In this document: positions 1 to 64,000 of the stretch, piece after piece | Layout of the letters: the number at the start of each line of letters is the position of its first letter | How positions within the stretch are numbered: position 1 is the first letter of the stretch | NCBI GenBank assembly: GCA_905221615.1 | Contig: CAJNDT010003391.1 | Location: 94,501-158,500, forward strand | Direction: 5' to 3' | Source of the DNA: Symbiodinium sp. CCMP2592 | Taxonomy: Eukaryota > Sar > Dinophyceae > Suessiales > Symbiodiniaceae | DNA length: 64,000 nt | The notes under the pieces: model-generated | Seen by the model: the letters and a program-made list of their open reading frames with translations, nothing else | The model's database searches: none | What the model was told of the DNA's origin: nothing | Program-made: the position numbers and the translations under genes

Positions 1-75
1 ATCGCACTCGGGGCGCAACGCAGGTTCCGGCGACGACGGTGACGATGCAACCGGCCGAGGGTCCTGCCTGTTCAG
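1..75 (+). CDS. possible 3' end of an exon cut by the window edge
   Basis: This GC-rich stretch ends in CAG followed by GTGAGA, a good 5' splice site, and is followed at once by AT-rich simple repeats typical of an intron. Two of the three plus-strand frames are open, so the frame cannot be fixed. One of them reads VPATTVTMQPAEGPACS. No family is recognisable from so little sequence. Confidence 0.3.
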
Positions 76-80
76 GTGAG

Positions 81-360
81 ATACCTATATATATATATAT
101 ATGAATATAGATATACATAATATGTGTTGTAAGTGTATATATATATATAGCACATATATATATATACATATCTGCGTATATATGTATACATGTATACAAA
201 TGTCTATATTTGTGTATATATATATATATATGAATATAAAGACAAACGTATGTGATAACATCTACACACGCACATACATTCATGAAGAAAGGCATTACTG
301 CATACATTTACACAGATGTTTGTGTGTGTGTATACCTACTCATACATATACATAGGCGAA
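81..360. repeat. AT-rich (TA)n / TATG microsatellite block
   Basis: Several runs of alternating T and A are interrupted by TATG, TGTG and ACAC steps. An 84-codon frame here is only the translation of the repeat (Tyr, Ile, His, Cys) and is not taken as a gene. Confidence 0.85.
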
Positions 361-1120
361 AACTGCTCACTGTCTGATTGCTTGTAGGGTCTGACAGGGT
401 GTCAGGGTTTACCTTTTTGTGGTTCAGAGTTCTAAAGATCCTACCATTTAGGGTACGACGTTATAGGTCCCCCCATTTTTCGGAAACTTCCACGTAGGCC
501 CTAAACCCTAGACTTGGAAGTCCACGGTTCGTTATTCGTAGGCTTAGAAGCAGGACAACTGTTGTAACCCAATATCAAGGGACTTATCACGCACTTACAA
601 CTAGACCCGAAAGCTTCCCACAACAACTTTAAGCTTTACTAATCAAAATAGGGCTTTTGGTTTTGGGTAGGCTATTGTCGACGAATCATAAGAAGCCCTC
701 AGGATTAGCTTTTGTAATTTTTCCGACCCCTATATTATGGTACCCTTATAGATCCCTTAAAGTAACCCTTATAGACCCCTTTTGGGGATTACTAAGGCCC
801 CTATATGAGGACCGGGTTTTCCATCCGGAGGCCCCAGAGTTTTGCTTGGAGGCCTCGGTGTGCGCTTCTGCACTTTGCCCGCTGCGCGCGAGCCCTGGAG
901 ACAAACGGGGAATGTTTGGAAAACCGACCTGTGCGATATAAAGAAAGGGGCCGTTATAAACAAAAGTATGGGTTTAGGGCATACTACACCCCTTCAGGAA
1001 TACTAGTGTCATTGCTAAGGCCACTTCAATATTGCAACCTGAGAACCGATATACATGGAGGTTTCATTTTCCTCTGTAGGATATCCCAGAAGCCACCCTA
1101 AATCCTAAACCCCAAACTCA
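361..1120. other. non-coding, foldback fragments
   Basis: No convincing exon is seen. Positions 433-491 match the right half of foldback family C (TTTTTCGGAAACTTCC end). Positions 715-790 match a family called O here, with GACCCCTATATTATGG and ACCCTTATAGATCCCTT blocks. The short ORFs between 657 and 1101 overlap these repeats on both strands. Confidence 0.5.
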
Positions 1121-1226
1121 TATAGCGGCTTCAATAATTAGAATAGGGTTTTGGGGCCCTATATATAAAAGTGGCAATGAGGAACGCCCCCAAACAATGG
1201 TATAGGTAAGTATTAAGGCCCCTATA
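1121..1226. repeat. foldback element, family E
   Basis: The left arm (AATAATTAGAATAGGG) and right arm (TAGGTAAGTATTAAGGCCCC) are near reverse complements around an AT-rich centre. Family E is the commonest repeat in the window, with about twenty copies of roughly 100 bp. Confidence 0.7.
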
Positions 1227-2023
1227 CCTGAACACTAAACCCTACCCAGATTTAGTTTGGAAGGTGTTGGGTTCAGGGTTGAGGGTTCTGTTTGTTTTCA
1301 TGAATGCCCTGTTGCGCAGATCGCCTTAAGGGACAATACAATGATCCCTGCAACCAAGGCCCTGCCTGCATTGGGCTCTGTTTGTTGAAGATTCCGTGAG
1401 GTAGTGTAGGCCTTCTACTGGAGCATTGAAGGTTCTTGGAGAGCCCCATTTAACTTACCGTGTAACCAGGCTATATACGCCTGACCATACAGAGTGGTGA
1501 GAGAAACCCATAATCCGAGTTGCCGAAGCACTGGAGTTCTACATGTTGAAGCCAATGGTCTAGCGCCAGCCAAGGGCAAACCTGAAGCACCCAAACCCCA
1601 AACCCTAAATCACTGAATCCAACACATCCTCAACATCACAGCTGGCATCAAGCATCATGTGCCCAGATGTCTCTGGTTCTGAACCTTGCTACCGCCTGCT
1701 TACCTCTAGTTCCAGGGACCCAGAGTAAAAGGTATCTTGTATATGACCCTGCAACTCTAAGGCTCTAAACTCCCGGAGCTGTAACTATACTATACTATAC
1801 CATACTACAGTACAATATAATCTGCCACGAGTTGAGCCCTCTTCATGCCGGAACCGTCCCAAGCCGCACCTTCGACGGGGACCTGCCAAGAATTTGGAAG
1901 CTTTTGGGGTGCAAAGCTTCGGTGTGACTAGCTACTTGTATAAAACTGTAACGCTCAAAGTGAAGAAATGATGCCGAGATACGGTTGCAGCCAACATCCC
2001 GGAAATCACAATAAAAAACATAC
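1227..2023. other. no gene seen; short TACTA repeat
   Basis: The stretch is unremarkable apart from scattered CCCTAAA units and a TACTA-type repeat near 1781-1825. Confidence 0.5.
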
Positions 2024-2085
2024 TATAACCCTAGACCCTAAACCTCTAAACCCTAAACCTCTAAACCCTAAACCCCTCAACCCTA
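2024..2085. repeat. interstitial telomere-like CCCTAAA array
   Basis: Tandem CCCTAAA units alternate with CCTCTAAA and CCCCTCAA variants. The unit is the complement of TTTAGGG, the plant/dinoflagellate telomere unit. Confidence 0.8.
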
Positions 2086-2198
2086 AGCCGTATAACTAAT
2101 ATACGAGGGCTTTTTTAGGGTTGAGGGCCCAGGGCTGGGTTCCTTGGGTATGTTGTGCCGTGCAAGGGGCTTCGGGTGCAGGGTCCGACTTTTCCTTT

Positions 2199-2265
2199 TT
2201 AGTAGTATTAGTAGTATTGGTAGTATGAACAGTATTAGTAGTACTAATAGTATTAGATAGTAGTG
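2199..2265. repeat. RNY triplet tract
   Basis: In phase, the triplets are AGT AGT ATT AGT AGT ATT GGT AGT ATG AAC AGT and so on. Nearly every triplet is purine-any-pyrimidine. The 73-codon minus-strand frame over it is an artefact of this periodicity. Confidence 0.7.
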
Positions 2266-2329
2266 ACTTTCTGCAGGGTTTAGGGAAAGAAACACATTCT
2301 CCAATTCATTAAGAGCTTCAATCTCTCAA

Positions 2330-2425
2330 TTTTGGGCCTGAGTATCCTTGCCCACAAAAGGTTAATCTTGTCAGCTACGGTAGGATAATATCATCCACAA
2401 AAGGTTAAAGTGACTCAGCTACTAA
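2330..2425. repeat. foldback element, family K (degenerate)
   Basis: It shares ACAAAAGGTTAA twice in direct order and ends in ACTCAGCTACTAAG. The better copies at 35025 and 40755 show the same right end. Confidence 0.5.
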
Positions 2426-2477
2426 GTGCCTTAGGGTAAGTACGGCACCTGGAGGCTGATAAGAAAGATCGGAAACC

Positions 2478-2612
2478 CCAAACCCTATACCCCGAACCCA
2501 AAACCCTAAAGTCCTAAACCCTAAACCCGAAACCCTAAACCCTAAACCCAAAACCCTAAAGTCCTAAACCCTAAACTCGAAACCCTAAGCCCTAAACCCG
2601 AAACCCTAAGCC
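2478..2612. repeat. interstitial telomere-like array with variants
   Basis: CCCTAAA units are interrupted by CCCGAAA, CCCAAAA and GTCCTAAA variants. It is followed by a GC-rich stretch (2613-2720) for which no clear exon frame was found. Confidence 0.75.
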
Positions 2613-2699
2613 CGGTGTACGGCACGCCTGGATGCTGTCGGCGTTGGCATCTCCGAGTCCTCGGCGTCGCCGATCCTCGGGCGAAGCGTTGGAAACTGA

Positions 2700-3437
2700 C
2701 GCCTCTGGGGCTCTGAGGGTCAGGGGACTTAGTAACATAATGGGTTCCTTAAGGGCCCCTTTAAAGGGATCTATAGGGATTCCGTAGGGCTTAGGGTTTC
2801 GGGGACTTAGTAACTGGCTATTTTAAGGACTTAGAAGTACCATAATCCCAATTAGGGTCCCTTTTAGGGTGCTTATAACATGGTTAGTTATAGGGGTCCC
2901 TTTAAGGGTCCCTTTTAAGGGATCTATAAGGGCTTCTGTATTGGTATAGGGTTTAATTAGGGTCTAGTTATAAGGGTCTCTTTTAAGGGATCTGTAGGGG
3001 CTTCTATAGCGGTATAGGGTTTAGGGTCTACTTGGAGGTTCATGGTTAGTTTTAAGTAGGGTTATAGGTACGATAACTATAGTTATGACTCATATTACAA
3101 TTAGGGGACTTATAATCCCACTTATAACTACACATGAGGCCCCTCGAGGTTTAGGGCTTTAGTGTTTAGCGAGGGACCTGGGAAGAAGTAATATGAGGCC
3201 TTAATAGTTACGATAGGGTTGTGGTAGAACCCTCGACATAGTATGGTAATCATCTAGGCCCCTATAGCATCCCCTGAAGCGGTTTTCTAAAATGCCACCA
3301 GAAGCCATTCTGAAGCTTTTGGAATCATGGATGGATTTTCTGCAAACCTTGAAACCCTACACTTCCACTGAAGAACCGGAAAGACACCTTAAACCCTAAA
3401 CCCCACCTGCAACCTCAAAGCTCTACGTCCTGAAACT
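2700..3437. repeat. foldback-derived sequence including family B copy (3028-3150)
   Basis: The segment 2803-2872 (GACTTAGTAACTGGCTATTT) recurs near 16265. From 3028 a family B copy runs from CTACTTGGAGGTTCATGG to a degraded right arm. No exon is supported. Confidence 0.5.
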
Positions 3438-3452
3438 CTAAAGCTTTACTAC

Positions 3453-5118
3453 CTGCCCCCCGCTCCACCAAACAAGAGCCTTCAAACTTCCACAGCCCAA
3501 AACTTCAAGCTTCAAAGCTAGGGCTTGCGGTTCTAACTGTTTTCCAAGGTTCGAAGATGCATCGTCCTCAGCATCCATCCGGAGTCGATCCGTAGGAGAC
3601 AGCGGCTGCCCCTGTGACCTCGCGGTCTGGGTGGTGTGAGTGTGGCTTGATTTGGCTTTGAGTTTGGGGTTTAGGGTTTGGGGGAAGTCCGAGAACTCGA
3701 TGCAGAAACACCGCAACTAGAGAAGTTTTTTCACCACACTTCAAACTCACTGGAGGCTTTCTGCAGGCCCAGAGACTCCAATATCCCTCAATTAAGGAAT
3801 ATTCCTTGAATTATAGTAGGATCCCTAATATAACTTAAGGAATATTCCTTATTTAAGGGATATTGGAGAGAAGCCCTGGAGCGACTGGGACTCTTTCGTT
3901 TCTCTAGGCTCAGGCTCAGAAACCCTTTCCGACTGCTCTCCGAATGCAGCCCCGGCGACCACGGCGGCTGAAACTGTTGCAGCTGCAGTCCTTGGATAGA
4001 TGAAAACAGCCATGGAATCTGCTAGCATAATATGAGGGCCTTAGTAACTAGAATAGGGTTTTGGGGTATACTATACTATACTTATAATAAGGACCCCCCC
4101 CAACAGTAGTATAGGTAGTTATGTAATTAGGGCCCTATAGATATATGTTACCGGAAGCCACATCTCTGCTCAGGTTTAGCTCCAGATAGGAACGCTCCGA
4201 AGCCAAGAATCCTTCTGGCGGCAAAGATGTCTGCTGACCCGAGGTCGAGCCTTTTTGCTGTTGCATCTGATGATGGGTCGGAAGCTGCTGTGGTGTCATC
4301 TGCATCTGGGGATGCATTTGTTGCAGCTGCATTGGCTGCTGTTGGATTTGCTGTTGCATCTGCTGTTGTGGCGTCTGCTGTGAAAACTGCATTTGCTGTT
4401 GCTGCTGCTGCTGCGGCATCTGCTGCTGTGGCATCTGCTGCTGCAGCATTTGCTGTTGCGGCACCTGTTGCTGCGGCATCTGCTGCATCATTTGCTGCTG
4501 CGGCATGTGCTGCTGCAGCATTTGTTGCTGCGGCATCTGCTGCTGCGGCATCTGCTGCTGCGGCATCTGCTGCTGTGGCATCTGCTGCTGCGGCATCATC
4601 TGCTGCGGCATCTGCTGCACTGGCATCTGCTGCTGTGGCGCCTGCTGCTGTGGCACCTGCTGCTGCGGCAGCATCTGCTGCATTGGCATCTGCTGCACTG
4701 GCATTTGTTGCGCTTGCGGCATTTGCTGTTGCGGCATCTGCTGCACAGGTTGCTGCTGTTGGAGCATCTGCTGCGGCTGCGGCTGCTGCATCTGCTGTTG
4801 TGGCAACTGCTGTTGAAGCATTTGTTGTTGAGGCATCTGCTGCGATTCCATTTGCTGCGGCAACTGGCTCTGCATCTTCGCCTGTTGTGACAAATTCTGC
4901 TGTTGCTGCTGTTGCAGCAGCAGCTGCTGCTGCAGGTGTTGCAGCTGCTGCTCGGAGAACTGCTCTGGCTGCCCGACCTCAAAGCAGAAGTATTCACAGC
5001 TCCCACGAAGTGTCGATGCGAACGCCACACCGAACATCCACAGTGAGCCCGGAAGAGTCTGTCGAGCAATGAATGTTGCTGCTTTCAAACCAATCTGCCA
5101 ACGGACTCCATCCCACAT
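3453..5118 (-). CDS. Gln-rich low-complexity protein, split gene
   Basis: Four exons are proposed, reading down the minus strand. Exon 1 is 5118-4152: ATG start, a 55-residue unique N-terminus begin M-W-D-G-V, then about 220 residues of MPQQQ-type repeats. Exon 2 is 4018-3875 and exon 3 starts at 3749. Exon 4 ends near 3453 at a CAG/GTAGTA donor and includes the stretch MDAEDDASSNLGKQ. Exon 1 is 967 nt and exon 2 is 144 nt, so phases agree (1, then 2+1). Intron 1 (4019-4151) is GT-AG and is mostly foldback E. Intron 2 (3750-3874) is GC-AG and is mostly foldback F. The exon 3 to exon 4 junction lies in telomere-like sequence and is not resolved. Read without splicing, exon 1 would end at a TAG lying in the foldback. 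Glutamine tracts suggest a scaffolding or transcription-related protein, but no domain is recognised. Whether 5118 is the true start is unknown. Confidence 0.6.
3768..3870. repeat. foldback element, family F, occupying an intron
   Basis: The arms CCAATATCCCTCAATTAAGG and CCTTATTTAAGGGATATTGG are near-perfect complements. It fills most of the 125-nt intron 3750-3874 of the Gln-rich gene, whose ends are GC and AG on the minus strand. Confidence 0.75.
4028..4139. repeat. foldback element, family E, occupying an intron
   Basis: It runs from TAATATGAGGGCCTTAGTAA to AATTAGGGCCCTATA. It lies inside the 133-nt GT-AG intron 4019-4151 of the Gln-rich gene. The minus-strand TAG at 4137-4135 that would end an unspliced ORF is part of the element end. 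Confidence 0.8.
4393..4890. repeat. 15-bp minisatellite in Gln-rich exon
   Basis: The plus strand repeats GGCATCTGCTGCTGC with small variants. On the minus strand this gives Met-Pro-Gln-Gln-Gln units. The Ala-, Leu- and Cys-rich frames on the plus strand over the same bases are shadows. Confidence 0.85.
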
Positions 5119-5242
5119 CCCATGCCATCGGCTGTGTCTCAGGGCTCTGACCCATCCTTGATGCCTCCTGGTTAATTCTGTTTGGAGTTTTCAGTCCGCT
5201 TGATGTGGTTATATAACTAGAGCTATCCTACGTAGAACCCTA

Positions 5243-5354
5243 CCTACTTGTCCGGTATCATGGGGAACTAAAGGTTAACCTTCTGGTTACACAGAGATTA
5301 TATTGGGACTATACTACCCAAAAAGGGTTAACGGCGACCTACTCTACTACTAAG
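5243..5354. repeat. foldback element, family H
   Basis: It runs from CCTACTTGTCCGGTATCATGG to GCGACCTACTCTACTACTAAG. A second half-copy of the right arm follows at about 5409-5453. Better copies lie at 45342 and 59618. Confidence 0.65.
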
Positions 5355-5792
5355 AGCCCCTTATACAACCCCCTATTGGATCCCTTGAAGGAGCCCCTTA
5401 AGGGTACCCTAAGCCCAAGAAGGGGTTCAAGGTGACCTACTCTACTACTAGGCCTAATTATATAACCTTGGCGGACTTCTGAACCCCTCCTAGAAGTTGA
5501 ACTTTTAGCCTCTTTAGTTTAGTCAATATAGAAACCTAAAAAGTTAAAGTCCTAAGAGCCACCCAGAAGTAACCCTAATGAACCGTAAGTTAAGGCTGAA
5601 GGAAAGCAGGTCAGAAGTTCTTGAGCAGCATGAAGTATGAACTCTATAAGACCACCCCCCTAAACCCTAAACCCTAAACCCTAATACCCCACCCCATGGT
5701 GAAGCGAAGCACCGATTGCACTGGCGGCGTGTTTGCTTGGCTGGGCAGTACCATGGGCTGCGTGACCCAGCAGGGACCCAAACCTGGGATTA
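5355..5792. other. no gene seen
   Basis: Contains the extra H half-copy and a short CCCTAAA array near 5660-5685. No exon is supported. Confidence 0.4.
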
Positions 5793-5883
5793 CTTACCTT
5801 TTGTTAGTAGGGAATGGAAGAATGGTAGTAATAGTAGTTATAATTGTACCCCATTCCTCCATTCCCTACTAACCAAAGGTAAG
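5793..5883. repeat. foldback element, family A
   Basis: The left arm starts CTTACCTTTTGTTAGTAGGG and the right arm is its complement, ending CCAAAGGTAAG. The loop is TAG/TAA-rich. The ends read GGTAAG outward, a consensus 5' splice site on both strands. Confidence 0.8.
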
Positions 5884-5899
5884 ATTAAAGGGTATGGGG

Positions 5900-6112
5900 G
5901 TTTAGGGTTTAGGGTGTAGGGTTTAGGGGTTTCGGGGTTTAGGGTTTAGGGTGTAGGGTTTAGGGGTTTCGGGGTTTAGGGTTTAGGGTGTAGGGTGTAG
6001 GGTTTAGGGGTTTCGGGGTTTAGCGGTTTAGGGGTTTATTAGGGTTTAGGGTTTAGGCTATTAGGGGTTTAGGGTTTAGGGGTTTAGGGTTTTAGGGTTT
6101 AGGGGGTGCGGG
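5900..6112. repeat. interstitial telomere-like TTTAGGG array
   Basis: About 200 bp of TTTAGGG, TGTAGGG, TTTAGGGG and TTTCGGGG units. Its orientation is opposite to the arrays at 2024 and 2478. Confidence 0.8.
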
Positions 6113-6127
6113 CCGAAGGCAAAGGGC

Positions 6128-6260
6128 CTACTTGGAGGATCTTGGGTAGTTATAAGTTAGGTTATAAGTCCATGAACTTAATACGGGATGTTATAAGTCC
6201 ATTAGTCTAATATGGGATATACCTACAACTTGTACTAACTACCCATGAACCTCCTAGTAG
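6128..6260. repeat. foldback element, family B
   Basis: Arms are CTACTTGGAGGATCTTGGGT and ACCCATGAACCTCCTAGTAG, with internal direct repeats of GGTTATAAGTCCAT and relatives. Confidence 0.7.
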
Positions 6261-7175
6261 AAACTTTGAGGGGCGTTTACTGATTTAGAATGTCACGCTT
6301 CGGGATCAACTTTGCTTCCTCGTGCTCTCTTTGTTCCTGCAGGTTTTCAGCGCTAGGGCTTAAAGCCCCAAACCCTAAACGACTAAACCTTAAACCTCGA
6401 CAAAACTACAACCCGAACCCTTAAATCCATAAGAAGGGGCAGCGAGAGGCTAACAGCTGAGGCTTTCTCCTCGGATCCACGTGGGCCTTCCATGTCGATC
6501 TAGAGGCTTAATAGCTTGAAAAGGGCTCCTTCAAGGGCTCATCTACATTTTGGAGTGGCATATTGCAGTATAAGTATAAGAAGGCACCCTAAGGAATGAT
6601 TGTTAATGCTATTGCTTCGTGTATTCTAAGTTCGTGAAAACAAGGAGCCCTAAGGAACTGAGGTTCCTTTGTTGATCCGAATCCCAGGATACTTCCGGCT
6701 ATGCCATGCTCTCCTTTACAATGCTTGACCTCCTCCGAAGACAGGTGTTTAAGGGTTTGTTTTGTACTCGCATCTTTTCTTCGGTAGGGTTTGGCGGTTG
6801 CGCTGCCAAGATTCACCTCTCGAGCGTAAGTTCTCAGAGCTCTTAAACTTGCTTCCTGAAGCTCCGTGTCACACTACACTGCTTTTGCATCTTTGCCTCT
6901 GGACTCTTGTTCTTGTGACGCATACACGAAAATACAGTCTCGCGCCAGAAGGTCTCTCGTCTAGGGTGACATGTCGCAACCTTAAGATCTGCAAGTAGGT
7001 TACGCGACATATGCTATCATTTCTCATGTTTTGGGGCCATACGGTACCCTTCTTGCTGAACATTCCGACCCCCAAATTTGGGCAACAGACAGCACTTCGC
7101 TTCCAGGCCACTTGCCATCTGCACATAGGTGGGTATGACCTCTGAAACTTTCACTGAGCAAATAGCACCGAGGTT
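6261..7175. other. no confident gene
   Basis: Short frames exist on both strands between 6589 and 7126, but none has a convincing composition or splice context. One small CCCTAAA patch is present near 6370. Confidence 0.4.
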
Positions 7176-7232
<57 letters not shown>

Positions 7233-7279
7233 CAGTAGTAGCAGTAGTAGTAGTAGTAGTGGTAGTGGTAGTGGTAGTG

Positions 7280-7343
<64 letters not shown>

Positions 7344-7601
7344 GAGTAGTAGTAGTAGTAGTAGTCGTCGTAGTAGTCGTGAAGTAGTAGTAGTAGCAGT
7401 AGTAGTAGTAGTAGTAGTCAGTAGTAGTAGTCCTCGTATTCGTGGTGGTGATGGTGGTGATGGTGGTAGTAGTAGTAGTAGTAGTAGTAGCAGTAGCGGT
7501 AGTGTTGGTAGCAGTCGTAGTAGTAGTAGTTGTAGTAGCAGCAGCAGCAGTAGCAGTAATAGCAGCAGCAGCAGCAGCAGCAGCTGCTGTAGCAGCAGAC
7601 G
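7176..7601. repeat. (TAG)n microsatellite grading into RNY triplets
   Basis: A long TAG run has interruptions of AGC, GGT, CGT and GTG type that keep the three-base phase. Long Ser, Val and Thr frames on both strands are translations of the repeat, not genes. Confidence 0.9.
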
Positions 7602-7837
7602 CAGAAATGAGGTCTGGATTCACTGGCTTCAGATGTGCAAGACTTCGGCTTTTTGAGGGTGCTTATGGTCTTGGGATTTACTCTGAGGTTTCGGGTGGCA
7701 CAGGTTTCGCACTGGGTAGGACAACTCGTCCCACCCACTAGGGTTTAGGGGCTTCGCCCTCCTTGGAGCTCCATGGGGGCAGTCATAAGTGGAGTTATAA
7801 GTCTATAACTATAGATATCCTATTTTGAAACCCACTT

Positions 7838-7920
7838 ATTATTATCATTATTATTATTGCTGCTATGATTGTTAGCATGACTCTTGCAATTTCTATCGTT
7901 ATCATTTTAGTACTACCACT
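7838..7920. repeat. RNY triplet tract
   Basis: In phase, the triplets read ATT ATT ATC ATT ATT ATT ATT GCT GCT ATG ATT GTT AGC ATG ACT. No exact repeat unit is present, only the purine-N-pyrimidine pattern. Confidence 0.65.
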
Positions 7921-8537
7921 ATCCAAACCTTGAACATCCAAACCCTAAAGGATTGTAGCGCGGTTGACGTGCGAACCCTGGTGACACACCCCAGGCTAAT
8001 GAGATGTCAAGAATCGTATAAACATAAGGTGTATCCAAAAAAATCCGTCTGGTGGAGAACGCGAACCTTTAAACATCCGCATAAACGGCGCTTAACTTCC
8101 AGATCCATGTTAAGAGCCCAATAATCCAATAACATCCTACTTACTAAGTCCCCCGATCATTCAAGTTTGCAGCCAAAGGAACGCCATAAGTTGCCTCCTG
8201 TGGCCTGCAAGGCAGTTCAGGCATCCTGGGTTCTCGTTCAGGAATGTATTTCGAGTGACCACTGACCACGGTTTCGGGCTCAGGAGTCCGTTTCGAGTTA
8301 CTTTTTTCTAAACATATTATTTGTTGTAGATCCCTATGCTTGGACTGAGATCCTTGTCAAAGCCCAGGATAGTGCATATCTTCCTCATAATACTACAGTG
8401 GACTCAAGAATGAGAATCGGTTTCCTTTCAAGGGTTCTCTTGACGGTGATATATGAGGGCTACTATACAGGTTTAGTATAGGGGACTTACCGATTACAGT
8501 ACACTGTATAGACAAAGTTAGCATAAGGACCCGTAGG
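7921..8537. other. no gene seen
   Basis: No exon or clear repeat family was recognised. A 64-codon plus frame at 7930-8124 has no supporting features. Confidence 0.4.
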
Positions 8538-8658
8538 GAACTACTACTGATCTACTATTTGCTTAAGAAGCACCCAAAAAATGAAAATAATAATCCCTAT
8601 ATTACCCCATAAGGAATATTTTTTGGGGGGTTCTTAAGCAAATAGTAGTAATTGTTCA
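8538..8658. repeat. foldback element, long arms
   Basis: The arm TCTACTATTTGCTTAAGAA pairs with TTCTTAAGCAAATAGTAG, and pairing continues into GAACTACTA / TAGTAATTGTTC. The centre is AT-rich. Confidence 0.75.
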
Positions 8659-8880
8659 AGCGCCTAGAGTACCGGACAGCCCACAGCCATGACTGGGGGT
8701 TGTGAGGGAATATGGGCGCGACCTCAGCTCCACACCATGACTTGCCGAAATCGACCCCGGTTTAGGGTTGCTGTCGGAATTTGGGCAAAGTGCGAGACTT
8801 GAGAGAAAAACGTCTAAGATCGGATAAAACTCTGGTACCGACCGTATAGCAGCAAGATGGTCAGCATCGGAGATGCTGAA

Positions 8881-9440
8881 GCCTAAACCCTAGAGCCCTA
8901 GAACCCTAAGCCCTAAAACCCTAAACCCTAAAACACCAAAACCTTAAGCCCCAAACCATGAAACCACACTCTCCCCCCCGGTTTCCTCATCGTAGCTATA
9001 GTATCATATGCCCCAAAAACCCCATTCTAATTATTCAGGCCCCTATATTATAGCATTCTTATAGATCCCTGATGGTAGCCCTTATAGACCCTCTTTTGAA
9101 GGGAACCCTATTCTAATTATTAAGGTCCCCTACATTAACCCCCCCCATACCCAATCTTATGGTAGCCCTTATAGTAGGCCTGTAAGGGAGCCTTATTCTA
9201 ATTATTTCGGGCCCCTGTAGTAATTAATCCCCCACATTAAACCCCTCCCCTCGCCGGGCTCCTGATGTGATTCATCTGATGATGACCTTGAAAGGAACCC
9301 TGTTCTAATGAAAAGGCCCCGATACTACAGAACCCTATTATAGATCCCTTTAATTAAAGGAACCCTATTCCAATTATGAAGGCCACTTTTTCTCAACCTC
9401 TCCCCCGGGCTCCTGATCTGATTCATCTGATGATGACTGC
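8881..9440. repeat. telomere-like array, family O foldback remnants and a ~40-bp duplication
   Basis: CCCTAAA units lie at 8881-8960. Family O blocks (CCTATTCTAATTATTAAGG and CCCTTATAGATCCC) recur between 9041 and 9380. The segment around GGGCTCCTGATGTGATTCAT near 9256 recurs near 9408 with small changes. Confidence 0.6.
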
Positions 9441-9874
9441 TGGCTTGGCTGCTGCCCGAGGTGACGCTGCCTCGGAGCGCTTACGGGTTACGGGGATTCG
9501 TTTAACAAAAATCCGTAAAGGGCTGCCAGAGGGCTCTGTTTAGGGTTTTGGATTACGGGGGATTCCTTTGAGGGTTCCGTACAGGGCTGCCAGAGGGGGG
9601 TTTGTTTAGGGTTTTGGGGATCCCCTGCTTTGTGTTGTACGGGCTTCACAGGGCTTTAGACACTGGGTTGGTGGCTTTCAGACGCCGATTTGGGTTCTAG
9701 GCGTATATTTAGTGGGCACATCACCGCACCCTAAACCCTAAACCCCTAAACCCTAAACCGCAGCGGTCTGGGATCATCGTATGAACCACGGAAGCCCGAA
9801 TCTCGCGTGCGAAGCCTACAGCACCACAGATCTAACCGGAAGCCTCAATTGTGTTCTGGTCAAGGAACTGAATT
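9441..9874. other. no gene; TTTAGGG-like and tandem GGGCTGCCAGAGGG
   Basis: The word GGGCTGCCAGAGGG followed by a TTTAGGGTTTT phrase occurs twice (about 9521 and 9584), indicating a local duplication. A CCCTAAA patch lies at 9727-9760. Confidence 0.45.
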
Positions 9875-10034
9875 CATGGGGCTTTGATACTTAGAATAGG
9901 GGTTTGGGGTACATTATACTCGAATCATAATAAGGAACCCCGACAAAAGCATTTCCTGGCATTCCTGGCGGACAGAAGTGCCAACGAAGGCTCGTCCCTG
10001 ACAAGAGCATTGGTAATTATTTAAGCCCCTTGTA
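9875..10034. repeat. family E foldback with ~55-bp internal insertion
   Basis: Normal E arms flank an unrelated GC-rich insert at about 9954-10008. Confidence 0.55.
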
Positions 10035-11011
10035 GTAACTAAAATTACACGAAAACCCAGCACCCATTCAACAAGTCCCAGTGACCAGCAAACCCAGGTT
10101 TTCGGGGCTTCATGCAGGCCACTGGCCACTGAGCACCCAACCCCCCTCCCGCATGAAGCATAATTAAGAAGAGCTGAAACACTGTATTTGTGTAACTACA
10201 CTGAAATAGACTTCTCGCCCTACTTAGAGTGCTTTCTCAGGAAACTACAATACTAATTATGACCCTCAGCCTTCTTCCGCCGTTGATGCGTGGGTTCGGT
10301 GATTCTGGGACCCCTGAAACTTAGGGTTCGGGGTTTAAGGGTTAAAGGTTTAAGGTACCCCTCCCGCCCTAGAGGGTTTAGGGCTGCTCAAGGTTCTCCA
10401 GCACGGCCTAAATGTTGTGAACTTGCCAATTTATTGCCTGTCGATCGGGGGGCTGAGGGTCGGATGATCGAAAGTCCGAACCCAAAAAACTTCTTCAAAG
10501 ACTGCACTAGTTGCCTCACTTCTACCTTTTGCTCAACTTATTCTTGCACTCTCTCTATTCTGTGAAGATCGTGTAGTTCAACCAGGGCCAACCCTCCATT
10601 CAACCGATGCCGGCCCCTCCCGGCTAGAGCAAAGTGCTCCATGATTCGAGACCAGTTGCTGTCTCCGTAAACCACGTGCGCATCATGCCTAGGTGCTCAA
10701 CTTCTAACATCAGGGTTGCGAGCTTCAGGTAGCCAAGGCACCAAGCCCTCAACAACAAAGACAAGCACAGCTTCACAAAGGTCTCTCTAGAATATGCCTA
10801 TCTGTTTTGTTGTGCGTATGTATATACCCAGAGGGAGATGTGTATGTATATGTACATACCAAAAAACAAGCTACTATAACATATAATGGTACTGAAACGT
10901 ATGAGAAGTAGTACTATGACCTCCCCCTACTTGCTACGGTTCCTGCACTAGCTGGCAAAGTTCTTGGGGCCATCAGCTTGTTGTCTACCTTGACCTTCAG
11001 CTCTACAACTC
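10035..11011. other. no gene seen
   Basis: A 91-codon plus frame at 10290-10565 runs through TTTAGGG-like words and is not convincing. No foldback copy was identified. Confidence 0.4.
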
Positions 11012-11106
11012 GGTTTCCGAATGTAGGGGACCCTAGAATGGTACCCTAAAGAGAAGGATCCTCATTATAAGGACAACAGAATAAGGTATCCCTAATTTTC
11101 GCAAAC
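11012..11106. repeat. foldback element, family C
   Basis: The left arm GGTTTCCGAATGTAGGGGACC pairs with the right arm ending CCCTAATTTTCGCAAAC. The centre holds GAAGGATCCTC. Confidence 0.65.
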
Positions 11107-11934
11107 TAAACCGGTCTAAACGCTTATGGAGCCCTTTAATTGGACCCTCATAGTAACCCCTTAAAAGGAACCCTAAGGTACCCCTTATTTTCGGAAACTT
11201 CCATAACTGGACCGATGATGGGAAGTCCGGAGACAGCGCCTCAGGGGTTAAGAGATTGGGATTGGGTCTCCTGCTGGTGCAACAAAAACAACCCTGAACC
11301 TTCTGACCTTCTAACCCCCAAACCCCGGACCCTAAATTTGAAGAGGGTTTTGGGGCCCACTATACTATAGTTATAATAAGGAACCCCCAAGATAGTATAG
11401 GTAATGAATATGGCCCCTATATTAAGCCCTTACGCCTAAACCATGCAAGAACCGATGTATCAAGCAGTCGCAAGTTCCAGAGAGACTCGATAAAACAACT
11501 GTCGACCTACTGTACATTGGGGGTTCATACGTAGTTATGAGTGGGGTCCCGTTTAGGGTCCTTGTAATGAGGGCATAGCATGCCATGGGATATTATCGTA
11601 GACTTTAGTAAAAGACCCCCTACTTGGAGGTTCATGGGTAGGTTTAAGCTTTACAGTGCGCTTATGCATCTTCTAATACGTGCTATGACTATTGATACGC
11701 CCAAAACCCAAATATTTGGAGGTTCATGGGTAGTTAGAAGAGACTCCAACATCACTTAATCAAGGGATATTGGAGTCTCTGGGCTGAACCCCAAAGGTCT
11801 CAGCTCGAGGCTCTAACCTCCTAAGCCCTGACCCCGAATCCCTAACATTGAGGCCTTAATAGTTAGAATAAGGTTCCCTTTAGACGGGGGTCTATAAGGG
11901 CTACGTACTTTTGGGGATCTTATCAGAGTGCTAT
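11107..11934. repeat. mixed foldback copies (E at 11335-11423; B/F deletion chimera near 11710-11783)
   Basis: An E copy spans 11335-11423. Near 11715 a family B left arm (TTTGGAGGTTCATGGGTAG) runs directly into a shortened family F (AGAGACTCCAACATC to GGATATTGGAGTCTCTGGG). The 76-codon plus frame at 11140-11370 is not supported. Confidence 0.6.
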
Positions 11935-11936
11935 AA

Positions 11937-12034
11937 TATAGGGGCCTTGAAAATTAGAATTGGGCTTTGGGGTATATCATAATACTGTTATTATCCCGAA
12001 GAGGTATAGGTAATTAAGGATTCAGGCCCCTATA
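11937..12034. repeat. foldback element, family E
   Basis: Runs from ATATAGGGGCCTTGAAAATT to AATTAAGGATTCAGGCCCC. A partial family O copy lies immediately before it. Confidence 0.7.
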
Positions 12035-12118
12035 GTAATCCCTACCCTGGATCCGAAACCCAAGAGGATCCCACGCTCTGGGCTTGAAAAAAAGCTGGTC
12101 GTCGCGCTCCGGCGGACC

Positions 12119-12371
12119 TCACTTGGAGGTTCATGGGGATCTTTAGGATCCCTTAAAGGGTCCCGGGTACTGTTATGGGGAATACTTCAAGGATTTCTCT
12201 TAAGGGATCTACAGGGGTCATGTAAGGGATCTATATGAGTAAGTGGGGTTTATCGGTCCCTTACTATGGATTATAAGTCCCTTAATTTGGGTGATAAGTT
12301 CCTTCATATGGGTTAAAACTCTAGATATCCGACTTTTACCCCTGCTTGTAACTAACCATGAACCTCAAAGC
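12119..12371. repeat. enlarged family B foldback
   Basis: A left arm CACTTGGAGGTTCATGGGG at 12119 and a right arm TAACTAACCATGAACCTCAA near 12350 enclose about 200 bp with repeated GGGATCTATA words. Confidence 0.55.
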
Positions 12372-12814
12372 ATAGACAGACTCGGGAAACAGCGGGCAAG
12401 ACTATCTTGAAGGGATGTTTAGCTCCTTCAACATTTCTGAACGAAGGGGTCTAGCGACCCTCCACTACTAAGACTACTACCACCATGACCACCCTAAACC
12501 CTAAACCCCTAAACCCTAAAACCCCAAAAACCTAAACCCTAAACCTTAAACCCTAAACCCTAAAAACCCTAGGGTTCTGAAGCACTGAGATGGGCCAGCA
12601 AGACTTGCAAGCAATGGGCCCTAGAAACACCTAAGGCGACTGTGCTAAGGTTGGTGTATGCATTCTTCCTTCGAGACGGTTTAGGGTTTTAGGGTTTTAG
12701 GGATTTAGGATTTTTGGTGTGGGCTTGTTTTTGCCACGGGCTTTTGTGTGGTTTCCGATTTGTCATTTGTAGCATCAGGGAAGGAAACGGTCCATTTCTG
12801 AGCACAGCTTCGTC
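12372..12814. repeat. non-coding with telomere-like arrays
   Basis: CCCTAAA units at 12493-12575 are followed by TTTAGGG units at about 12677-12710. The two are in inverted orientation within 200 bp. Confidence 0.65.
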
Positions 12815-13102
12815 TTAAGGTCGCTTCCCTAATGCCGGCAGCTTCAATGAGGGCTTCGGGTTTAGCGTAGACTCAAGGGAACCCAACTGCCCTGAACCGC
12901 ATCTCAACTGCTGAGGCTCTGTAAGGTCGGTAAGCGCCCCGCCATCCTGCACATTCTCGTTCTGAGAATGATGCTTCCGGTGCTTGTGCCTGCCGCGACC
13001 AGACTCAGGGAATTCGAGATACCGTGGTGATCGCAACAATTCACGGTGGTATTCCCTTATAGTTCCTGGAAATATAGTATTCCTCCAAGCTCCTATTGTC
13101 AT
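12815..13102 (-). CDS. candidate exon, unknown Arg/His-rich protein
   Basis: The open frame has protein-like composition, including REYHRELLRSPRYLEFPE and a basic RGRHKHRKHH patch. No start or splice sites were fixed and no domain is recognised. It may be a shadow. Confidence 0.3.
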   Translation of the reverse strand: MTIGAWRNTIFPGTIREYHRELLRSPRYLEFPESGRGRHKHRKHHSQNENVQDGGALTDLTEPQQLRCGSGQLGSLESTLNPKPSLKLPALGKRP

Positions 13103-13374
13103 TCTTCAGGCTCCCAGGAGCAGCATCTCACAGGTAGCCTTGCGCCACAGAGCGGGAAGACCAACACGTTAACACTCGCTTTGCTCCGAGATATGTGTCT
13201 AGTGTGAGTTTACACAATCGAAAGCCAGAGAATGTGCGCACTTGCAACACCTGGTGCCAAAGCCAACACGAGCAACATCCGAGACCATGCAGTGCCACTC
13301 ACCGTACTGGCAGCCAAACTACGCAACTAGCTTTAGCACAGGTGTTCTGCCTGCATAGCAAACAAGCTGCTGTT
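13103..13374. other. no confident gene
   Basis: GC-rich sequence with a 90-codon plus frame (13195-13467) that runs into the following triplet tract. Function unknown. Confidence 0.3.
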
Positions 13375-13653
13375 GCTAGCGCTGCTGCTTCGATGCCGAT
13401 GACTATTATTGTACGTACTATCATTCTTATAACTACCACCACTGTTTCAATTATTGCGACTTTCTAGCACTAGCAGTAGAAGTAGCAGTAGCAGTAGTTG
13501 TAGCAGTGCTGCAGCTAGCAGTACTACTTCTAGTACCACTGGTGCTACTGGTACTAGTAACTAGTAGTAGTAGTCGTAGTAGTAGTAGTAGTAGTAGTAG
13601 TAGTCGTAGTAGTAGTAGTAGTATAGTAGTAGCAGTAGCAGTCGTAGTAGTAC

Positions 13654-13699
<46 letters not shown>

Positions 13700-13737
13700 C
13701 GTAGTCGTAGTGGTAGTAGTAGTAGTAGTAGTAGTAG

Positions 13738-13818
<81 letters not shown>

Positions 13819-13836
13819 TACTACTACTACTACTAG

Positions 13837-13911
<75 letters not shown>

Positions 13912-14040
13912 GAAAACCACCACTACGACGACTACAAGTACAAGTACCGGTACCTGTACAAGTGCTCGTACTGGTACTGGTACTAGAGTACTGGTGTTAG
14001 TACTCGTACCTGATCCCAGTACCGGGGCTTGCACTGGTAT
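13375..14040. repeat. inverted (TAG)n / (CTA)n microsatellite with RNY flanks
   Basis: RNY-type triplets (GCT GTT GCT AGC ... ACT ATT ATT GTA) lead into TAG runs. At GTAGTATACTAC, centred on 13818/13819, the array flips to CTA runs, giving a self-complementary hairpin of more than 150 bp. The right flank decays into ACTGGT and AAGTACCGGTACCT words. The poly-Val/Leu/Ser/Tyr frames are artefacts. Confidence 0.9.
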
Positions 14041-14054
14041 TATTGTCCTAGTCC

Positions 14055-14158
14055 TAATGTAGGAACCTGATTGAGAAACCTTGGGCCTTTATTAGGGTTC
14101 CTAATCCTACTATTTGGGGGTTATAGGCCCAGGGTTGCTTGATCATGTTCCTACATTA
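14055..14158. repeat. foldback element
   Basis: TAATGTAGGAAC at the left pairs with GTTCCTACATTA at the right, and CCTTGGGCCT pairs imperfectly with AGGCCCAGGG inside. Confidence 0.7.
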
Positions 14159-14637
14159 GTAAGCAAAAAATGATGCTTATGTGATCTTCCGCCCCTGAGA
14201 CACAATCCGAGTTTGCCAGCCTGGAGTAAGACGAACCTCTGCTGTTGGAGCTGCTTCCTGCGTCGCTGCCTTCCGTGCTTCAGACAGGGCTGCCCTGAAC
14301 CAAAAAACCCTAAGGAACAACGCCTAGACCCTGAACCCTAAAGCCCTAAACCCTGACCCCTTAAAACCCTAAACCCTGAACCCTGAAGCCCTAAACCCCG
14401 AAACCTCCAACTCGAGAAAATTAAACCCTGAACCTTAAAACTCTGGAAGTCCAGTACCTTGTACTATACTACCATACTACCATACTACTATACTGTTATA
14501 CTACTATACTGTACACTATACGCTACTATACTGCAATATACGAAACCGTAAGCAAGTGTCACAAAAGCGGCTTTGAAGGGGCCCCCCAGACCCGGATCTT
14601 CCAAAATCCCTGTTCAAGGCTGCCTACAACAAGGATC
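14159..14637. other. no gene; telomere-like patch and TACTA repeat
   Basis: CCCTAAA-type units lie at 14330-14410 and a degenerate TACTATAC repeat at 14460-14540. Confidence 0.5.
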
Positions 14638-14745
14638 CAGGATGCCCAGTAACCTAGGAAAAAAAGGGCTCCCGTTTTGGTATTGGGTAACTTTATCAGG
14701 AACCTAAGACTACAAAAACGAAATAAGGGTACTACCGGGCCTAAA
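14638..14745. repeat. foldback element, family L
   Basis: Runs from CCAGGATGCCCAGTAACC to GGTACTACCGGGCC. The copies at 15655 and 16611 are cleaner. Confidence 0.65.
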
Positions 14746-15342
14746 ATCCCATACCCCCGAACAGCTAAACCCTGGTATGCCAAAAGCCTCCGATAGCCTG
14801 ACTAACACCTCTCAGGCAGGCTTATGAACACTGCTCTATACGCTTGGCGATCATATTCGGGAGTTTCAGAGGGGATCGATCCTACTCAATACGCTGAAGA
14901 CGAAGATGAGGGACAAGATGGCCCTTACAACCATCCTGGAGATCGGAGACAAGGATTCTTTATGGGTTGGGGCTTCATGGGTATTGACAAGCATACCTAC
15001 ACGAGGCGTTGCTGGTGCCATAGGCAGCTATATCTGTAGTTGCCCTAGACCCAAAACCCAAAATCCCGAGCATGAACTTACCATCCTGAGAAGGACAATG
15101 CTCACGCTGAGTGTTGTGCTTGCGGCGGCTGTTTTCTGGTGTGTCATTAGTATTTGTCTTTGTATGTGTTGTTATTGTTGCTGGTGGTGTTGTTGTTGCT
15201 TCTGCCCCTTTCGCGTAACTCTTGTTAATCTCGGCGGCGGTATGGTCGTCGTAGCTTTAGTTCTCCTGTCTGAGGTTACTGCAGTGTACCCCTGAACCCA
15301 ACATCCCAAAACCCCTGAAGAGCCCTAGAGTCCTAACCCCTC
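14746..15342. other. uncertain; Cys-rich frame is probably an RNY tract
   Basis: A 129-codon plus frame (14906-15295) ends in a Cys/Trp/Val-rich region caused by TGT/TGC/TTG triplets (about 15105-15220) that are RNY in another phase. The first half (AGAATGAGGGACAAGATGG region) could be coding but has no supporting signals. Confidence 0.35.
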
Positions 15343-15443
15343 CTACTTGGAGGATCATGGGTAGTTATACTCTTAATATGGGTTAGAACTACAGTTATCC
15401 TACTTATAACCCAACCTATAAATACCCATGAACCTCGAAGTAG
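15343..15443. repeat. foldback element, family B
   Basis: CTACTTGGAGGATCATGGGT pairs with ACCCATGAACCTCGAAGTAG. Confidence 0.75.
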
Positions 15444-15545
15444 ACCCTAAACCCTATACCCTTATAGAAGCCCTATAGATTCCTTACAAGGGACCCTTGA
15501 AGGAACCCTTATAACTAGCCATGAACCTCCAAGCAGAAGCATCAA

Positions 15546-16076
15546 CTTCGCACACCGGGGAGTTGGAGAGGGATATCCCACATAAATCCCCTTAAAAGTA
15601 AGGCCAATAAGGTAGGGATATCCCCATAAAATCCTTACGCTTATGTGCTTTTTGCTAGGATACCCAGTAACCTAAGAATAAAACGGCCTCTCTTTTTGGT
15701 ATTGGGTAACTTTATAAAGAACCTAGGACTACAAAAAGGGAATAAGGGTACTACTGGGCATCCTAGTTTGGGTCCCTAATCCTAGAACCCTCAACTTCGC
15801 ACACCGGGGCGCTGGAGAGGTAACCCTAAACCCTAAACCCTAAACCCCAAACCCTAAACCCTAAACCCGAAACCCTGAGCCCTAAACCCGAAACCCGAAA
15901 CCCTGAGCCCTAAACCCTAAACCCGAAACCCTGAGCCCTAAACCCTAAACCGCACACCGGGGCGCTGGAGAGGTAACCCTAAACTAAACCCTAAACCCTA
16001 AACCCCAAACCCTAAACCCTAAACCCGAAACCCTGAGCCCTAAACCCTAAACCGTACCGGGGCGCTGGAGAGGTAG
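15546..16076. repeat. higher-order duplication of a telomere-like block
   Basis: The word ACCGGGGCGCTGGAGAGGTA starts three blocks (about 15802, 15956, 16056) and a variant occurs at 15554. Each of the later ones carries CCCTAAA, CCCCAAA, CCCGAAA and CCCTGAG units in the same order, so the composite was duplicated as a unit. Confidence 0.75.
15655..15766. repeat. foldback element, family L
   Basis: CTAGGATACCCAGTAACC pairs with GGTACTACTGGGCATCCTAG. One base upstream the element reads GC, so it has a GC...AG form on the plus strand. Confidence 0.75.
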
Positions 16077-16610
16077 TGCATCGGCTTCCAGAACACCCCG
16101 GAGCCATGGCTTGAGGTCGACTTCCGACCTTACTTGGAGGGTCTTTAGGGGACCCTTTAGGGTACCTTTAAGGGATCTATAAGGGTTCCTTTAAAGGATC
16201 TATAAGGGTTCCTTTAAAGGATCTATGAGGGTTCCTTTAAAGGGATCTATACTTGGAGGGTCGGGGGACTTAGTAACTGGCTGTTTTAAAGACTTATGAG
16301 TACCATAACCCCAATTAGGGTCCCGACTTCCGACAATAGGCGGAAAAAAAAGAAGGAAAAGAGCGGAAGGCGTCAAGGGTTTAGGGTTTATAGGGCTGAA
16401 GGTTGAGGGAATAGGGAGTATGATATTGTATATTACTACCCAAACCGGCAACAGAATGGGTGTAGTGTAGGGTTTCGGGTTTGGGGGTGTGGGGTAGGCT
16501 TCCTTTAAAGAGGTTCCTTTTTGCACAGGTTCACATGGGTACCAGAAAGTTACGAAAGTTAACTCGACTTGGGCTCCTTTACACCGCAAACTATAAAGGC
16601 GACTATTGGG
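16077..16610. other. no confident gene
   Basis: Repeated GGATCTATAAGGGTTCCTTT units lie at 16150-16260, and the 16265-16326 segment repeats 2803-2872. The 129-codon minus frame reads through these repeats and is not supported. Confidence 0.45.
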
Positions 16611-16721
16611 CTAGGATACCCAGTAACCTAAGAATAAAAGGCCTCTCTTTTTGGTATTGGGTAACTTTATAAGGAACCTAGGACTACAAAAAGGGAATAA
16701 GGGTACTGCTGGGCATCCTAG
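16611..16721. repeat. foldback element, family L
   Basis: Near-identical to the copy 956 bp upstream, including the internal TTGGTATTGGGTAACTTTAT. Confidence 0.75.
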
Positions 16722-17249
16722 ATTAGGGTTGCGTCGCTGTTCAACAAGGAAAGAGAGGATCATGAGGGTTCTGGTTTAGGGCTTTGGAGGGTTGAGGGCT
16801 TGCGGTGTTACGTGAAATCGACAGGCATCTCTTTGTCTATTGTTCGGGGGCATCGAGATCTTGATTCCATGACACGCCTGAATTTGGAGTCATGCGGTCA
16901 TGAAGCGGCACCCTAAGCCCAAGGCAGATCTGACCGCCGGACGCCTCCACCCCTGAACTCTGGATCTCGAAAGCCTCTACACTTTACCCTACATGGGGGC
17001 TTCGTAACATCAGGAGCTCCGGTGTCTACGACTTAAGAGTCTTCATATTCAGGATCAGATTCGGGATCCCGCTGCATCTTGCTAGCAACAATGCTACAAG
17101 GAATGTGCGACAATTTTAAGGGGCAAGACTCTGAACAAGGTTAGGTTGTTAAGGCGTAGGGTGTAGGGATGCAATCATAGGCCCTTAGTATGAGCCCTTA
17201 ACCCTGGGATATACCTTATCTGTACCCTTTAGGGTCCTTTCATGGGGTG
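16722..17249. other. no gene seen
   Basis: No exon or repeat array was recognised. Confidence 0.4.
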
Positions 17250-17366
17250 TACATGGAGGTTCATGGGTAGTTATAAGTACGGTTATAAACGTCCCTTAAT
17301 ATGGGTTATAACGGCAGGTATCCTTCTTATCACCTTACTTATAACTACCCATGAACCTGCAAGTAG
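17250..17366. repeat. foldback element, family B
   Basis: TACATGGAGGTTCATGGGTA pairs with TACCCATGAACCTGCAAGTA. Confidence 0.75.
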
Positions 17367-17552
17367 ACCCTAAACCCTATACCCTTATAGAAGCTCTTAG
17401 ATCCCTTAAAAGGGACACTTAAAGGAACCGTTATAACTACCCTTGAACCTCCAAGTAGGGATGGCATTCAGGAGCCCTTAGTATGGGCCCTTCACCCTAG
17501 GATTCTGTGCAATATATGGTCAGGCGTCTGGCGTTCCCAGCCCCCCCCCCCC

Positions 17553-17800
17553 TGTGCCGATACACCCCCAAGGGATACTCCTTGTGAGGAGGTGTATGAC
17601 CAGTTATTCCCTAAGGATCAAAGGGCAGCGCCCTGCACACGGACAGTAGTTGTTTTGTCTTGCTACGCAAGGAGAGCTTGTCTTGTCTCAATATGGTAAA
17701 ACCACTGTGAGCCAATGGGCAGCGGAATGTATATGTATGAGCATGCAGCCATTGCTGTAGGTACCTGTTAGAGCTACCCCTTTAGAGGTTTATGGTTTCA
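17553..17800 (-). repeat. 3' LTR
   Basis: Starts TGTGCCGATACACCCCC and ends GGTTTATGGTTTCA as written on the plus strand, giving TG...CA termini. It lies downstream of all the ORFs, which read on the minus strand. Bases 17559-17598 can form a hairpin (ATACACC with GGTGTAT). Confidence 0.93.
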
Positions 17801-18107
17801 AACAGACACTAATTTTCTTTTACCGGAAGCATGGCCGCACATTCACACATATACTGTTATGCCCACTGTCACAGTTGCGGAGTTTGGACTCATGATAAAA
17901 ACAGCATATTATTTATGCTAGGTATAGCACTGAAGTACACTGCTGAGGACACTCCACTCATTTTGCACACACACTCATGCATGTTGGTCAGAGAGATCAT
18001 CTGTACAAGATCATGTCTGGTGATGTTTTCTACATCGAATTATGCAGCCTTTCACTTTGCTCTTGTTAGAGCTTTGTGAGTCACTGTTGTGAAACTCTGA
18101 GATTCTC
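17801..18107 (-). other. 3' untranslated region of the element
   Basis: About 300 bp between the 1961-codon ORF and the 3' LTR. A purine-rich GGTAAAAGAAAA on the minus strand (about 17813-17824) is the only polypurine-tract candidate. It is a dozen bases from the LTR and not convincing. Confidence 0.5.
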
Positions 18108-21100
18108 TTATCTCAGATTTGGATCCAGGTTTGGATCATAGGCTCGAGCGTAGACGTTCGGATGTGGCTCATCCGGGTCTGAGTGGTCTTCTTCGGAACT
18201 TGAAAAGATTCCGAGTAATCTGTTCTCAGCCCTGGTGAAGGCGGCGTCTGCAGTATCATATCCATGGTTGGATGTTGTCGCCTTTGGCTCGGCCTTTGGA
18301 GCAGCTTGTGAGCTGGCTGGAGTTGCCTTGGCTTTTGCCGGTTGCGGCTGCTTAGCCTTTGCCCGTTCAGCCCTTCTTCTTTCAAGCTGTCCGTCTGAGG
18401 ACGCCCATGATCTTTCACTTTCATCTCCTGAAGGAGATAAGGCGTGGGCATAAAGGCTATTCCAGTACTGTGGTGCAGAAGGAGTTAGGACTTCTTCATT
18501 GTCAGATTCTGACTGGTCTTCCTCAGAGCTTTGGTCGTCAAAGAGTGTCTCGAGGACATTTTTGAGATTGTTATTTCTTCGCTCTATCTCTAGTGAGGAA
18601 TGGACCAATTGGTTAAAGACTGTCCTTGAGTCCTTCAGTGCTGTTAGAAGGATTTCCACTCTGGATAGAGTATCTTGGATGGTGTCAAGATGTTCCTTTC
18701 TTTCCTCCTTGTCTCTCTGGATAGAGCCTCGCAATGCTTGTGCGATTCTGAGGAGGTCTGTGTATTTCGCAAGAGGCATAGTTACCGTTTGATTGTCATG
18801 TATGACAGTTGTTTCGTCGCCGCTTAAGTTCCTGAATAGGACTTCCACGACTGGTAGGAACTCCGTGCTCCACGGTTCCTCTTCATCATATGTTTCTACG
18901 TGCTGTAGCACGCGTTGTGTAAACTGGCCGGCTGCTTCTACCGTTGCATCGATAGAGCTGACGTGTCTTGCTACTATGTTTCGGCACGTAACGTTAATTG
19001 CCTGGCCTTGATTGGCTTCGTCAAGTGCAGCGTCTGCATAGGTGCAGAGTCCACTGTTGTGGGCTTCTCTAGCTGCCTTTCGTTGAATGCGCCGATTTTG
19101 ACCTCCTCTTCTGGTAGGACCTTGTGGTCTTGGAGGATCAGAAGGTACTGTTCCTTTCGCCTTTGGCGGAGGACTCTTAAGTGGAGGTGATATGTTTGCC
19201 TTGTTAGGCCCTGGTGGCATTGCCTTGGGCACTGATGACGATGCGGCACTTGAGAGTGCAGATGTACCTCTGGCCTTTGCCGAGGATCCCTTGGGGATCG
19301 ATGTATAGGTAATCTGCATGGCTTCTTCGGCCATTTGTGCATGCAAGGCATCCTTGAATAATTGTGTCATGTGAGGAGTGTTACTTGCATCATCGTAGGT
19401 CTGGAAGCGCTCAATGTCTCTTTCGGTGCCACGTGGTCGTGTATCACCTCTTTGGAAAGGATCGTTCCTGCGAATCTCCGCAACTTGTACTGCATGGAGG
19501 CAGTTTTTGCACAGCACCTTCTTGCAAACATCTCTTGCTTGCTTGAGCTGGTAACAGCTGTCTGAGAGATGGTAGACTTCGCTTCGGGAAGTATGCCAGA
19601 TAGGTCGCAGATCAGTTGTTTCTCCGGAATTGACCCTGTTGGGTCCTAAAGGTTCACGCGTCTGCGGTTCATCCTCGGGTTCGAGGAATGGAACTCTTTG
19701 GTTCGCTGCTGCTTTTGATTTTGGTTGTTGGCGCTCCATACATCTGATAGGAGGCCTGGTAATCTGCTTCCACATCCAGTGTAAGCCCATTAGCAGCAGG
19801 AACACATTCCACGCGATGCTGAAGACGGAGAAGTCCTGCTCACTGGTTAGTGAGTTTGGAAGTGAAGTTTCATCAGTCTTGGTAGACTCTGCGTTCGCTC
19901 CACCTCGGTTGCGGTGTCCGAACCAGCCCGACAACCCCGCTGCTGTAGCAGCTGTTCTGAGTGCCTTGCCGCTCGGAGCAGACGGTGGACGCGATGCCTT
20001 CCTTCTTCTCCTCCGGCTTGAGGATTCGTCCTCTTGTTCCTCTTCATCTCTCTGAGCAGACATCAAGTTTGATGTTTCTCTTTCGTGTTCTTCGATGTCA
20101 CTTTTTGTTGGTGACGGTTCTTCTTCTAGTCCATCCAGCTCTTCCAAAGACATGTTGAGCTTGTCAACAATATTGGTTCTTTGAGGCCTGGACCTTGATC
20201 TTGGTAGATCTTGTTGTGAAGAGGACGATGATTCCTGGTTCCTTCTTGGAGGAGGACCTTCAGGCTCGCTGGGACGTTCAGGCTGTGGCCACTCCCAGAA
20301 TCTTCCATATCTGTGATGGCTACCTGATGGTTGCGATTTGTCGTACCAGCTGTTGCCGGATGAGTAAACGAATGAATCGTTGTAACCCCAGTATTCAGCA
20401 TTACGCTGCTTGTAAGCCTTTCGCTTGTCAGCGATCTTTTGGACCTGGGCATCTGACCGGTTGTGTTTCCCTTTTGTAAGGATTGGTTGAATCGTGAAGC
20501 CCAAAGGGCTGTGCCAATCTTTGTCAGAGGGACTCAACCATAGGTCAAGGTTAGAAAAAGTTGAATAGTACTGCTTGACTGAGACAAACAGACGGATATC
20601 AATATCCCTGTTGTTGTTCGTGTCCTGCCACATATCTGAGATTCGTTCCCAGTATGTTCTTTCGGCGGCAGGTGTGACCTCTCTTGGACTAGGTGACGCC
20701 GTGTGCGGCGTTTTACTCCAGTCAAGGATATAACTGTTGATACAGTCAAGGTCAGCAACTTTCTTCGCCGGGTCCGCCGGTAGACGATCTGCACGTGCCA
20801 GTCTGTGCTGGTCGGAGTTGTTCAAGCAAAGATGTCGCACTTGTGAGTGCCTTCCTGCTATTTTGTTGAATGCTGCAAGTTTCTTCTCCAGGTATAGAGA
20901 AAACAAACTGTTTCGCGGGTGAACGTCTCCACCTTTTAAGGTGAGCCTCGACGCAATATTATTGAGATCTCCCGCTATTACATCCGGTTTAAAAGGGAGA
21001 ATCTCGTTGAGGAACGCGTTCACCAGTTCGCGTCTCTGTTCTTCCTTATGAGTCATGAACGAGTTGAAATGGACGATCGCGATGGTGATGACCTTGTAAG

Positions 21101-23993
21101 GCCCTTTTGTACACCACATCTCGTCAAGATCGTTCGATGCTTCTTGTGAGAAGATCTCTGCGTATGACTCAAAGTCTTCCTCTGGTGGCTCATCACCCTC
21201 GACATGGCCGTTCCATTCACAGAGAATCGGCGAGGGGTCGAGGTTCGACAGTGTCAGGCACGCCTCTGGTGAGAGGTAAGAGCCATCAGTGGGTCCATCC
21301 TTGTCAGGATTTTTGCCCTTGAGTGGGTCATATCCGATAATCTGCATGAACTCGTCTCTCGTCATCCTTTGGCCAGAATATGGGTGGACCCATTCTTTTG
21401 CCTCTGGTATGGTACTGTGGTACCCAAAGGTGAGGCGGCATACCGCACCGTGGCATGCCCACAGTCGCTTCTTGGGACCACCATTCTTAGGCTTCATTGT
21501 TCGATGACGGTAAAAGTGGTGGACGAGAGCGATGTCTGTTGTTGGGTCACCCTTGACTCCAATATACATCGAGGGTGCCTCAGGCTCCTTGGGAGGAGAA
21601 TGGATTAGCATCCCCCTGTATTCATGTTGTCGCATGGTTGCGATCGAATACTCTGACGCAAGTGCTCCTGCCTCGAGTACGAGGGTAATATGAGCTGAAT
21701 TGTTGAAGCACATGTCAATAAGAGGGTGATAATCGAATCCCTTCTCAGGTTTGAGCTTCTTTTTGGGATTCCCTGCGGGCACCGGCGCTCGATCCATATT
21801 TCCCCAGTTGAATACCACTAGGTTTAGCGATACGCTGTCTGGGTTTGAGCCTTCAATGTATTCTCTCTTCTCATTGACACCGGCCATCCTATTGCGAACT
21901 ATCTCGTAATGTGCGTCGAGCACCAGTTTGTCTTCGTAGCCAGTAAGAGAGAGAAAAGAAGCCGGGTGGCTTGTTCTAGAGTCCTTGATATTGATGTGAC
22001 TCTTGTTAATGCTCTTATATTCCTCCAGGGTTGGAGCCTCTGTGGAGCTGTCATACGTATTCGGAGGATTGTTCCTAATATCATCAAGGCTGCATGGATC
22101 AACGCCTGGATGGTCCTTTTCGAACAGACTTCTTGCGTGTTCGCAATACATGTTGATTTTCTGGACTGCCAAATCTACGTCCTCATGTGTGAGGATGGCC
22201 TCGTATAAAAACTGACGCTCTTCTGAGGTCATTCCTGCTCTCACTTTGGAGGTCTCAAGGCAATCGATTGGCAAGACGCACTCGCACATCCGTTGTTTAC
22301 CCTGTGGGGTAAGTCGACAATCTGCACATACAATCGTTCCACAGGAATAGCAAAAATAGCCTGTAGGCTGTTTGCAGAGATCGCAGAGAGGATTGTCTGG
22401 TCGAGGCAACATTCGTATCCTTTGGTTAAGGCTCATGGCTGTCCTGCGTACTCCTACAAATCTCTCCTTGTTAGGAGGTGCAGAGGAGGAAGATGCCGAC
22501 TCTCTGGGTCTGTCCCACTCCTCTTCGTCAGGAGCCTCAGAATCTTTGATCATGAGTGGACTTCGGATTTTTCGATTCCATCGACTAACCCAGATTCTCT
22601 CTTGCATTTCCTGTTGCATAGCCGGGTTAGACGGTGACTTCGAGATTCGGTGCTTGGTATTTTCTCGAATTCGAGCGCTGATGCGCTCATGTTCTCTTAC
22701 GAGGTCTTCCTCATCAGCAGGCTCCTCGTATTCGAGGTTGAGCTTGCTTCTGTTGACTCGATAATAGGTTTCTGTTTCAGGATCGAAGAGAACTAGGAAT
22801 TTTTCCTTCTCCTTTTTAGGAGATTTTGGTTTTCTTGGCTCTTCGTCTGAGCTCTGAACATATTCTGTTTCAGGCCTTGGTTGGTCAAGTTTGACCTTCT
22901 CAAGTTTCTCTGTGATCTCTTCCGTGGGAGATTCTTTCTTCTCCTCTGACGCTGCAGGTGCAGAGTTCGTCTTGTGAGACGGATTAACATCAACTCGGAG
23001 TTCTGAGGATGACGAAGATTTTGAGCTCTTTTCGCTCTTTTCGCTTGATGCCGACTCAACGTCTGATTCTTCGTCACAATCCTGGTTAGGATCTGGTTCC
23101 TCAGGTTCCGTCTCTGTTCCAGAAGATTCTTCCTTGGGAGGAACTACGTTGGCAGAAGTATCCTGGACAGGTTCTGGAGGTTTGTGACCTGTCGTTATCT
23201 GAAGAACTTCAGTGGCGCTTCTGGTGCCGTCGGAGTTCCAGAGCTGTCCCATAAGACTGTCCGGATCCTTGTCGGCCTCGGCCTGCCGGGCGAGCTTGGA
23301 TCTCGGATGGATCTCCTTTGCAGTAGTCTCCGTTTTCGGAGGTACTTCACCTGCAGAAGCGGTTTGCTCCAGGTTTGGAGCTGTGTCAGTCTCTGTATTT
23401 GGCAGAGAGAAAGACTTCTTGTGAGAAGATCTAGCCTTGGGAGGCTCTGGAGGCAGATTTCGCCTTGACATCTTGCGAAGTGTCGATTCGATCTCTTGGC
23501 CGTAATTTGAGCACCATTTCTTCGACTCGTAAGTCGCTGACGGCATCTGTTCGGAGCAGTGGTCTGCCCACCATGGTCCGATGCTCTTGAGCTCATCGTA
23601 TTGCGATGATACCCAGAGTGTTTCAGAGGGTGCAAATACGGCGCTAAGAGTACGGGCATGCACTACCTCTGGTGTAGCAAACATCCCTGCTTGCGACTGC
23701 CACATGTTTGTGACTTCGTTCACTACGTTATTTGCGTCGAATACTAGAAGCAGTGCCTTGTTGGCACGCAACAAAGTCGGATTAGGATTCGCCAGGTTTA
23801 GCGTTGAAAACTGAACAGTGTCCCTGTTGGAACGACTGTTTTCATTCACGAGAGCTTGAAGACCTGGTGAGGTAACCACCTGCGATAGGAGGTTTGATGG
23901 TACCAGACCATGCCTCAGGATTGAGGATAATGCCTGTAAGTCCGTGGCATGCATGATGTAACAAGGGTTGTTCTGTCGAACAAAATCTTCCAT
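18108..23993 (-). CDS. 1961-codon accessory ORF: ADP-ribosyltransferase-like, zinc and endonuclease-like segments
   Basis: It lies downstream of pol, where env would be. Residues about 10-135 resemble the catalytic half of Tpt1/KptA RNA 2'-phosphotransferases and related ADP-ribosyltransferases: YIMHAT, SILRHGL, VQFST and LLLVFD in the usual order. Residues about 170-500 are low-complexity, Ser/Glu/Pro-rich. About 530-565 is a Cys cluster (CDLCKQPTGYFCYSCG). About 720-1080 resembles exonuclease-endonuclease-phosphatase enzymes: VVFNWGN, LVLEAGA and VIAGDLNN match the Asn, Glu and GD-N positions. About 1390-1416 is one hydrophobic segment (FSIAWNVFLLLMGLHW), followed near 1470-1500 by a Cys/His motif (VYHLSDSC to CKNC). 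The ATG lies two bases after the stop of the preceding ORF, suggesting coupled reinitiation. Domain calls are by eye and the activities are untested. Confidence 0.75.
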   Translation of the reverse strand: MEDFVRQNNPCYIMHATDLQALSSILRHGLVPSNLLSQVVTSPGLQALVNENSRSNRDTVQFSTLNLANPNPTLLRANKALLLVFDANNVVNEVTNMWQSQAGMFATPEVVHARTLSAVFAPSETLWVSSQYDELKSIGPWWADHCSEQMPSATYESKKWCSNYGQEIESTLRKMSRRNLPPEPPKARSSHKKSFSLPNTETDTAPNLEQTASAGEVPPKTETTAKEIHPRSKLARQAEADKDPDSLMGQLWNSDGTRSATEVLQITTGHKPPEPVQDTSANVVPPKEESSGTETEPEEPDPNQDCDEESDVESASSEKSEKSSKSSSSSELRVDVNPSHKTNSAPAASEEKKESPTEEITEKLEKVKLDQPRPETEYVQSSDEEPRKPKSPKKEKEKFLVLFDPETETYYRVNRSKLNLEYEEPADEEDLVREHERISARIRENTKHRISKSPSNPAMQQEMQERIWVSRWNRKIRSPLMIKDSEAPDEEEWDRPRESASSSSAPPNKERFVGVRRTAMSLNQRIRMLPRPDNPLCDLCKQPTGYFCYSCGTIVCADCRLTPQGKQRMCECVLPIDCLETSKVRAGMTSEERQFLYEAILTHEDVDLAVQKINMYCEHARSLFEKDHPGVDPCSLDDIRNNPPNTYDSSTEAPTLEEYKSINKSHINIKDSRTSHPASFLSLTGYEDKLVLDAHYEIVRNRMAGVNEKREYIEGSNPDSVSLNLVVFNWGNMDRAPVPAGNPKKKLKPEKGFDYHPLIDMCFNNSAHITLVLEAGALASEYSIATMRQHEYRGMLIHSPPKEPEAPSMYIGVKGDPTTDIALVHHFYRHRTMKPKNGGPKKRLWACHGAVCRLTFGYHSTIPEAKEWVHPYSGQRMTRDEFMQIIGYDPLKGKNPDKDGPTDGSYLSPEACLTLSNLDPSPILCEWNGHVEGDEPPEEDFESYAEIFSQEASNDLDEMWCTKGPYKVITIAIVHFNSFMTHKEEQRRELVNAFLNEILPFKPDVIAGDLNNIASRLTLKGGDVHPRNSLFSLYLEKKLAAFNKIAGRHSQVRHLCLNNSDQHRLARADRLPADPAKKVADLDCINSYILDWSKTPHTASPSPREVTPAAERTYWERISDMWQDTNNNRDIDIRLFVSVKQYYSTFSNLDLWLSPSDKDWHSPLGFTIQPILTKGKHNRSDAQVQKIADKRKAYKQRNAEYWGYNDSFVYSSGNSWYDKSQPSGSHHRYGRFWEWPQPERPSEPEGPPPRRNQESSSSSQQDLPRSRSRPQRTNIVDKLNMSLEELDGLEEEPSPTKSDIEEHERETSNLMSAQRDEEEQEDESSSRRRRRKASRPPSAPSGKALRTAATAAGLSGWFGHRNRGGANAESTKTDETSLPNSLTSEQDFSVFSIAWNVFLLLMGLHWMWKQITRPPIRCMERQQPKSKAAANQRVPFLEPEDEPQTREPLGPNRVNSGETTDLRPIWHTSRSEVYHLSDSCYQLKQARDVCKKVLCKNCLHAVQVAEIRRNDPFQRGDTRPRGTERDIERFQTYDDASNTPHMTQLFKDALHAQMAEEAMQITYTSIPKGSSAKARGTSALSSAASSSVPKAMPPGPNKANISPPLKSPPPKAKGTVPSDPPRPQGPTRRGGQNRRIQRKAAREAHNSGLCTYADAALDEANQGQAINVTCRNIVARHVSSIDATVEAAGQFTQRVLQHVETYDEEEPWSTEFLPVVEVLFRNLSGDETTVIHDNQTVTMPLAKYTDLLRIAQALRGSIQRDKEERKEHLDTIQDTLSRVEILLTALKDSRTVFNQLVHSSLEIERRNNNLKNVLETLFDDQSSEEDQSESDNEEVLTPSAPQYWNSLYAHALSPSGDESERSWASSDGQLERRRAERAKAKQPQPAKAKATPASSQAAPKAEPKATTSNHGYDTADAAFTRAENRLLGIFSSSEEDHSDPDEPHPNVYARAYDPNLDPNLR

Positions 23994-23995
23994 GC

Positions 23996-25021
23996 CTACG
24001 GGCCTTGGCGCGTTAGTGGAGAGACGCTGTGCATGGACTGCACAGGATTGCTCCCCGTTGCCATGAAGTCTGAGATGGTCATGTGTGACCTTGGCCTCTC
24101 TTCTTCAGGATCTGGTTCTTCAGCTCTTGGTAGAGTTCGTCGTGAACCGTGTCCTCCCACTGCCGAGAGGAAAAGTTTGGTCATGGTCAGCACATTTGCA
24201 TCCGATGGGATGGTAACGGCGGCATCTGTTGTTTCGGCCTTGCCATCTTGGTTATAAACCATAGTGACCACGAACCTGGACTTAGTGTTAAGGAGGACAC
24301 CAAGCGCGATCTCTTGTGGTGTATACTGTGCGAGCTCTGCATCGGCCAACTTGGACATATCCAGAAGATAATTGTGTTGGCCAGCAAAGAGATCTTGGCG
24401 CTGGTTCTGAAGGTGTCTTGTTGAGTGTGCCAACCACCTTCCGACTCTGTTGGTCTTGGAAAGAATGTGGAAGCACATCTCTGGTGAGAGACCTGTTACC
24501 TCTGTCAGTCTTGGCACTGAGGAGGAATAGTCATATTCTCCTGATGCATCAAGACTCACACATTGTTTTACCTCCTGTGGGAGGCCAGTCTGAAGGTGAT
24601 GTGCAAGCATCGTACAAAACTGGCGTGGATCACGAGCGTGATTACCCACGTTGTTATCCCAGTATAAAAGGGGACTGTTGTCCCATGGTCCTTGGAGGAC
24701 TCCTTCATAGAGCCTGACTCCATGTCTGGAGATTGGAGTGAGCCTTGCTCGACTCGCATGGCCACATCGTAAGATCAGGTCAGCAAGATCTCTTGGACGC
24801 GGATTGAACACCTGTTGGTGACCCATGTAAATGTATGGAGGCTCGTTATTTTTCTCACGTTTGTGAAATCGATGTCCACCGTGTTCGGTGTGTCGACGTG
24901 ATGCTTCCCGACGAGACTCGGGGTAAGAGCTATCCATGTGTGGATGTCGCTCATGGTACGCCTGTACTGCCCTGGGTAGGGCGTGTCCATCACGGCTACG
25001 GAAGTTTGATCGTGTGCTCAT
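23996..25021 (-). CDS. 341-codon accessory ORF, possible Tpt1/KptA N-domain-like segment
   Basis: ATG start at 25021 and TAG stop at 23998-23996, then GC, then the ATG of the next ORF in another frame. It starts about 225 bp after the pol stop. The N-terminus is basic and disordered. Residues about 140-210 (HHLQTGLP, CVSLDASGEYDY, RLTEVTGLSPE, RVGRWL) have the spacing of the winged-helix half of Tpt1/KptA enzymes, whose catalytic half appears at the start of the next ORF. This resemblance is weak and could be chance. No signal peptide or membrane segment is seen. It could instead be a structural or nucleic-acid-binding protein of the element. Confidence 0.7.
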   Translation of the reverse strand: MSTRSNFRSRDGHALPRAVQAYHERHPHMDSSYPESRREASRRHTEHGGHRFHKREKNNEPPYIYMGHQQVFNPRPRDLADLILRCGHASRARLTPISRHGVRLYEGVLQGPWDNSPLLYWDNNVGNHARDPRQFCTMLAHHLQTGLPQEVKQCVSLDASGEYDYSSSVPRLTEVTGLSPEMCFHILSKTNRVGRWLAHSTRHLQNQRQDLFAGQHNYLLDMSKLADAELAQYTPQEIALGVLLNTKSRFVVTMVYNQDGKAETTDAAVTIPSDANVLTMTKLFLSAVGGHGSRRTLPRAEEPDPEEERPRSHMTISDFMATGSNPVQSMHSVSPLTRQGP

Positions 25022-25245
25022 TACGGCACGATGACCAAACAGGATCAGGAATGCTTGGTTAGCTCAAAAAGCTGATTGCTGTGAAGCTCGAGGCTGAAAG
25101 CGGCTGCGGATGATACAGAACATATAGTTCTCATGAACATGTCCGATCTTGATGAAAACGCAGCCTGCAGACACAAATTTTCTTTTAGACGAAAAACAGT
25201 CTAAATAGAAAATCCAGCACATGGTTGTGCTACCAGCAAACAAGA
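25022..25245 (-). other. spacer between pol and the accessory ORFs
   Basis: 224 bp with a 63-codon frame of no recognisable content. It is a place to look for a splice acceptor or internal promoter serving the downstream ORFs. Confidence 0.4.
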
Positions 25246-28200
25246 CTACCACCATGTTCCTTGGCAGTAAAATAATCGGTAAATCTCTGTTGAGACATCA
25301 ATTCCAAGGAAGGCTACCGCTGTAGCGGCATTCCTAAGGTTGTCTATGATCCACCGAACAGTGAAAGCTTTATGTTGAAGAAGTTCACGGAAGGGTGGAT
25401 GAATGTCTGTTTCTGGTAAGTTTCCTGTTTCGAGAGCCTTGATAAGCTCATCAGGTTGTGCCGAATGCTTTGTTAATGCATCAGCTAGGCAGTACTTCGA
25501 GCTTACATGAGCTAGGTCATCTAATGATCCAGAGTTGGATTCCTTACGAAGCATCTGTATAAGATGGTGAGTTTCCTTTTGCTCTGGAAGGTGTGTCGTG
25601 CCTGCTGTTGTCACAAGATTGTTCGCATCTGTTCTGATATGTATAGGTACGGTCTCTGATGAGAGATCTGCCCAAAGTCCCTTGAGGAACAGGCAGGTAC
25701 CAAAGCAACGCATCAGTGCGTTAAGCTCTGCCACTGTTGTGGACATTGTGGTTGTCGTAATCTTGTGAGACTCATAATCCACCAGGCTACCTCTCGAGGA
25801 TGTTTCCTTAATAGAGGATTCAGAGAAATCATTCTTCTTGGAAGAAGCAGCTGCTGCTGATTGTTTCATTCCTTTTAGCTTTGGATTTCGATCTTCAGCA
25901 AGGAAAATAACATGTGCTCTCTGAGATGATTTGTCATCATTGTTCCTGTAGGAAGCATCAGGGTAACCGAGGATTCTGAGATTTCCTTTCAGCGGCCAAA
26001 AACGCAATTCTACTTCGGTAGACTTCAAAATCCTAACAAGTTTGTTCAGTTCTCGAATATCACCGATAGTAGGCTTGGCAGCCTTGCTCGCACACCTACT
26101 GAAGCGATAACAGATGTGAGCTTGAGTCCGGCTTTGTAGCCAGTTGATCTGTCCTAAAACACTTCTATAAGCAGTGTGCTGCTGTGGTGTGCATTGTTGC
26201 TCATTGTTGAGCTTCTTGTCAAAAACAATTTCTTCTAGAGCTTCAACAGCTAGGTTCTGATTTACTGAGATATGTGCTGGCACTGATGCTGTAGCATCCT
26301 TCCAGACTAATCTCTGTCCTACAAACATAATATCATTCGTATCTTCAGAACCTACTGCAAATTCCTTTTTGATCGATTCAATCACGGCCTTACGAAAGGT
26401 GTCATCACCGGCCATGCACAGGTCATCTACATGCAAACAGACTACTCCATGTACCTGTCTACCCTTGGCATTGTTGCCTGCTATGGGATCTAGGAGATAG
26501 TCAATCGCTGATTCCATGGTCTTTGGCTGAGACTTCTTGAGCTCAGCATCTGCTGTTGCAGACTTCTTGCCATACAAAACATATGTACAGCGATCCGCAC
26601 GGGTTGGCACCAGGCCATAAGACAGGAGTGCCTTATCAACGATGTTCCACCATCTTCGAGGTGCATCGTTAAGTCCATAAGCGGGTTTCTTCATCCTCGC
26701 TGCAATGTAGGAAGGATAACCTGCTTCAGGAGGAATCTGACAGATTATGTCTCTCGACTCATCATAGGCTTCACCCTGCAGGAAAGCAGTCTTTAGGTCG
26801 ATGTGTGTCAGATTCCACAGCTTGTTAGCTGCTAGTTGAATCGCTAAGCGGAAACCTGGGCGACTCGCAGCAGGACTATCAGTTTGCTGAATGTCCTTCT
26901 GTCGATCCTGGAAACCTCTCAGGACCCATCGGGCCTTGCACTTAAGGAAGTTTCCGTCCTTGTCTCTTTTTAGAGTCAGGACCCATCGACCAGTGACATA
27001 ATTTCGGATGTTTCCGAGTTTCCGTGTATCGACGAGCTCAAAGACATCATTGTCTAGCCAGCTCTGATATTCTGCTGCTTTCGCTTCATCAAACTGTTTC
27101 TTCATCTCACGCTTTTCCTTGGCGGTTGCCTCCTTCCGCTGTGCCTTTTGGGTTAAGTTCACTGAGTTCCTGGGGGAACTTAGAGATAAGGCCTTGTCCT
27201 CTTCCGTGAGAAGATCATACTCTTCACGGATGTCAGATCGAAACCTTTTAGTGGGTTTATACCGTGTTCGGTCTGACCTCACTCTTGATGTTACCTCTCT
27301 GATGTCTACGGGTCCGCCATGCATGTACCGAGGCATGGAGAAAGAACCTGTGTTACTGCACAGTTTCTGTTCTTCTGTGAGAAGGACCCAGTCCTTCTCA
27401 TCTACGACCAAGTCACCTTCCTCATCAGAGTAATACCTTGTGTTTTCTGACTCGGCATCGCTCTCCGGTTCTGGTGAACCAGAAGTGTGAGGAGGAGCGG
27501 ACGGTTGTCCGGGGTCGTCTGGGACCAGTTCTTCTTCAGTGTCTTCTTCATCTTGTTGTAACGGAAGAATGGGTCCCTGTGGATGTGCCTTCGGTTTAGG
27601 TTTTGGTGTCGGCACCTGTGAAGGTGATTTCTGTTTGTGCGGCGAAACTTTCCTTTCCGATGAAGACCTTGGCGACACATCACCCCCCAGACGCCGAGGA
27701 GACGGAACGCGAGGAGGCGGATGCACGCGAGGCTTAGCCCGAGCAGGAGCCACGGGCTCATCGGAGGAAACGGCCGGTAGTCGCGGTGGAGGTATGGGAG
27801 GAGGAGGACGCGACGGCGGCGTGCCGGGAGGCATCGGCTGATCTGGTTCCGGCATAGAAACATCGTCAGATGTGATCCGTGAGCGATTAGTGCTCATTGG
27901 TTCCGACGGGTCTGACGGCGAAACCTCTTCGTCCGACATGATTACATCCGGCGGTGTTCGCACGGACGGTGAAGTCTTGCCGCCTGTCATCTGGAATAGC
28001 ACCCCCGAGAAGGTTGATGGGTGTACTTTGTTCCAGGAAACCTGGTGCGGCAAGCAACACGTCATAGTCGAATTGGGCCTCTTCTTGTTCCAGAAGACAA
28101 GAACGCCATCAGTTACACTGGTGAGTGCTTTAACTGTTCCAAATGTACCTCTGTATAGAGTACACTGTTCGAAACCAGACCCTGGTAAGAGTCTTGATCT

Positions 28201-31200
28201 AAGGCGAGTAATGTCTGACACCAAGGCATCAAGGGACGGTGATGGTTTGGAATGATGCAATGGTAATTCAGTTTTACTCGATAAAGAATTTACTCTAGCA
28301 ACAAGTGATCTGATTTTCGGATCTTGCAGGAGTTTTGAATCCTTGAGAGGATTTGTTGTCAAAAGTGAATACTCCTGATCAAGAAGTTCCGAAAGTCCCT
28401 GGAGGCATTCATCTCCAGAGTATTCTAGTATGTCTGTGACTAAAGACAGATGAGATGCATACGCATCTCGTTTCAGGAATCTTGCCAAACACGAGGCAAA
28501 GGTCTCACAGAATTCATAAGGATACACTTGTGCGAGTTTCGTTTTAAGACCGTAGCCTTGAATACCCTTTTCGTCTCCTGGTGGAGATGTTGGAGATTTC
28601 GTTTTGGCAGAATGTCTCTGGAGAGGAATTAGAACTTGCGGTGGCAAGTTGTGCATAAAAATCGAGGATTTCGATTCATAGTATCCTGTTGGATCTTTCA
28701 TGCCATAGGCCTGTAGGTTACAGACCTCATAGCTGATCTTGTGATTAGAAAACAGGCGTTTTGCTTCTGGTGAAGACCAGAGCCTGCTGTAGTATGGGTT
28801 CTCAAGAACAAAGTAACGTCCGAGCTTCATTTGGTGGTCTGCGACCGATTCACAGAATTTTAAAACAGAAAGTCTCTTGGCAGAGCCTTTCTTCCACTGT
28901 GAGTACCAGCTAGACCACTGAGAATGGTCCGGTGACATAACAATAATAGTAGGTTCTTGTTCCTTGATGATCCTAAGAAGATTGGAGCGACCTTGCGGTT
29001 GCTCAAGATCTAGACCGCTACGCAAATCGACTGGCTGACCTACTCGAAGACCTGACAGGGCAGCTTTGTGACTCATGCGGGGAGATCCGCCGTAGAGTTC
29101 TAGGAAGTCAATCTTCCCAGTGCTGGTGACCTGCCAGTGACACTCTTGATGTGGAATCGTTAGGTCTGTCGACTGCAGGGAAGCATCGAAGGTGACCATG
29201 CAACTTGCGTGGTCAGAACCTTCTGACGTCAGAGTTTCCTCATCAGGCGCGAGAGGAATCTCCACATCAGATGTTATGTCATAGTTTTTCCTCAGTTTTG
29301 AGATATTGACACGGACGATGCGTGTTCCAAGATCCACACCTACCATGGATCCTCCGAGTTCGGAGATCACCTTACCTTTTAGCCAAGATCCATGTTTGGA
29401 CCCAGTGGATCCAATCTTAGACTTATCTTCTGACCAGTAGAAAACCTTATCTCCCAAAGAGAAAGGTCCTTGGGTCATTGACAGTCTGGCTGCAAGATCT
29501 CTACGCAGATCATCAGATTGGCGTGCCTCTTGGTAAGCCCTGTTGGCAAGCTCCTTAATGGCTCTCGCAGTGACTTCCGTATCAGTTGGATTACCTGTCA
29601 ACTGATTGGGATCAGCGTTCTCTGGTGTTATAACATCTCGAGGACGCCTTCCAAAGGCCATTTCTAAAGGAGTAACTCCTCCGTAGGTAATCGAAGAGTT
29701 TCTTGCCAAACATGCTTGGCGAACGAGGTTGCCATACTTCATGGTGATTCCGTTATACTGCGGGTCACCATCCTTCAGGATCTGAAGTATGAGCTTAATC
29801 TGATGCTTCAGCAATCTTACAGCAGCTTCGGCCCTGTTGGGCCATGGTGTTCCAGGTCCTGTTGCCACAGGCTTGATATTCTGCCGATTGTAATAAGCCT
29901 CCATTTTTGGAGTCATGAATGCTTGATCTCCAACTACAACCTTTGGGTTGATCTGAAATTTCTCAAAGTAGTCATTCATAATCGACATTGTAGTATGTTC
30001 TTCTTTATCCTGGACTACTTCGGCAGTCAACAAGTTTGTTGCTCCATCATAGAGAATAAGAAATACTAAGCGACTATCCTTGCCGGGAATTGGAAGCTCA
30101 CCGTGATCTACGAAGGTGAGATCACCGAAAGTCTCTGATCTTAAACCAGAAATCTTCGCTCTCGAAGGAGCTCTCACATGTTCCTGGCAGGCTGAACACT
30201 TTTTGACCAGTTGGTCATATAGCTCATAGATCTCCTTTGGGATCTGTAAGGCTTTTGTGCGTCGCTTGAACTGATCCGTACTCATATGACGGTGCTTAAG
30301 GTGAAGCTTATAGAGTTCTACAGGGTCCTTAAGCTTCTCATGAATCCTGCGAAGAGCAATGGGAAGAGATGGCGATGGTTCTGCGACAATCTCTTCACCT
30401 GTAGGTGAGTCTGTACCAGGAGCCGGGTATTCTCTTGACTCAAGTGGTCTTACCTCCGTCCCGTCATCAGCTCCTGGGACCTTAGACTTCTCTTCAACAG
30501 GAGATTTAACCGCATATTTGCGGGATTTCTTCAGAAGGTTTTTAAGACCCTTTGGAGTCTTTATCTTCGCAGGTGGAACCTCAAGTCTTTCTTCTTCTGG
30601 AGGTTCATGTGGTGCAGAGGATTCTGCAGGTTTGTCCCTAGAGCCTGATGATGGTTCCGATGGTCCGGAAGGCTCAGGAACATCACCAGATGATTCTGGT
30701 GGATCAAGTTTCTTGGCAGATGATTCTGCCGGATCAGATGGAAGAGGCTTCTTTTTCCCTGAAATCCTCTTCGGTGGTGGATCAGCTGCTCCCTCAGGTG
30801 CTTTGTCACAACCCTTGAGGTACGTGTGAGCCTTTTTCTGTCCGGCACAGGCTGGACAGCGACCTTCCGGTATCCTAACATAAGGCTTATTGGCTCCTAG
30901 AGCAGTCTCCGTCGCACTGAACGATGTACCTGACTTAGGAAGGTACTTCCTGGTGGAAGTAAAGCCTAGAAGGTCCAATACCAAATGGTTATTGGTACTA
31001 ATCGGAAGAGGGGTTTTATACAAACCGAAAGCTTCACACGTTGCTAGGTCAGCTGTTGGGCTACACTCGAGGGTCATTCTTAAATTCCTCATCTGTTCGA
31101 TGGAAAACAAAATGGGGACTCTTCCCTGATCCAAAACTTCTATGGTTGTATCTCTTCTTGGAGTTGTGTTAAACCATAGAGTTACACGCTCCTTGATAAG

Positions 31201-31443
31201 AGCTGTTTCACTATCTGCGAAAGAGAACTTCGTGTTCGAAGGTGAAAAAGTGAAATCAATCATGCCTGGGGCATGTTGCTTCACGGCCTTGATAAGCCTG
31301 TTCACCGCATAGCGGGAACCCATAGCCCTAGTACAACCAGAGTCAAGTATGACAAAGGTAGGGCTCTTATCAAGATTGATCCGCTCTGTGAGAGCAGATA
31401 GGACGGTGTGCTGCAACGGAAACACTGCTGTTGCAGTCTCCAC
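25246..31443 (-). CDS. pol: Copia-type pol polyprotein with methyltransferase-like insert
   Basis: Order, with residues counted from the GTG at 31443: aspartic protease DSGC (about 34); integrase zinc site HLKHRH and CSACQEH (about 380-420); integrase core D (FVDHGE, about 445), D (VVGDQAF, about 505) and E (NRAEAAV, about 537); a segment about 780-890 like Rossmann-fold methyltransferases (FLELYGGSP, SPDHSQW, ENPYYSRLW); a Pro/Ser-rich linker; reverse transcriptase from about 1460 with HVDDL for the usual YVDD (about 1670); RNase H (GYPDASY, VAELNAL, RTDANN, about 1825-1990). The frame is open back to 31533, just after a TAG, with no ATG. Pol is in the -1 frame relative to gag, so it is probably made by frameshifting within 31302-31533. 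No perfect slippery heptamer was seen. The stop TAG is at 25248-25246. Confidence 0.92.
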   Translation of the reverse strand: METATAVFPLQHTVLSALTERINLDKSPTFVILDSGCTRAMGSRYAVNRLIKAVKQHAPGMIDFTFSPSNTKFSFADSETALIKERVTLWFNTTPRRDTTIEVLDQGRVPILFSIEQMRNLRMTLECSPTADLATCEAFGLYKTPLPISTNNHLVLDLLGFTSTRKYLPKSGTSFSATETALGANKPYVRIPEGRCPACAGQKKAHTYLKGCDKAPEGAADPPPKRISGKKKPLPSDPAESSAKKLDPPESSGDVPEPSGPSEPSSGSRDKPAESSAPHEPPEEERLEVPPAKIKTPKGLKNLLKKSRKYAVKSPVEEKSKVPGADDGTEVRPLESREYPAPGTDSPTGEEIVAEPSPSLPIALRRIHEKLKDPVELYKLHLKHRHMSTDQFKRRTKALQIPKEIYELYDQLVKKCSACQEHVRAPSRAKISGLRSETFGDLTFVDHGELPIPGKDSRLVFLILYDGATNLLTAEVVQDKEEHTTMSIMNDYFEKFQINPKVVVGDQAFMTPKMEAYYNRQNIKPVATGPGTPWPNRAEAAVRLLKHQIKLILQILKDGDPQYNGITMKYGNLVRQACLARNSSITYGGVTPLEMAFGRRPRDVITPENADPNQLTGNPTDTEVTARAIKELANRAYQEARQSDDLRRDLAARLSMTQGPFSLGDKVFYWSEDKSKIGSTGSKHGSWLKGKVISELGGSMVGVDLGTRIVRVNISKLRKNYDITSDVEIPLAPDEETLTSEGSDHASCMVTFDASLQSTDLTIPHQECHWQVTSTGKIDFLELYGGSPRMSHKAALSGLRVGQPVDLRSGLDLEQPQGRSNLLRIIKEQEPTIIVMSPDHSQWSSWYSQWKKGSAKRLSVLKFCESVADHQMKLGRYFVLENPYYSRLWSSPEAKRLFSNHKISYEVCNLQAYGMKDPTGYYESKSSIFMHNLPPQVLIPLQRHSAKTKSPTSPPGDEKGIQGYGLKTKLAQVYPYEFCETFASCLARFLKRDAYASHLSLVTDILEYSGDECLQGLSELLDQEYSLLTTNPLKDSKLLQDPKIRSLVARVNSLSSKTELPLHHSKPSPSLDALVSDITRLRSRLLPGSGFEQCTLYRGTFGTVKALTSVTDGVLVFWNKKRPNSTMTCCLPHQVSWNKVHPSTFSGVLFQMTGGKTSPSVRTPPDVIMSDEEVSPSDPSEPMSTNRSRITSDDVSMPEPDQPMPPGTPPSRPPPPIPPPRLPAVSSDEPVAPARAKPRVHPPPRVPSPRRLGGDVSPRSSSERKVSPHKQKSPSQVPTPKPKPKAHPQGPILPLQQDEEDTEEELVPDDPGQPSAPPHTSGSPEPESDAESENTRYYSDEEGDLVVDEKDWVLLTEEQKLCSNTGSFSMPRYMHGGPVDIREVTSRVRSDRTRYKPTKRFRSDIREEYDLLTEEDKALSLSSPRNSVNLTQKAQRKEATAKEKREMKKQFDEAKAAEYQSWLDNDVFELVDTRKLGNIRNYVTGRWVLTLKRDKDGNFLKCKARWVLRGFQDRQKDIQQTDSPAASRPGFRLAIQLAANKLWNLTHIDLKTAFLQGEAYDESRDIICQIPPEAGYPSYIAARMKKPAYGLNDAPRRWWNIVDKALLSYGLVPTRADRCTYVLYGKKSATADAELKKSQPKTMESAIDYLLDPIAGNNAKGRQVHGVVCLHVDDLCMAGDDTFRKAVIESIKKEFAVGSEDTNDIMFVGQRLVWKDATASVPAHISVNQNLAVEALEEIVFDKKLNNEQQCTPQQHTAYRSVLGQINWLQSRTQAHICYRFSRCASKAAKPTIGDIRELNKLVRILKSTEVELRFWPLKGNLRILGYPDASYRNNDDKSSQRAHVIFLAEDRNPKLKGMKQSAAAASSKKNDFSESSIKETSSRGSLVDYESHKITTTTMSTTVAELNALMRCFGTCLFLKGLWADLSSETVPIHIRTDANNLVTTAGTTHLPEQKETHHLIQMLRKESNSGSLDDLAHVSSKYCLADALTKHSAQPDELIKALETGNLPETDIHPPFRELLQHKAFTVRWIIDNLRNAATAVAFLGIDVSTEIYRLFYCQGTWW

Positions 31444-33113
31444 ACCTTGCCCCTCGGATGGTTCAAAACCTGGGGCACGTAACTCACTGATGAGTTGTAC
31501 ACGGGTTCTTGGTGCGCGCTCGGATCTGTGCCTCTACCTGATGATCCTGCTTGATTTCTTCTCTTCTTTTTCCGTGTCTTTCTTCGTGAGGCTTGTGATG
31601 CATAGTATGTATAAGACGTTTGATCGTCATAAGCGGCATAATTCCAACTGGAGTCAGTATAATAACTGTCCTCATACCATGAATCCCAGCTCGGTGCGGT
31701 GGAACTTTCATAGGCCTGTGGAGATCCAGTTTGGTCTCCTTGTAAGGAGGCAGACTTAGCTGTATCCTTACCTTTGCCTTTTGATTTTGTACCCTTGAAG
31801 GAGCTTCCTTTATCTCCTTTGTCCTTTCCTTTTCCTTTGCCTTTTCCACCTTTTCCTTTTTCTTTTCCTTTACCTTTACCGAAATAGCTGGAATCAGTTG
31901 GATCATGTTCTGCCTGGTTGGCTCTCCCTTTTCCGCGGTATGACCTAAAACGGCCACGTCCTTTTCGCTTGCCACCCTTTGCTCTTCCCGGTGATCCGGG
32001 ACGCATTCTTGGTCTTCTTCCCTTTTTGAATCTCCTTGCAACGAAGGCTTCATGGTCGTCAACTGTCCAGAAGACAGCTTCTTCATCCTCGGCGGCAAGA
32101 AAGCCTTCCTCAAGGGTGTCTTCGTCTTGGAGCCAGAATCCGTCGACTCCGTCGTATTCACCCTGATCGAGGATGAGGAAGTTTCGACCTCCGCGTTTGC
32201 GGCGTTGATCTCTCCTTCCATGGCGGTCCTTCTTGTGAGAAGTGTGCCGAATATTGGGATCCTGCAGACCAGTTCTGGTCGTTGAGAACTGATCGAACAT
32301 GGTCTGCCGTACCACAGGGTACGTGTAGGTCTCAATTCGGTAACCTTGGTTGGTCAATGCTGTTACCAACCTCTCACGTTGCATCTCATTTAGGTCGGAC
32401 TGCACTAGGAAGAGGAGAGCTAGGAGATTATCATTTAGAGGAAACGCTCTTCGATGATTATCAAGGCGTTCCTTGTTCCATGTTTCGAAGAAACGTGCGG
32501 CGTATGTGTCTCTCTCGGTTGCATCCTGTAGGCGCAAGAAGGTTTGATCTGCCTGCACAGCCTGCATGAAATCCGGATGGGCATCTTCCAGAGCTATCTC
32601 TGGTAAGAGATCCATCCATGAGTTTCTCACGCGCTGTAGCACGATCTCAAACTTAGCAATCCAAGTCACAAAGTCTTGGTTGCCCTTCCATGCCTTGAAT
32701 AGGCCGAGGAAACGCCACAGGAAAACGTACTGTTCTCCTTTCACGAAAAATGGACGCATCTTCTTCTTGAAGTAATCTACTCCATCTGGGGCTGCAAGCC
32801 TTTCTCGGTTGAGTGATTCTTTTTGTACTGCGGCCAATCCGGAGAGCCTCGTCTTGAGAGACGGACCTCTTTTGGTGTCATCCAGCGTTGTTATGTCGCA
32901 CCAGTCGTCAATCAACTGTTCATACTCAAACCACGAAGTGGTGCCATCATAGGCAGGCGCGATCTTAGGCGTTATGCCTAATGATGCAAGCATGCGGTCA
33001 GATGTTGCATATGACTGTGCGACATAAGTAGCTGGACCTTGGGAGGTCTCTTCGTTCTCATATCCCCCGGAGGATTGGGAACTGCCGTCGGCTTCGCTAT
33101 GCGAGCTCGACAT
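31302..33113 (-). CDS. gag: gag-like protein
   Basis: 603 codons with an ATG at 33113, 102 bp inside the 5' LTR. Residues about 50-210 form the capsid-like part (SWFEYEQLIDDWCDITTLDD, KPF-type KKKMRPFFVKGE, LWRFLGLFKAWKG), in the style of gag proteins I associate with Symbiodinium-type Copia elements. The C-terminal third is basic and Lys/Gly-rich (KGKGKGKDKGDKG), probably RNA-binding. A complete CCHC zinc knuckle is not present; only CFRCS is seen near the end. The last 142 bp overlap the start codon region of pol in another frame. Confidence 0.85.
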   Translation of the reverse strand: MSSSHSEADGSSQSSGGYENEETSQGPATYVAQSYATSDRMLASLGITPKIAPAYDGTTSWFEYEQLIDDWCDITTLDDTKRGPSLKTRLSGLAAVQKESLNRERLAAPDGVDYFKKKMRPFFVKGEQYVFLWRFLGLFKAWKGNQDFVTWIAKFEIVLQRVRNSWMDLLPEIALEDAHPDFMQAVQADQTFLRLQDATERDTYAARFFETWNKERLDNHRRAFPLNDNLLALLFLVQSDLNEMQRERLVTALTNQGYRIETYTYPVVRQTMFDQFSTTRTGLQDPNIRHTSHKKDRHGRRDQRRKRGGRNFLILDQGEYDGVDGFWLQDEDTLEEGFLAAEDEEAVFWTVDDHEAFVARRFKKGRRPRMRPGSPGRAKGGKRKGRGRFRSYRGKGRANQAEHDPTDSSYFGKGKGKEKGKGGKGKGKGKDKGDKGSSFKGTKSKGKGKDTAKSASLQGDQTGSPQAYESSTAPSWDSWYEDSYYTDSSWNYAAYDDQTSYTYYASQASRRKTRKKKRRNQAGSSGRGTDPSAHQEPVYNSSVSYVPQVLNHPRGKVWRLQQQCFRCSTPSYLLSQSGSILIRALPLSYLTLVVLGLWVPAMR

Positions 33114-33215
33114 TGTGCTGCCTCTTATCCGCTTGGTTAAGCGTTCGGCGAGGCCGACCGCTGTAGCGGACTTTGTGAGGCGGGCGGCCCTTTCCGGGCT
33201 CCGCTACCAGAAAAC
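33114..33215 (-). promoter_or_regulatory. leader with primer-binding site
   Basis: The minus strand next to the 5' LTR reads GTTTTC and then TGGTAGCGGAGCCC (33209-33196). This is complementary to a tRNA 3' end of the form GGGCTCCGCTACCA, similar to initiator methionine tRNA, a common Copia primer. The spacer of six bases is a little longer than usual. Confidence 0.65.
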
Positions 33216-33463
33216 TGTGCCGATACACCCCCAAGGGATACTCCTTGTGAGGAGGTGTATGACCAGTTATTCCCTAAGGATCAAAGGGCAGCGCCCTGCA
33301 CACGGACAGTAGTTGTTTTGTCTTGCTACGCAAGGAGAGCTTGTCTTGTCTCAATATGGTAAAACCACTGTGAGCCAATGGGCAGCGGAATGTATATGTA
33401 TGAGCATGCAGCCATTGCTGTAGGTACCTGTTAGAGCTACCCCTTTAGAGGTTTATGGTTTCA
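33216..33463 (-). repeat. 5' LTR
   Basis: Identical to 17553-17800. It should contain the promoter and the transcript start. No clear TATA box was seen. Confidence 0.93.
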
Positions 33464-33515
33464 CCCCCCCCCCCCCCAATGGTATGGTCTGCTAGGGTGG
33501 GGGGGGGGGGGGGGG
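33464..33515. repeat. C14 ... G17 homopolymer hairpin at the insertion site
   Basis: A 14-C run directly follows the 5' LTR and a 17-G run lies at 33499-33515. With the 12 C at 17541-17552 on the other side, the retrotransposon split the C-stem of a C/G foldback. Confidence 0.85.
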
Positions 33516-33600
33516 CTGGCGTGTGCGGACAGGGGTCGGAGCCGTTGGAGCTGTCACTGGATGGTGGATGGTGCTGGCGGCCAGGGCTCACACGCAAGCC
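33516..33600 (-). CDS. candidate exon, unknown protein
   Basis: The minus-strand frame reads VSPGRQHHPPSSDSSNGSDP and then CPHTPAPP into the homopolymer. The codon choice looks coding but splice sites are unclear. Confidence 0.25.
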
Positions 33601-34479
33601 CTTCGCAAGCAAGCCGTAAACCCTATAACGCAGCGCGTGCCCTTGTTTTGAGTAACCTTACGTTGTACTTCCAACCCTACACCCAACCCTAAACCCCACC
33701 TAACTGCAGGCTCTAAGCCTAAAGCAGAACATACACCGCAAGTCCTCCCTAAGCCCTTGTCGACTCGAAGCGTTATACCTTGTAACCGTAAACCCAACAC
33801 TCAAAAGCTTAAGCTTGACCCTAAACCCCAAAACCCCACAACCACACCACAGGGGGAAGAGGGACCCCACACCCCACACCACAGGGGAGGGGGGGTCCCA
33901 CCCTATATCCGGACCATTGACCTTTGGGGGGGGAGGGGGGGGGGCCATGGAGCGCGTGACCATATATACCTTATCCTTGCCCTTTAGGGTCCTTTAATGG
34001 GGTGTAGGGATGGCATTCAACTGGACTTTGAAGTAACCAGAGAGACAAAAGTATAGACTTTTATCTCATAATAATGGTTCCTTTACGGACCAGGCACAAA
34101 AAAGTATTCAAGTATGGTACTCCAAACCCAGGATTCAGGAGCCTTTTGGCGAACCGAGCTGCCATCACTCACTGTGGACAACGCCTTGCCGTGTCGTTCC
34201 GCCTTTCATCAACAAGGACAAGGAAGGTCTCCGCTTCGATCCTTTAGAAGGGTTTGTGAAGGTAGTTGTAAGTGGGATGATGCGTCCTTTAGTATTGGTT
34301 ATAACTATGGTTATCCTACCTACCTCCAACCCTTCCTCTATCTAACCTAAACCCTAAACCCTGTCGAATCCTGAAACGAACTATTTTTATCCTAACTTCT
34401 AACCCTACTAACTAACCATGAACCTCCAATTCTGTCTTTCTCCAGGGGCTTTATCTTAGCCGCCCTCTGAACCGAAATA
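33601..34479. other. no confident gene; G/C-rich simple sequence
   Basis: Contains CCCTAAA words and poly-G (33924-33952). It also contains partial family B right arms (near 34410). Overlapping frames here are not convincing. Confidence 0.4.
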
Positions 34480-34583
34480 AAACCAACATTCTTGAATGAG
34501 CAGTAAAGTTATGCGGAAACCCTGGAGCAGAGGACCGAGGGCGAGCGATTGAAGCGGCCTCGAAGTCAAGGTCAACTTCTTAA
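34480..34583 (-). CDS. candidate exon, unknown protein
   Basis: After an AAG acceptor next to a family E copy (34604-34704), the minus frame reads EVDLDFEAASIARPRSSAPG and then FPHNFTAHSRM. The competing frame is more basic and less protein-like. Confidence 0.35.
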
Positions 34584-34603
34584 GGGTCTTAGAGGAACTT
34601 AAG

Positions 34604-34704
34604 ATAGGGGCCTTAATGATTACAACAGGGTTTTGGAGTACATCATACTGTAACCATATTAAGGAACGCCGCACAATATTATTGGTACTTATTTAAGCCC
34701 CTAC
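34604..34704. repeat. foldback element, family E
   Basis: Runs from ATAGGGGCCTTAATGATTAC to TACTTATTTAAGCCCCTAC. Confidence 0.75.
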
Positions 34705-34889
34705 GCTATAAGGCTCCCAGAAGGCGCTTTATGGGGCGCTCCTACAGTCTCAGCATGTAATGCAGTGTTCCCTAAGGGCTCCATGTACCCCTGTAGTATA
34801 TACTGAGGCCTTAAAGCACCTACATAGGGACCCCTTTAAGACCTAAGTATCTGCTATAAAGGTACATGGAGCCTCTGGGGTTGCTTATG
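34705..34889. repeat. foldback element, CCATGTACCC / AAGGTACATGG type
   Basis: The core 34780-34870 is a hairpin. Related sequence occurs at 37980-38040 and 53668-53740. Confidence 0.5.
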
Positions 34890-35000
34890 TTCAAAGAGGT
34901 GGTGGGGGGGTCCGTAGCTTTTCGGGAAAGAAGCGGGCACTTCAGTGGAATCTAAGCCGCTGCATCCCTCTGACAGGCCACCAAGCCGCAACTGTCGTTA
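34890..35000 (-). CDS. candidate exon, unknown protein
   Basis: After a CGACAG acceptor the minus frame reads LRLGGLSEGCSGLDSTEVPA and then SFPKSYGPPHH. A family K foldback lies just upstream on this strand. Confidence 0.35.
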
Positions 35001-35024
35001 CTTCACCGCAATCAATCTTGCCCT

Positions 35025-35123
35025 CTTAGTTGCTGAGTTCATAAACCCCCCAAAAGTGCACACTTTGAGTTTTATAGTGGGTAATATTATCCCAAAAAGT
35101 GTAAAGCATATCCACTCAGCTAC
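35025..35123. repeat. foldback element, family K
   Basis: TTAGTTGCTGAGTTCATAA pairs with TATCCACTCAGCTA, with CACTTT/AAAGTG pairing inside. Confidence 0.75.
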
Positions 35124-35619
35124 CCTATAATCTACCATAAAAGGGCTTAGGATAACCATATTCCAACTTTCTGGCTTTTAAGCGCTAACACCGGATACCC
35201 TTCGCAGAAGGGTATAAACACCACCTACCCAGCGCATATGGGCATATCGCCACCTAAATCGCCGGAGCCAAACTCTAGTGTCATGTCAAGCCAGGAACTG
35301 CCAAAACACAAGCAGTGGGCCTGCAGGTTCATCGCTGCCGGATGCACATCTTCCCGCGCAACATGCAGTCAACGAGGGGCCGTCGATTTGGGGTCTACGG
35401 TTGAGGGTTTTTGTGTCCTTAAGGCTTTGGAGCAGCAGAACTTTAAAGTCAAGGATATCTTTCGTGGGCAAGTTCAGCGCGCCGGTCTGAGGTCAGGTTC
35501 GGTGCTGGCAGGTGAGATGGAGCACGAATCCTTCATGCAAACTTCTCTGCTACGCATGGCCTGAGACTAGAGATCTAGTGCACCTTTAGCTTCCTCGAAG
35601 GTACGTGACGTACGCGAGG
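35124..35619. other. GC-rich, probably contains an exon but strand unresolved
   Basis: Between 35280 and 35560 both strands have protein-like frames. On the plus strand VKDIFRGQVQRAGLRSGSVL ends at a GGCAG/GTGAGA donor near 35512. On the minus strand ILDFKVLLLQSLKDTKTL is also plausible. I could not decide. Confidence 0.35.
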
Positions 35620-35748
35620 TAGGCCATGAGGACGCGTGGCTGAAAAAGGCCTTTGTCTGCGTTCTTTGAGTTTCCTACGACGTTGGGGAGGTGGTATCGC
35701 TTGAGCAAGGACGAGAACGGAGCAGCGGGCTTTGTAGAGGCCTTAGCA
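35620..35748 (-). CDS. candidate exon, unknown protein
   Basis: The minus frame begins after CTAAG at the inner edge of a family E copy with GCC TCT ACA AAG, giving ASTKPAAPFSSLLKRYHLPN and then VVGNSKNADKGLFQPRVLMA. A GTACGT donor lies near the lower end. The plus-strand frame across the same bases is less convincing. Confidence 0.4.
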
Positions 35749-35886
35749 ATTGGAATAGGGTTTGGGGAGCATTCTACTAGAATTAGAATAAGGAACCACC
35801 AAGGTAGTATTGGTAACCATTATACTATAACCGCAATAAGGAACCACCAACACAGATTCACTGTTCACTTTATCTAGGCCCCTACA
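35733..35886. repeat. family E foldback with internal duplication
   Basis: The right half (TATACTATAACCGCAATAAGG and AACCACCAA) is repeated once, so the copy is longer than usual. Confidence 0.7.
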
Positions 35887-36265
35887 TTAGGGGGATTAAG
35901 GTTTAGGGTATCGGGGGAGGTTTAACTGCTAATTCTTCGAAAAACTGACCTAGAACCATTCTATGGGTGCAATGGTGCAATCCTTGTACCACCATTCCTG
36001 TGACCCTGACAATCATGTATGCATGTTGCGCACAAGAATCTGACTCAGGGGCTGATATATGAGTCTGAACGTTTTGAAACAGCACCCGCGTGGGATCACT
36101 GTGTTGGGAGTCTCTCAAAGCCCTGCTCCATTGTCTAGCTAAAACCCTGGTAAAGGTGGCATCTGTCTGTTCCGGAAGTCTCTTTCATCAACAGTCAACA
36201 CTTTAGGGGTGTTCGGAATTGGGGATTTTTGGTGTTGCGGGGATGCCTGTTCTTGTACGACGACT
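35887..36265. other. no gene recognised
   Basis: Several short frames exist; none is preferred. Confidence 0.35.
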
Positions 36266-36336
36266 GATCCTAGCTTAGCTGGGCTCTTTTAAAGACATCG
36301 TCATTCTCCGAAATTGGACGCTGGTCACCGATGGCC
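36266..36336 (-). CDS. candidate short exon
   Basis: The minus frame reads AIGDQRPISENDDVFKRAQL, then a stop. Composition is strongly protein-like but it is only about 20 codons. Confidence 0.3.
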
Positions 36337-36430
36337 CATGTGGAGGTTCGTTGGTACTTATAAGTCTGCGTTATAAGTCCTTTGATATGAATCTTATCTG
36401 TAGTCTTTTTTGCAACTTATACCCCTACTT

Positions 36431-36541
36431 CTTGGAGGTTCATAGTTAATTATAAGTATAGGTTTATAAGTAGGATAACTACGGTTATAACCCATATTAA
36501 TGGACTTACAACCCTACTTATAACTAACCAAGAACCTCCAA
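36431..36541. repeat. foldback element, family B
   Basis: CTTGGAGGTTCATAGTTAAT pairs with TAACTAACCAAGAACCTCCA. Confidence 0.75.
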
Positions 36542-36650
36542 ACACCCTTGCCCCCTTCTCGTCTTCTGGCCTGTCAGACGAGTTGGGAAAACCAAAAGGA
36601 AGCAGAGCGTTCTTGTACCTCTGTAAAAGCGCAATGTCCGTGCCATGCAA
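36542..36650 (-). CDS. candidate exon, unknown protein
   Basis: The minus frame reads HGTDIALLQRYKNALLPFG and then FPNSSDRPEDEKGARVFG and stops being protein-like where the family B foldback begins. A competing frame on the same strand (SFAWHGHCAFTEVQERS) is shorter. Confidence 0.35.
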
Positions 36651-37637
36651 AGCTCCCAGAATCCATAAATCTCGAATCCCAAGATTTTTGGATTATAGCC
36701 AGTTCTAGCGAAGTATAACTCTTCATACCCAACAAATTCTATAGCTGATAAAGACCCTTTTAAAGTCCCGTTCCATCCCCCAGCTGCCAAAGACCTTCTG
36801 TGGCCCCGACCGACGCTGATGCCACGGACGGCCCGGTGGGTCACTGTCACGACAGGGGGCTGCACTGTCACGAAGGGACTTGGGGGGGGCTTGGGACTTT
36901 CACGGCAAAAGGAGATGAGATCCCAGAGAAGGCATACTGTAATTAGGCGCCTTAATCATTACCTATACTCTTTTGGGGGCTCCTTATGTTAATATATGAG
37001 TATAGTACCTATATTATGCCTCAAATCATCTGGATCCCCCTGTAGTTGAGGGTATATTCCTTGATAAGTCGAGGGGGTCTGGAGTCTCTAGGATACGTCA
37101 GGAATCGGGCTTGGGCCTGGGGTTCAGCTTCTGACTTCTCTCCGGGTTGCACTTCAGAATACACTCTTGAGGAAAATGTCCCTATAGAAAAGATACCTGA
37201 AGCGTAACCCTTCTAGTACAACTTTTTTACTAGCTCTTGTGGTATCCTTCGAATATTAACACTGCTAGTATGACCCTTGTGCCAGCTCTTATAGCGCCCT
37301 TGTAGGGCCCCTGCTGCTGCAAGCTTAGATTGAATCGGTCAGGTCCGTAGAATCAGTGGTGTAAGTCTCTCCGCTTCAGACATTTCGCGCAAGCGCTTTA
37401 CACATGTAGTGTTGTAGCCTTGAGGGTTGGTGTAGGGGCATTGATAATCAGAAGGAGGTTTGGGATAGTACAAGATAAGTAAGTTTGCATTGTTCCTACC
37501 TGAATTACCTCCGACCCCTACATTAGACTTCTGTTTGAGGCGGCTGCGGAGTAGTAGCATTTCGGACTACGACTATGGGCCTTATGTAGATGTAGTAGCA
37601 GCAGCGGAAGTAGCAACCCAGACGATCCCGATGGCAA
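36651..37637. other. no confident gene
   Basis: The minus frame 36524-36871 has an interesting first part (VTVTHRAVRGISVGRGHRRS) but no splice support. The rest holds short palindromes such as 37040-37090 (family F remnant). Confidence 0.35.
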
Positions 37638-37832
37638 CTACTGGTACCATTGTCTCTGACTGTCTGTTCTTACAGCCATGAAACTTGCATTCGCAAAGTT
37701 GCACCCCGGAGCCGAACATCCCCGAATCCTCCACCCTAAGATGGCGAAAGTCTGCCACCTGCGTTCCGCAGGCACGAGGTGCGCGCGAAGCCTGGGCTGA
37801 GGCAGCGCTTCAGGGTTCCACACATATAGCAC
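37638..37832 (-). CDS. candidate exon, unknown protein
   Basis: The minus frame is open and protein-like (EALPQPRLRAHLVPAERRWQ, then TFAILGWRIRGCSAPGCN). It lies just inside a family D foldback at 37850-37974, as expected if that element is intronic. Confidence 0.35.
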   Translation of the reverse strand: MLYVWNPEALPQPRLRAHLVPAERRWQTFAILGWRIRGCSAPGCNFANASFMAVRTDSQRQWYQ

Positions 37833-37849
37833 TAAGCGCCCATGTACTC

Positions 37850-37974
37850 ATATGGGCGGTTGTCAGTATTAGGGTCCCTTTTTGGGTCCTTATTATAATA
37901 CGGCACCTAAACCTAATATTTAGCGTCCCCAAAAAGGGACCATAATTTTGACAACCACCCATATAGCGTATACT
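37850..37974. repeat. foldback element, family D
   Basis: ATATGGGCGGTTGTCA pairs with TGACAACCACCCATAT; inside, AGGGTCCCTTTTTGGG pairs with CCCAAAAAGGGACC. Confidence 0.85.
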
Positions 37975-38052
37975 TGGGCCTCAAAGTACCTGAGTAGGGA
38001 CTACATGAAGGCCAGTGTATGTACTATATGAGTGATTACATAGACCCTGAAC

Positions 38053-38223
38053 CTTAGGGTAGCACTGAGCTCAACGGCAAAAGGTGCTGCAATAGCCACT
38101 AGCCTCTTGAGAATCCCAGACTCCAAAACCCTCAAAGGAACACCCAGAGCTGATATTGTAACAAACATGGAACATGATTCCTCAGGAGCACGCACAAGTT
38201 GAGAATCGACTGAGGACGGAAGG
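38053..38223 (-). CDS. probable exon, unknown protein
   Basis: The acceptor is a pyrimidine tract (CTTTTTTTGTGCGCAG) and the donor is AAG/GTTCAG. The 171-nt exon encodes LPSSVDSQLVRAPEESCSMF, then VTISALGVPLRVLESGILKR and LVAIAAPFAVELSATL. Two hydrophobic stretches could be membrane-associated. No family is recognised. Upstream on the same strand, 38300-38406 (VRQDIHGLLTRPAWSSG) may be the preceding exon. Confidence 0.5.
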
Positions 38224-38411
38224 CTGCGCACAAAAAAAGCAGACTCGAGGACGAGGGGTCGTTGAACTACGATTTATGTGCGATTTCGGGCTTAGGGTCT
38301 GAGATTTTGGGCAAGGGATCAAGACTTGTTTGGTGCAGGCCTCAGCACTTGTCCCACTTGACCAGGCAGGACGGGTCAAGAGTCCATGAATGTCTTGTCT
38401 CACCACGAACC

Positions 38412-38509
38412 CGGACAGCCCAATACCCCTTAGCTAAGGAATATGCTTTTCATTATATAGGAAGCCCATTAATCTTTTTAACGGTTACAGGGGTATTGGG
38501 CTCTCTGGG
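38412..38509. repeat. foldback element, family F variant
   Basis: GCCCAATACCCCTTAGCTAAGG at the left; GGGGTATTGGGCTCTCTGGG at the right. Confidence 0.65.
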
Positions 38510-38916
38510 AAGCTCTCAAAGCCTAATTCCGAAGTCTGACGCCACGGATGTAGGGGCCTTCATATCTAGAACAGGGTTGTTAGGCACGGTTTAAACATAG
38601 GCGTAGGGCTTTGTGCTCCCGGTCTCCAGCGTCCGAGTTCGCGTTGGGCATACTTTAAGGAGCAGGGGACATAGTCAGAAGGGTTTTTTGGCCTTTGTTA
38701 CGGTCGTAATTCAGTCTACGTGTTGTGATTCAAATTAGAACCCTACTTGCAACGCCCTCATGATCCTCTAAGTTGGGCATCGGTTCACGAGATCACAGGG
38801 GCCGTGCAGCTTCGAGCGGGTTGCTGTGAAGGACGTTCGTCGCTTAGGGTTCGGCTTGCGAAGGGGTACTTGATTCTCAATTTTAGAGTAGAGGCGACTT
38901 AAGAGTGCAGCACTAC
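38510..38916. other. no confident gene
   Basis: The 98-codon minus frame (38768-39064) overlaps the better exon frame at 38917-39029 and is probably its shadow. Confidence 0.35.
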
Positions 38917-39029
38917 CTTCGGAACCTGACCTTAAGCTCATCCGCGGAACACTTCTCCAAGTTGTCGATGACCAAGCTGTCCCCAAGCCCCGCCTCCAGC
39001 CAGTTGAGAAGAGCTTTTCCCAAGTCTGT
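38917..39029 (-). CDS. probable exon, unknown acidic helical protein
   Basis: The acceptor TTTCTTAG is followed by 37 open codons, TDLGKALLNWLEAGLGDSLV and IDNLEKCSADELKVRFR, then AG/GTAGTG. The residue mix is that of an ordinary soluble helical protein. Which exon precedes it is uncertain because the phase of the next exon upstream does not fit. Confidence 0.5.
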
Positions 39030-39105
39030 CTAAGAAATGCGGCTCCTGTTGGGTCCTCTTGCAAGAATACAGTAGTACAACCCCAAACCCTCTTCTAATT
39101 GTTAC
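39030..39105. repeat. short intron built from a degraded family E element
   Basis: On the minus strand it begins GTAACAATTAGAAGAGGG and ends TTTCTTAG. The first 45 bp are a family E left half, comparable to 39309-39350. Confidence 0.5.
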
Positions 39106-39299
39106 GGCCCGCAACTCTTCCATTCTTCTGAGAAGCAAGCATCAGTCACCTTCGACGTTCCTTTCACCGTAAACGTAAGGAAAGGAACGACGCCACACAG
39201 CAACAGAGGGGTTCTCGGTTTCGAGCTCTGGCAGTGTGGGGTTGAGCTTTTTTGGCATTCGGCGATGCGGCTGCCATCAGGAAGAAGGCGGACATTCTT
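39106..39299 (-). CDS. candidate exon between two family E elements
   Basis: The minus frame KNVRLLPDGSRIAECQKSST to VKGTSKVTDACFSEEWKSCG is open throughout. It starts just after TATATTAG at the edge of the E copy 39303-39408 and ends at CC/GTAACA at a second E-like sequence. A second frame (MSAFFLMAAASPNAKKAQP) is also open for most of it. Confidence 0.35.
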
Positions 39300-39302
39300 G
39301 CT

Positions 39303-39408
39303 AATATAGAGGCCGTAATAATTAGAATGGGATTTGGGGGGTACATTATACTATAATGCAAACGAGGAACCCCCAAAATAGTATTGGTAATTCTTTAGGC
39401 CCCTATAT
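39303..39408. repeat. foldback element, family E
   Basis: Runs from ATATAGAGGCCGTAATAATT to AATTCTTTAGGCCCCTATAT. Confidence 0.8.
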
Positions 39409-39410
39409 GG

Positions 39411-39700
39411 GTGTTTCCGAAGATTGGGGGGCGCCTTATTTTGGGCTCCTTACAATAAGGATCCTACTATTTAGGGTATTAGATTAAGGTCCCCTCTTTT
39501 CGGAAACCCCCCCCCCTAAACCCTCAACCCTTAATAGAACCCTTATATAGATCCCCTAAAGGAGCCCTTAATGTTAGGGTCCCCTATTTTCGGAAACCCC
39601 CTCCTAAACCCTTAATAGAACCTTATAGATCGCTTGAAGGCGCCCTTAATATTAGGGTCCTCTATTTTCGGAATTCCCATATCAGAAGAGCTTTCCCTTC
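39411..39700. repeat. family C foldback and tandem partial copies
   Basis: A full but degenerate C copy (39411-39509) is followed by two repeats of a unit with CCCTTAATAGAACC, TTATAGATC and GGTCCCCTATTTTCGG. Confidence 0.65.
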
Positions 39701-39766
39701 GCCTTGCCTTGGCCGAGCGTGCAGAGGATTGCACTCGAGAGCGCTCAGCCAAAACAGCCTGGCGTT

Positions 39767-39875
39767 CCCAGAGAGCCCAATACCCCTTAATTAAGGAATG
39801 CACCTTAAATTGTAAGGGGATTCGTGTTCTGATTTAAGGTATATTCCTTAATTAAGGGGTATCGGGCTCTCTGGG
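39767..39875. repeat. foldback element, family F
   Basis: CCCAGAGAGCCCAATACCCC pairs with GGGGTATCGGGCTCTCTGGG; TTAATTAAGGAAT occurs on both sides. Confidence 0.85.
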
Positions 39876-40110
39876 TTCGACAGTTTGGGCAATATGGGGG
39901 TCTTCATAAGTAGAATAGGGTTCCTTTAAACGGGTCTATAAGGGCTATGATCAGGATTTAGTCTGGGGTCTTCATAAGAAAAATAGGGTTCCGTTACACG
40001 GGTCTATAAGGGATATTATAAGGATTTAGTCTGGGGGTCTTAATAAGTGGAATAGGGTTCCCTTAAAGGCCTCCATTCCAAGGGATTTCTATTAAGGGTC
40101 ACTATGAGGG
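39876..40110. repeat. three tandem copies of a ~70-bp family O unit
   Basis: Units start near 39893, 39964 and 40034, each with GTCTTCATAAGTAGAATAGGG-like and GGGTCTATAAGGG words. Confidence 0.75.
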
Positions 40111-40567
40111 TGTAATGTGGGGGGGAGGGTAATTTATAGTACAACTAGTATAAGAACCTCAGTTTCTGACGAATTTGGATTCTAGTAGGGCGGGTGAAGC
40201 TTGGTACCAAGATGCCAATAGCAAAGAGTGCAGCTTTCAGCTATACTGCTGGATACAAATGTCATGCGGCCGTGGCCTAGACTAGGCACGATGCAAGAGT
40301 GTCGCACCAAAAAGCAATGTCTGTGTTCCTAGAGTCCGAACCGCCTCTTCATTTCAGGGGCAGGAGACTTCTCCCTCCAGCCCGAACCCCACATCCTAAA
40401 CACGGATAGTGGGATCCATCGCTAGACTCACATTTACGGCGCCTAAATACCACTCGAAAGCTTCGTAAGCAACTGCTGAACAGTCGCCTTCATGATCACA
40501 ACACGGTTTCGAAGTGCATTTTAAAACACTTACGATAAAGCCTCAAAAGGACACGATCTACTGAAGA
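40111..40567. other. no gene seen
   Basis: No exon or repeat was recognised. Confidence 0.4.
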
Positions 40568-40754
40568 TTGGAGCTCCTGTATCAACCACTTGTGCAGCCA
40601 CAGCCTGCAGAAGCAACTGAACATCGTTCTAGGTGGAGGTTTTCAGGGCTTAGGATTTCGGTTCAGGCCGAGCAGATGTTGGCTCCCATTGCTGGTACCA
40701 GACCTCTAAACTTGCCCTGCATTGAGAATAAAGAGCCCTGTCTCCTTGCACAGA
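40568..40754 (+). CDS. candidate exon, unknown protein
   Basis: The plus frame (VQPQPAEATEHRSRWRFSGL, then RISVQAEQMLAPIAGTRP) is open up to a family K foldback that begins at 40755. Splice sites were not fixed. Confidence 0.3.
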
Positions 40755-40873
40755 CTTAGTTGCTGAGTTCATAAGCCCCGAAAAGTGTACACTTTCAGTT
40801 TTATAGTGGGTAAAGTCTTATAGTGGGTAATATTATCCCACAAAGTGTAAAGTGTATCCACTCAGCTACTAAG
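40755..40873. repeat. foldback element, family K
   Basis: CTTAGTTGCTGAGT pairs with ACTCAGCTACTAAG; the word TATAGTGGGTAA is duplicated in the centre. Confidence 0.8.
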
Positions 40874-40983
40874 CAGAAGACAAACCATCGGTGGGCGACT
40901 CTCTGAACTCGATGGCGCTCGGAGGTTTCAGGGACCCGAATATAGATCCACAGTGGTAGGATCGCCGTTATGAGGAGTCCTAA

Positions 40984-41055
40984 GTGGGAGTTTCCGAAAA
41001 TAGGGGCCCCTAATATGGCACTTTAGATAGTAGGATCGTTATTTTCGGCAGCTCC
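40984..41055. repeat. foldback element, family C (short)
   Basis: GTGGGAGTTTCCGAAAATAG at the left and TATTTTCGGCAGCTCCC at the right. Confidence 0.7.
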
Positions 41056-41994
41056 CTAAACCCCAAATCCTTTATAGAACCCTTCTAGATCCCTTTAAGG
41101 AACCCTTAAGGGGTGCCTTTTAGAGGCACCCCTTCTTCTCGGAGTCCTAAATGAATTGAGGCGCCGCTTCTTCTTAGCGCCTCATCCTCCACCTGGGGCC
41201 CTTCTTCTCCAGGCCGCGCCGCGCTTTGCAGAATTCGAGCCAGTCGCCTCGGGTGCAGGGTTCTCTGGTGGTAGGGGATTTAGGGTTTAGGGTCTAGGGG
41301 TTTAGGGTTCAGGGTTGAGGGTGACAAGGGTTTCGGGTCTAGGGGGACTAGGGGGAATAGGATCTGTGGCCACTTCAAACTTCTAAACGGCTTGCAGGTG
41401 CTTAGGGTGTAGGGCCGGGGGGTTGAGGGGCTTTCGGGTTGAGGGGGATCCGGGTCTAAAGCCACTTTACACGGCTTGCAAGTGTTTAGGGCTTAGGGAT
41501 TATGGCATCTGAGGGCTTGAGGTAAAAGCCTTCAGCCCAAATGCAGTTTTTTTTGGCCGGCGCTCTCTTCTGTTGGAGACGTGAAGATGTTCTTGTCATT
41601 ATTGCAATGACTCTTTGCCTCAAGTTTTAAGTGTAAGGTCTGGGGCGCTAGGATTTAATCAGATTCTCGAAGCTGTCGCTCCGAAGGGAGAGAGCCGGCA
41701 ATTTGAGCTTTACGAGGCTTTACGGCAGCAATCAGACTCTGTGATCTTTCAGCGAAGGAACATACCCTAGCGACGCTATGATTGGGAGCTTTGACCTGCT
41801 CCAGCCCCCCCTCTCATGTAGGGGTCTTAACAAGAATAGGGTTTGGAGGTCTATTATACAATAATCATAATGAGGAACCCCCAATTATGAAAAGGCACCC
41901 AAGCCTCAAACCCCGCGCCTGGCTTTGAAACCCCGCAGGAAGCAGCCCCACTCGATGAGGAGGCGCCTGGCAAAGCGGCATCATGGCTTCGGTA
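41056..41994. other. no confident gene; TTTAGGG-like words, E remnant at 41819-41896
   Basis: GC-rich and G-rich stretches occur at 41200-41480 with telomere-like words. No exon frame was preferred. Confidence 0.4.
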
Positions 41995-42104
41995 ATATAG
42001 GGGCCTTAGTATGACTAGAATAGGGTTTTGGGGCCTTCATACTATACCTACAATAAGGAACCCCGCCAAAATAGCATTATTGGTAATTAGTTCGGCCCCC
42101 ATAG
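41995..42104. repeat. foldback element, family E
   Basis: Runs from AATATAGGGGCCTTAGTATG to GTAATTAGTTCGGCCCCCATA. Confidence 0.75.
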
Positions 42105-42129
42105 TATTCACCAGGGTTCATAAGGCTGA

Positions 42130-42363
42130 ATGAGGCGTGGTGGGGTAGGACCCGGCTTTGCACACGTTCCGAATGGCTTGCTGACTGTATGTGGTTCCCT
42201 GAAGGGTTTCCGGTCTATCGGCACCATCCGTGCGGGTTGGTGGCTTGAGGAAGGAATTTTGGAGCTTATGGGATCCGGGCCTACTTTCGTCTGCCAAGAT
42301 ACATCGTTCTCACGCAGGTTCTACAAATGGTGCTGGACAATGCCTGCTTCCTCCCAACTTTGA
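42130..42363 (+). CDS. candidate exon, unknown protein
   Basis: The plus frame GPGFAHVPNGLLTVCGSLKG, FRSIGTIRAGWWLEEGILEL and SFSRRFYKWCWTMP looks coding. It lies directly after a family E copy and before a duplicated E remnant (42437-42549). It may belong to one plus-strand gene with the exons up to 45620. Confidence 0.4.
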   Translation: MRRGGVGPGFAHVPNGLLTVCGSLKGFRSIGTIRAGWWLEEGILELMGSGPTFVCQDTSFSRRFYKWCWTMPASSQL

Positions 42364-42436
42364 AGTAGAATCCCAACCCCTACCAGCTTGTCAATTACAA
42401 CTGCCCGACCCCAACCGTCCCGGGGTCCCACTAAAG

Positions 42437-42549
42437 ATGGGTTTTCGGGTATATCATATCTAAATTATAGTACGGAACCCCCAAAATAATGCTATAATTA
42501 GAATGAGAACCCCCAAAGTTATACTATAAAAATAATGAGGAACCTCCCA
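42437..42549. repeat. family E remnant with duplicated right half
   Basis: GAACCCCCAAAATAATGCTATA and GAACCCCCAAAGTTATACTATA follow each other. The end CCTCCCAG can serve as a splice acceptor for the next exon. Confidence 0.6.
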
Positions 42550-42732
42550 GACGAATACAGGAAATCCTTAAGGCAGGCTTTCCGGACAGAACTCGAGTTC
42601 TTACCCTTTGACGCTGAGGCCCTCGCAGGAAGAACCACGCTGGGGCCTTGGTGTGCCCGACTCCCAGGCCCTCAATTCCCAAAGAAGCCGAAACTCAACC
42701 TGATCCTAGATTCGGATATGCTACGGGTTTAG
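42550..42732 (+). CDS. candidate exon, unknown protein
   Basis: After CCTCCCAG the plus frame reads EYRKSLRQAFRTELEFLPFD and AEALAGRTTLGPWCARLPG, then a stop at 42732. Helical, charged composition. Donor not fixed. Confidence 0.4.
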   Translation, partial: DEYRKSLRQAFRTELEFLPFDAEALAGRTTLGPWCARLPGPQFPKKPKLNLILDSDMLRV

Positions 42733-43409
42733 GGTTTAGGGTTGAGGAAGTCGAACTCCAGATTTCAACAAACGAAGGTCCCATCGTCTTGGTCACGCGA
42801 CGAGATGCTGCAAAGTGAGCACTGGCTGTTGACTCTCAGGATCAGCGCAGGTCGCTCGCTCGCGGGTTGCTCTCGATACTGAGTAGCAACCGATGGCAGT
42901 AACACACAATGACACTCCACTATATGTAACAACAACTGGCAAGAAGTGCTCCCAGGAACCAAGGACGAATCACGCGACACTCGCCCCAACAACCCATGTT
43001 CATCACGGTACTGTACGTAGCAGCAGTGGCGAGTTTGAATTGCCCAAATCCTAATCCGTTAACCCTGAACCTCAGACCGTCGCATGTTTCCAATCTGAGA
43101 GGCGTTGAAAACCCCCTACTTTGCCGTGAATCTTCTGCGCGAATCGCTGAATACCCAAATGCCACACCGCGCCATTTGGCTCCCGCCCCCCCCGTCAATC
43201 GTGGTTTCAAAGTTTACGGTAGGTGTGGGCCCGAAACGCCGAAGTTCGGCTCGGGCTTCTTTGATGGGAGGCCAAAAGGGGGGTTTAAGATTCCTGAGGT
43301 AGGGATTCCTTAATATGAACCCTATTATGGGAACCCTAATCCCTACGTTACCCCCCATAGGCTAAAACCCCTTTTGGCGTCCTATGATTCTTTTGCTCTT
43401 GTTGCTCAG
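42733..43409 (+). other. probable exon region, strand not certain
   Basis: At 43075-43290 the plus frame (VENPLLCRESSARIAEYPNA, GFKVYGRCGPETPKFGSGF) is open, but a minus frame over 42920-43210 (SRQSRGFSTPLRLETCDGLR) is equally protein-like. The rest shows nothing. Confidence 0.35.
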
Positions 43410-43551
43410 GGATCCCGGCCATGAGCACCAAGTTGAAGATGTAATGCCCGGAGACGTCCCAGCCTTTTCGGGTGAGGCCAGGGTTGTTCTAAGGCGGTCT
43501 GAGGAAGGGTTTAATGGGCTTTCTGAAAAAGATACCCTGAAAGTTATATGA
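43410..43551 (+). CDS. probable exon, unknown protein
   Basis: The acceptor is strong (TTTTGCTCTTGTTGCTCAG). The frame then reads DPGHEHQVEDVMPGDVPAFS, GEARVVLRRSEEGFNGLSEK and DTLKVI to a TGA. An acidic, ordinary soluble composition. The 80-codon minus frame over the same bases is a shadow. Confidence 0.5.
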
Positions 43552-44514
43552 AGTGTCACACAACCACTGAAGACACTTGACTGAAGATCCTGAAGTACAG
43601 TCATGGGCTTTATGTATCGTCAGAGTTTGGGTGTTGTTGTGGAGAAATCTGGGTACCTGTCCAGGAGCTTAACTTAAGTGGACGACTTCAAACTCGATGG
43701 GCAACAAGCGGCGCGACATTAGAGCATGATCGCCTCAGGTTTAGCCGTTATCAGTGTTATCAGCCTCATATTTTGCGACCCAGTGAACCCAAAACCCTAA
43801 CTCAGGACTGCTCAAACCCTAGACCCACAAGGTTAAGCCCTTAACTCTAAAAGCCTAATATAGGGGAAACTAGAATTGGGGTTTTGGGGCCCATTCTGCC
43901 ATAAAGCTAATAAGGAACCCACCAAAAGAGTATAGGTAATTATTTAGGTCCCTGTAGTAAACCCCCAGAATACCCCTACTAATCCCTATAGACCCCTTTA
44001 AAATGACACCCTAGACCCCATATTGGCAATTGTTTAGGCCCCTAGACGCCGAAGCTCCCAGACCTCCGAACCCGTCAGCTTCGAATCCCAGGCGTCCGTC
44101 CAAAATCCCAAACTGCAAAATTGAGGGCTCCTAATCGTTCCTAAGCCCTGAACCCTAATAATCAGAATAGGGTTATGGGGGGCCATTATACTACAATCAT
44201 AATAAGGAATCCCCAAAATAGCATAGGTTAACTATAGTAGGTCCTAGATCCGAATTGAGGGTTCCTTAACTCTGAACTCCGAAGCTTAGTGCATCTGGAC
44301 TTCCTGAGCCCGATGCCTTCAGAAGGCTTGAAGCCCCTAAGCCCTGAACCCTAATTCCTAAACCCGATAGGGTCTACACCCTAGACCCTGCAGGGTGTAG
44401 GGCTCCTAAACCCTAAACCCCAGTGTAGCATGTAATGTAGGAGCTTTCATAACTATTGAAATAGGAACCGCTACAGTAGCATAGGTTGTCTATGAAGGAT
44501 GAAGGCTCTTACAG
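43552..44514. repeat. family E copies (43856-43957, 44156-44245, remnant 44438-44514) and CCCTAAA words
   Basis: No exon is recognised. Partial foldbacks and a CCCTAAA patch near 44340-44420 fill the stretch. Confidence 0.55.
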
Positions 44515-45460
44515 TGGATCCCACGAAAGCCCCAGCAGCGCAGATTGAGCAGATGCTGTCGTTGCATCCCTCCGTGCACTGCAACGAACTGCCCTGTGCC
44601 AGCCGGTCGGCGCAGACACCACACACAGGTCTGGGTTCTTGTTACAAGATTTGACTTTAAGTCACCATACAATAGGGATCTTTAAAAAATAATATGGTTT
44701 CCTTATTATGGTATCTTACAGTAACTTCCTTAACAAGAACCCAGAGTTTGTCCCATGCCGTCATCTAGAGTCATCGGCACCGGTCGCTGCCTGTCACAGG
44801 GAGAGCCGACTGCTCCAACACCGGAACAGTGGCCCTCTCATGACTTCCTGGGCTTCCGTGCACCGCACCTGATGACTCCACGGCAGCATCATCGCCGTAT
44901 CGAGGTTCCTTCACCGCCTGATCCACCCGACATCCCCCTGCACACCTGAGTCCTCCACCGCTGGCGAGCCCCCAACACCATCTTGAAGCGCTGGGTCCCC
45001 TTCCACCACCGGAATGCCTGCGGGACCCGGGACCCTTCACCTTCCATCGCCTTGCCAACGGCTTACAAATGAGCGGCACTCTGGTTGAGGGATTAAGCGT
45101 GCACGCACCGTAATACAGGGGATGATTAGGGCTGGGGGGTTCTATTATACTATAATTGTAATAAGTTGCAGGAACTCCTCGGTACCAATTCTAATTATCA
45201 AGGCCCCTATTTTACTGTTCAGCATGCTCACACAAAAGGAACCCTTAGGGGTTAGTACGGCTCTAACCATGGCTCTGGCGGGAGTCTCGCGGATGGGTTT
45301 GGAGATCCATCGCTTGGGGCCTGAAGTTTTCTTGCAAAAGAGCCTACTTGTCGGGTATCATTGGGAATTAAAGGTTAACCTTTTTGGTTATATAGGCATT
45401 ATATAGGGACTATACTACCCCAAAAAAGGTAAAAGGTTACCTACTCGACTACTAGGAGAG

Positions 45461-45497
<37 letters not shown>

Positions 45498-45620
45498 GAG
45501 CCACGTACCCATGACGTCTTCTTCTCTGCAACATTGCGGGCCGCACGAATTTGCATAGGCGTTTATGGGATGTGTTTAGGCCTTGGTTTGTTCTGGTGGC
45601 TCGTCGTACACATATACTAA
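44515..45620 (+). CDS. split gene for a membrane protein with C-terminal hydrophobic segment
   Basis: Exons on the plus strand: 44515-44628 after a CTCTTACAG acceptor (DPTKAPAAQIEQMLSLHPSV and HCNELPCASRSAQTPHT); 44747 onward (CPMPSSRVIGTGRCLSQGEP to about 44900, donor not fixed); about 45255-45341 (STALTMALAGVSRMGLEIHR, LGPEVFLQK); and 45499-45620 (PRTHDVFFSATLRAARICIG, VYGMCLGLGLFWWLVVHIY, TAA). The first exon is 114 nt and joins the second in phase. Its intron 44629-44746 is GT-AG and is essentially one foldback. The last intron starts GC and ends AG inside a GA repeat; it contains a family H foldback. The last 25 residues form one membrane span. The joint between the second and third listed exons is unresolved, and the true start may be as far back as 42130. 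No family is recognised. Confidence 0.55.
44630..44745. repeat. foldback element that coincides with an intron
   Basis: TCTGGGTTCTTGTTA pairs with TAACAAGAACCCAGA. The element lies inside the 118-nt intron 44629-44746 with only about one base to spare on either side. Confidence 0.8.
45121..45211. repeat. foldback element, family E
   Basis: Runs from GATGATTAGGGCTGGGGGG to AATTATCAAGGCCCCTAT. It lies between exons of the plus-strand membrane-protein gene. Confidence 0.65.
45342..45497. repeat. family H foldback followed by (AG)n, forming an intron
   Basis: GCCTACTTGTCGGG pairs with CCTACTCGACTACTAGG. A GA-repeat (45463-45497) supplies the AG acceptor. Confidence 0.75.
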
Positions 45621-45708
45621 GGGGCCGCGGAAAAAGAATCCTTTTATGACAATGTACACCCCTTAGAGGATCCCTTAAAGGAACCCCTAGACCACCCGAA
45701 GGAACAGT

Positions 45709-45817
45709 ACTTGGAGGATCATGGGACTTAGTAAGGTTATAAGTACCTTAATTGGGCTTATAAGTATAGTTACCCTAATTAGAACCCCAGTTACTAAGTC
45801 CCATGATCCTTTAAGTA
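45709..45817. repeat. foldback element, family B
   Basis: TACTTGGAGGATCATGGGAC pairs with GTCCCATGATCCTTTAAGTA. Confidence 0.85.
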
Positions 45818-45935
45818 TGACGAAGCATGCAGTTCCCTCTCGTGGTAAGTGCAGCGAAGCATCTGAGCGGGTCTTTGAAGCAGACCGCCCCTTGTTCGTG
45901 GACGCAGACCTCAGGCACAGCGGAGGGCCTGTTCA

Positions 45936-46080
45936 TAATGATATTACCACTGCCAATAATACCAATACCAATAATACCACTGCCAATAATACCAATACCA
46001 ATAACAATCGCAATCGTAACGACGATTACAATGATAAAACGAACAGCAACAGCAATGATAATAACAACAACGTGACTTCG
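45936..46080. repeat. RNY triplet tract
   Basis: In phase: AAT GAT ATT ACC ACT GCC, then many AAT ACC AAT and AAC AAT CGC. The 172- and 82-codon plus frames and the minus frames across it reflect this periodicity. Confidence 0.75.
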
Positions 46081-46106
46081 CAAGGGTTGCACAGGGGACC
46101 GACATT

Positions 46107-46209
46107 TGGGTGGTTGTTAATGTTAGAGTTCCTTTTTGGTCCTCATTGCAATACGACACCTATATATTTAGGGCACCCAAAAAGGGACCCTAATATTGAC
46201 AACCACCCA
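46107..46209. repeat. foldback element, family D
   Basis: TGGGTGGTTGTTAATGTTAG pairs with ATATTGACAACCACCCA. Confidence 0.85.
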
Positions 46210-46320
46210 TTTGATGGCTTTGGCTACGGGTCGAGTTGAGATCTTCGGGAAGAAAACTCGCCCACTGGCTCAGCTCGAGGTTCCAACGGTTTAAGCTTGC
46301 GGCCATGGATGGTTTAGGCT

Positions 46321-46520
46321 TAGTATCATTATCGTGAAATAGTATGGTTATAACTATTGTTATTACTTTACTTGTGCTGTTATTACTACTTTCATTATCC
46401 GTATCATCAGTGCTACGATTATTCTTTGCCACGTTTGCTATTACCATCAGTATCAGTATACCGATTCTCATAATTATGATCGTCATTCTTACCAGTACCA
46501 TCACTACTGCTGCAGGTGTT
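46321..46520. repeat. RNY triplet tract
   Basis: Triplets such as ATT ACT ACT, GTT ATT and ATC ATC AGT GCT ACG ATT ATT. Frames on both strands look like hydrophobic proteins only because of this. Confidence 0.65.
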
Positions 46521-46813
46521 GTTGGGCTAGTTCTGTTGGTTAGTCATGTACAATACGTCCATGTCCGCCGCTGGTTGTAGTTACCACTGAGACTGGGCTA
46601 AACCCTTCGGAACGGATCTGAAGACATCTCGTCCGCCTCCCGTGAGTTGCTCCGGATGAAAACAGAGTTGGGAGTTAGAGATGTGCTGACTAGGAGCCGA
46701 AAAATGTAAGAATAGGATTCTGGGGTATCAAGCGACTGGAAGGACTAGCAACTAGTATTGCTGATGATTCCGACCCCTATATTGAAGCTGGAATCCTCAG
46801 AAAAGGCCTCATG
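46521..46813. other. no gene seen
   Basis: Nothing recognised. Confidence 0.4.
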
Positions 46814-46893
46814 ACCTTAAAAGAGCGTTCGTCCATCGCCTCATCTCGAAGGAAGAGTTCATCAAACGACCGAGTCTGTACAGAACCACCTGA
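46814..46893 (+). CDS. candidate terminal exon, unknown protein
   Basis: The plus frame RPHDLKRAFVHRLISKEEFI and KRPSLYRTT ends in TGA at 46893. Strongly protein-like but only about 30 codons; the acceptor (AATCCTCAG) is a guess. Confidence 0.35.
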
Positions 46894-47335
46894 AGTAACC
46901 CTTGCAGTAAGATATTAAAGCAAGCCTTATAATAGTGAGCCTAAGCATCAAGCCTTGTAGGAAGCCTACTTTCTAACCTGTATACAATATTACATATAGT
47001 CACTTATATGTAAAAATTGAATCATATATCTGTTCTTATCTACTGTTCCTCTGATTCAATATAACCCTCTTAATCACACCCTGATGCAGATCATTCTAGA
47101 ATCCGGACCCCAGAGACTCGAAGCACATCTCTGAAACCCCTGAAACCCACAGGGATGTTTCCTAGCAGCAACCCCTAAACCCCCTGAACCCTAAAACCTC
47201 AACCCTCGTAACAATTCCTAAATCCCCTGAACCCTAAACCCTTGCACCTGAAATTCCAAGGAAGTATTAAAACCTGTAATACCCCCAAAGCCGTAGCCTC
47301 GAGAACCATAGGATAGTAGCAGTGACAATACCCAT
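46894..47335. other. no gene; telomere-like words
   Basis: CCCTAAA-type words are concentrated at 47170-47270. Confidence 0.5.
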
Positions 47336-47419
47336 AGGCTCCATAGTAGTTCCTTTTGGGGATTACCTTTTAGTTAGGATTCTAAATCTGAACCCCAAAA
47401 AGGAACTACTATGGAGCCT
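47336..47419. repeat. foldback element, near-perfect arms
   Basis: AGGCTCCATAGTAGTTCCTT pairs with AAGGAACTACTATGGAGCCT, a 20-bp or longer inverted repeat with a 36-bp loop. Confidence 0.9.
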
Positions 47420-47424
47420 CTAGG

Positions 47425-47755
47425 TAACAACAAGGATGATATTCAATAGTAAGAACACTAGCAGCGACAAAAGCAATACTACAAACAATAACAATAGCAA
47501 TAGTAGCAGTAACAATTACAGCACAAGTACGAAAAACTAGAACTACTAATACGAACATCATAACCGTCACATTACCAAACATAGCACAAGTACTTTAAAT
47601 GTTAGAATAGAAATACGAATACCAATCATGGCCGCAAATATCATCAACCAACAATACTTTGCATGTTAGAATAGAAACAAACATACCAATCATAGCAAAG
47701 CTATTATCAAATAACAATATCTTAAAATCTTTCAATCAGAATAGCAATCATAACA
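47425..47755. repeat. RNY triplet tract, long
   Basis: In phase: AAT AGT AAG AAC ACT AGC AGC GAC AAA AGC AAT ACT ACA AAC AAT AAC AAT AGC. There is no exact repeat unit. Confidence 0.7.
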
Positions 47756-47758
47756 AAC

Positions 47759-47867
47759 ATATGGGAGTTTCCGAAAATGGGGGACCCTAATATAGTACCC
47801 TAAGTAGTAGGATCCCTATCATAAGGACTCCCAAGTACGGTACCCCCGTTTTCGGAAACTCCCATAT
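47759..47867. repeat. foldback element, family C (best copy)
   Basis: ATATGGGAGTTTCCGAAAA pairs with TTTTCGGAAACTCCCATAT. The centre TAGTAGGATCC is conserved in other copies. Confidence 0.9.
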
Positions 47868-48346
47868 CGAGAACCCGGATCGGATCGGAGGCCGAGGGGC
47901 CCCGAACTCCTCGTAGGCGAAGTTGGCGTAGTGATTCACGGCGATGTCCAGCAAAGCACGACCTCTGAGACTCTAGCCGTGTCCGCCATGTGGGCTTTGC
48001 TTGGGGTTTTTGGAGGGGTTTAGGGTTTAGGGTATAGGGGTTTAGGGCTTTAGGGCTTTAGGGGTTTAGGGTTTAGGGGTTTAGGGTGTCCTTGTTAAGG
48101 ATGACATGGGGAGTCCCTAATTAAGATCCAGGCTGGTGTCCCTCAAGCACCCAAAAGCGTGCGCTACTTCTGCGAGAAAGACACTGAATCAGAGAAGTCG
48201 CAATCACGTGTATCTCAGAGTCCTGTGGAGTCTTCAATTACTTTTTGACGGGCTTTTGAAAACTTGGGGGTGGGGACGGGGGGTGGGGTGCGGTTTGGCA
48301 CAGTCTTGATTCTGAGCAGGGGCTTGGGTTTAGGTCTCCTTTGGAT
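47868..48346. other. no gene; TTTAGGG array at 48009-48090
   Basis: GC-rich sequence before the array has no preferred frame. Confidence 0.5.
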
Positions 48347-48478
48347 TCCCAGACCCCCGGGAGGATCTAGAAAGTTGATCCCCTAATTTGTGGCCCTATA
48401 CTATACTACTATGTAAGGGGTACTTTATAGGAACCCCCATCAAGGGACCTACTTTTTGGATCCTCCCGGGGGTCTGGG
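48347..48478. repeat. foldback element, family I
   Basis: CCCAGACCCCCGGGAGGATC pairs with GATCCTCCCGGGGGTCTGGG, a 20-bp perfect inverted repeat. Confidence 0.92.
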
Positions 48479-48736
48479 TTGTTAAAGGCGAAGGTTTGGG
48501 AGAGTTTGGCTCTGTTGGCAATGGCGTATTCCTCGGGCTCTTGTCAAAAGAACCTAGCTTCAGTTACAGTAGTAGAGAGCGTGCATTCTAAGAAATGTCC
48601 ACCATGCAGGTGTTAATAACATGGAAGTCTCATAAATCGTGACTCCCGGGTAACTCTAACTGCCAGCATCAGCATTGAACGGACCCACCCCTGAACAAGG
48701 CACCCCACCCTAAACTCTAAACCCAATCACCACAAG

Positions 48737-48842
48737 GGTAGTTGTCAAAATTATGGCCCCTTTTTCGGTACCCTAAATACAAGGTGCCGTATCACCATAA
48801 GGACCCAAGAAGGGACCCTAATTTTGACAACCCAACCACCCA
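48737..48842. repeat. foldback element, family D
   Basis: GTAGTTGTCAAAATTATGGC pairs with CCCTAATTTTGACAAC. Confidence 0.8.
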
Positions 48843-48854
48843 AATAAGTAGCAC

Positions 48855-48946
48855 TGCTCATTATACTATAATTATAATTAATAAGGAAACCCCAAAAATT
48901 TAAAATAGTATAGGTAACTATCTAGGCCCCTATATTACCCTACCCT
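48855..48946. repeat. foldback element, family E, truncated at left
   Basis: The centre and right arm (ATAGTATAGGTAACTATCTAGG) are intact. Confidence 0.65.
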
Positions 48947-48980
48947 AAACCCTAACCCCAATCACCACAAGAAGGACAAG

Positions 48981-49027
<47 letters not shown>
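48981..49027. repeat. 47-bp poly-C run
   Basis: An uninterrupted C homopolymer. Its exact length may be affected by sequencing error. Confidence 0.9.
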
Positions 49028-49642
49028 TACCGCTGAGCACTGAGCCGAGGCAATAGTTCGGCAAGGTCTGGGCTTCGCTCTCGATATTTGTTGAAAGATG
49101 GTGCGTGGTGTGTGTAACTTTAGGGTTTAGGGTTTAGGGTTTAGGGTTTAGGGTTTAAGGGTTTAGGGTTTAGGGTTTAGGGTTTAAGGGTTTAGGGTCT
49201 AGGGGAGTGTAGAGTCTTTGCAGGGTGCCGACGAGACTTTTATGCCCGTTTTGAAGGAAGGCTTATTCTGGAGACAGTAAGCTATTATGAGTTTTAGACT
49301 GCGGAAGATACTATCACATGCGGGGGTTGTACTGAGGGTTTCGAAGTGCTAAGGATTTACGGGGTTCAGGTTTAAGGGCTCAGGGGTTGAGGGCTTCGGG
49401 GTCGAGATGCTTGGGCCTCCAGAGGAAATCTCAAGCCCCAATCTCCAAACCAACCACCTGGAACCACAGGTTGCAAGGCAAGCGACAGGAGACAGCTGTT
49501 GGGCATTTTCCGAGGGTACTATAGGGGTGTACCTAGGACCCCGCCCGGAACCCAAGGTTGCTACGAGTCCGGGGGCTTATTTTCAAACAGAGCTCCCTGC
49601 CAGCTACTCATGACAGTCTTCGCTGGTCAAGTGCGAACTTCG
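49028..49642. repeat. TTTAGGG array (49120-49205) and non-coding
   Basis: Perfect TTTAGGG units with two TTTAAGGG steps. Frames in 49349-49613 on both strands are not convincing. Confidence 0.7.
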
Positions 49643-49840
49643 CTAGCCACGACCCTTCCTGTATTGCCATATACGGGTGGTTTTAGACTTCGCGAAGTTT
49701 GAATAAGAAGGTCGGCCTTCTTCTATGCACGACTCGGGACGCTCGGAAACATGAACTACACTGTGATTGAGTTTAGGACTGAAGTGACTAAGCCTGTACA
49801 TAGCACGACAGATGATGCAGAGCAAAACCACTTGTAGCAT
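49643..49840 (-). CDS. candidate exon, unknown protein
   Basis: The minus frame LQVVLLCIICRAMYRLSHFS, PKLNHSVVHVSERPESCIEE and GRPSYSNFAKSKTTRIWQYR is open for 65 codons with a hydrophobic start. Splice sites not fixed. Confidence 0.35.
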   Translation of the reverse strand: MLQVVLLCIICRAMYRLSHFSPKLNHSVVHVSERPESCIEEGRPSYSNFAKSKTTRIWQYRKGRG

Positions 49841-49949
49841 GTCGGGTTCCCTAGAGCGAAGTTGAATATAGGACCACGGCTTTGGAAATCAGAAATAGCC
49901 ACATAACCCAGTGTCTCCCCGACTTTTTCTAAACCCCAAACCCTTAACC

Positions 49950-50222
49950 CTAGTAAAGCCGGGCGTTTCGCATCTCCGCGCGAACCCGCCGTATGTCCCG
50001 AGTCCCGAGGAACAGCTTTCCAAGTGCCGCGCCCATGGGAAGATCGTTTGACCAAAATCCAGGATGGGCCTGGGTTGAGGCTTGAGGGTGCTGAAATCCC
50101 GAAAATCCCAGACCCAAGGGGAACCCCACATCCCCAAAAGCCCTACACCCTCCAGAAACCAGCATTCGAGGTTCACGAGCGCCATGGGTCCGAAGCCCCG
50201 AATAAACACAGAACAACACCAC
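49950..50222 (-). CDS. candidate exon, unknown protein
   Basis: Three minus frames are open. The one ending LPMGAALGKLFLGTRDIRRV and RAEMRNARLY has the most protein-like C-terminal part. Uncertain. Confidence 0.25.
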   Translation of the reverse strand: MVLFCVYSGLRTHGAREPRMLVSGGCRAFGDVGFPLGLGFSGFQHPQASTQAHPGFWSNDLPMGAALGKLFLGTRDIRRVRAEMRNARLY

Positions 50223-50689
50223 TGTCCCCTTAAAAACCAGTTAAAGCCCCTGTAGCACCACAAAAAACCCTAAACTCTAAACCCCTAAACCCTAAATCCT
50301 CCGTAGCCCCCAAGATACGAAACCCTCTGCTCTACCAGGGCCGATCTCCTTGAGCCCTTAGCGAGCTGAACGGACTTCGGCTTTGGGCTCCTCGGGGCGT
50401 CTTCTGGGCTCTTGTCAAGGAATTTAGTTCATGGGTTGGGATAGGATTCAAAACTCAAATTTTTTATTCCTTATTGGCTTTAAGTACCCATAAAAATGTA
50501 AAAGGTTACCCAACTATGACAAAGGAATCTAGTTGAAGTTACCATATTATTTACTATAGATGCCTGTTACAGATGGTAACAGTAGCTTCAATCAAGTTCC
50601 TGAACGCGAACCCGGTAGTTATTCAGGCCCCTACATTCTAGAGCCCCTTTACAGATCGGTACAGATCCGTTTCAAAAAAAAAGCTTCCT
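50223..50689. other. no gene; telomere-like words and a weak foldback
   Basis: CCCTAAA words at 50265-50300; related arms CAAGGAATTTAGTTC and CAATCAAGTTCCTGAAC lie at about 50417 and 50590. Confidence 0.4.
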
Positions 50690-50870
50690 GCTGCAGCCTC
50701 GTACAGCCCGAAATGGCTGGATTTTGAGGGCTAATATACAAGGACGACAAGGGAGTAGTATCGCCAACAATTCCTGCGCCCGTCTGAAATCCGGCCAAAC
50801 ACCTTACGAAGCTCTGTGTAATACTATATGCGGACTGAGGGGCATTGCTACTAGTCATTCCGGCTTCCAT
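50690..50870 (-). CDS. candidate exon, unknown protein
   Basis: The minus frame MEAGMTSSNAPQSAYSITQS, FVRCLAGFQTGAGIVGDTTP and LSSLYISPQNPAISGCTRLQ is protein-like and starts with ATG. Confidence 0.35.
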
Positions 50871-51985
50871 AGTTGCCCGGTCTCACGGGATTGAAATTCC
50901 AGTATAAAAGCCGTGAGCTGCACCGTAAACCTCAAACATCACGAAATCGAGCTGCCATACTTTGGGGTCTTAATAATTCGAATAAGGAACCCCCAAAATA
51001 GTACTAGGTAACACTAGTAGAGCCCCATCCTAAATCCTATTATGGAATTTATAGGGACCCTACACAAAAGTAGGTTCTGGTGGGTTAAAGTATATTAGTT
51101 GTCTTAAGCCCTCGCCCGCCAAAACCCGAAGCGCTCGTCCAGCCCTTCGGGACCCCGAGCATGAGCGTAGGGAGCTCTTCCACAAAGGCCCTGAGGACAG
51201 AAAGCAACTAGTCTAAGGCCGGGGGCTTGGGGTTAAGGGGTTCAGGGTTTAGGGTTTGGGGCTTTGGGGTTAAGGGCTGGGGTTCGGGGGTGTAGGGGTT
51301 TACGGTTTAAGGGACATTTGAGACAGATTCCAGAAGTCTAAACCCTAAACCCTGAACCCTACCGCCTAAACCCTAAACCCTGAACCCTAACGCCTAAACC
51401 CCTAACCCCTCCTGAACCCCTGAACCCGATTGCTTCATCTTCGGAGCATCTGCAGCGACTCCACGATCAAAGCCCTTACTTGGAGGTGTTAGGTAGGCTT
51501 ATAAGTATGATAGCTATAGTTATATTCCACATTAAGGGACTTATAATCCACTTGTAACTACCCATGAACCTCCAAGTAAACGGAACTCGAACGTTTTCAA
51601 CTCCCGAAGCACCAACTCCCATGGCCCCGAAGCCCCACCGCCCCACAAAGCCTGGGAACCCTTCGGATGAAATGATACTCGGTTCTTGTAACGGGATTCA
51701 TTGTTAAGGGACTTATTTTAAGTTACTATTATAAGTGGAAGCCATGTTATTTACTAGAAATCCCTATTATGATAGCTTAAATTGAATCCCTATACTCTAT
51801 ACCCTTAGAGGAACCCTTACGGATCCCTTACAGGAGCAACCCAGTACTCTCTCCTTCGACAACCGGGTCGCAATAAGTTGAAACTTTCGATAGAGCTAAT
51901 ATGTAAGGCCACGCTATCTAAGAGTATAAGAGGTCACAACATGGAGCAGCTCCGACAGGACTGTCATGGTCATGGTCATGCACAC
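50871..51985. repeat. foldbacks (E 50957-51025, B 51477-51580) and telomere-like words
   Basis: TTTAGGG-type words at 51240-51310 and CCCTAAA-type words at 51335-51425 are inverted relative to each other. No exon is supported. Confidence 0.6.
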
Positions 51986-52086
51986 ATGGGAGTTTCCTAC
52001 AATTACGGGGTACCTTATTGTAGGGTCCTTATAATAAGGGATCCTACTACTTCGGGTACAATTTTAGGGTCCCCTAGTTTCGGAAC
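51986..52086. repeat. foldback element, family C
   Basis: ATGGGAGTTTCCTACAATTA at the left and CCCTAGTTTCGGAAC at the right. Confidence 0.7.
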
Positions 52087-52101
52087 CTCATCATCATCAC
52101 C

Positions 52102-52132
<31 letters not shown>

Positions 52133-52190
52133 GTATCATCATCATTATCGTCATTACCAACATCAACACCAGGAATAACAGCACATCTTC
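52087..52190. repeat. (ATC)n grading into RNY triplets
   Basis: In phase: ATC ATC ATC ACC, then AGT ATC ATC ATC ATT ATC GTC ATT ACC AAC ATC AAC ACC. It begins at the edge of a family C foldback. Confidence 0.8.
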
Positions 52191-52781
52191 ACGAATGCAA
52201 AAAGCCTGCGACGTCTGACGACTCCGGGGCTTCCGGGTGCCGGGCTCCAGAGTGAGGATCGCCAGCGTCGAAATCGTGCCGGTGAAGATGTTCAACTGGG
52301 GCGCTACACAAACACTAAACATATTGAGAACAAAAATTCCCCAATATGTTTAGGGTTTAGGGTTTCGGGTCAGTGAAGATATTCAACTTGGGAGGGCTTT
52401 GGGTTTTGGATTTAGGGACGCTGCGCAAGCTCGGCTATTTTTAAAGGGTTTAGGGTTTCGGAGCTAACTGGGAGGGCTCTGGGTTTTGGGTTTAGGGGCG
52501 CTGCGCAGGTTCGTTTTTTTTGAAGGGCTTAGGGTTTCGGGTTTAGTTCGGGTTTAGGGTTAAGGGTTTCGTCGAGCTTTTTGCGAAGAAGCCCGTGTTG
52601 AGCTTAATTGCGACACTTCGAAGCAACGAGTGTCTTGACAAGACTTCTTTCTGCTGGTCTATTCAAGACTTCTTCAAGGATCACGGGAGTTAGCAACTGA
52701 GCTACACTTAGGGCACTTGCACATACCCCTTGAAGCGCAGCGGAACGGAAAGTCCAACGTTTCTCTACCCTTCACCCTAAA
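52191..52781. other. no confident gene; TTTAGGG-like words
   Basis: The palindrome AACATATTGAG/CAATATGTTTAG near 52316-52352 is the only structure. A phrase with GGGAGGGCT and GGGTTT is duplicated near 52390 and 52470. Confidence 0.45.
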
Positions 52782-52903
52782 CCAGACCCCCTTTGAAGGA
52801 TCTCGAAAGTAGATACCCTAATTTGGGGCCCTATACTACTAAGGGTACTTTGTAGGAACCCCCATTGAGGGATCTACTTTTGGCATCCTCCCGGGGGTCT
52901 GGG
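52782..52903. repeat. foldback element, family I
   Basis: The left arm is degraded; the right arm CCTCCCGGGGGTCTGGG is intact. Confidence 0.85.
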
Positions 52904-52915
52904 AAACCCGTCCCA

Positions 52916-53260
52916 TCAATCCTTTCTGGGATCTGGGCGCAGATCAAGGTCACATAGGCAGTCGACGGCACTGCGAACCTTAGATCCATCGAAGCAATTC
53001 GGACTGGCGTTATCCACTAGTTGCACTATGAACAAACCTAACAGTATTGAGGCTACCGCGAGTATTACCATTGTAGATACTAGCCTAGTGTCATGATTCT
53101 TAGTACAATGGATGTTTAGTATGATTCTCATTATCAGTAGGGCTAATATCACTAGCATTATCGGGGACCAATCTGGATCACAGCCCCGGGCACCCAAGCT
53201 CACAATGAAAAGGCTAGCAGCGGTTGCCGCCAGTCTCCTCAAGACAACATCACTCGCCAA
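52916..53260 (-). CDS. uncertain frame: possible exon with an embedded RNY tract
   Basis: The C-terminal 35 codons (NASPNCFDGSKVRSAVDCLC) and the first 28 (MASDVVLRRLAATAASLFIV) look coding. The middle (about 53010-53165) is an RNY triplet tract that reads as hydrophobic residues. It may be a real exon interrupted or expanded by the triplet tract, or chance. Confidence 0.3.
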   Translation of the reverse strand: MASDVVLRRLAATAASLFIVSLGARGCDPDWSPIMLVILALLIMRIILNIHCTKNHDTRLVSTMVILAVASILLGLFIVQLVDNASPNCFDGSKVRSAVDCLCDLDLRPDPRKD

Positions 53261-53342
53261 TTAGAACAAGCTGCTAAGCTTTTGGGGGGTATCTGAATCC
53301 TAACCTACTAAAGGAGGAACCCGGTGGAACAGTATTACCAAC

Positions 53343-53499
53343 TCCCAGAGACCCCAATACTCCTGAATTCAGGAATATACCTTAAATTGTAAGGGGATTC
53401 ATACTATGATTTGAGCTATAAATTCCTTACTTAAGGGGTATTAATATAATGGTTTAAGATTGCTATATTCCTTAATTAAGGGGTCTTGGGCTCTCTGGG
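53343..53499. repeat. foldback element, family F, enlarged
   Basis: CCCAGAGACCCCAATACTCC at the left and TTAAGGGGTCTTGGGCTCTC at the right; the centre carries an extra TTCCTTACTTAAGGGG copy. Confidence 0.7.
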
Positions 53500-53589
53500 C
53501 TGTCCACGCTTCTTTGGAAGGGCAAGGAGTCGGAAGCCGCAGCCCTGAACTCTCGTGGGACTGAAAGTGCCGAAGCACCGGCAACCGTC

Positions 53590-53655
53590 ACAGCCCTAAG
53601 GGTTTAGGGTTCAGGGTTTAGGGTTTAGGGTTTAGGGTTTAGGGTTTAGGGAGGG
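53590..53655. repeat. TTTAGGG array, nearly perfect
   Basis: About eight consecutive TTTAGGG units. Confidence 0.9.
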
Positions 53656-53743
53656 TCCATGTACCCATATAGTCATATAGAGATACATGAGCCCCAAAGT
53701 ACCTATATAGGGACTACAGTAAGGCCGATGTATATCCTACCCT

Positions 53744-53850
53744 GGGTACGGCCCCCATACAGTAACACTCTATGAACGGGCTACAATTAAGGGCCTTATA
53801 TATCTATATTATGAATATTATCCAACTGTTACTGAGTGGGGGCCGTACCC
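53744..53850. repeat. foldback element, family P
   Basis: GGGTACGGCCCCCATACAGTAAC pairs with GTTACTGAGTGGGGGCCGTACCC. Confidence 0.85.
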
Positions 53851-53855
53851 AAGTC

Positions 53856-53944
53856 CTACCTTTGGTTTGTAGGGAATGGAGGAATAGGATATAAGTATAA
53901 CTACTAGTACTACCATTCTTCCATTCCCTACTAACCAAAGGTAA
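53856..53944. repeat. foldback element, family A
   Basis: Starts CTACCTTTGGTTTGTAGGG and ends CCCTACTAACCAAAGGTAA. It directly follows another foldback. Confidence 0.85.
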
Positions 53945-55079
53945 ATAGTATAGAAGCCTAAATCATAACCAACATTATTCCTCGGGGTTCGTCTTATATA
54001 TAAACTATACCGTATACCCCAAACCCCTATGCAAAAAATATTACGGCCCCGAGCTTAGGGCCCTTAAAGGAACCCTGATAAAGCCTCGACCCGAGAACGA
54101 CCTTTGCAGGTATTATAATCAGGATCGAAATATTGGGGCCTTCAAGAAAAGGGGTTGACTTGTTACTGTAGCTGATGCCTTGCGAATTTGCAACATCGTG
54201 CTACGAAGCTCTTTCTTGGGTTCGATGGGTGCTACGGTGGCAGGGAATCGCCATCGGCAAAGAAGTAAGATTTTCAGAAGCAGGGGATTTAGACGCCTAC
54301 ATCACAGGATTCTTGCTCTACGGGACCCTTGAACGGGACCGCCATGTGGGAGTTTCCCAAAATAGGCGACCCTAATATAGTACCCTAAATAATAGGATCC
54401 TTATTATAAGGGCCCCAAAATAAGCTACCCCGAATGTTCGGAACTCCAAACCCTTATAGAGCCCTTTAAAGGGGCCCTTATAGTAACCACTAAAAGGAAC
54501 CCTAAGGTACCCCTACTTTTCGAACACCCCCTAAACCCCAAATCCTTTATAGAATCCCCACGCAAAACAACCTCCCAAAACCGCAGGCAGCCTCTCTGGA
54601 GCCTCTGGCAAAGATCTTAGATAATATAGTGGGGCCGAAATATTTAGCAGAAGGGTTCCTTTCAAAGGGGTCTATAAGGAATTCTTTCAAAGGGATTATG
54701 GGGGTTTAGTATATGGGGCCTTAATCATTACCAACACTTTTTGGGGGGCTCCTATTAGACTTAGAACAAAAATACACCCGAAATCCTATTCTAATATTAC
54801 TCGTGGATACAGCGAACACAGCGACTGGAAAAGCCAATACCATTACCAGGGAGCACACATATAAACTTGTGTTGCCAAAATGGTTGATTTACGGAGCACC
54901 GTCTCAGCAGAGATGCATTAGTATAGGGGCCTCAATATTCAGAACAGGGTTTCGGGGTATATGATACTATAATTATAATAAGGAGCGCCCAACACCCTAT
55001 TCCAATTAAGGCTCCTGTATTATGCCCATTCAAGGGAAGCCCCCACGTCAAATGCCACCCAGCCGCAGAGGCTCAGCAC
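53945..55079. other. mostly repeats; C at 54345-54447, E at 54920-55022; possible exon 54178-54330
   Basis: At 54178-54330 the plus frame (GDLDAYITGFLLYGTLERDR) and a minus frame (FPATVAPIEPKKELRSTML) are both protein-like, so strand is unresolved. The rest is foldback-derived. Confidence 0.4.
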
Positions 55080-58000
55080 AGTACATGAGCGGCGTCATGC
55101 CTTTCGAGCATAGCGTAGGGGCGTTTAATGTTTAGAACTTGGGGTTTATTTTTATGGTTTCGAACAGGGTTTTGGGGAGCATGACACTAGAAGTACGACA
55201 AGGAACCACAAGGAATGGTATTGTCAATTCTCCGCTCATATCTTCGATCAGCCGCGAAGCTGGAAAGCTTTAAGATCTCGCGCTTTGGCATCCCTGCTTG
55301 GAGGTTCGGTAGTTACAGGTGGGGTTATAAGTCCCTTAATATGGGTTGTAAGTATAGTTATCCTACTTACAACCCTACTTATAACTGACCATGAACCTCC
55401 AAGTGGGCGGGCTGCTGCCGGGTATCAGAGTCTGTGGCCTCGGGCTTAATCCCGATTTTGGTGCTCTCCGAGTTCATGGGTTTAGGGTTTAGGATGTCCG
55501 TGTGAAGAATCGATTCTTACAACAACTTGCTGGAGGACTAGGCGCAGCACTAGCTCTGTATTTTGCTCCATTTCCAGCGTTGAGAGGCCGTATCGTCAGT
55601 TGTCAGTCTCCGACAAGCCTGAAGCACAAAGAAAAATCAGGAACAGAAGCAAAGTAAGGACGAAATTCACCTGGCACATCCGTCTTTGTACAAATCTGGA
55701 AATCTCTGTCTGCACTGCGGGCAGGAAGGATCGATCTTGTTGTGACCGAGACCGGTGGTGTTTCGGTAGCAATTCTTCCACTCCTCTGGGATGTTGATCG
55801 TGAGGCTGCCGCATGAGAAGACCAGGTAGTTCTCACAATACATGTCGTCCGGATGGGGCACCTTCTCCCCTTTGCAGGGGATTGGCAAGTCGCCTAGGGC
55901 ATGGCCTTTGATGTCGGGGTCATGGAGACGACGTAGGTTACGACCTCGGCACCCGCGCGGCGAGAGGGCCTTCTTTGAAGTGTCAGGCTGCGCAGGGCAG
56001 CGTTCCTGATGGAGACCCTCGAAGTGCCAGTAAGGATCTGTTTTGTCATATCCTTGGTTCGCGGTTTTTGGTGTTTTAGGTGGTTTAAGGGAAATCTTAC
56101 TATTATTATTGTTATTATTACTTCTTAATAAGAGCGGCCTTTCACTCATCTTCAAGTAAGAACAAAGGCAAATGGGTGCTACTGGGAACCTAGTGTCCAA
56201 ATTCTCTGAACTCGCCGGTGTGGGGTAGGAAGCAGCAGCAGGTGCCCATCGTCGTCTTGTCGACGGAAGACCGCACAGCCGTCACCGCAGGGAAGAGCAG
56301 ATGCCAGAGCAGGCGACCCATGGCCAACAAGGTAAACTCTAAACCCCCAAAATAAGGCACCCTAAATAGTAGGATCCTTACTATAACCCTAAACTAAATC
56401 CTAAACCCCAAAATGGGGACCCGATGGATTTCGCAGTCTGATCTGAGGCTGAGCGGCGCGCGGTAGACAAGCATGAGAAAGTTGGTCGTTCAAGAGTCGG
56501 TTCCAGGCTTTGGGGTCTGTAGCGTTTGCTTCGGGATCCGCCGTGGGTTGAAGCTTGCGTTCTGGGGGTACATATCCCAAGAGCTGTGAGACAGGCCCAG
56601 AAGAGTGGGAACATAAGAAACGAAGGAGATGCATGCTCGAAACTTTGAGCGTGCTATGAACTACCTAAATTTGTACCGGAGACCGACACCCAATACAGGC
56701 CGAACTTGAAAGCCTGAACCCTATAGACGCCCATGCAGGTCTGTGGTCGATCTGCCAGAGTTTCACTGCCCAAGCACCGCACCCAGCAGTAATATAGGGG
56801 CCTTATTAATTAGAGGAGGGGTTTGCGGTCCATCATACTTTAATCACAATAAGGAACCCCCAACAATCTATAGGTAATCATTGAAGCCCCTCTTTTACAG
56901 ACCTTGGTTGAACTTCATATTGAACGACGTGGGCACCGGCTCGACTGAGCCTGCGTTGCCATTAGCTTACCTTTGGTTAGTAGGGAATGGAAGAATGGTA
57001 ATACTAGCAGTTATAATTGTACCCCATTCCTCCATTCCCTACTAGCCAAAGGTAAGCTATAGGATTACTAAGGCCCCTAAATTATAGTACCCATATAGAT
57101 CCCTTATACTAACCCAAGGAAAGGAACCCTTATCCATTCCCTACGAACCAAAGGCAGGTTAGGGCCTCAGGGCTGAGCTTAGGGTTCCCAAAAAGTAGAT
57201 CCCTTAATGGGGGGGCTCCTATAAAGTGCCCTGGGTAGTATAGGGCCCCAAATTAGGGGATCTACTTTCTAGATCCTTCGAGGGTCTGGGTTTAGGATAT
57301 GGCCTCTGCTGTGACCCAGAGTCAGGGCACTTGGGCAGAGGACTGGAAGCCCAAGCATCGAAACTCACCGAAAGCTCAGAAGATCAAATCTAAAGTCGCA
57401 ATCTACAAGAGCGCATCGTTTCTTTTAGGATTCCTGATTGTTAATACTTTTGCTACACCATACCCCTCACCCAAGAACCCTCTTTTGTTATTAAGGCTCC
57501 TGCATCGTAGAATCCTTATAGTACCCTTACAGTATGCCTGAAAGGAGCCGTGAAAGAACCCCACTCCAATTTGTGAAGGCCCCACCATTACTTCACAGAA
57601 GTCTTCCTTCTTTGCCGCTGGTAGGCTGTTGGCATCAACCTAACCGTCGTGTTTCTAATCTCCAAAGTTGTAGAACGAGGGATCGCAATTCGCGCATAGC
57701 TTCCCTAAAGCAGCCACAACACTAACCTCAGGAATGCACCAAGAGGGTCGCTTGAAGAACACTTTCCCGAAGACACTGCTACCCGAAACCGTTGTTTCCA
57801 AAGCTGTGGCTTCGGGCACAAGCCGTAGAAGAGCAGCAGGACCACAATCGCCGGAAGGTTTGCCCCAGAGTACGCCATTGCCTGAGCTGCACGACTGAGG
57901 GTTTTAGGGTCTTGCTCTGAGGGTCCTCGAACGTCCAGGAAAGTTGTCAGAACTGTGCCTCAACCCTAAACCCTAAACCGTCAGAACTTCCTGCCCGCAG

Positions 58001-60424
58001 AGTTTTCGAAACCTCCGCACTCAAAGCTCATTCCCGAGCTTCCTCACTCTCCTGCAGTCGTCCCTCTACATGGGTAGTACAGGACTGCTTCATGTGGGTG
58101 GTTGTCAAAATTAGGGTCCCTTTTTTAGGTATCCTAAACAACAGGTGCCGTATTATAATAGGGACCCAAACAGGGGGCCCTAATTTTCACAACCACCCAT
58201 GTAGACACAGAAAGACACTGCCCAGCACTGCAGCTGCTCTGCCCTCCGGATCGCGCTGTGGTCTGGGGTTCGAGCTTTGGGAACTTTTGGGGGATTCGTG
58301 AACTGTCGGGCTTCAAATTTGGAATGCGGATCTTCCGAGACTCCGAAAGTGCCGCAAAGCCAGAGAGACACAACCGAGATCCCCCCGAACTACCCTCTCA
58401 TCTATCTTAAATACCCACGATTGAGGACCAGAAGGGCCGTAAACCCCAAACCCTTGAACCCCTAAACTCTAAACCCCTACACCCGTATTTCCCAAACCCC
58501 AAAATCCTAAACCCCAAACTCCTAAACCCTAAACCCCTAAACCCCAAAACCCTAAACCCCCAAACCTCTGAACCCCAAAACCCTCAACCCTAAACCCTCT
58601 GAAAGGGTAGTTTCCAATATCCCTTAATGAAGGAATATTCCGTAAATCATATTCGGGATCCTACCTCTATAATTTACGGAATATTCCTTAATTAAGGGAT
58701 ATTGGAGTCTCTGGGTACACCCCACCACTAAACCCTAAACCCCAAAATCCCTAAACCCGCCAACCCCTATACAGCCTCTAAACCCCTAAACCCTATGAAA
58801 GGGTACTTTAACACTAAACCCTAAACCCTAAACACAAAACCCTAAACCCTATGAAAGGATGTTTTTGGGGAGGCCCTGGAAGAGCCAGGGTGAGTAGGGA
58901 ATGGAGGAATGGGGTACAAATGCAACTACTATTCCTACCATTCTTCCATTCCCTACTAACCAAAGGTAAGTCTCTTGCATATACCCTTAAATATAGCTAT
59001 GATATACCCATTATATCTCCCATTATAGGGTAGGAGTCCCCATTAAGGGTCCCTCCTTTAACCAAAGGTAAGGGGCCTGGAAGGCGGCAAAGATGATGAC
59101 GCAGACGAGCAGGGGCACGAGGTAGTTCACGAAATCCCAGCCTCAATCTCGCCAATATAAAGGGGCCTTCATATAGTAATCAGAAGAAGGGTTCAGAATT
59201 ATGGTCCCCTTTTTGGGTCCTTAAAATGGTACGGCACCCATGAACCTGCAAGTAATATGGGGGCCTTGACAATTCGTTTAGGGCTTTGGGGTACATTATA
59301 CTATAACCCTATTAAGGAATGCCGTATTTTAATAAGGACCCGAAAAGGGACCCTAATTTTGACAACAGTAATCAGAAGAAGGGTTCAGAATTATGGTCCC
59401 TACTATAACCCTATTAAGGGACCTCCACAATAATAAGGAGATTCCGAATTTTTAAAGGGGACAAGAGGAGCCCTGAGCCAGGGTTGCTCCCAGGGCCGCC
59501 GCAGTAGTTCGAGAACCAGTACATCACCGGTGAGATGCCTGAGTCGTGGGGTTAGAAGGGCCCTAAACCCTAAACCCTCCCCTCTAATGGGAGATATAGG
59601 GTTAGAAGGGCTATAAGGCCTACTTGTCGGGGTATCATGGGGAACTAAAGGTGAACCTTTTTGGTTATATAGGGATTGTATAGGGACTGTACCAAAAAAG
59701 GTTAAAGGTTACCCACCCGACTACTAGGAAGGGGTTATAAGGATTCGGGATCACGGGCCTAGGAGTTTAGTCATCTCGGGTCTGGTGGTCTAGGGTTTAG
59801 AGTTTTAGTCATCTCGGGTCTGCTGGTCTAGGGTTTAGAGTTTTGGGGTCAAGGGCCCATCTTTGAGACTTAGATGTTGGCGTTCTTTAGTTTTTTTTTG
59901 GGGGGGGGGGAGCGGGGGGGGGGGGGGGGCTGCTGAAGACTCTGCATGCTGCCAGTTGGCGAGACAAGAACTCCACTGCTTCAGAAGGGTTTTGTTGCTG
60001 GAGGCTCTTCGCCATCTTTTTGGCGGGTTTGGCACTTTCAGTGTGCTTTGGGCTCTTGAGCGCCCGGCCGGTGAGGAGCTGCTGATGCCTGGCATTCGGG
60101 GACCCAGGAACTCCAATAATCCCTAATTAGGGAATATACGTTAAATCATAGTAGGATCCCTAATATGATTTAAGGAATATTCCCGAACTAAGGGGTAATG
60201 GAGTCTCTGGGGAGACACCCTGAACCCTAAACCCTAAACCCCAAACCCTAAACCCTAAACCCCAAACCCGAACCCCTAAACCCTAACCCCTAAACTCTAA
60301 ACCCTACGGTACATGGCTTATCTCAGGCTCAGAGGCGCATGGGAGACGCAGGTCGGGGTGTTCATGGTCCAGGGTTCGCCTTACCTTTGGTTAGTAGGGA
60401 ATGGAGGAATGGGGTAAACTTATA

Positions 60425-60483
<59 letters not shown>

Positions 60484-61257
60484 CATTCTTTCATTCCCTA
60501 CTAACCAAAGGTAAGTCACAGTTCGAGGTTCAGCTATGTGGGATTTTTGGCGAACCTTCGGATATCGGAGGCTTTGGGTTTAGGGTGTAAGGATTTGGTT
60601 TTGGGTGTAGCGTGTAAGGGTTAAGGGTTTTAGGTGTAGGGTTTTGGGTTTAGGGTGTAAGGGTTTAGGGTGCAAGGGTTTAGGGTTTTGGGTTTAGGGT
60701 GTAAGGGTTAAGGGTTTAGGGTTTTGGCTGTTAAGGGTTTAGGGTGTAGGGTGTAAGGGCTAAGGGTTTTGGGTGTAATGGTTTAATTAAGGGTTTAGGG
60801 TTTTGGGTTTTAGGGTGTAAGGGTTAAGGGTTTAAGAGTTAAGGGGTAGGGGTTTAGGACTCAACAGTAGTATCTTCGGGGTGCGGTCCCCCGAGTTTAC
60901 GCTGGCAAGGCCACTGCACGTCCAAGTGTTCGAACAATTAAACATCCGAACTGCATAGAGTCCTCAACCGAAAGCCCGAACTCCAACATGGCCCGGGCCC
61001 TAAATCGAATCTATACCATAATCCCTGACAAGCCCTGGGAATTTAGAAGAAAGATACCGGAACAGTTCCCATGATAGCTATACTATGATATAGCCCGCAA
61101 CCCTCTTCCAAATCGTTAAGGCCCTGAATTAAGCAGCAACGCACGAGCACCAATGACTTTCTGGGTGTCCGGCTTACCATTGGAGGCTTTTTCGTGGACC
61201 AGATACCTTTGGCCATGAAAACAGAGGCGAGCTACCAACAAAAGTTTAGGGCAGGGG

Positions 61258-61298
<41 letters not shown>

Positions 61299-62515
61299 AC
61301 ACACACAGAATACATGTTGCGCCTCATTCGTACATGAAGTTGCTCACCAAGGGCCCATGGATTGAGTTGCTTCCGTTGAATCAACTCAACCTCAGGGCTC
61401 AGGGTTTGTCCTTCAACCAAGCGAACGCAGACTTCACGCTAGCAACACCCGAGCCGAATATATCAGACCTCTGAAAACCTCTGTATTCTCCATGGCTTAA
61501 GCTTGAGAGGGCCCCTCATATGCGAAATCATGCAAAAGCCCCCATAATCCAAATTCAAGTTTCGGATGTCGGCTTCACAAGTCAGGAATTGCCCTTTCCC
61601 GAAAGATTGCAAAGGGAAGTCTCCTACGGAATCTGCTATATAGCATGTGTGTCTTTTGGTACGTATCTGGGCCGGGGAACATGCAGAGCACCACAGCAAG
61701 CATACAGAACGGCACGCCGAACACTGGCAGCCCTGACCCGCTCTTGCACTGCCAAGCTGCACCACGAAGCTGGCCGGGATGAAGCCCATCGCGAGGATAA
61801 CTGGCAGGACGCGGGGGAGGCGGTCGTGGGGGTAGGTTACCAGGGCTTGGATCTCTTCCCAGTAAACCCAATGCTTTACAGCAGGTTCTGGGTCCCTCAA
61901 GATCTACGGCTAAGGTATAATTACTCAGTATGTCCCAAAACCCTAAACCGAACTGGGGTTTCTAGGCTCAACTAACCAATGGTTTTGGGCTTCCCTTGGC
62001 TTAGCTCCTGAGTAAGTAGGGATTATCATCACCCCTGGCTCCTTAGCTCCTCCAATATCAATGGTTAGTCATCCTAAATCCTAAACCCTAAACCCTAAAT
62101 CCTAAATCCTAAACCCTAAACCGAACTGGGGTCTCTAGGTCCAAACCTTTGCCTTCAGCCTCTTGAGCGGTCTTCCTTTGGAGGATGGTCACGGCTTCGG
62201 TGACGATGACCGAGTTACTGAGCTCCCAGGGGCCAAGCGAGGTCATTTCAGGGTTTAGGGTTTAGGGGTTCGGAGTTTGGGGGTGTAGGGTTGTAGGGGT
62301 TCAGGGTTTAGGGATAAAGGAGTTTGGGGATTTAGGGTTTAGGGGTGTAGGGGTTTAGGGTGATGGGACCGCTATGTACCCCAGACACACTCAGGGTTCA
62401 CTATCTCAGCCACTAAGATGATGACGGGTCCTTTGTCCATGTTCACCAGTGTCACCTTCACAACAAGGGCACCTTTGCCTGCTTGGAGCTCAAAAGGGTG
62501 CGATCTAGGCGAAGC
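55080..62515 (-). CDS. ABCA-type ABC transporter, transmembrane-domain exons (partial gene)
   Basis: Seven exons on the minus strand join in phase: 62515-62402, 62222-62147, 61845-61692, 59538-59503, 59141-59077, 57881-57824, and 55100 to about 55080. The product includes RLPRVLPVILAMGFIPASFV, then VQERVRAAS, then GISPVMYWFSNYCWDFVNYL, VPLLVCVIIFAAFQAMAYSG, ANLPAIVVLLLFYG and MTPLMY. This follows the order of ABCA transporters (FIPASFV-L--ERV; SGVSPV-YW-SN--WD--NY; NLP---LLLLYGW--TPLMY). ABCA proteins move lipids across membranes. Introns are GT-AG or GC-AG, and several are full of foldbacks or TTTAGGG-like repeats. Within 61845-61692, after VVQL, the frame must shift by +1 to reach VQERV, so the gene is frameshifted or the assembly has a small error. 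No nucleotide-binding domain was found in the window. Exons further upstream may include 63572-63904. Confidence 0.7.
55120..55240. repeat. foldback element, family E, with insertion
   Basis: GTAGGGGCGTTTAATG at the left; GAATGGTATTGTCAATTC at the right; the left half is repeated. Confidence 0.5.
55294..55406. repeat. foldback element, family B
   Basis: TGCTTGGAGGTTCGGTAGTT pairs with AACTGACCATGAACCTCCAAG. Confidence 0.8.
55603..56321 (-). CDS. small secreted Cys-rich protein, three exons
   Basis: Exons on the minus strand are 56321-56216, 56052-55671 and 55618-55603, with an ATG at 56321 and TGA at 55605-55603. Lengths of 106 and 382 nt keep phase, giving 167 residues. The N-terminus MGRLLWHLLFPAVTA looks like a signal peptide. 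The mature part has many Cys, with HPDDMYCENYLVFSCGS and NKIDPSCPQCRQRFPD, and ends DGCARLVGD. Intron 1 (56053-56215) starts GC and ends AG and contains an ATT/ATA tract. Intron 2 (55619-55670) is only 52 nt, GT-AG, with a pyrimidine tract; read as protein in another frame it imitates a membrane helix (FVLTLLLFLIFLCAS). The gene sits inside a 2.7-kb intron of the ABCA-type gene, same strand. The family is not recognised. Confidence 0.6.
56322..56790. other. no gene recognised
   Basis: Two overlapping 77-codon minus frames (56381-56634) contain a telomere-like word and a partial family C, and are not preferred. Confidence 0.4.
56791..56896. repeat. foldback element, family E
   Basis: Runs from AATATAGGGGCCTTATTAATT to TAATCATTGAAGCCCCT. 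Confidence 0.75.
56964..57058. repeat. foldback element, family A
   Basis: AGCTTACCTTTGGTTAGTAG pairs with CTACTAGCCAAAGGTAAGCT. A half-copy follows at 57133-57158. Confidence 0.9.
57186..57290. repeat. foldback element, family I, opposite orientation
   Basis: CCCAAAAAGTAGATCCCTTA at the left; TCTACTTTCTAGATCCTTCGAGGGTCTGGG at the right, split here as TCTACTTTCTAGATCC and GAGGGTCTGGG. Confidence 0.8.
57291..57823. other. intronic; candidate frame at 57299-57420
   Basis: A plus frame (GTWAEDWKPKHRNSPKAQKI) and a minus frame (SVSFDAWASSPLPKCPDSGS) compete over 57299-57420. Neither has fixed splice sites. Confidence 0.3.
58091..58202. repeat. foldback element, family D
   Basis: CATGTGGGTGGTTGTCAAAAT pairs with ATTTTCACAACCACCCATG. 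Confidence 0.9.
58440..58860. repeat. telomere-like arrays flanking a family F foldback (58609-58715)
   Basis: CCCTAAA, CCCCAAA and CCCCTAAA units lie on both sides of CCAATATCCCTTAATGAAGG ... CCTTAATTAAGGGATATTGG. This is part of the ABCA-type intron 57882-59076. Confidence 0.85.
58892..58970. repeat. foldback element, family A, left arm truncated
   Basis: GAGTAGGGAATGGAGGAATGG pairs with CCATTCTTCCATTCCCTACT; the left arm lacks the CTTACCTTTGGTTA part. Confidence 0.8.
59175..59460. repeat. nested foldbacks (E inside D) with a 34-bp direct repeat
   Basis: AGTAATCAGAAGAAGGG and following bases occur at 59175-59208 and again at 59367-59400. Between them, family D arms enclose family E and family B fragments. 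All lie in the ABCA-type intron 59142-59502. Confidence 0.75.
59618..59729. repeat. foldback element, family H
   Basis: GCCTACTTGTCGGGGTATC at the left; AAGGTTACCCACCCGACTACTAGG at the right, quoted here as CCACCCGACTACTAGG. Confidence 0.85.
59891..59929. repeat. T9 G11 AGC G16 homopolymer run
   Basis: A T run is followed by two G runs. Confidence 0.85.
59937..60085 (-). CDS. candidate exon, unknown protein, inside an ABCA-type intron
   Basis: After ATGCCAG the minus frame reads RHQQLLTGRALKSPKHTESA, KPAKKMAKSLQQQNPSEAVE and FLSRQLAACRVFS, ending at the poly-C (minus-strand) run. It has typical soluble composition. It lies inside the large intron 59539-61691 and is not needed for the transporter, so it may be an alternative exon, a nested gene or a remnant. 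Confidence 0.4.
60103..60211. repeat. foldback element, family F
   Basis: CCCAGGAACTCCAATAATCC pairs with GGGTAATGGAGTCTCTGGGG. Confidence 0.8.
60219..60310. repeat. CCCTAAA array
   Basis: CCCTAAA and CCCCAAA units directly after the family F element. Confidence 0.85.
60380..60515. repeat. foldback element, family A, with (TAC)n loop
   Basis: CTTACCTTTGGTTAGTAGGG pairs with CCCTACTAACCAAAGGTAAG. The loop has expanded to about 19 ACT units (60427-60483). Confidence 0.93.
60570..60860. repeat. TTTAGGG-related array with variants
   Basis: Units TTTAGGG, TGTAGGG, TGTAAGGG, TTAAGGG and TTTTGGG are mixed over 290 bp. Confidence 0.8.
61116..61245 (-). CDS. candidate exon, unknown protein
   Basis: After a GTTGGTAG acceptor the minus frame reads RLCFHGQRYLVHEKASNGKP and DTQKVIGARALLLNSGP to TAA. 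An internal AATG/GTAAGC donor is possible. It lies inside the intron 59539-61691. Confidence 0.35.
61259..61296. repeat. (TA)n microsatellite
   Basis: About 18 AT units followed by CACACA. Confidence 0.9.
62040..62125. repeat. CCCTAAA array within an intron
   Basis: Lies in the 301-nt ABCA-type intron 61846-62146. Confidence 0.8.
62250..62360. repeat. TTTAGGG-related array filling an intron
   Basis: TTTAGGG, TGTAGGG and TTTGGGG units make up most of the 179-nt ABCA-type intron 62223-62401. Confidence 0.8.
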
Positions 62516-63259
62516 CTGAATTCCGAGCCCACGTATGTCACGGGAAAAGCCTTCATCCCAGTAACTCAAACCTCAAGCCATATCTGCCATATCCGGAACC
62601 CTAAATTTTACTGTAAGCCCGAAGCCTAAACATCAGTCCCTGTACCCGCAAACGGCTCTGTCGGCTTACGCCTTATGTCGAAAGGCATTGAAGTTATTCC
62701 CCTACCCACGGATCTGCACGTAGCACCTATAGTTTGGGGATTCAGTTCAGAGATTCAGGGTTTTGCTCAGTTCTTTTCGGGTATTCGGGCATTGTGCCCC
62801 GGGTTCAGGACATTCCAATCAGGGGCTGCTCAAAACCATGACCCCGTGCAGCTCAAACTCCTCGATCCCACAACCCGCCGAAATAACATGCGTCCTGGCC
62901 CTCCCTTCTCTCAAGTTGGCCGGCAGCGGCTGGTAAGGGCCACGAACAAGTCAGTGATCACCTGGTTTCCTGGCGCTCTTGGGCAAAGTAAAGGCCAGTT
63001 TTCAGAACACCTATGCAGCAAGGCCGTCATATCCGAAAACTGGGGACTGGGGAGACATGCTTTGCGAAGGCAAGATGCACGCCTCCCGGAAGAGGTTGCG
63101 AAGTCATAACGGGCTGCATCCCCCTACCCGGCCACCGGGTGGAAACCAAGAATCCCTTTAGGTCCCCGTCTGACGTGGCTAACAATCCTAAGCCTTTGTG
63201 CTTTCGGTGGAGAGACAATCGTTGCGGATGCCGGTGCCCCGCCCCCATGGACATAAGAC
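62516..63259. other. possible exon near 62890-63000, otherwise unresolved
   Basis: The minus frame GNQVITDLFVALTSRCRPT (about 62890-62960) looks coding. The 144-codon plus frame at 62675-63109 is less convincing. Confidence 0.35.
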
Positions 63260-63510
63260 CAGTCTCGGCGACTGTCATCTTCACCACCATCACTGCCGTC
63301 ATCATGGTCGCAATCACAGCCTCGTGACCGACACCGTCACCGACACCGCCACAGTGCTTGCGAACATCACCATCATCGTTGGCATTATTATCATGACCCT
63401 CATCACTGTCACCATCAGCATCAACAACAACAGTATCATCGTCATGATCCTCCTCCTCACCGTAATCACAGTGGTCTCCGTCATGACCGTCAGAACCGCT
63501 TTCAGCGCTC
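63260..63510. repeat. RNY triplet tract
   Basis: In phase: AAC ATC ACC ATC ATC GTT GGC ATT ATT ATC ATG ACC CTC ATC ACT GTC ACC. The acidic 169-codon minus frame and hydrophobic plus frames are its products. Confidence 0.75.
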
Positions 63511-63558
63511 CTTAAAGCTGTGGTCACAATCGCCACAGCAGCCTACTGCCTTGGGACT

Positions 63559-63905
63559 TCAAGGCTTCGTTTCAGCAGGAAGAAGGCTCGAAAAGCTCTC
63601 GCGCCTCCGGACATCTCCTCCTGAACGAGCTGCTGGGTCTTCGGCAGCGGATGATTCCAGACCTGTCAGGGCGAAGAGCTTGTGTTCTGCAGCTTTCTGA
63701 AGCATCCGTGTGTGGAGAAATCTCACAGAGAGGCCACACCTGTAAGAAGCAGGATTTCGGATTGCGTGCACCGTGGTAGGCTGTGGTCAGATCCAGGGAT
63801 TGCATGAGGATCTGGAACACGGGTTTTCCGCTCGCCGATGGAGCTTCTACCCTGAACCCGGCCCGAAGCCCGTATACTGAAGTCAAAACTTCAGCGCTTG
63901 CCAAC
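63559..63905 (-). CDS. probable exons of unknown protein, possibly upstream part of the ABCA-type gene
   Basis: From 63905, next to a family C foldback and after GTTGGCAAG, the minus frame reads ASAEVLTSVYGLRAGFRVEA, PSASGKPVFQILMQSLDLTT. Near 63745, after CTTCTTACAG, another frame takes over: VRFLHTRMLQKAAEHKLFAL, TGLESSAAEDPAARSGGDVR and RRESFSSLLPAETKP. The switch needs a short intron or a frameshift; no phase-correct pair was found. The RRRESFSS stretch is a possible phosphorylation site. Confidence 0.45.
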
Positions 63906-63910
63906 AGAAA

Positions 63911-64000
63911 TGGGAGTTTCCGAAAATACGGGAGCTTAATATAGTACCCTAAATATTAGGATCCTTACTATAAGGACCCCAAACTAAGGTACCCTAATTT
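63911..64000. repeat. foldback element, family C, cut by the window edge
   Basis: Starts ATGGGAGTTTCCGAAAATAC and reaches the right arm CCCTAATTT. It abuts the exon ending at 63905. Confidence 0.8.

Follow-up and report, generated by a model that had tools for sequence, protein, structure and literature searches.

Can a Copia-type LTR retrotransposon carry a long additional gene in the env position as a regular part of itself, and what would such a gene do for it? This question is raised by an element on the minus strand at 17553-33463 of the window, that is, of the whole 64,000-nucleotide stretch of DNA from Symbiodinium sp. CCMP2592 that was analyzed. In an earlier note, the element had been described as giant and Copia-type, with extra coding sequence in the env position, and this description is supported by the RVT_2 match given below and by the presence of a gene after pol in the sampled copies of the family. 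The copy in the window is a 15.9-kb Ty1/Copia LTR retrotransposon whose LTRs, as had been reported, are 248 bp each and identical in sequence comparison, with TG...CA ends (5′ LTR, 33216-33463; 3′ LTR, 17553-17800; both minus strand). The primer-binding site that had also been reported was located just inside the 5′ LTR as the putative site TGGTAGCGGAGCCCGG (33194-33209, minus strand), of which the first 12 bases are common to six of six control Copia elements at the equivalent place.

All four frames of this copy (gag, pol, and two of 341 and 1961 codons downstream) are on the minus strand. The gag frame (31302-33113) has 603 codons, and the pol frame (25246-31533) contains an integrase core, rve, at residues 444-533, which is matched weakly in Pfam (15.1 bits, the cutoff being 32.6), and an RVT_2-type reverse transcriptase (RT) at residues 1465-1624 (62.9 bits against 31.6). 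The integrase precedes the RT, which is the Ty1/Copia order. Protease, zinc, DDE, and RNase H motifs were also read by eye in pol. The earlier description of gag and pol as intact does not hold for this copy, which goes out of frame twice, once in gag-pol and once in the accessory gene; the commonest open frame around the RT has 2652 codons (19 of the 121 scored copies) and, going by its length, would be gag and pol fused in one frame. Since the commonest copies have a single frame, a −1 frameshift linking gag to pol was discarded as a candidate. The best explanation for this family is that it consists of young, multicopy, recently multiplied giant Ty1/Copia LTR retrotransposons of the Symbiodinium genome.

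The sequence downstream of pol had been read as two ORFs, of 1026 bp (23996-25021, 341 codons) and 5886 bp (18108-23993, 1961 codons), both on the minus strand. Among the 83 copies in which the accessory frame was scored, the commonest length is instead 2321 codons (25 copies), and the homologues P0001, P0002, and P0004 are continuous across the boundary of the two ORFs. To judge from these sequences, the accessory region is one gene in one frame, and a division into two is not supported. The gene was found in 103 copies, including all 20 that were sampled by RT alone, and homologues in other records are 57-65% identical. For shared variants, pN/pS is 0.13-0.22. The 83-copy set was ranked by protein similarity, which depresses pN/pS within the query, so these figures are quoted from stretches outside the query and from the RT-chosen copies, from which one diverged copy, L131, was left out before the count; when it is included, pN/pS is 0.19-0.22 for shared variants and 0.49-0.56 for singletons. 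These values indicate that the accessory gene is a conserved component of the family under purifying selection; the earlier note had proposed to check conservation and selection for all four of its ORFs. In effect, an LTR element has been shown to maintain a gene that is almost the size of gag-pol.

Only one domain of the accessory protein is identified with confidence, namely, a B-box zinc finger (22311-22400, minus strand; PF00643), for which the excised piece scores 24.9 bits against a Pfam cutoff of 24.1, while the whole ORF stays under it with 21.8. The zinc cluster of the earlier note is thereby given a name. Its ADP-ribosyltransferase-like segment is still a weak lead: a stretch at 23670-23969 (minus strand) resembles Tpt1/KptA (PF01885), an RNA 2′-phosphotransferase family with the ADP-ribosyltransferase fold, but both the window piece (16.2 bits, E 0.011) and P0001 (15.1 bits, E 0.025) are under the cutoff of 26, and a PDB profile search with this part gave nothing above cutoff. 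The most conserved part of the protein (20481-21848, minus strand) has motifs that look endonuclease-like by eye. Nevertheless, an EEP (Exo_endo_phos) endonuclease of the LINE type was not confirmed, as PF03372 is absent from the Pfam results for this piece at E<=10 and no EEP-type nuclease appears in its PDB profile search; an IMG/VR scan also gave no relatives of this part. AlphaFold2 models, structure prediction having been suggested for the accessory ORFs in the earlier note, had a mean pLDDT of 30.8 for the B-box/nuclease-like part and 34.0 for the Tpt1-like part and did not confirm an endonuclease.

The target of insertion may be read from the flanks. In the window, the element is bordered on its 5′ side by 14 G on the coding strand (33464-33477, minus strand), the last five of which are the presumed duplication copy, and on its 3′ side by 12 G (17541-17552, minus strand). 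These runs adjoin both element ends and had been missed in the earlier note. Flanks were then sampled in 40 copies, whose insertions are not all independent, with readable 5′ flanks in 33, 3′ flanks in 38, and both in 31. On the coding strand, 30 of the 33 5′ flanks end in at least four G and one ends in at least four C, while 30 of the 38 3′ flanks start with at least four G. Equal 5-mers are present at both sides in 24 of the 31 copies (GGGGG in 21, AGGGG in 2, and CCCCC in 1) and unequal ones in 7, the length of 5 bp being certain within G-runs only for AGGGG or where an A follows; an A stands directly after the duplication in 15 of 38. In addition, the outer flanks of the first eight LTR loci are all G-rich (six insertions, two of which are also in the 40-copy sample). 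Finally, two paralogous sites are reciprocal empty sites and hold unbroken runs of 23 and 17 G. There are exceptions: C4645 lies within a C-run, C5112 has a C-rich 5′ flank, and the flanks switch across the element from G to C in C3824 and C3613 and from C to G in C5112.

Comparison of the copies shows that the insertion target is a G-run and that the element's coding strand is continuous with the G-rich one. The family appears to insert with a short, fixed target duplication of 5 bp. It counts as a target-sequence-specific retroelement, that is, one that favors a single sequence class in a fixed orientation. In general, LTR elements and retroviruses are guided to their sites by chromatin or host factors more than by a simple DNA sequence, and the orientation of insertion is normally a matter of indifference to their integrase complexes. 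Insertion into G-runs in one orientation is very unusual for Copia-type elements.

As controls, six ordinary Copia elements were taken from this genome. They share with the giant element the LTRs, the putative primer site, an integrase before RVT_2, and the 5-bp duplication, but they are 7.15-7.3 kb long rather than 15.9 kb, and the giant element differs from them in its 2,321-codon accessory frame, the pol insert described below, and its one-orientation G-run targets. None of the six shows the G-run pattern (Fisher p 2.6e-5 against the giant family, or 3.0e-5 when one duplicated insertion is left out). As these controls are few and are not a sister family, the accessory gene and the pol insert are confounded as differences. 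Ty1-copia elements of S. microadriaticum are reportedly the subject of a paper on their heat activation.

In the account that we propose, the products of the element are a Gag-Pol polyprotein and a single accessory protein of very large size. A tRNA would prime replication and the element's own integrase would carry out insertion, as is the case for Copia elements elsewhere. The parts specific to this family, namely, the accessory protein (including its B-box), the pol insert, or both, would accompany the integration complex and either bind G-runs or open them in an asymmetric way. This would explain why insertion is selective for sequence and locked in orientation, unlike that of the six ordinary elements. 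On balance, this whole account of a giant Copia element directed to G-runs by its accessory protein and/or pol insert is somewhat more probable than not. In our view, the accessory protein is the likelier of the two. More tentatively, and at somewhat less than an even chance, the 2,321-codon product may be an acquired targeting protein that works with an otherwise ordinary Copia integrase. It would recognize G-runs, perhaps folded into a G-quadruplex or some other unusual structure, and load the two ends of the cDNA in an asymmetric manner, so that integration becomes selective for sequence and locked in orientation. The steering could instead be due to the pol insert or to a host protein on G-runs.

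The most serious alternative keeps the G-run insertion but attributes its steering either to the integrase or Pol (including the insert) unaided or to a host protein that sits on G-runs, and leaves the accessory protein some other job, such as RNA processing, at which the weak Tpt1/KptA match hints, nuclear entry, or countering silencing. The insert lies between integrase and RT (28474-29151, minus strand; about residues 765-990); pol residues 735-1110 are 82% identical in P0005, and tblastn found no match to the insert in two control elements, for which part of the sequence was searched. Known targeting by LTR elements, including Tf1, acts via host DNA-binding proteins in the portion of the paper drawn on here (PMC3706591). 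Nevertheless, a host factor near the site would not obviously hold the element to a single place in the run and to a single orientation, and this alternative is less probable than the account above. The insert looks methyltransferase-like by eye only: neither the window piece nor the P0006 region matched a Pfam family, an IMG/VR scan gave no relatives, and C5 DNA methyltransferase identity was not supported, with no DNA_methylase match in Pfam and no methyltransferase in the PDB profile search.

Compared with targeting by the accessory protein, an env-like gene that serves cell-to-cell passage, with the G-run pattern due to another cause, is quite improbable. The gene is placed after pol and a hydrophobic stretch in it is conserved, but the single membrane span of the earlier note (19776-19832, minus strand) is borderline, as mean hydropathy in the accessory frames peaks at 1.56; env families are not among the Pfam results, and a B-box with a Tpt1-like stretch is unlike an envelope protein. 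It is highly improbable that the G-run pattern reflects the survival of harmless insertions or an artefact of assembly or end addition rather than target choice. Homopolymer runs are indeed hard to assemble and the flanks of three copies switch between G and C, but the pattern is absent from the six controls, its orientation bias is 30 to 1, an A is preferred after the duplication, and the paralogous empty sites hold unbroken G-runs. Chance capture of downstream DNA by this one copy, with other copies ending after pol, has a negligible probability: no cellular relative of the gene was identified, but its presence in 103 copies, including every sampled RT-chosen one, the purifying selection on it, and the homologues in other records all stand against it.

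Some known elements are comparable in part. Some LTR retrotransposons of plants have additional sense ORFs downstream of pol and ahead of the 3′ LTR, described as env-like (PMC7264820); these too carry a further gene in sense orientation at the place of env, in many copies, but the giant element differs in encoding a B-box protein longer than 2,000 residues, and the sections of that report used here describe no linked target choice. Non-envelope genes have also been gained after pol in LTR retrotransposons of bdelloid rotifers, although these are distinct elements, whose ORF3 is an esterase or a DEDDy exonuclease according to the parts consulted (PMC5408684). Within Symbiodinium, SymbioLINE-Dnmt and SymbioDIRS-Dnmt3 are retroelements with extra enzyme domains, namely, methyltransferases, but they are of the LINE and DIRS orders; the giant element is of the LTR order, its pol insert has no Pfam methyltransferase match, and the Copia superfamily of Symbiodinium is stated to be without any DNMT domain in the available portion of the source (PMC5890265). 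Target-sequence-specific integration is described, in the portion cited, as almost exclusive to non-LTR retrotransposons, such as R1, R2, and those that target telomeres and microsatellites (PMC3706591); the giant element, like these, targets one class of repeated sequence, but it has LTRs and integrase-type duplications. No report of G-run targeting by LTR elements was found in the literature searched, subscription papers being outside the search. A Copia family that is found in G-runs facing one way offers a natural example of integration machinery that reads strand as well as local sequence. Which part of the proteins does this reading is a testable question.

The element also affects gene annotation. 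In Symbiodinium sp. CCMP2592, two gene models, P0003 and P0004, of which one is named BSL3, mix pieces of the element with other sequence, which is a warning for annotators.

At the level of sequence, the copies in this genome demonstrate an LTR retrotransposon that makes 5-bp duplications, targets runs of G in one orientation and carries a conserved accessory gene under selection. In the window, the element runs along the minus strand (17553-33463) between two identical 248-bp LTRs of the form TG...CA (5′ LTR, 33216-33463; 3′ LTR, 17553-17800), with a primer-binding site, TGGTAGCGGAGCCCGG, six bases past the 5′ LTR; the earlier note had claimed these features, and they are present. The same strand holds open frames for gag (603 codons) and pol (2065 codons, counted from the first listed start) and two frames downstream of pol (341 and 1961 codons). 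According to Pfam, pol contains a reverse transcriptase (RT) domain, RVT_2 (62.9 bits), and an integrase core upstream of it at 15.1 bits, under its cutoff; since the integrase core precedes RVT_2, the order is that of Copia. The protease, HHCC, DDE and RNase H motifs of pol are by-eye readings.

The genome (5383 contigs, 1.098 Gb) was searched for further copies. The LTR yielded 972 first-look candidates, of which 41 places were scored; 40 of these matched at 100%. The best 83 of 978 candidates for the nuclease-like part of the accessory gene were all 99-100% identical, and the best 121 of 3002 for the RT part were all at 100%. Among these listed RT copies, an accessory match was listed at the expected distance for 44 of 121 and was absent from the list for 77. 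A random 20 were drawn from 75 of the latter, with the expected place past base 3000, and 739-801 bases were read in each. The accessory gene was present in all 20, and in 19 it matched at 97-99.8% across the whole stretch. The remaining one (locus L131, contig C427) combines an RT protein that is 100% identical with accessory DNA at just 88.7% over 635 bases, and is perhaps a mosaic of subfamilies.

Selection on the accessory gene was assessed in two sets. The first comprised the 30 best-ranked copies, including that of the window, and counted only stretches outside the query part; the second comprised 19 copies picked by RT alone, leaving out L131, and counted the accessory part. With p-values that are optimistic because the copies are related, the set of 30 gave 32 synonymous and 10 changing shared variants (pN/pS 0.13, p 2.8e-10) and 42 synonymous and 15 changing singletons (pN/pS 0.14, p 3e-12), while the 19 RT-picked copies gave 18 and 10 shared variants (pN/pS 0.22, p 8.5e-5) and 13 and 11 singletons plus one stop (pN/pS 0.34, p 0.01). 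Adding L131 to the latter set leaves the ratio at 0.19-0.22 for shared variants and raises it to 0.49-0.56 for singletons. With 83 + 20 copies carrying the gene and a shared-variant pN/pS of 0.13-0.22, the proposal that the accessory frames are a conserved part of the element is borne out, and the gene is a maintained one. Chance capture by this copy alone, the alternative named beforehand, fails, since none of the 20 sampled copies ends after pol. Homologues from other records (P0001, P0002, P0007 and P0008) are 57-65% identical across the matched part, and P0005, a homologue of pol, shares 82% identity across residues 735-1110. Two proteins named Symbiodinium sp. CCMP2592 also match, one at 97% across 25% of the query and the other at 94% across 20%.

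The commonest open frame is 2652 codons at RT (19 of 121 listed copies), which matches the length of gag and pol as a single frame, and 2321 codons at the accessory part (25 of 83 listed copies); the majority of copies in both lists have other frame lengths, mostly shorter. The database proteins P0001, P0002 and P0004 are continuous across the junction of the two accessory ORFs of the earlier note. These commonest frames and this read-through suggest that the family carries two genes: gag-pol and a single accessory gene. Thus, the "intact gag and pol" and two accessory ORFs described before are not the family type: the window copy is, by its frames, out of frame in both genes, and longer-framed copies exist. 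With its two LTRs not yet diverged, an error of sequencing or assembly could explain this as well as decay could. On contigs C4929 and C5034, open frames at the accessory part reach 3814 and 3989 codons, exceeding the family type; pol might be in one frame with the accessory gene in these copies.

The segments once assigned to the accessory protein fared unevenly. The zinc cluster stands in part: a B-box zinc finger, the sole domain passing a cutoff, does so only in the excised piece (24.9 against 24.1 bits), and the whole ORF scores 21.8. The ADP-ribosyltransferase-like segment was not upheld, as the likeness to Tpt1/KptA RNA 2′-phosphotransferase at the start of the second ORF is sub-threshold in the window (E 0.011) as well as in P0001 (E 0.025). 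The endonuclease-like segment was likewise not upheld: the motifs NWGNM, GDLNN and DKDWH, reminiscent of LINE-type endonucleases, are visible, the first two being invariant in a three-sequence alignment and DKDWH not, and no Pfam or PDB profile supported them in the nuclease-like part. A hydrophobic stretch at residue 1388 peaks at 1.56, and both structure models of accessory parts failed to give a fold. Between integrase and RT, pol holds a conserved insert (residues about 765-990; 28474-29151, minus strand) that by eye looks like a degenerate methyltransferase, again with no support from Pfam or PDB profile; the motifs also occur in P0006, with CPPC and EHP, and the insert had no tblastn match in partial sequence of two control Copia elements.

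At the first eight LTR loci (six insertions), every outer flank was G-rich. The flank set comprised the window copy and 40 of the 83 copies, hand-chosen for contig room (41 in total), with readable 5′ flanks in 33 and 3′ flanks in 38. On the coding strand, 30 of 33 5′ flanks end in at least four G, 23 in at least eight and one in C, and 30 of 38 3′ flanks start with at least four G; independence is incomplete, as the 5′ flanks of C724 and C943 are identical and several others hold common repeats. Equal 5-mers border 24 of the 31 copies with both flanks (GGGGG in 21, AGGGG in two, CCCCC in one), and an A directly follows the duplication in 15 of 38. Elsewhere in the window, 0.145% of bases fall in G-runs of at least eight and 0.22% in C-runs, the latter figure including the two runs beside the insertion. 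The 5′ exceptions are C4645 (C-run on both sides), C5112 (C-rich 5′, G-run 3′) and C546b (GGGGGT repeat). Fewer than four leading G are found at the 3′ flanks of C291, C3223, C413, C1724 and C4973 (the last two starting AGGGG) and of C3824, C4645 and C3613 (C-rich); the 5-mers are unequal in C291, C3223, C3824, C413, C546b, C3613 and C5112. For C4645, C5112, C3824 and C3613, which lie in C-runs or have flanks that switch between G and C from one side of the element to the other, the explanation could be an infrequent insertion in reverse, subsequent rearrangement or a join made during assembly.

The controls were six further Copia elements from the genome, identified via P0006 (28 of 5529 candidates scored; the first two listed and four more). 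They span 7.15-7.3 kb, their LTRs match over 175-210 bp, and they share the primer site TGGTAGCGGAGC. All six have ordinary 5-bp duplications by eye and none has G-run flanks, against 30 of 33 in the family (p 2.6e-5, or 3.0e-5 minus the duplicate, the controls not being a sister family).

Flanking sequence is paralogous between the window copy and the copy on C1680 (358 bases at 91%, 47 at 98%, 40 at 100%). The host segment of the insertion (33464-33520 and 17500-17552; loci L050 and L090) is duplicated, with a hairpin-like arrangement of C-run, 18-base spacer and G-run; the C1680 paralogue has a separate insertion, located in the other run, and each locus represents the empty site of the other. 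The window's target is uninterrupted at C1680 (23 G, then CTGGGAACGCC), and that of C1680 in the window (17 G, then CTGGC); at the occupied site in the window, the G count is 14 + 12, or 21 after subtracting one 5-bp duplication. The G-runs therefore predate insertion.

Insertion itself would be carried out by the Copia integrase, the G-run being read by a family-specific protein part. A symmetric integrase complex would not be expected to favour either orientation; thus, the single orientation calls for an asymmetric partner. We lean towards the accessory protein, the pol insert or both steering insertion into G-runs; that the accessory protein is the reader is a more tentative proposal. That integrase or a host factor alone accounts for these insertions seems less likely.

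A 2013 paper describes target-sequence-specific integration as almost exclusive to non-LTR retrotransposons (PMC3706591), and our literature search found no G-run-targeting LTR element, although such reports may be in print. Extra sense ORFs downstream of pol, as in this Copia element, are known from plant (PMC7264820) and rotifer (PMC5408684) elements. In Symbiodinium, LINE and DIRS elements with methyltransferases are described in a further paper, in which Copia is said to be without them (PMC5890265).

Outside the element (1-17552 and 33464-64000), no tRNA gene or Rfam family reached gathering score, and many short telomere-like CCCTAAA/TTTAGGG arrays and 9- and 15-base tandem repeats occur. 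The Symbiodinium sp. CCMP2592 gene models P0003 and P0004, one named BSL3 and with a Metallophos domain, mix element pieces with other sequence; the element is thus partly annotated as host exons.
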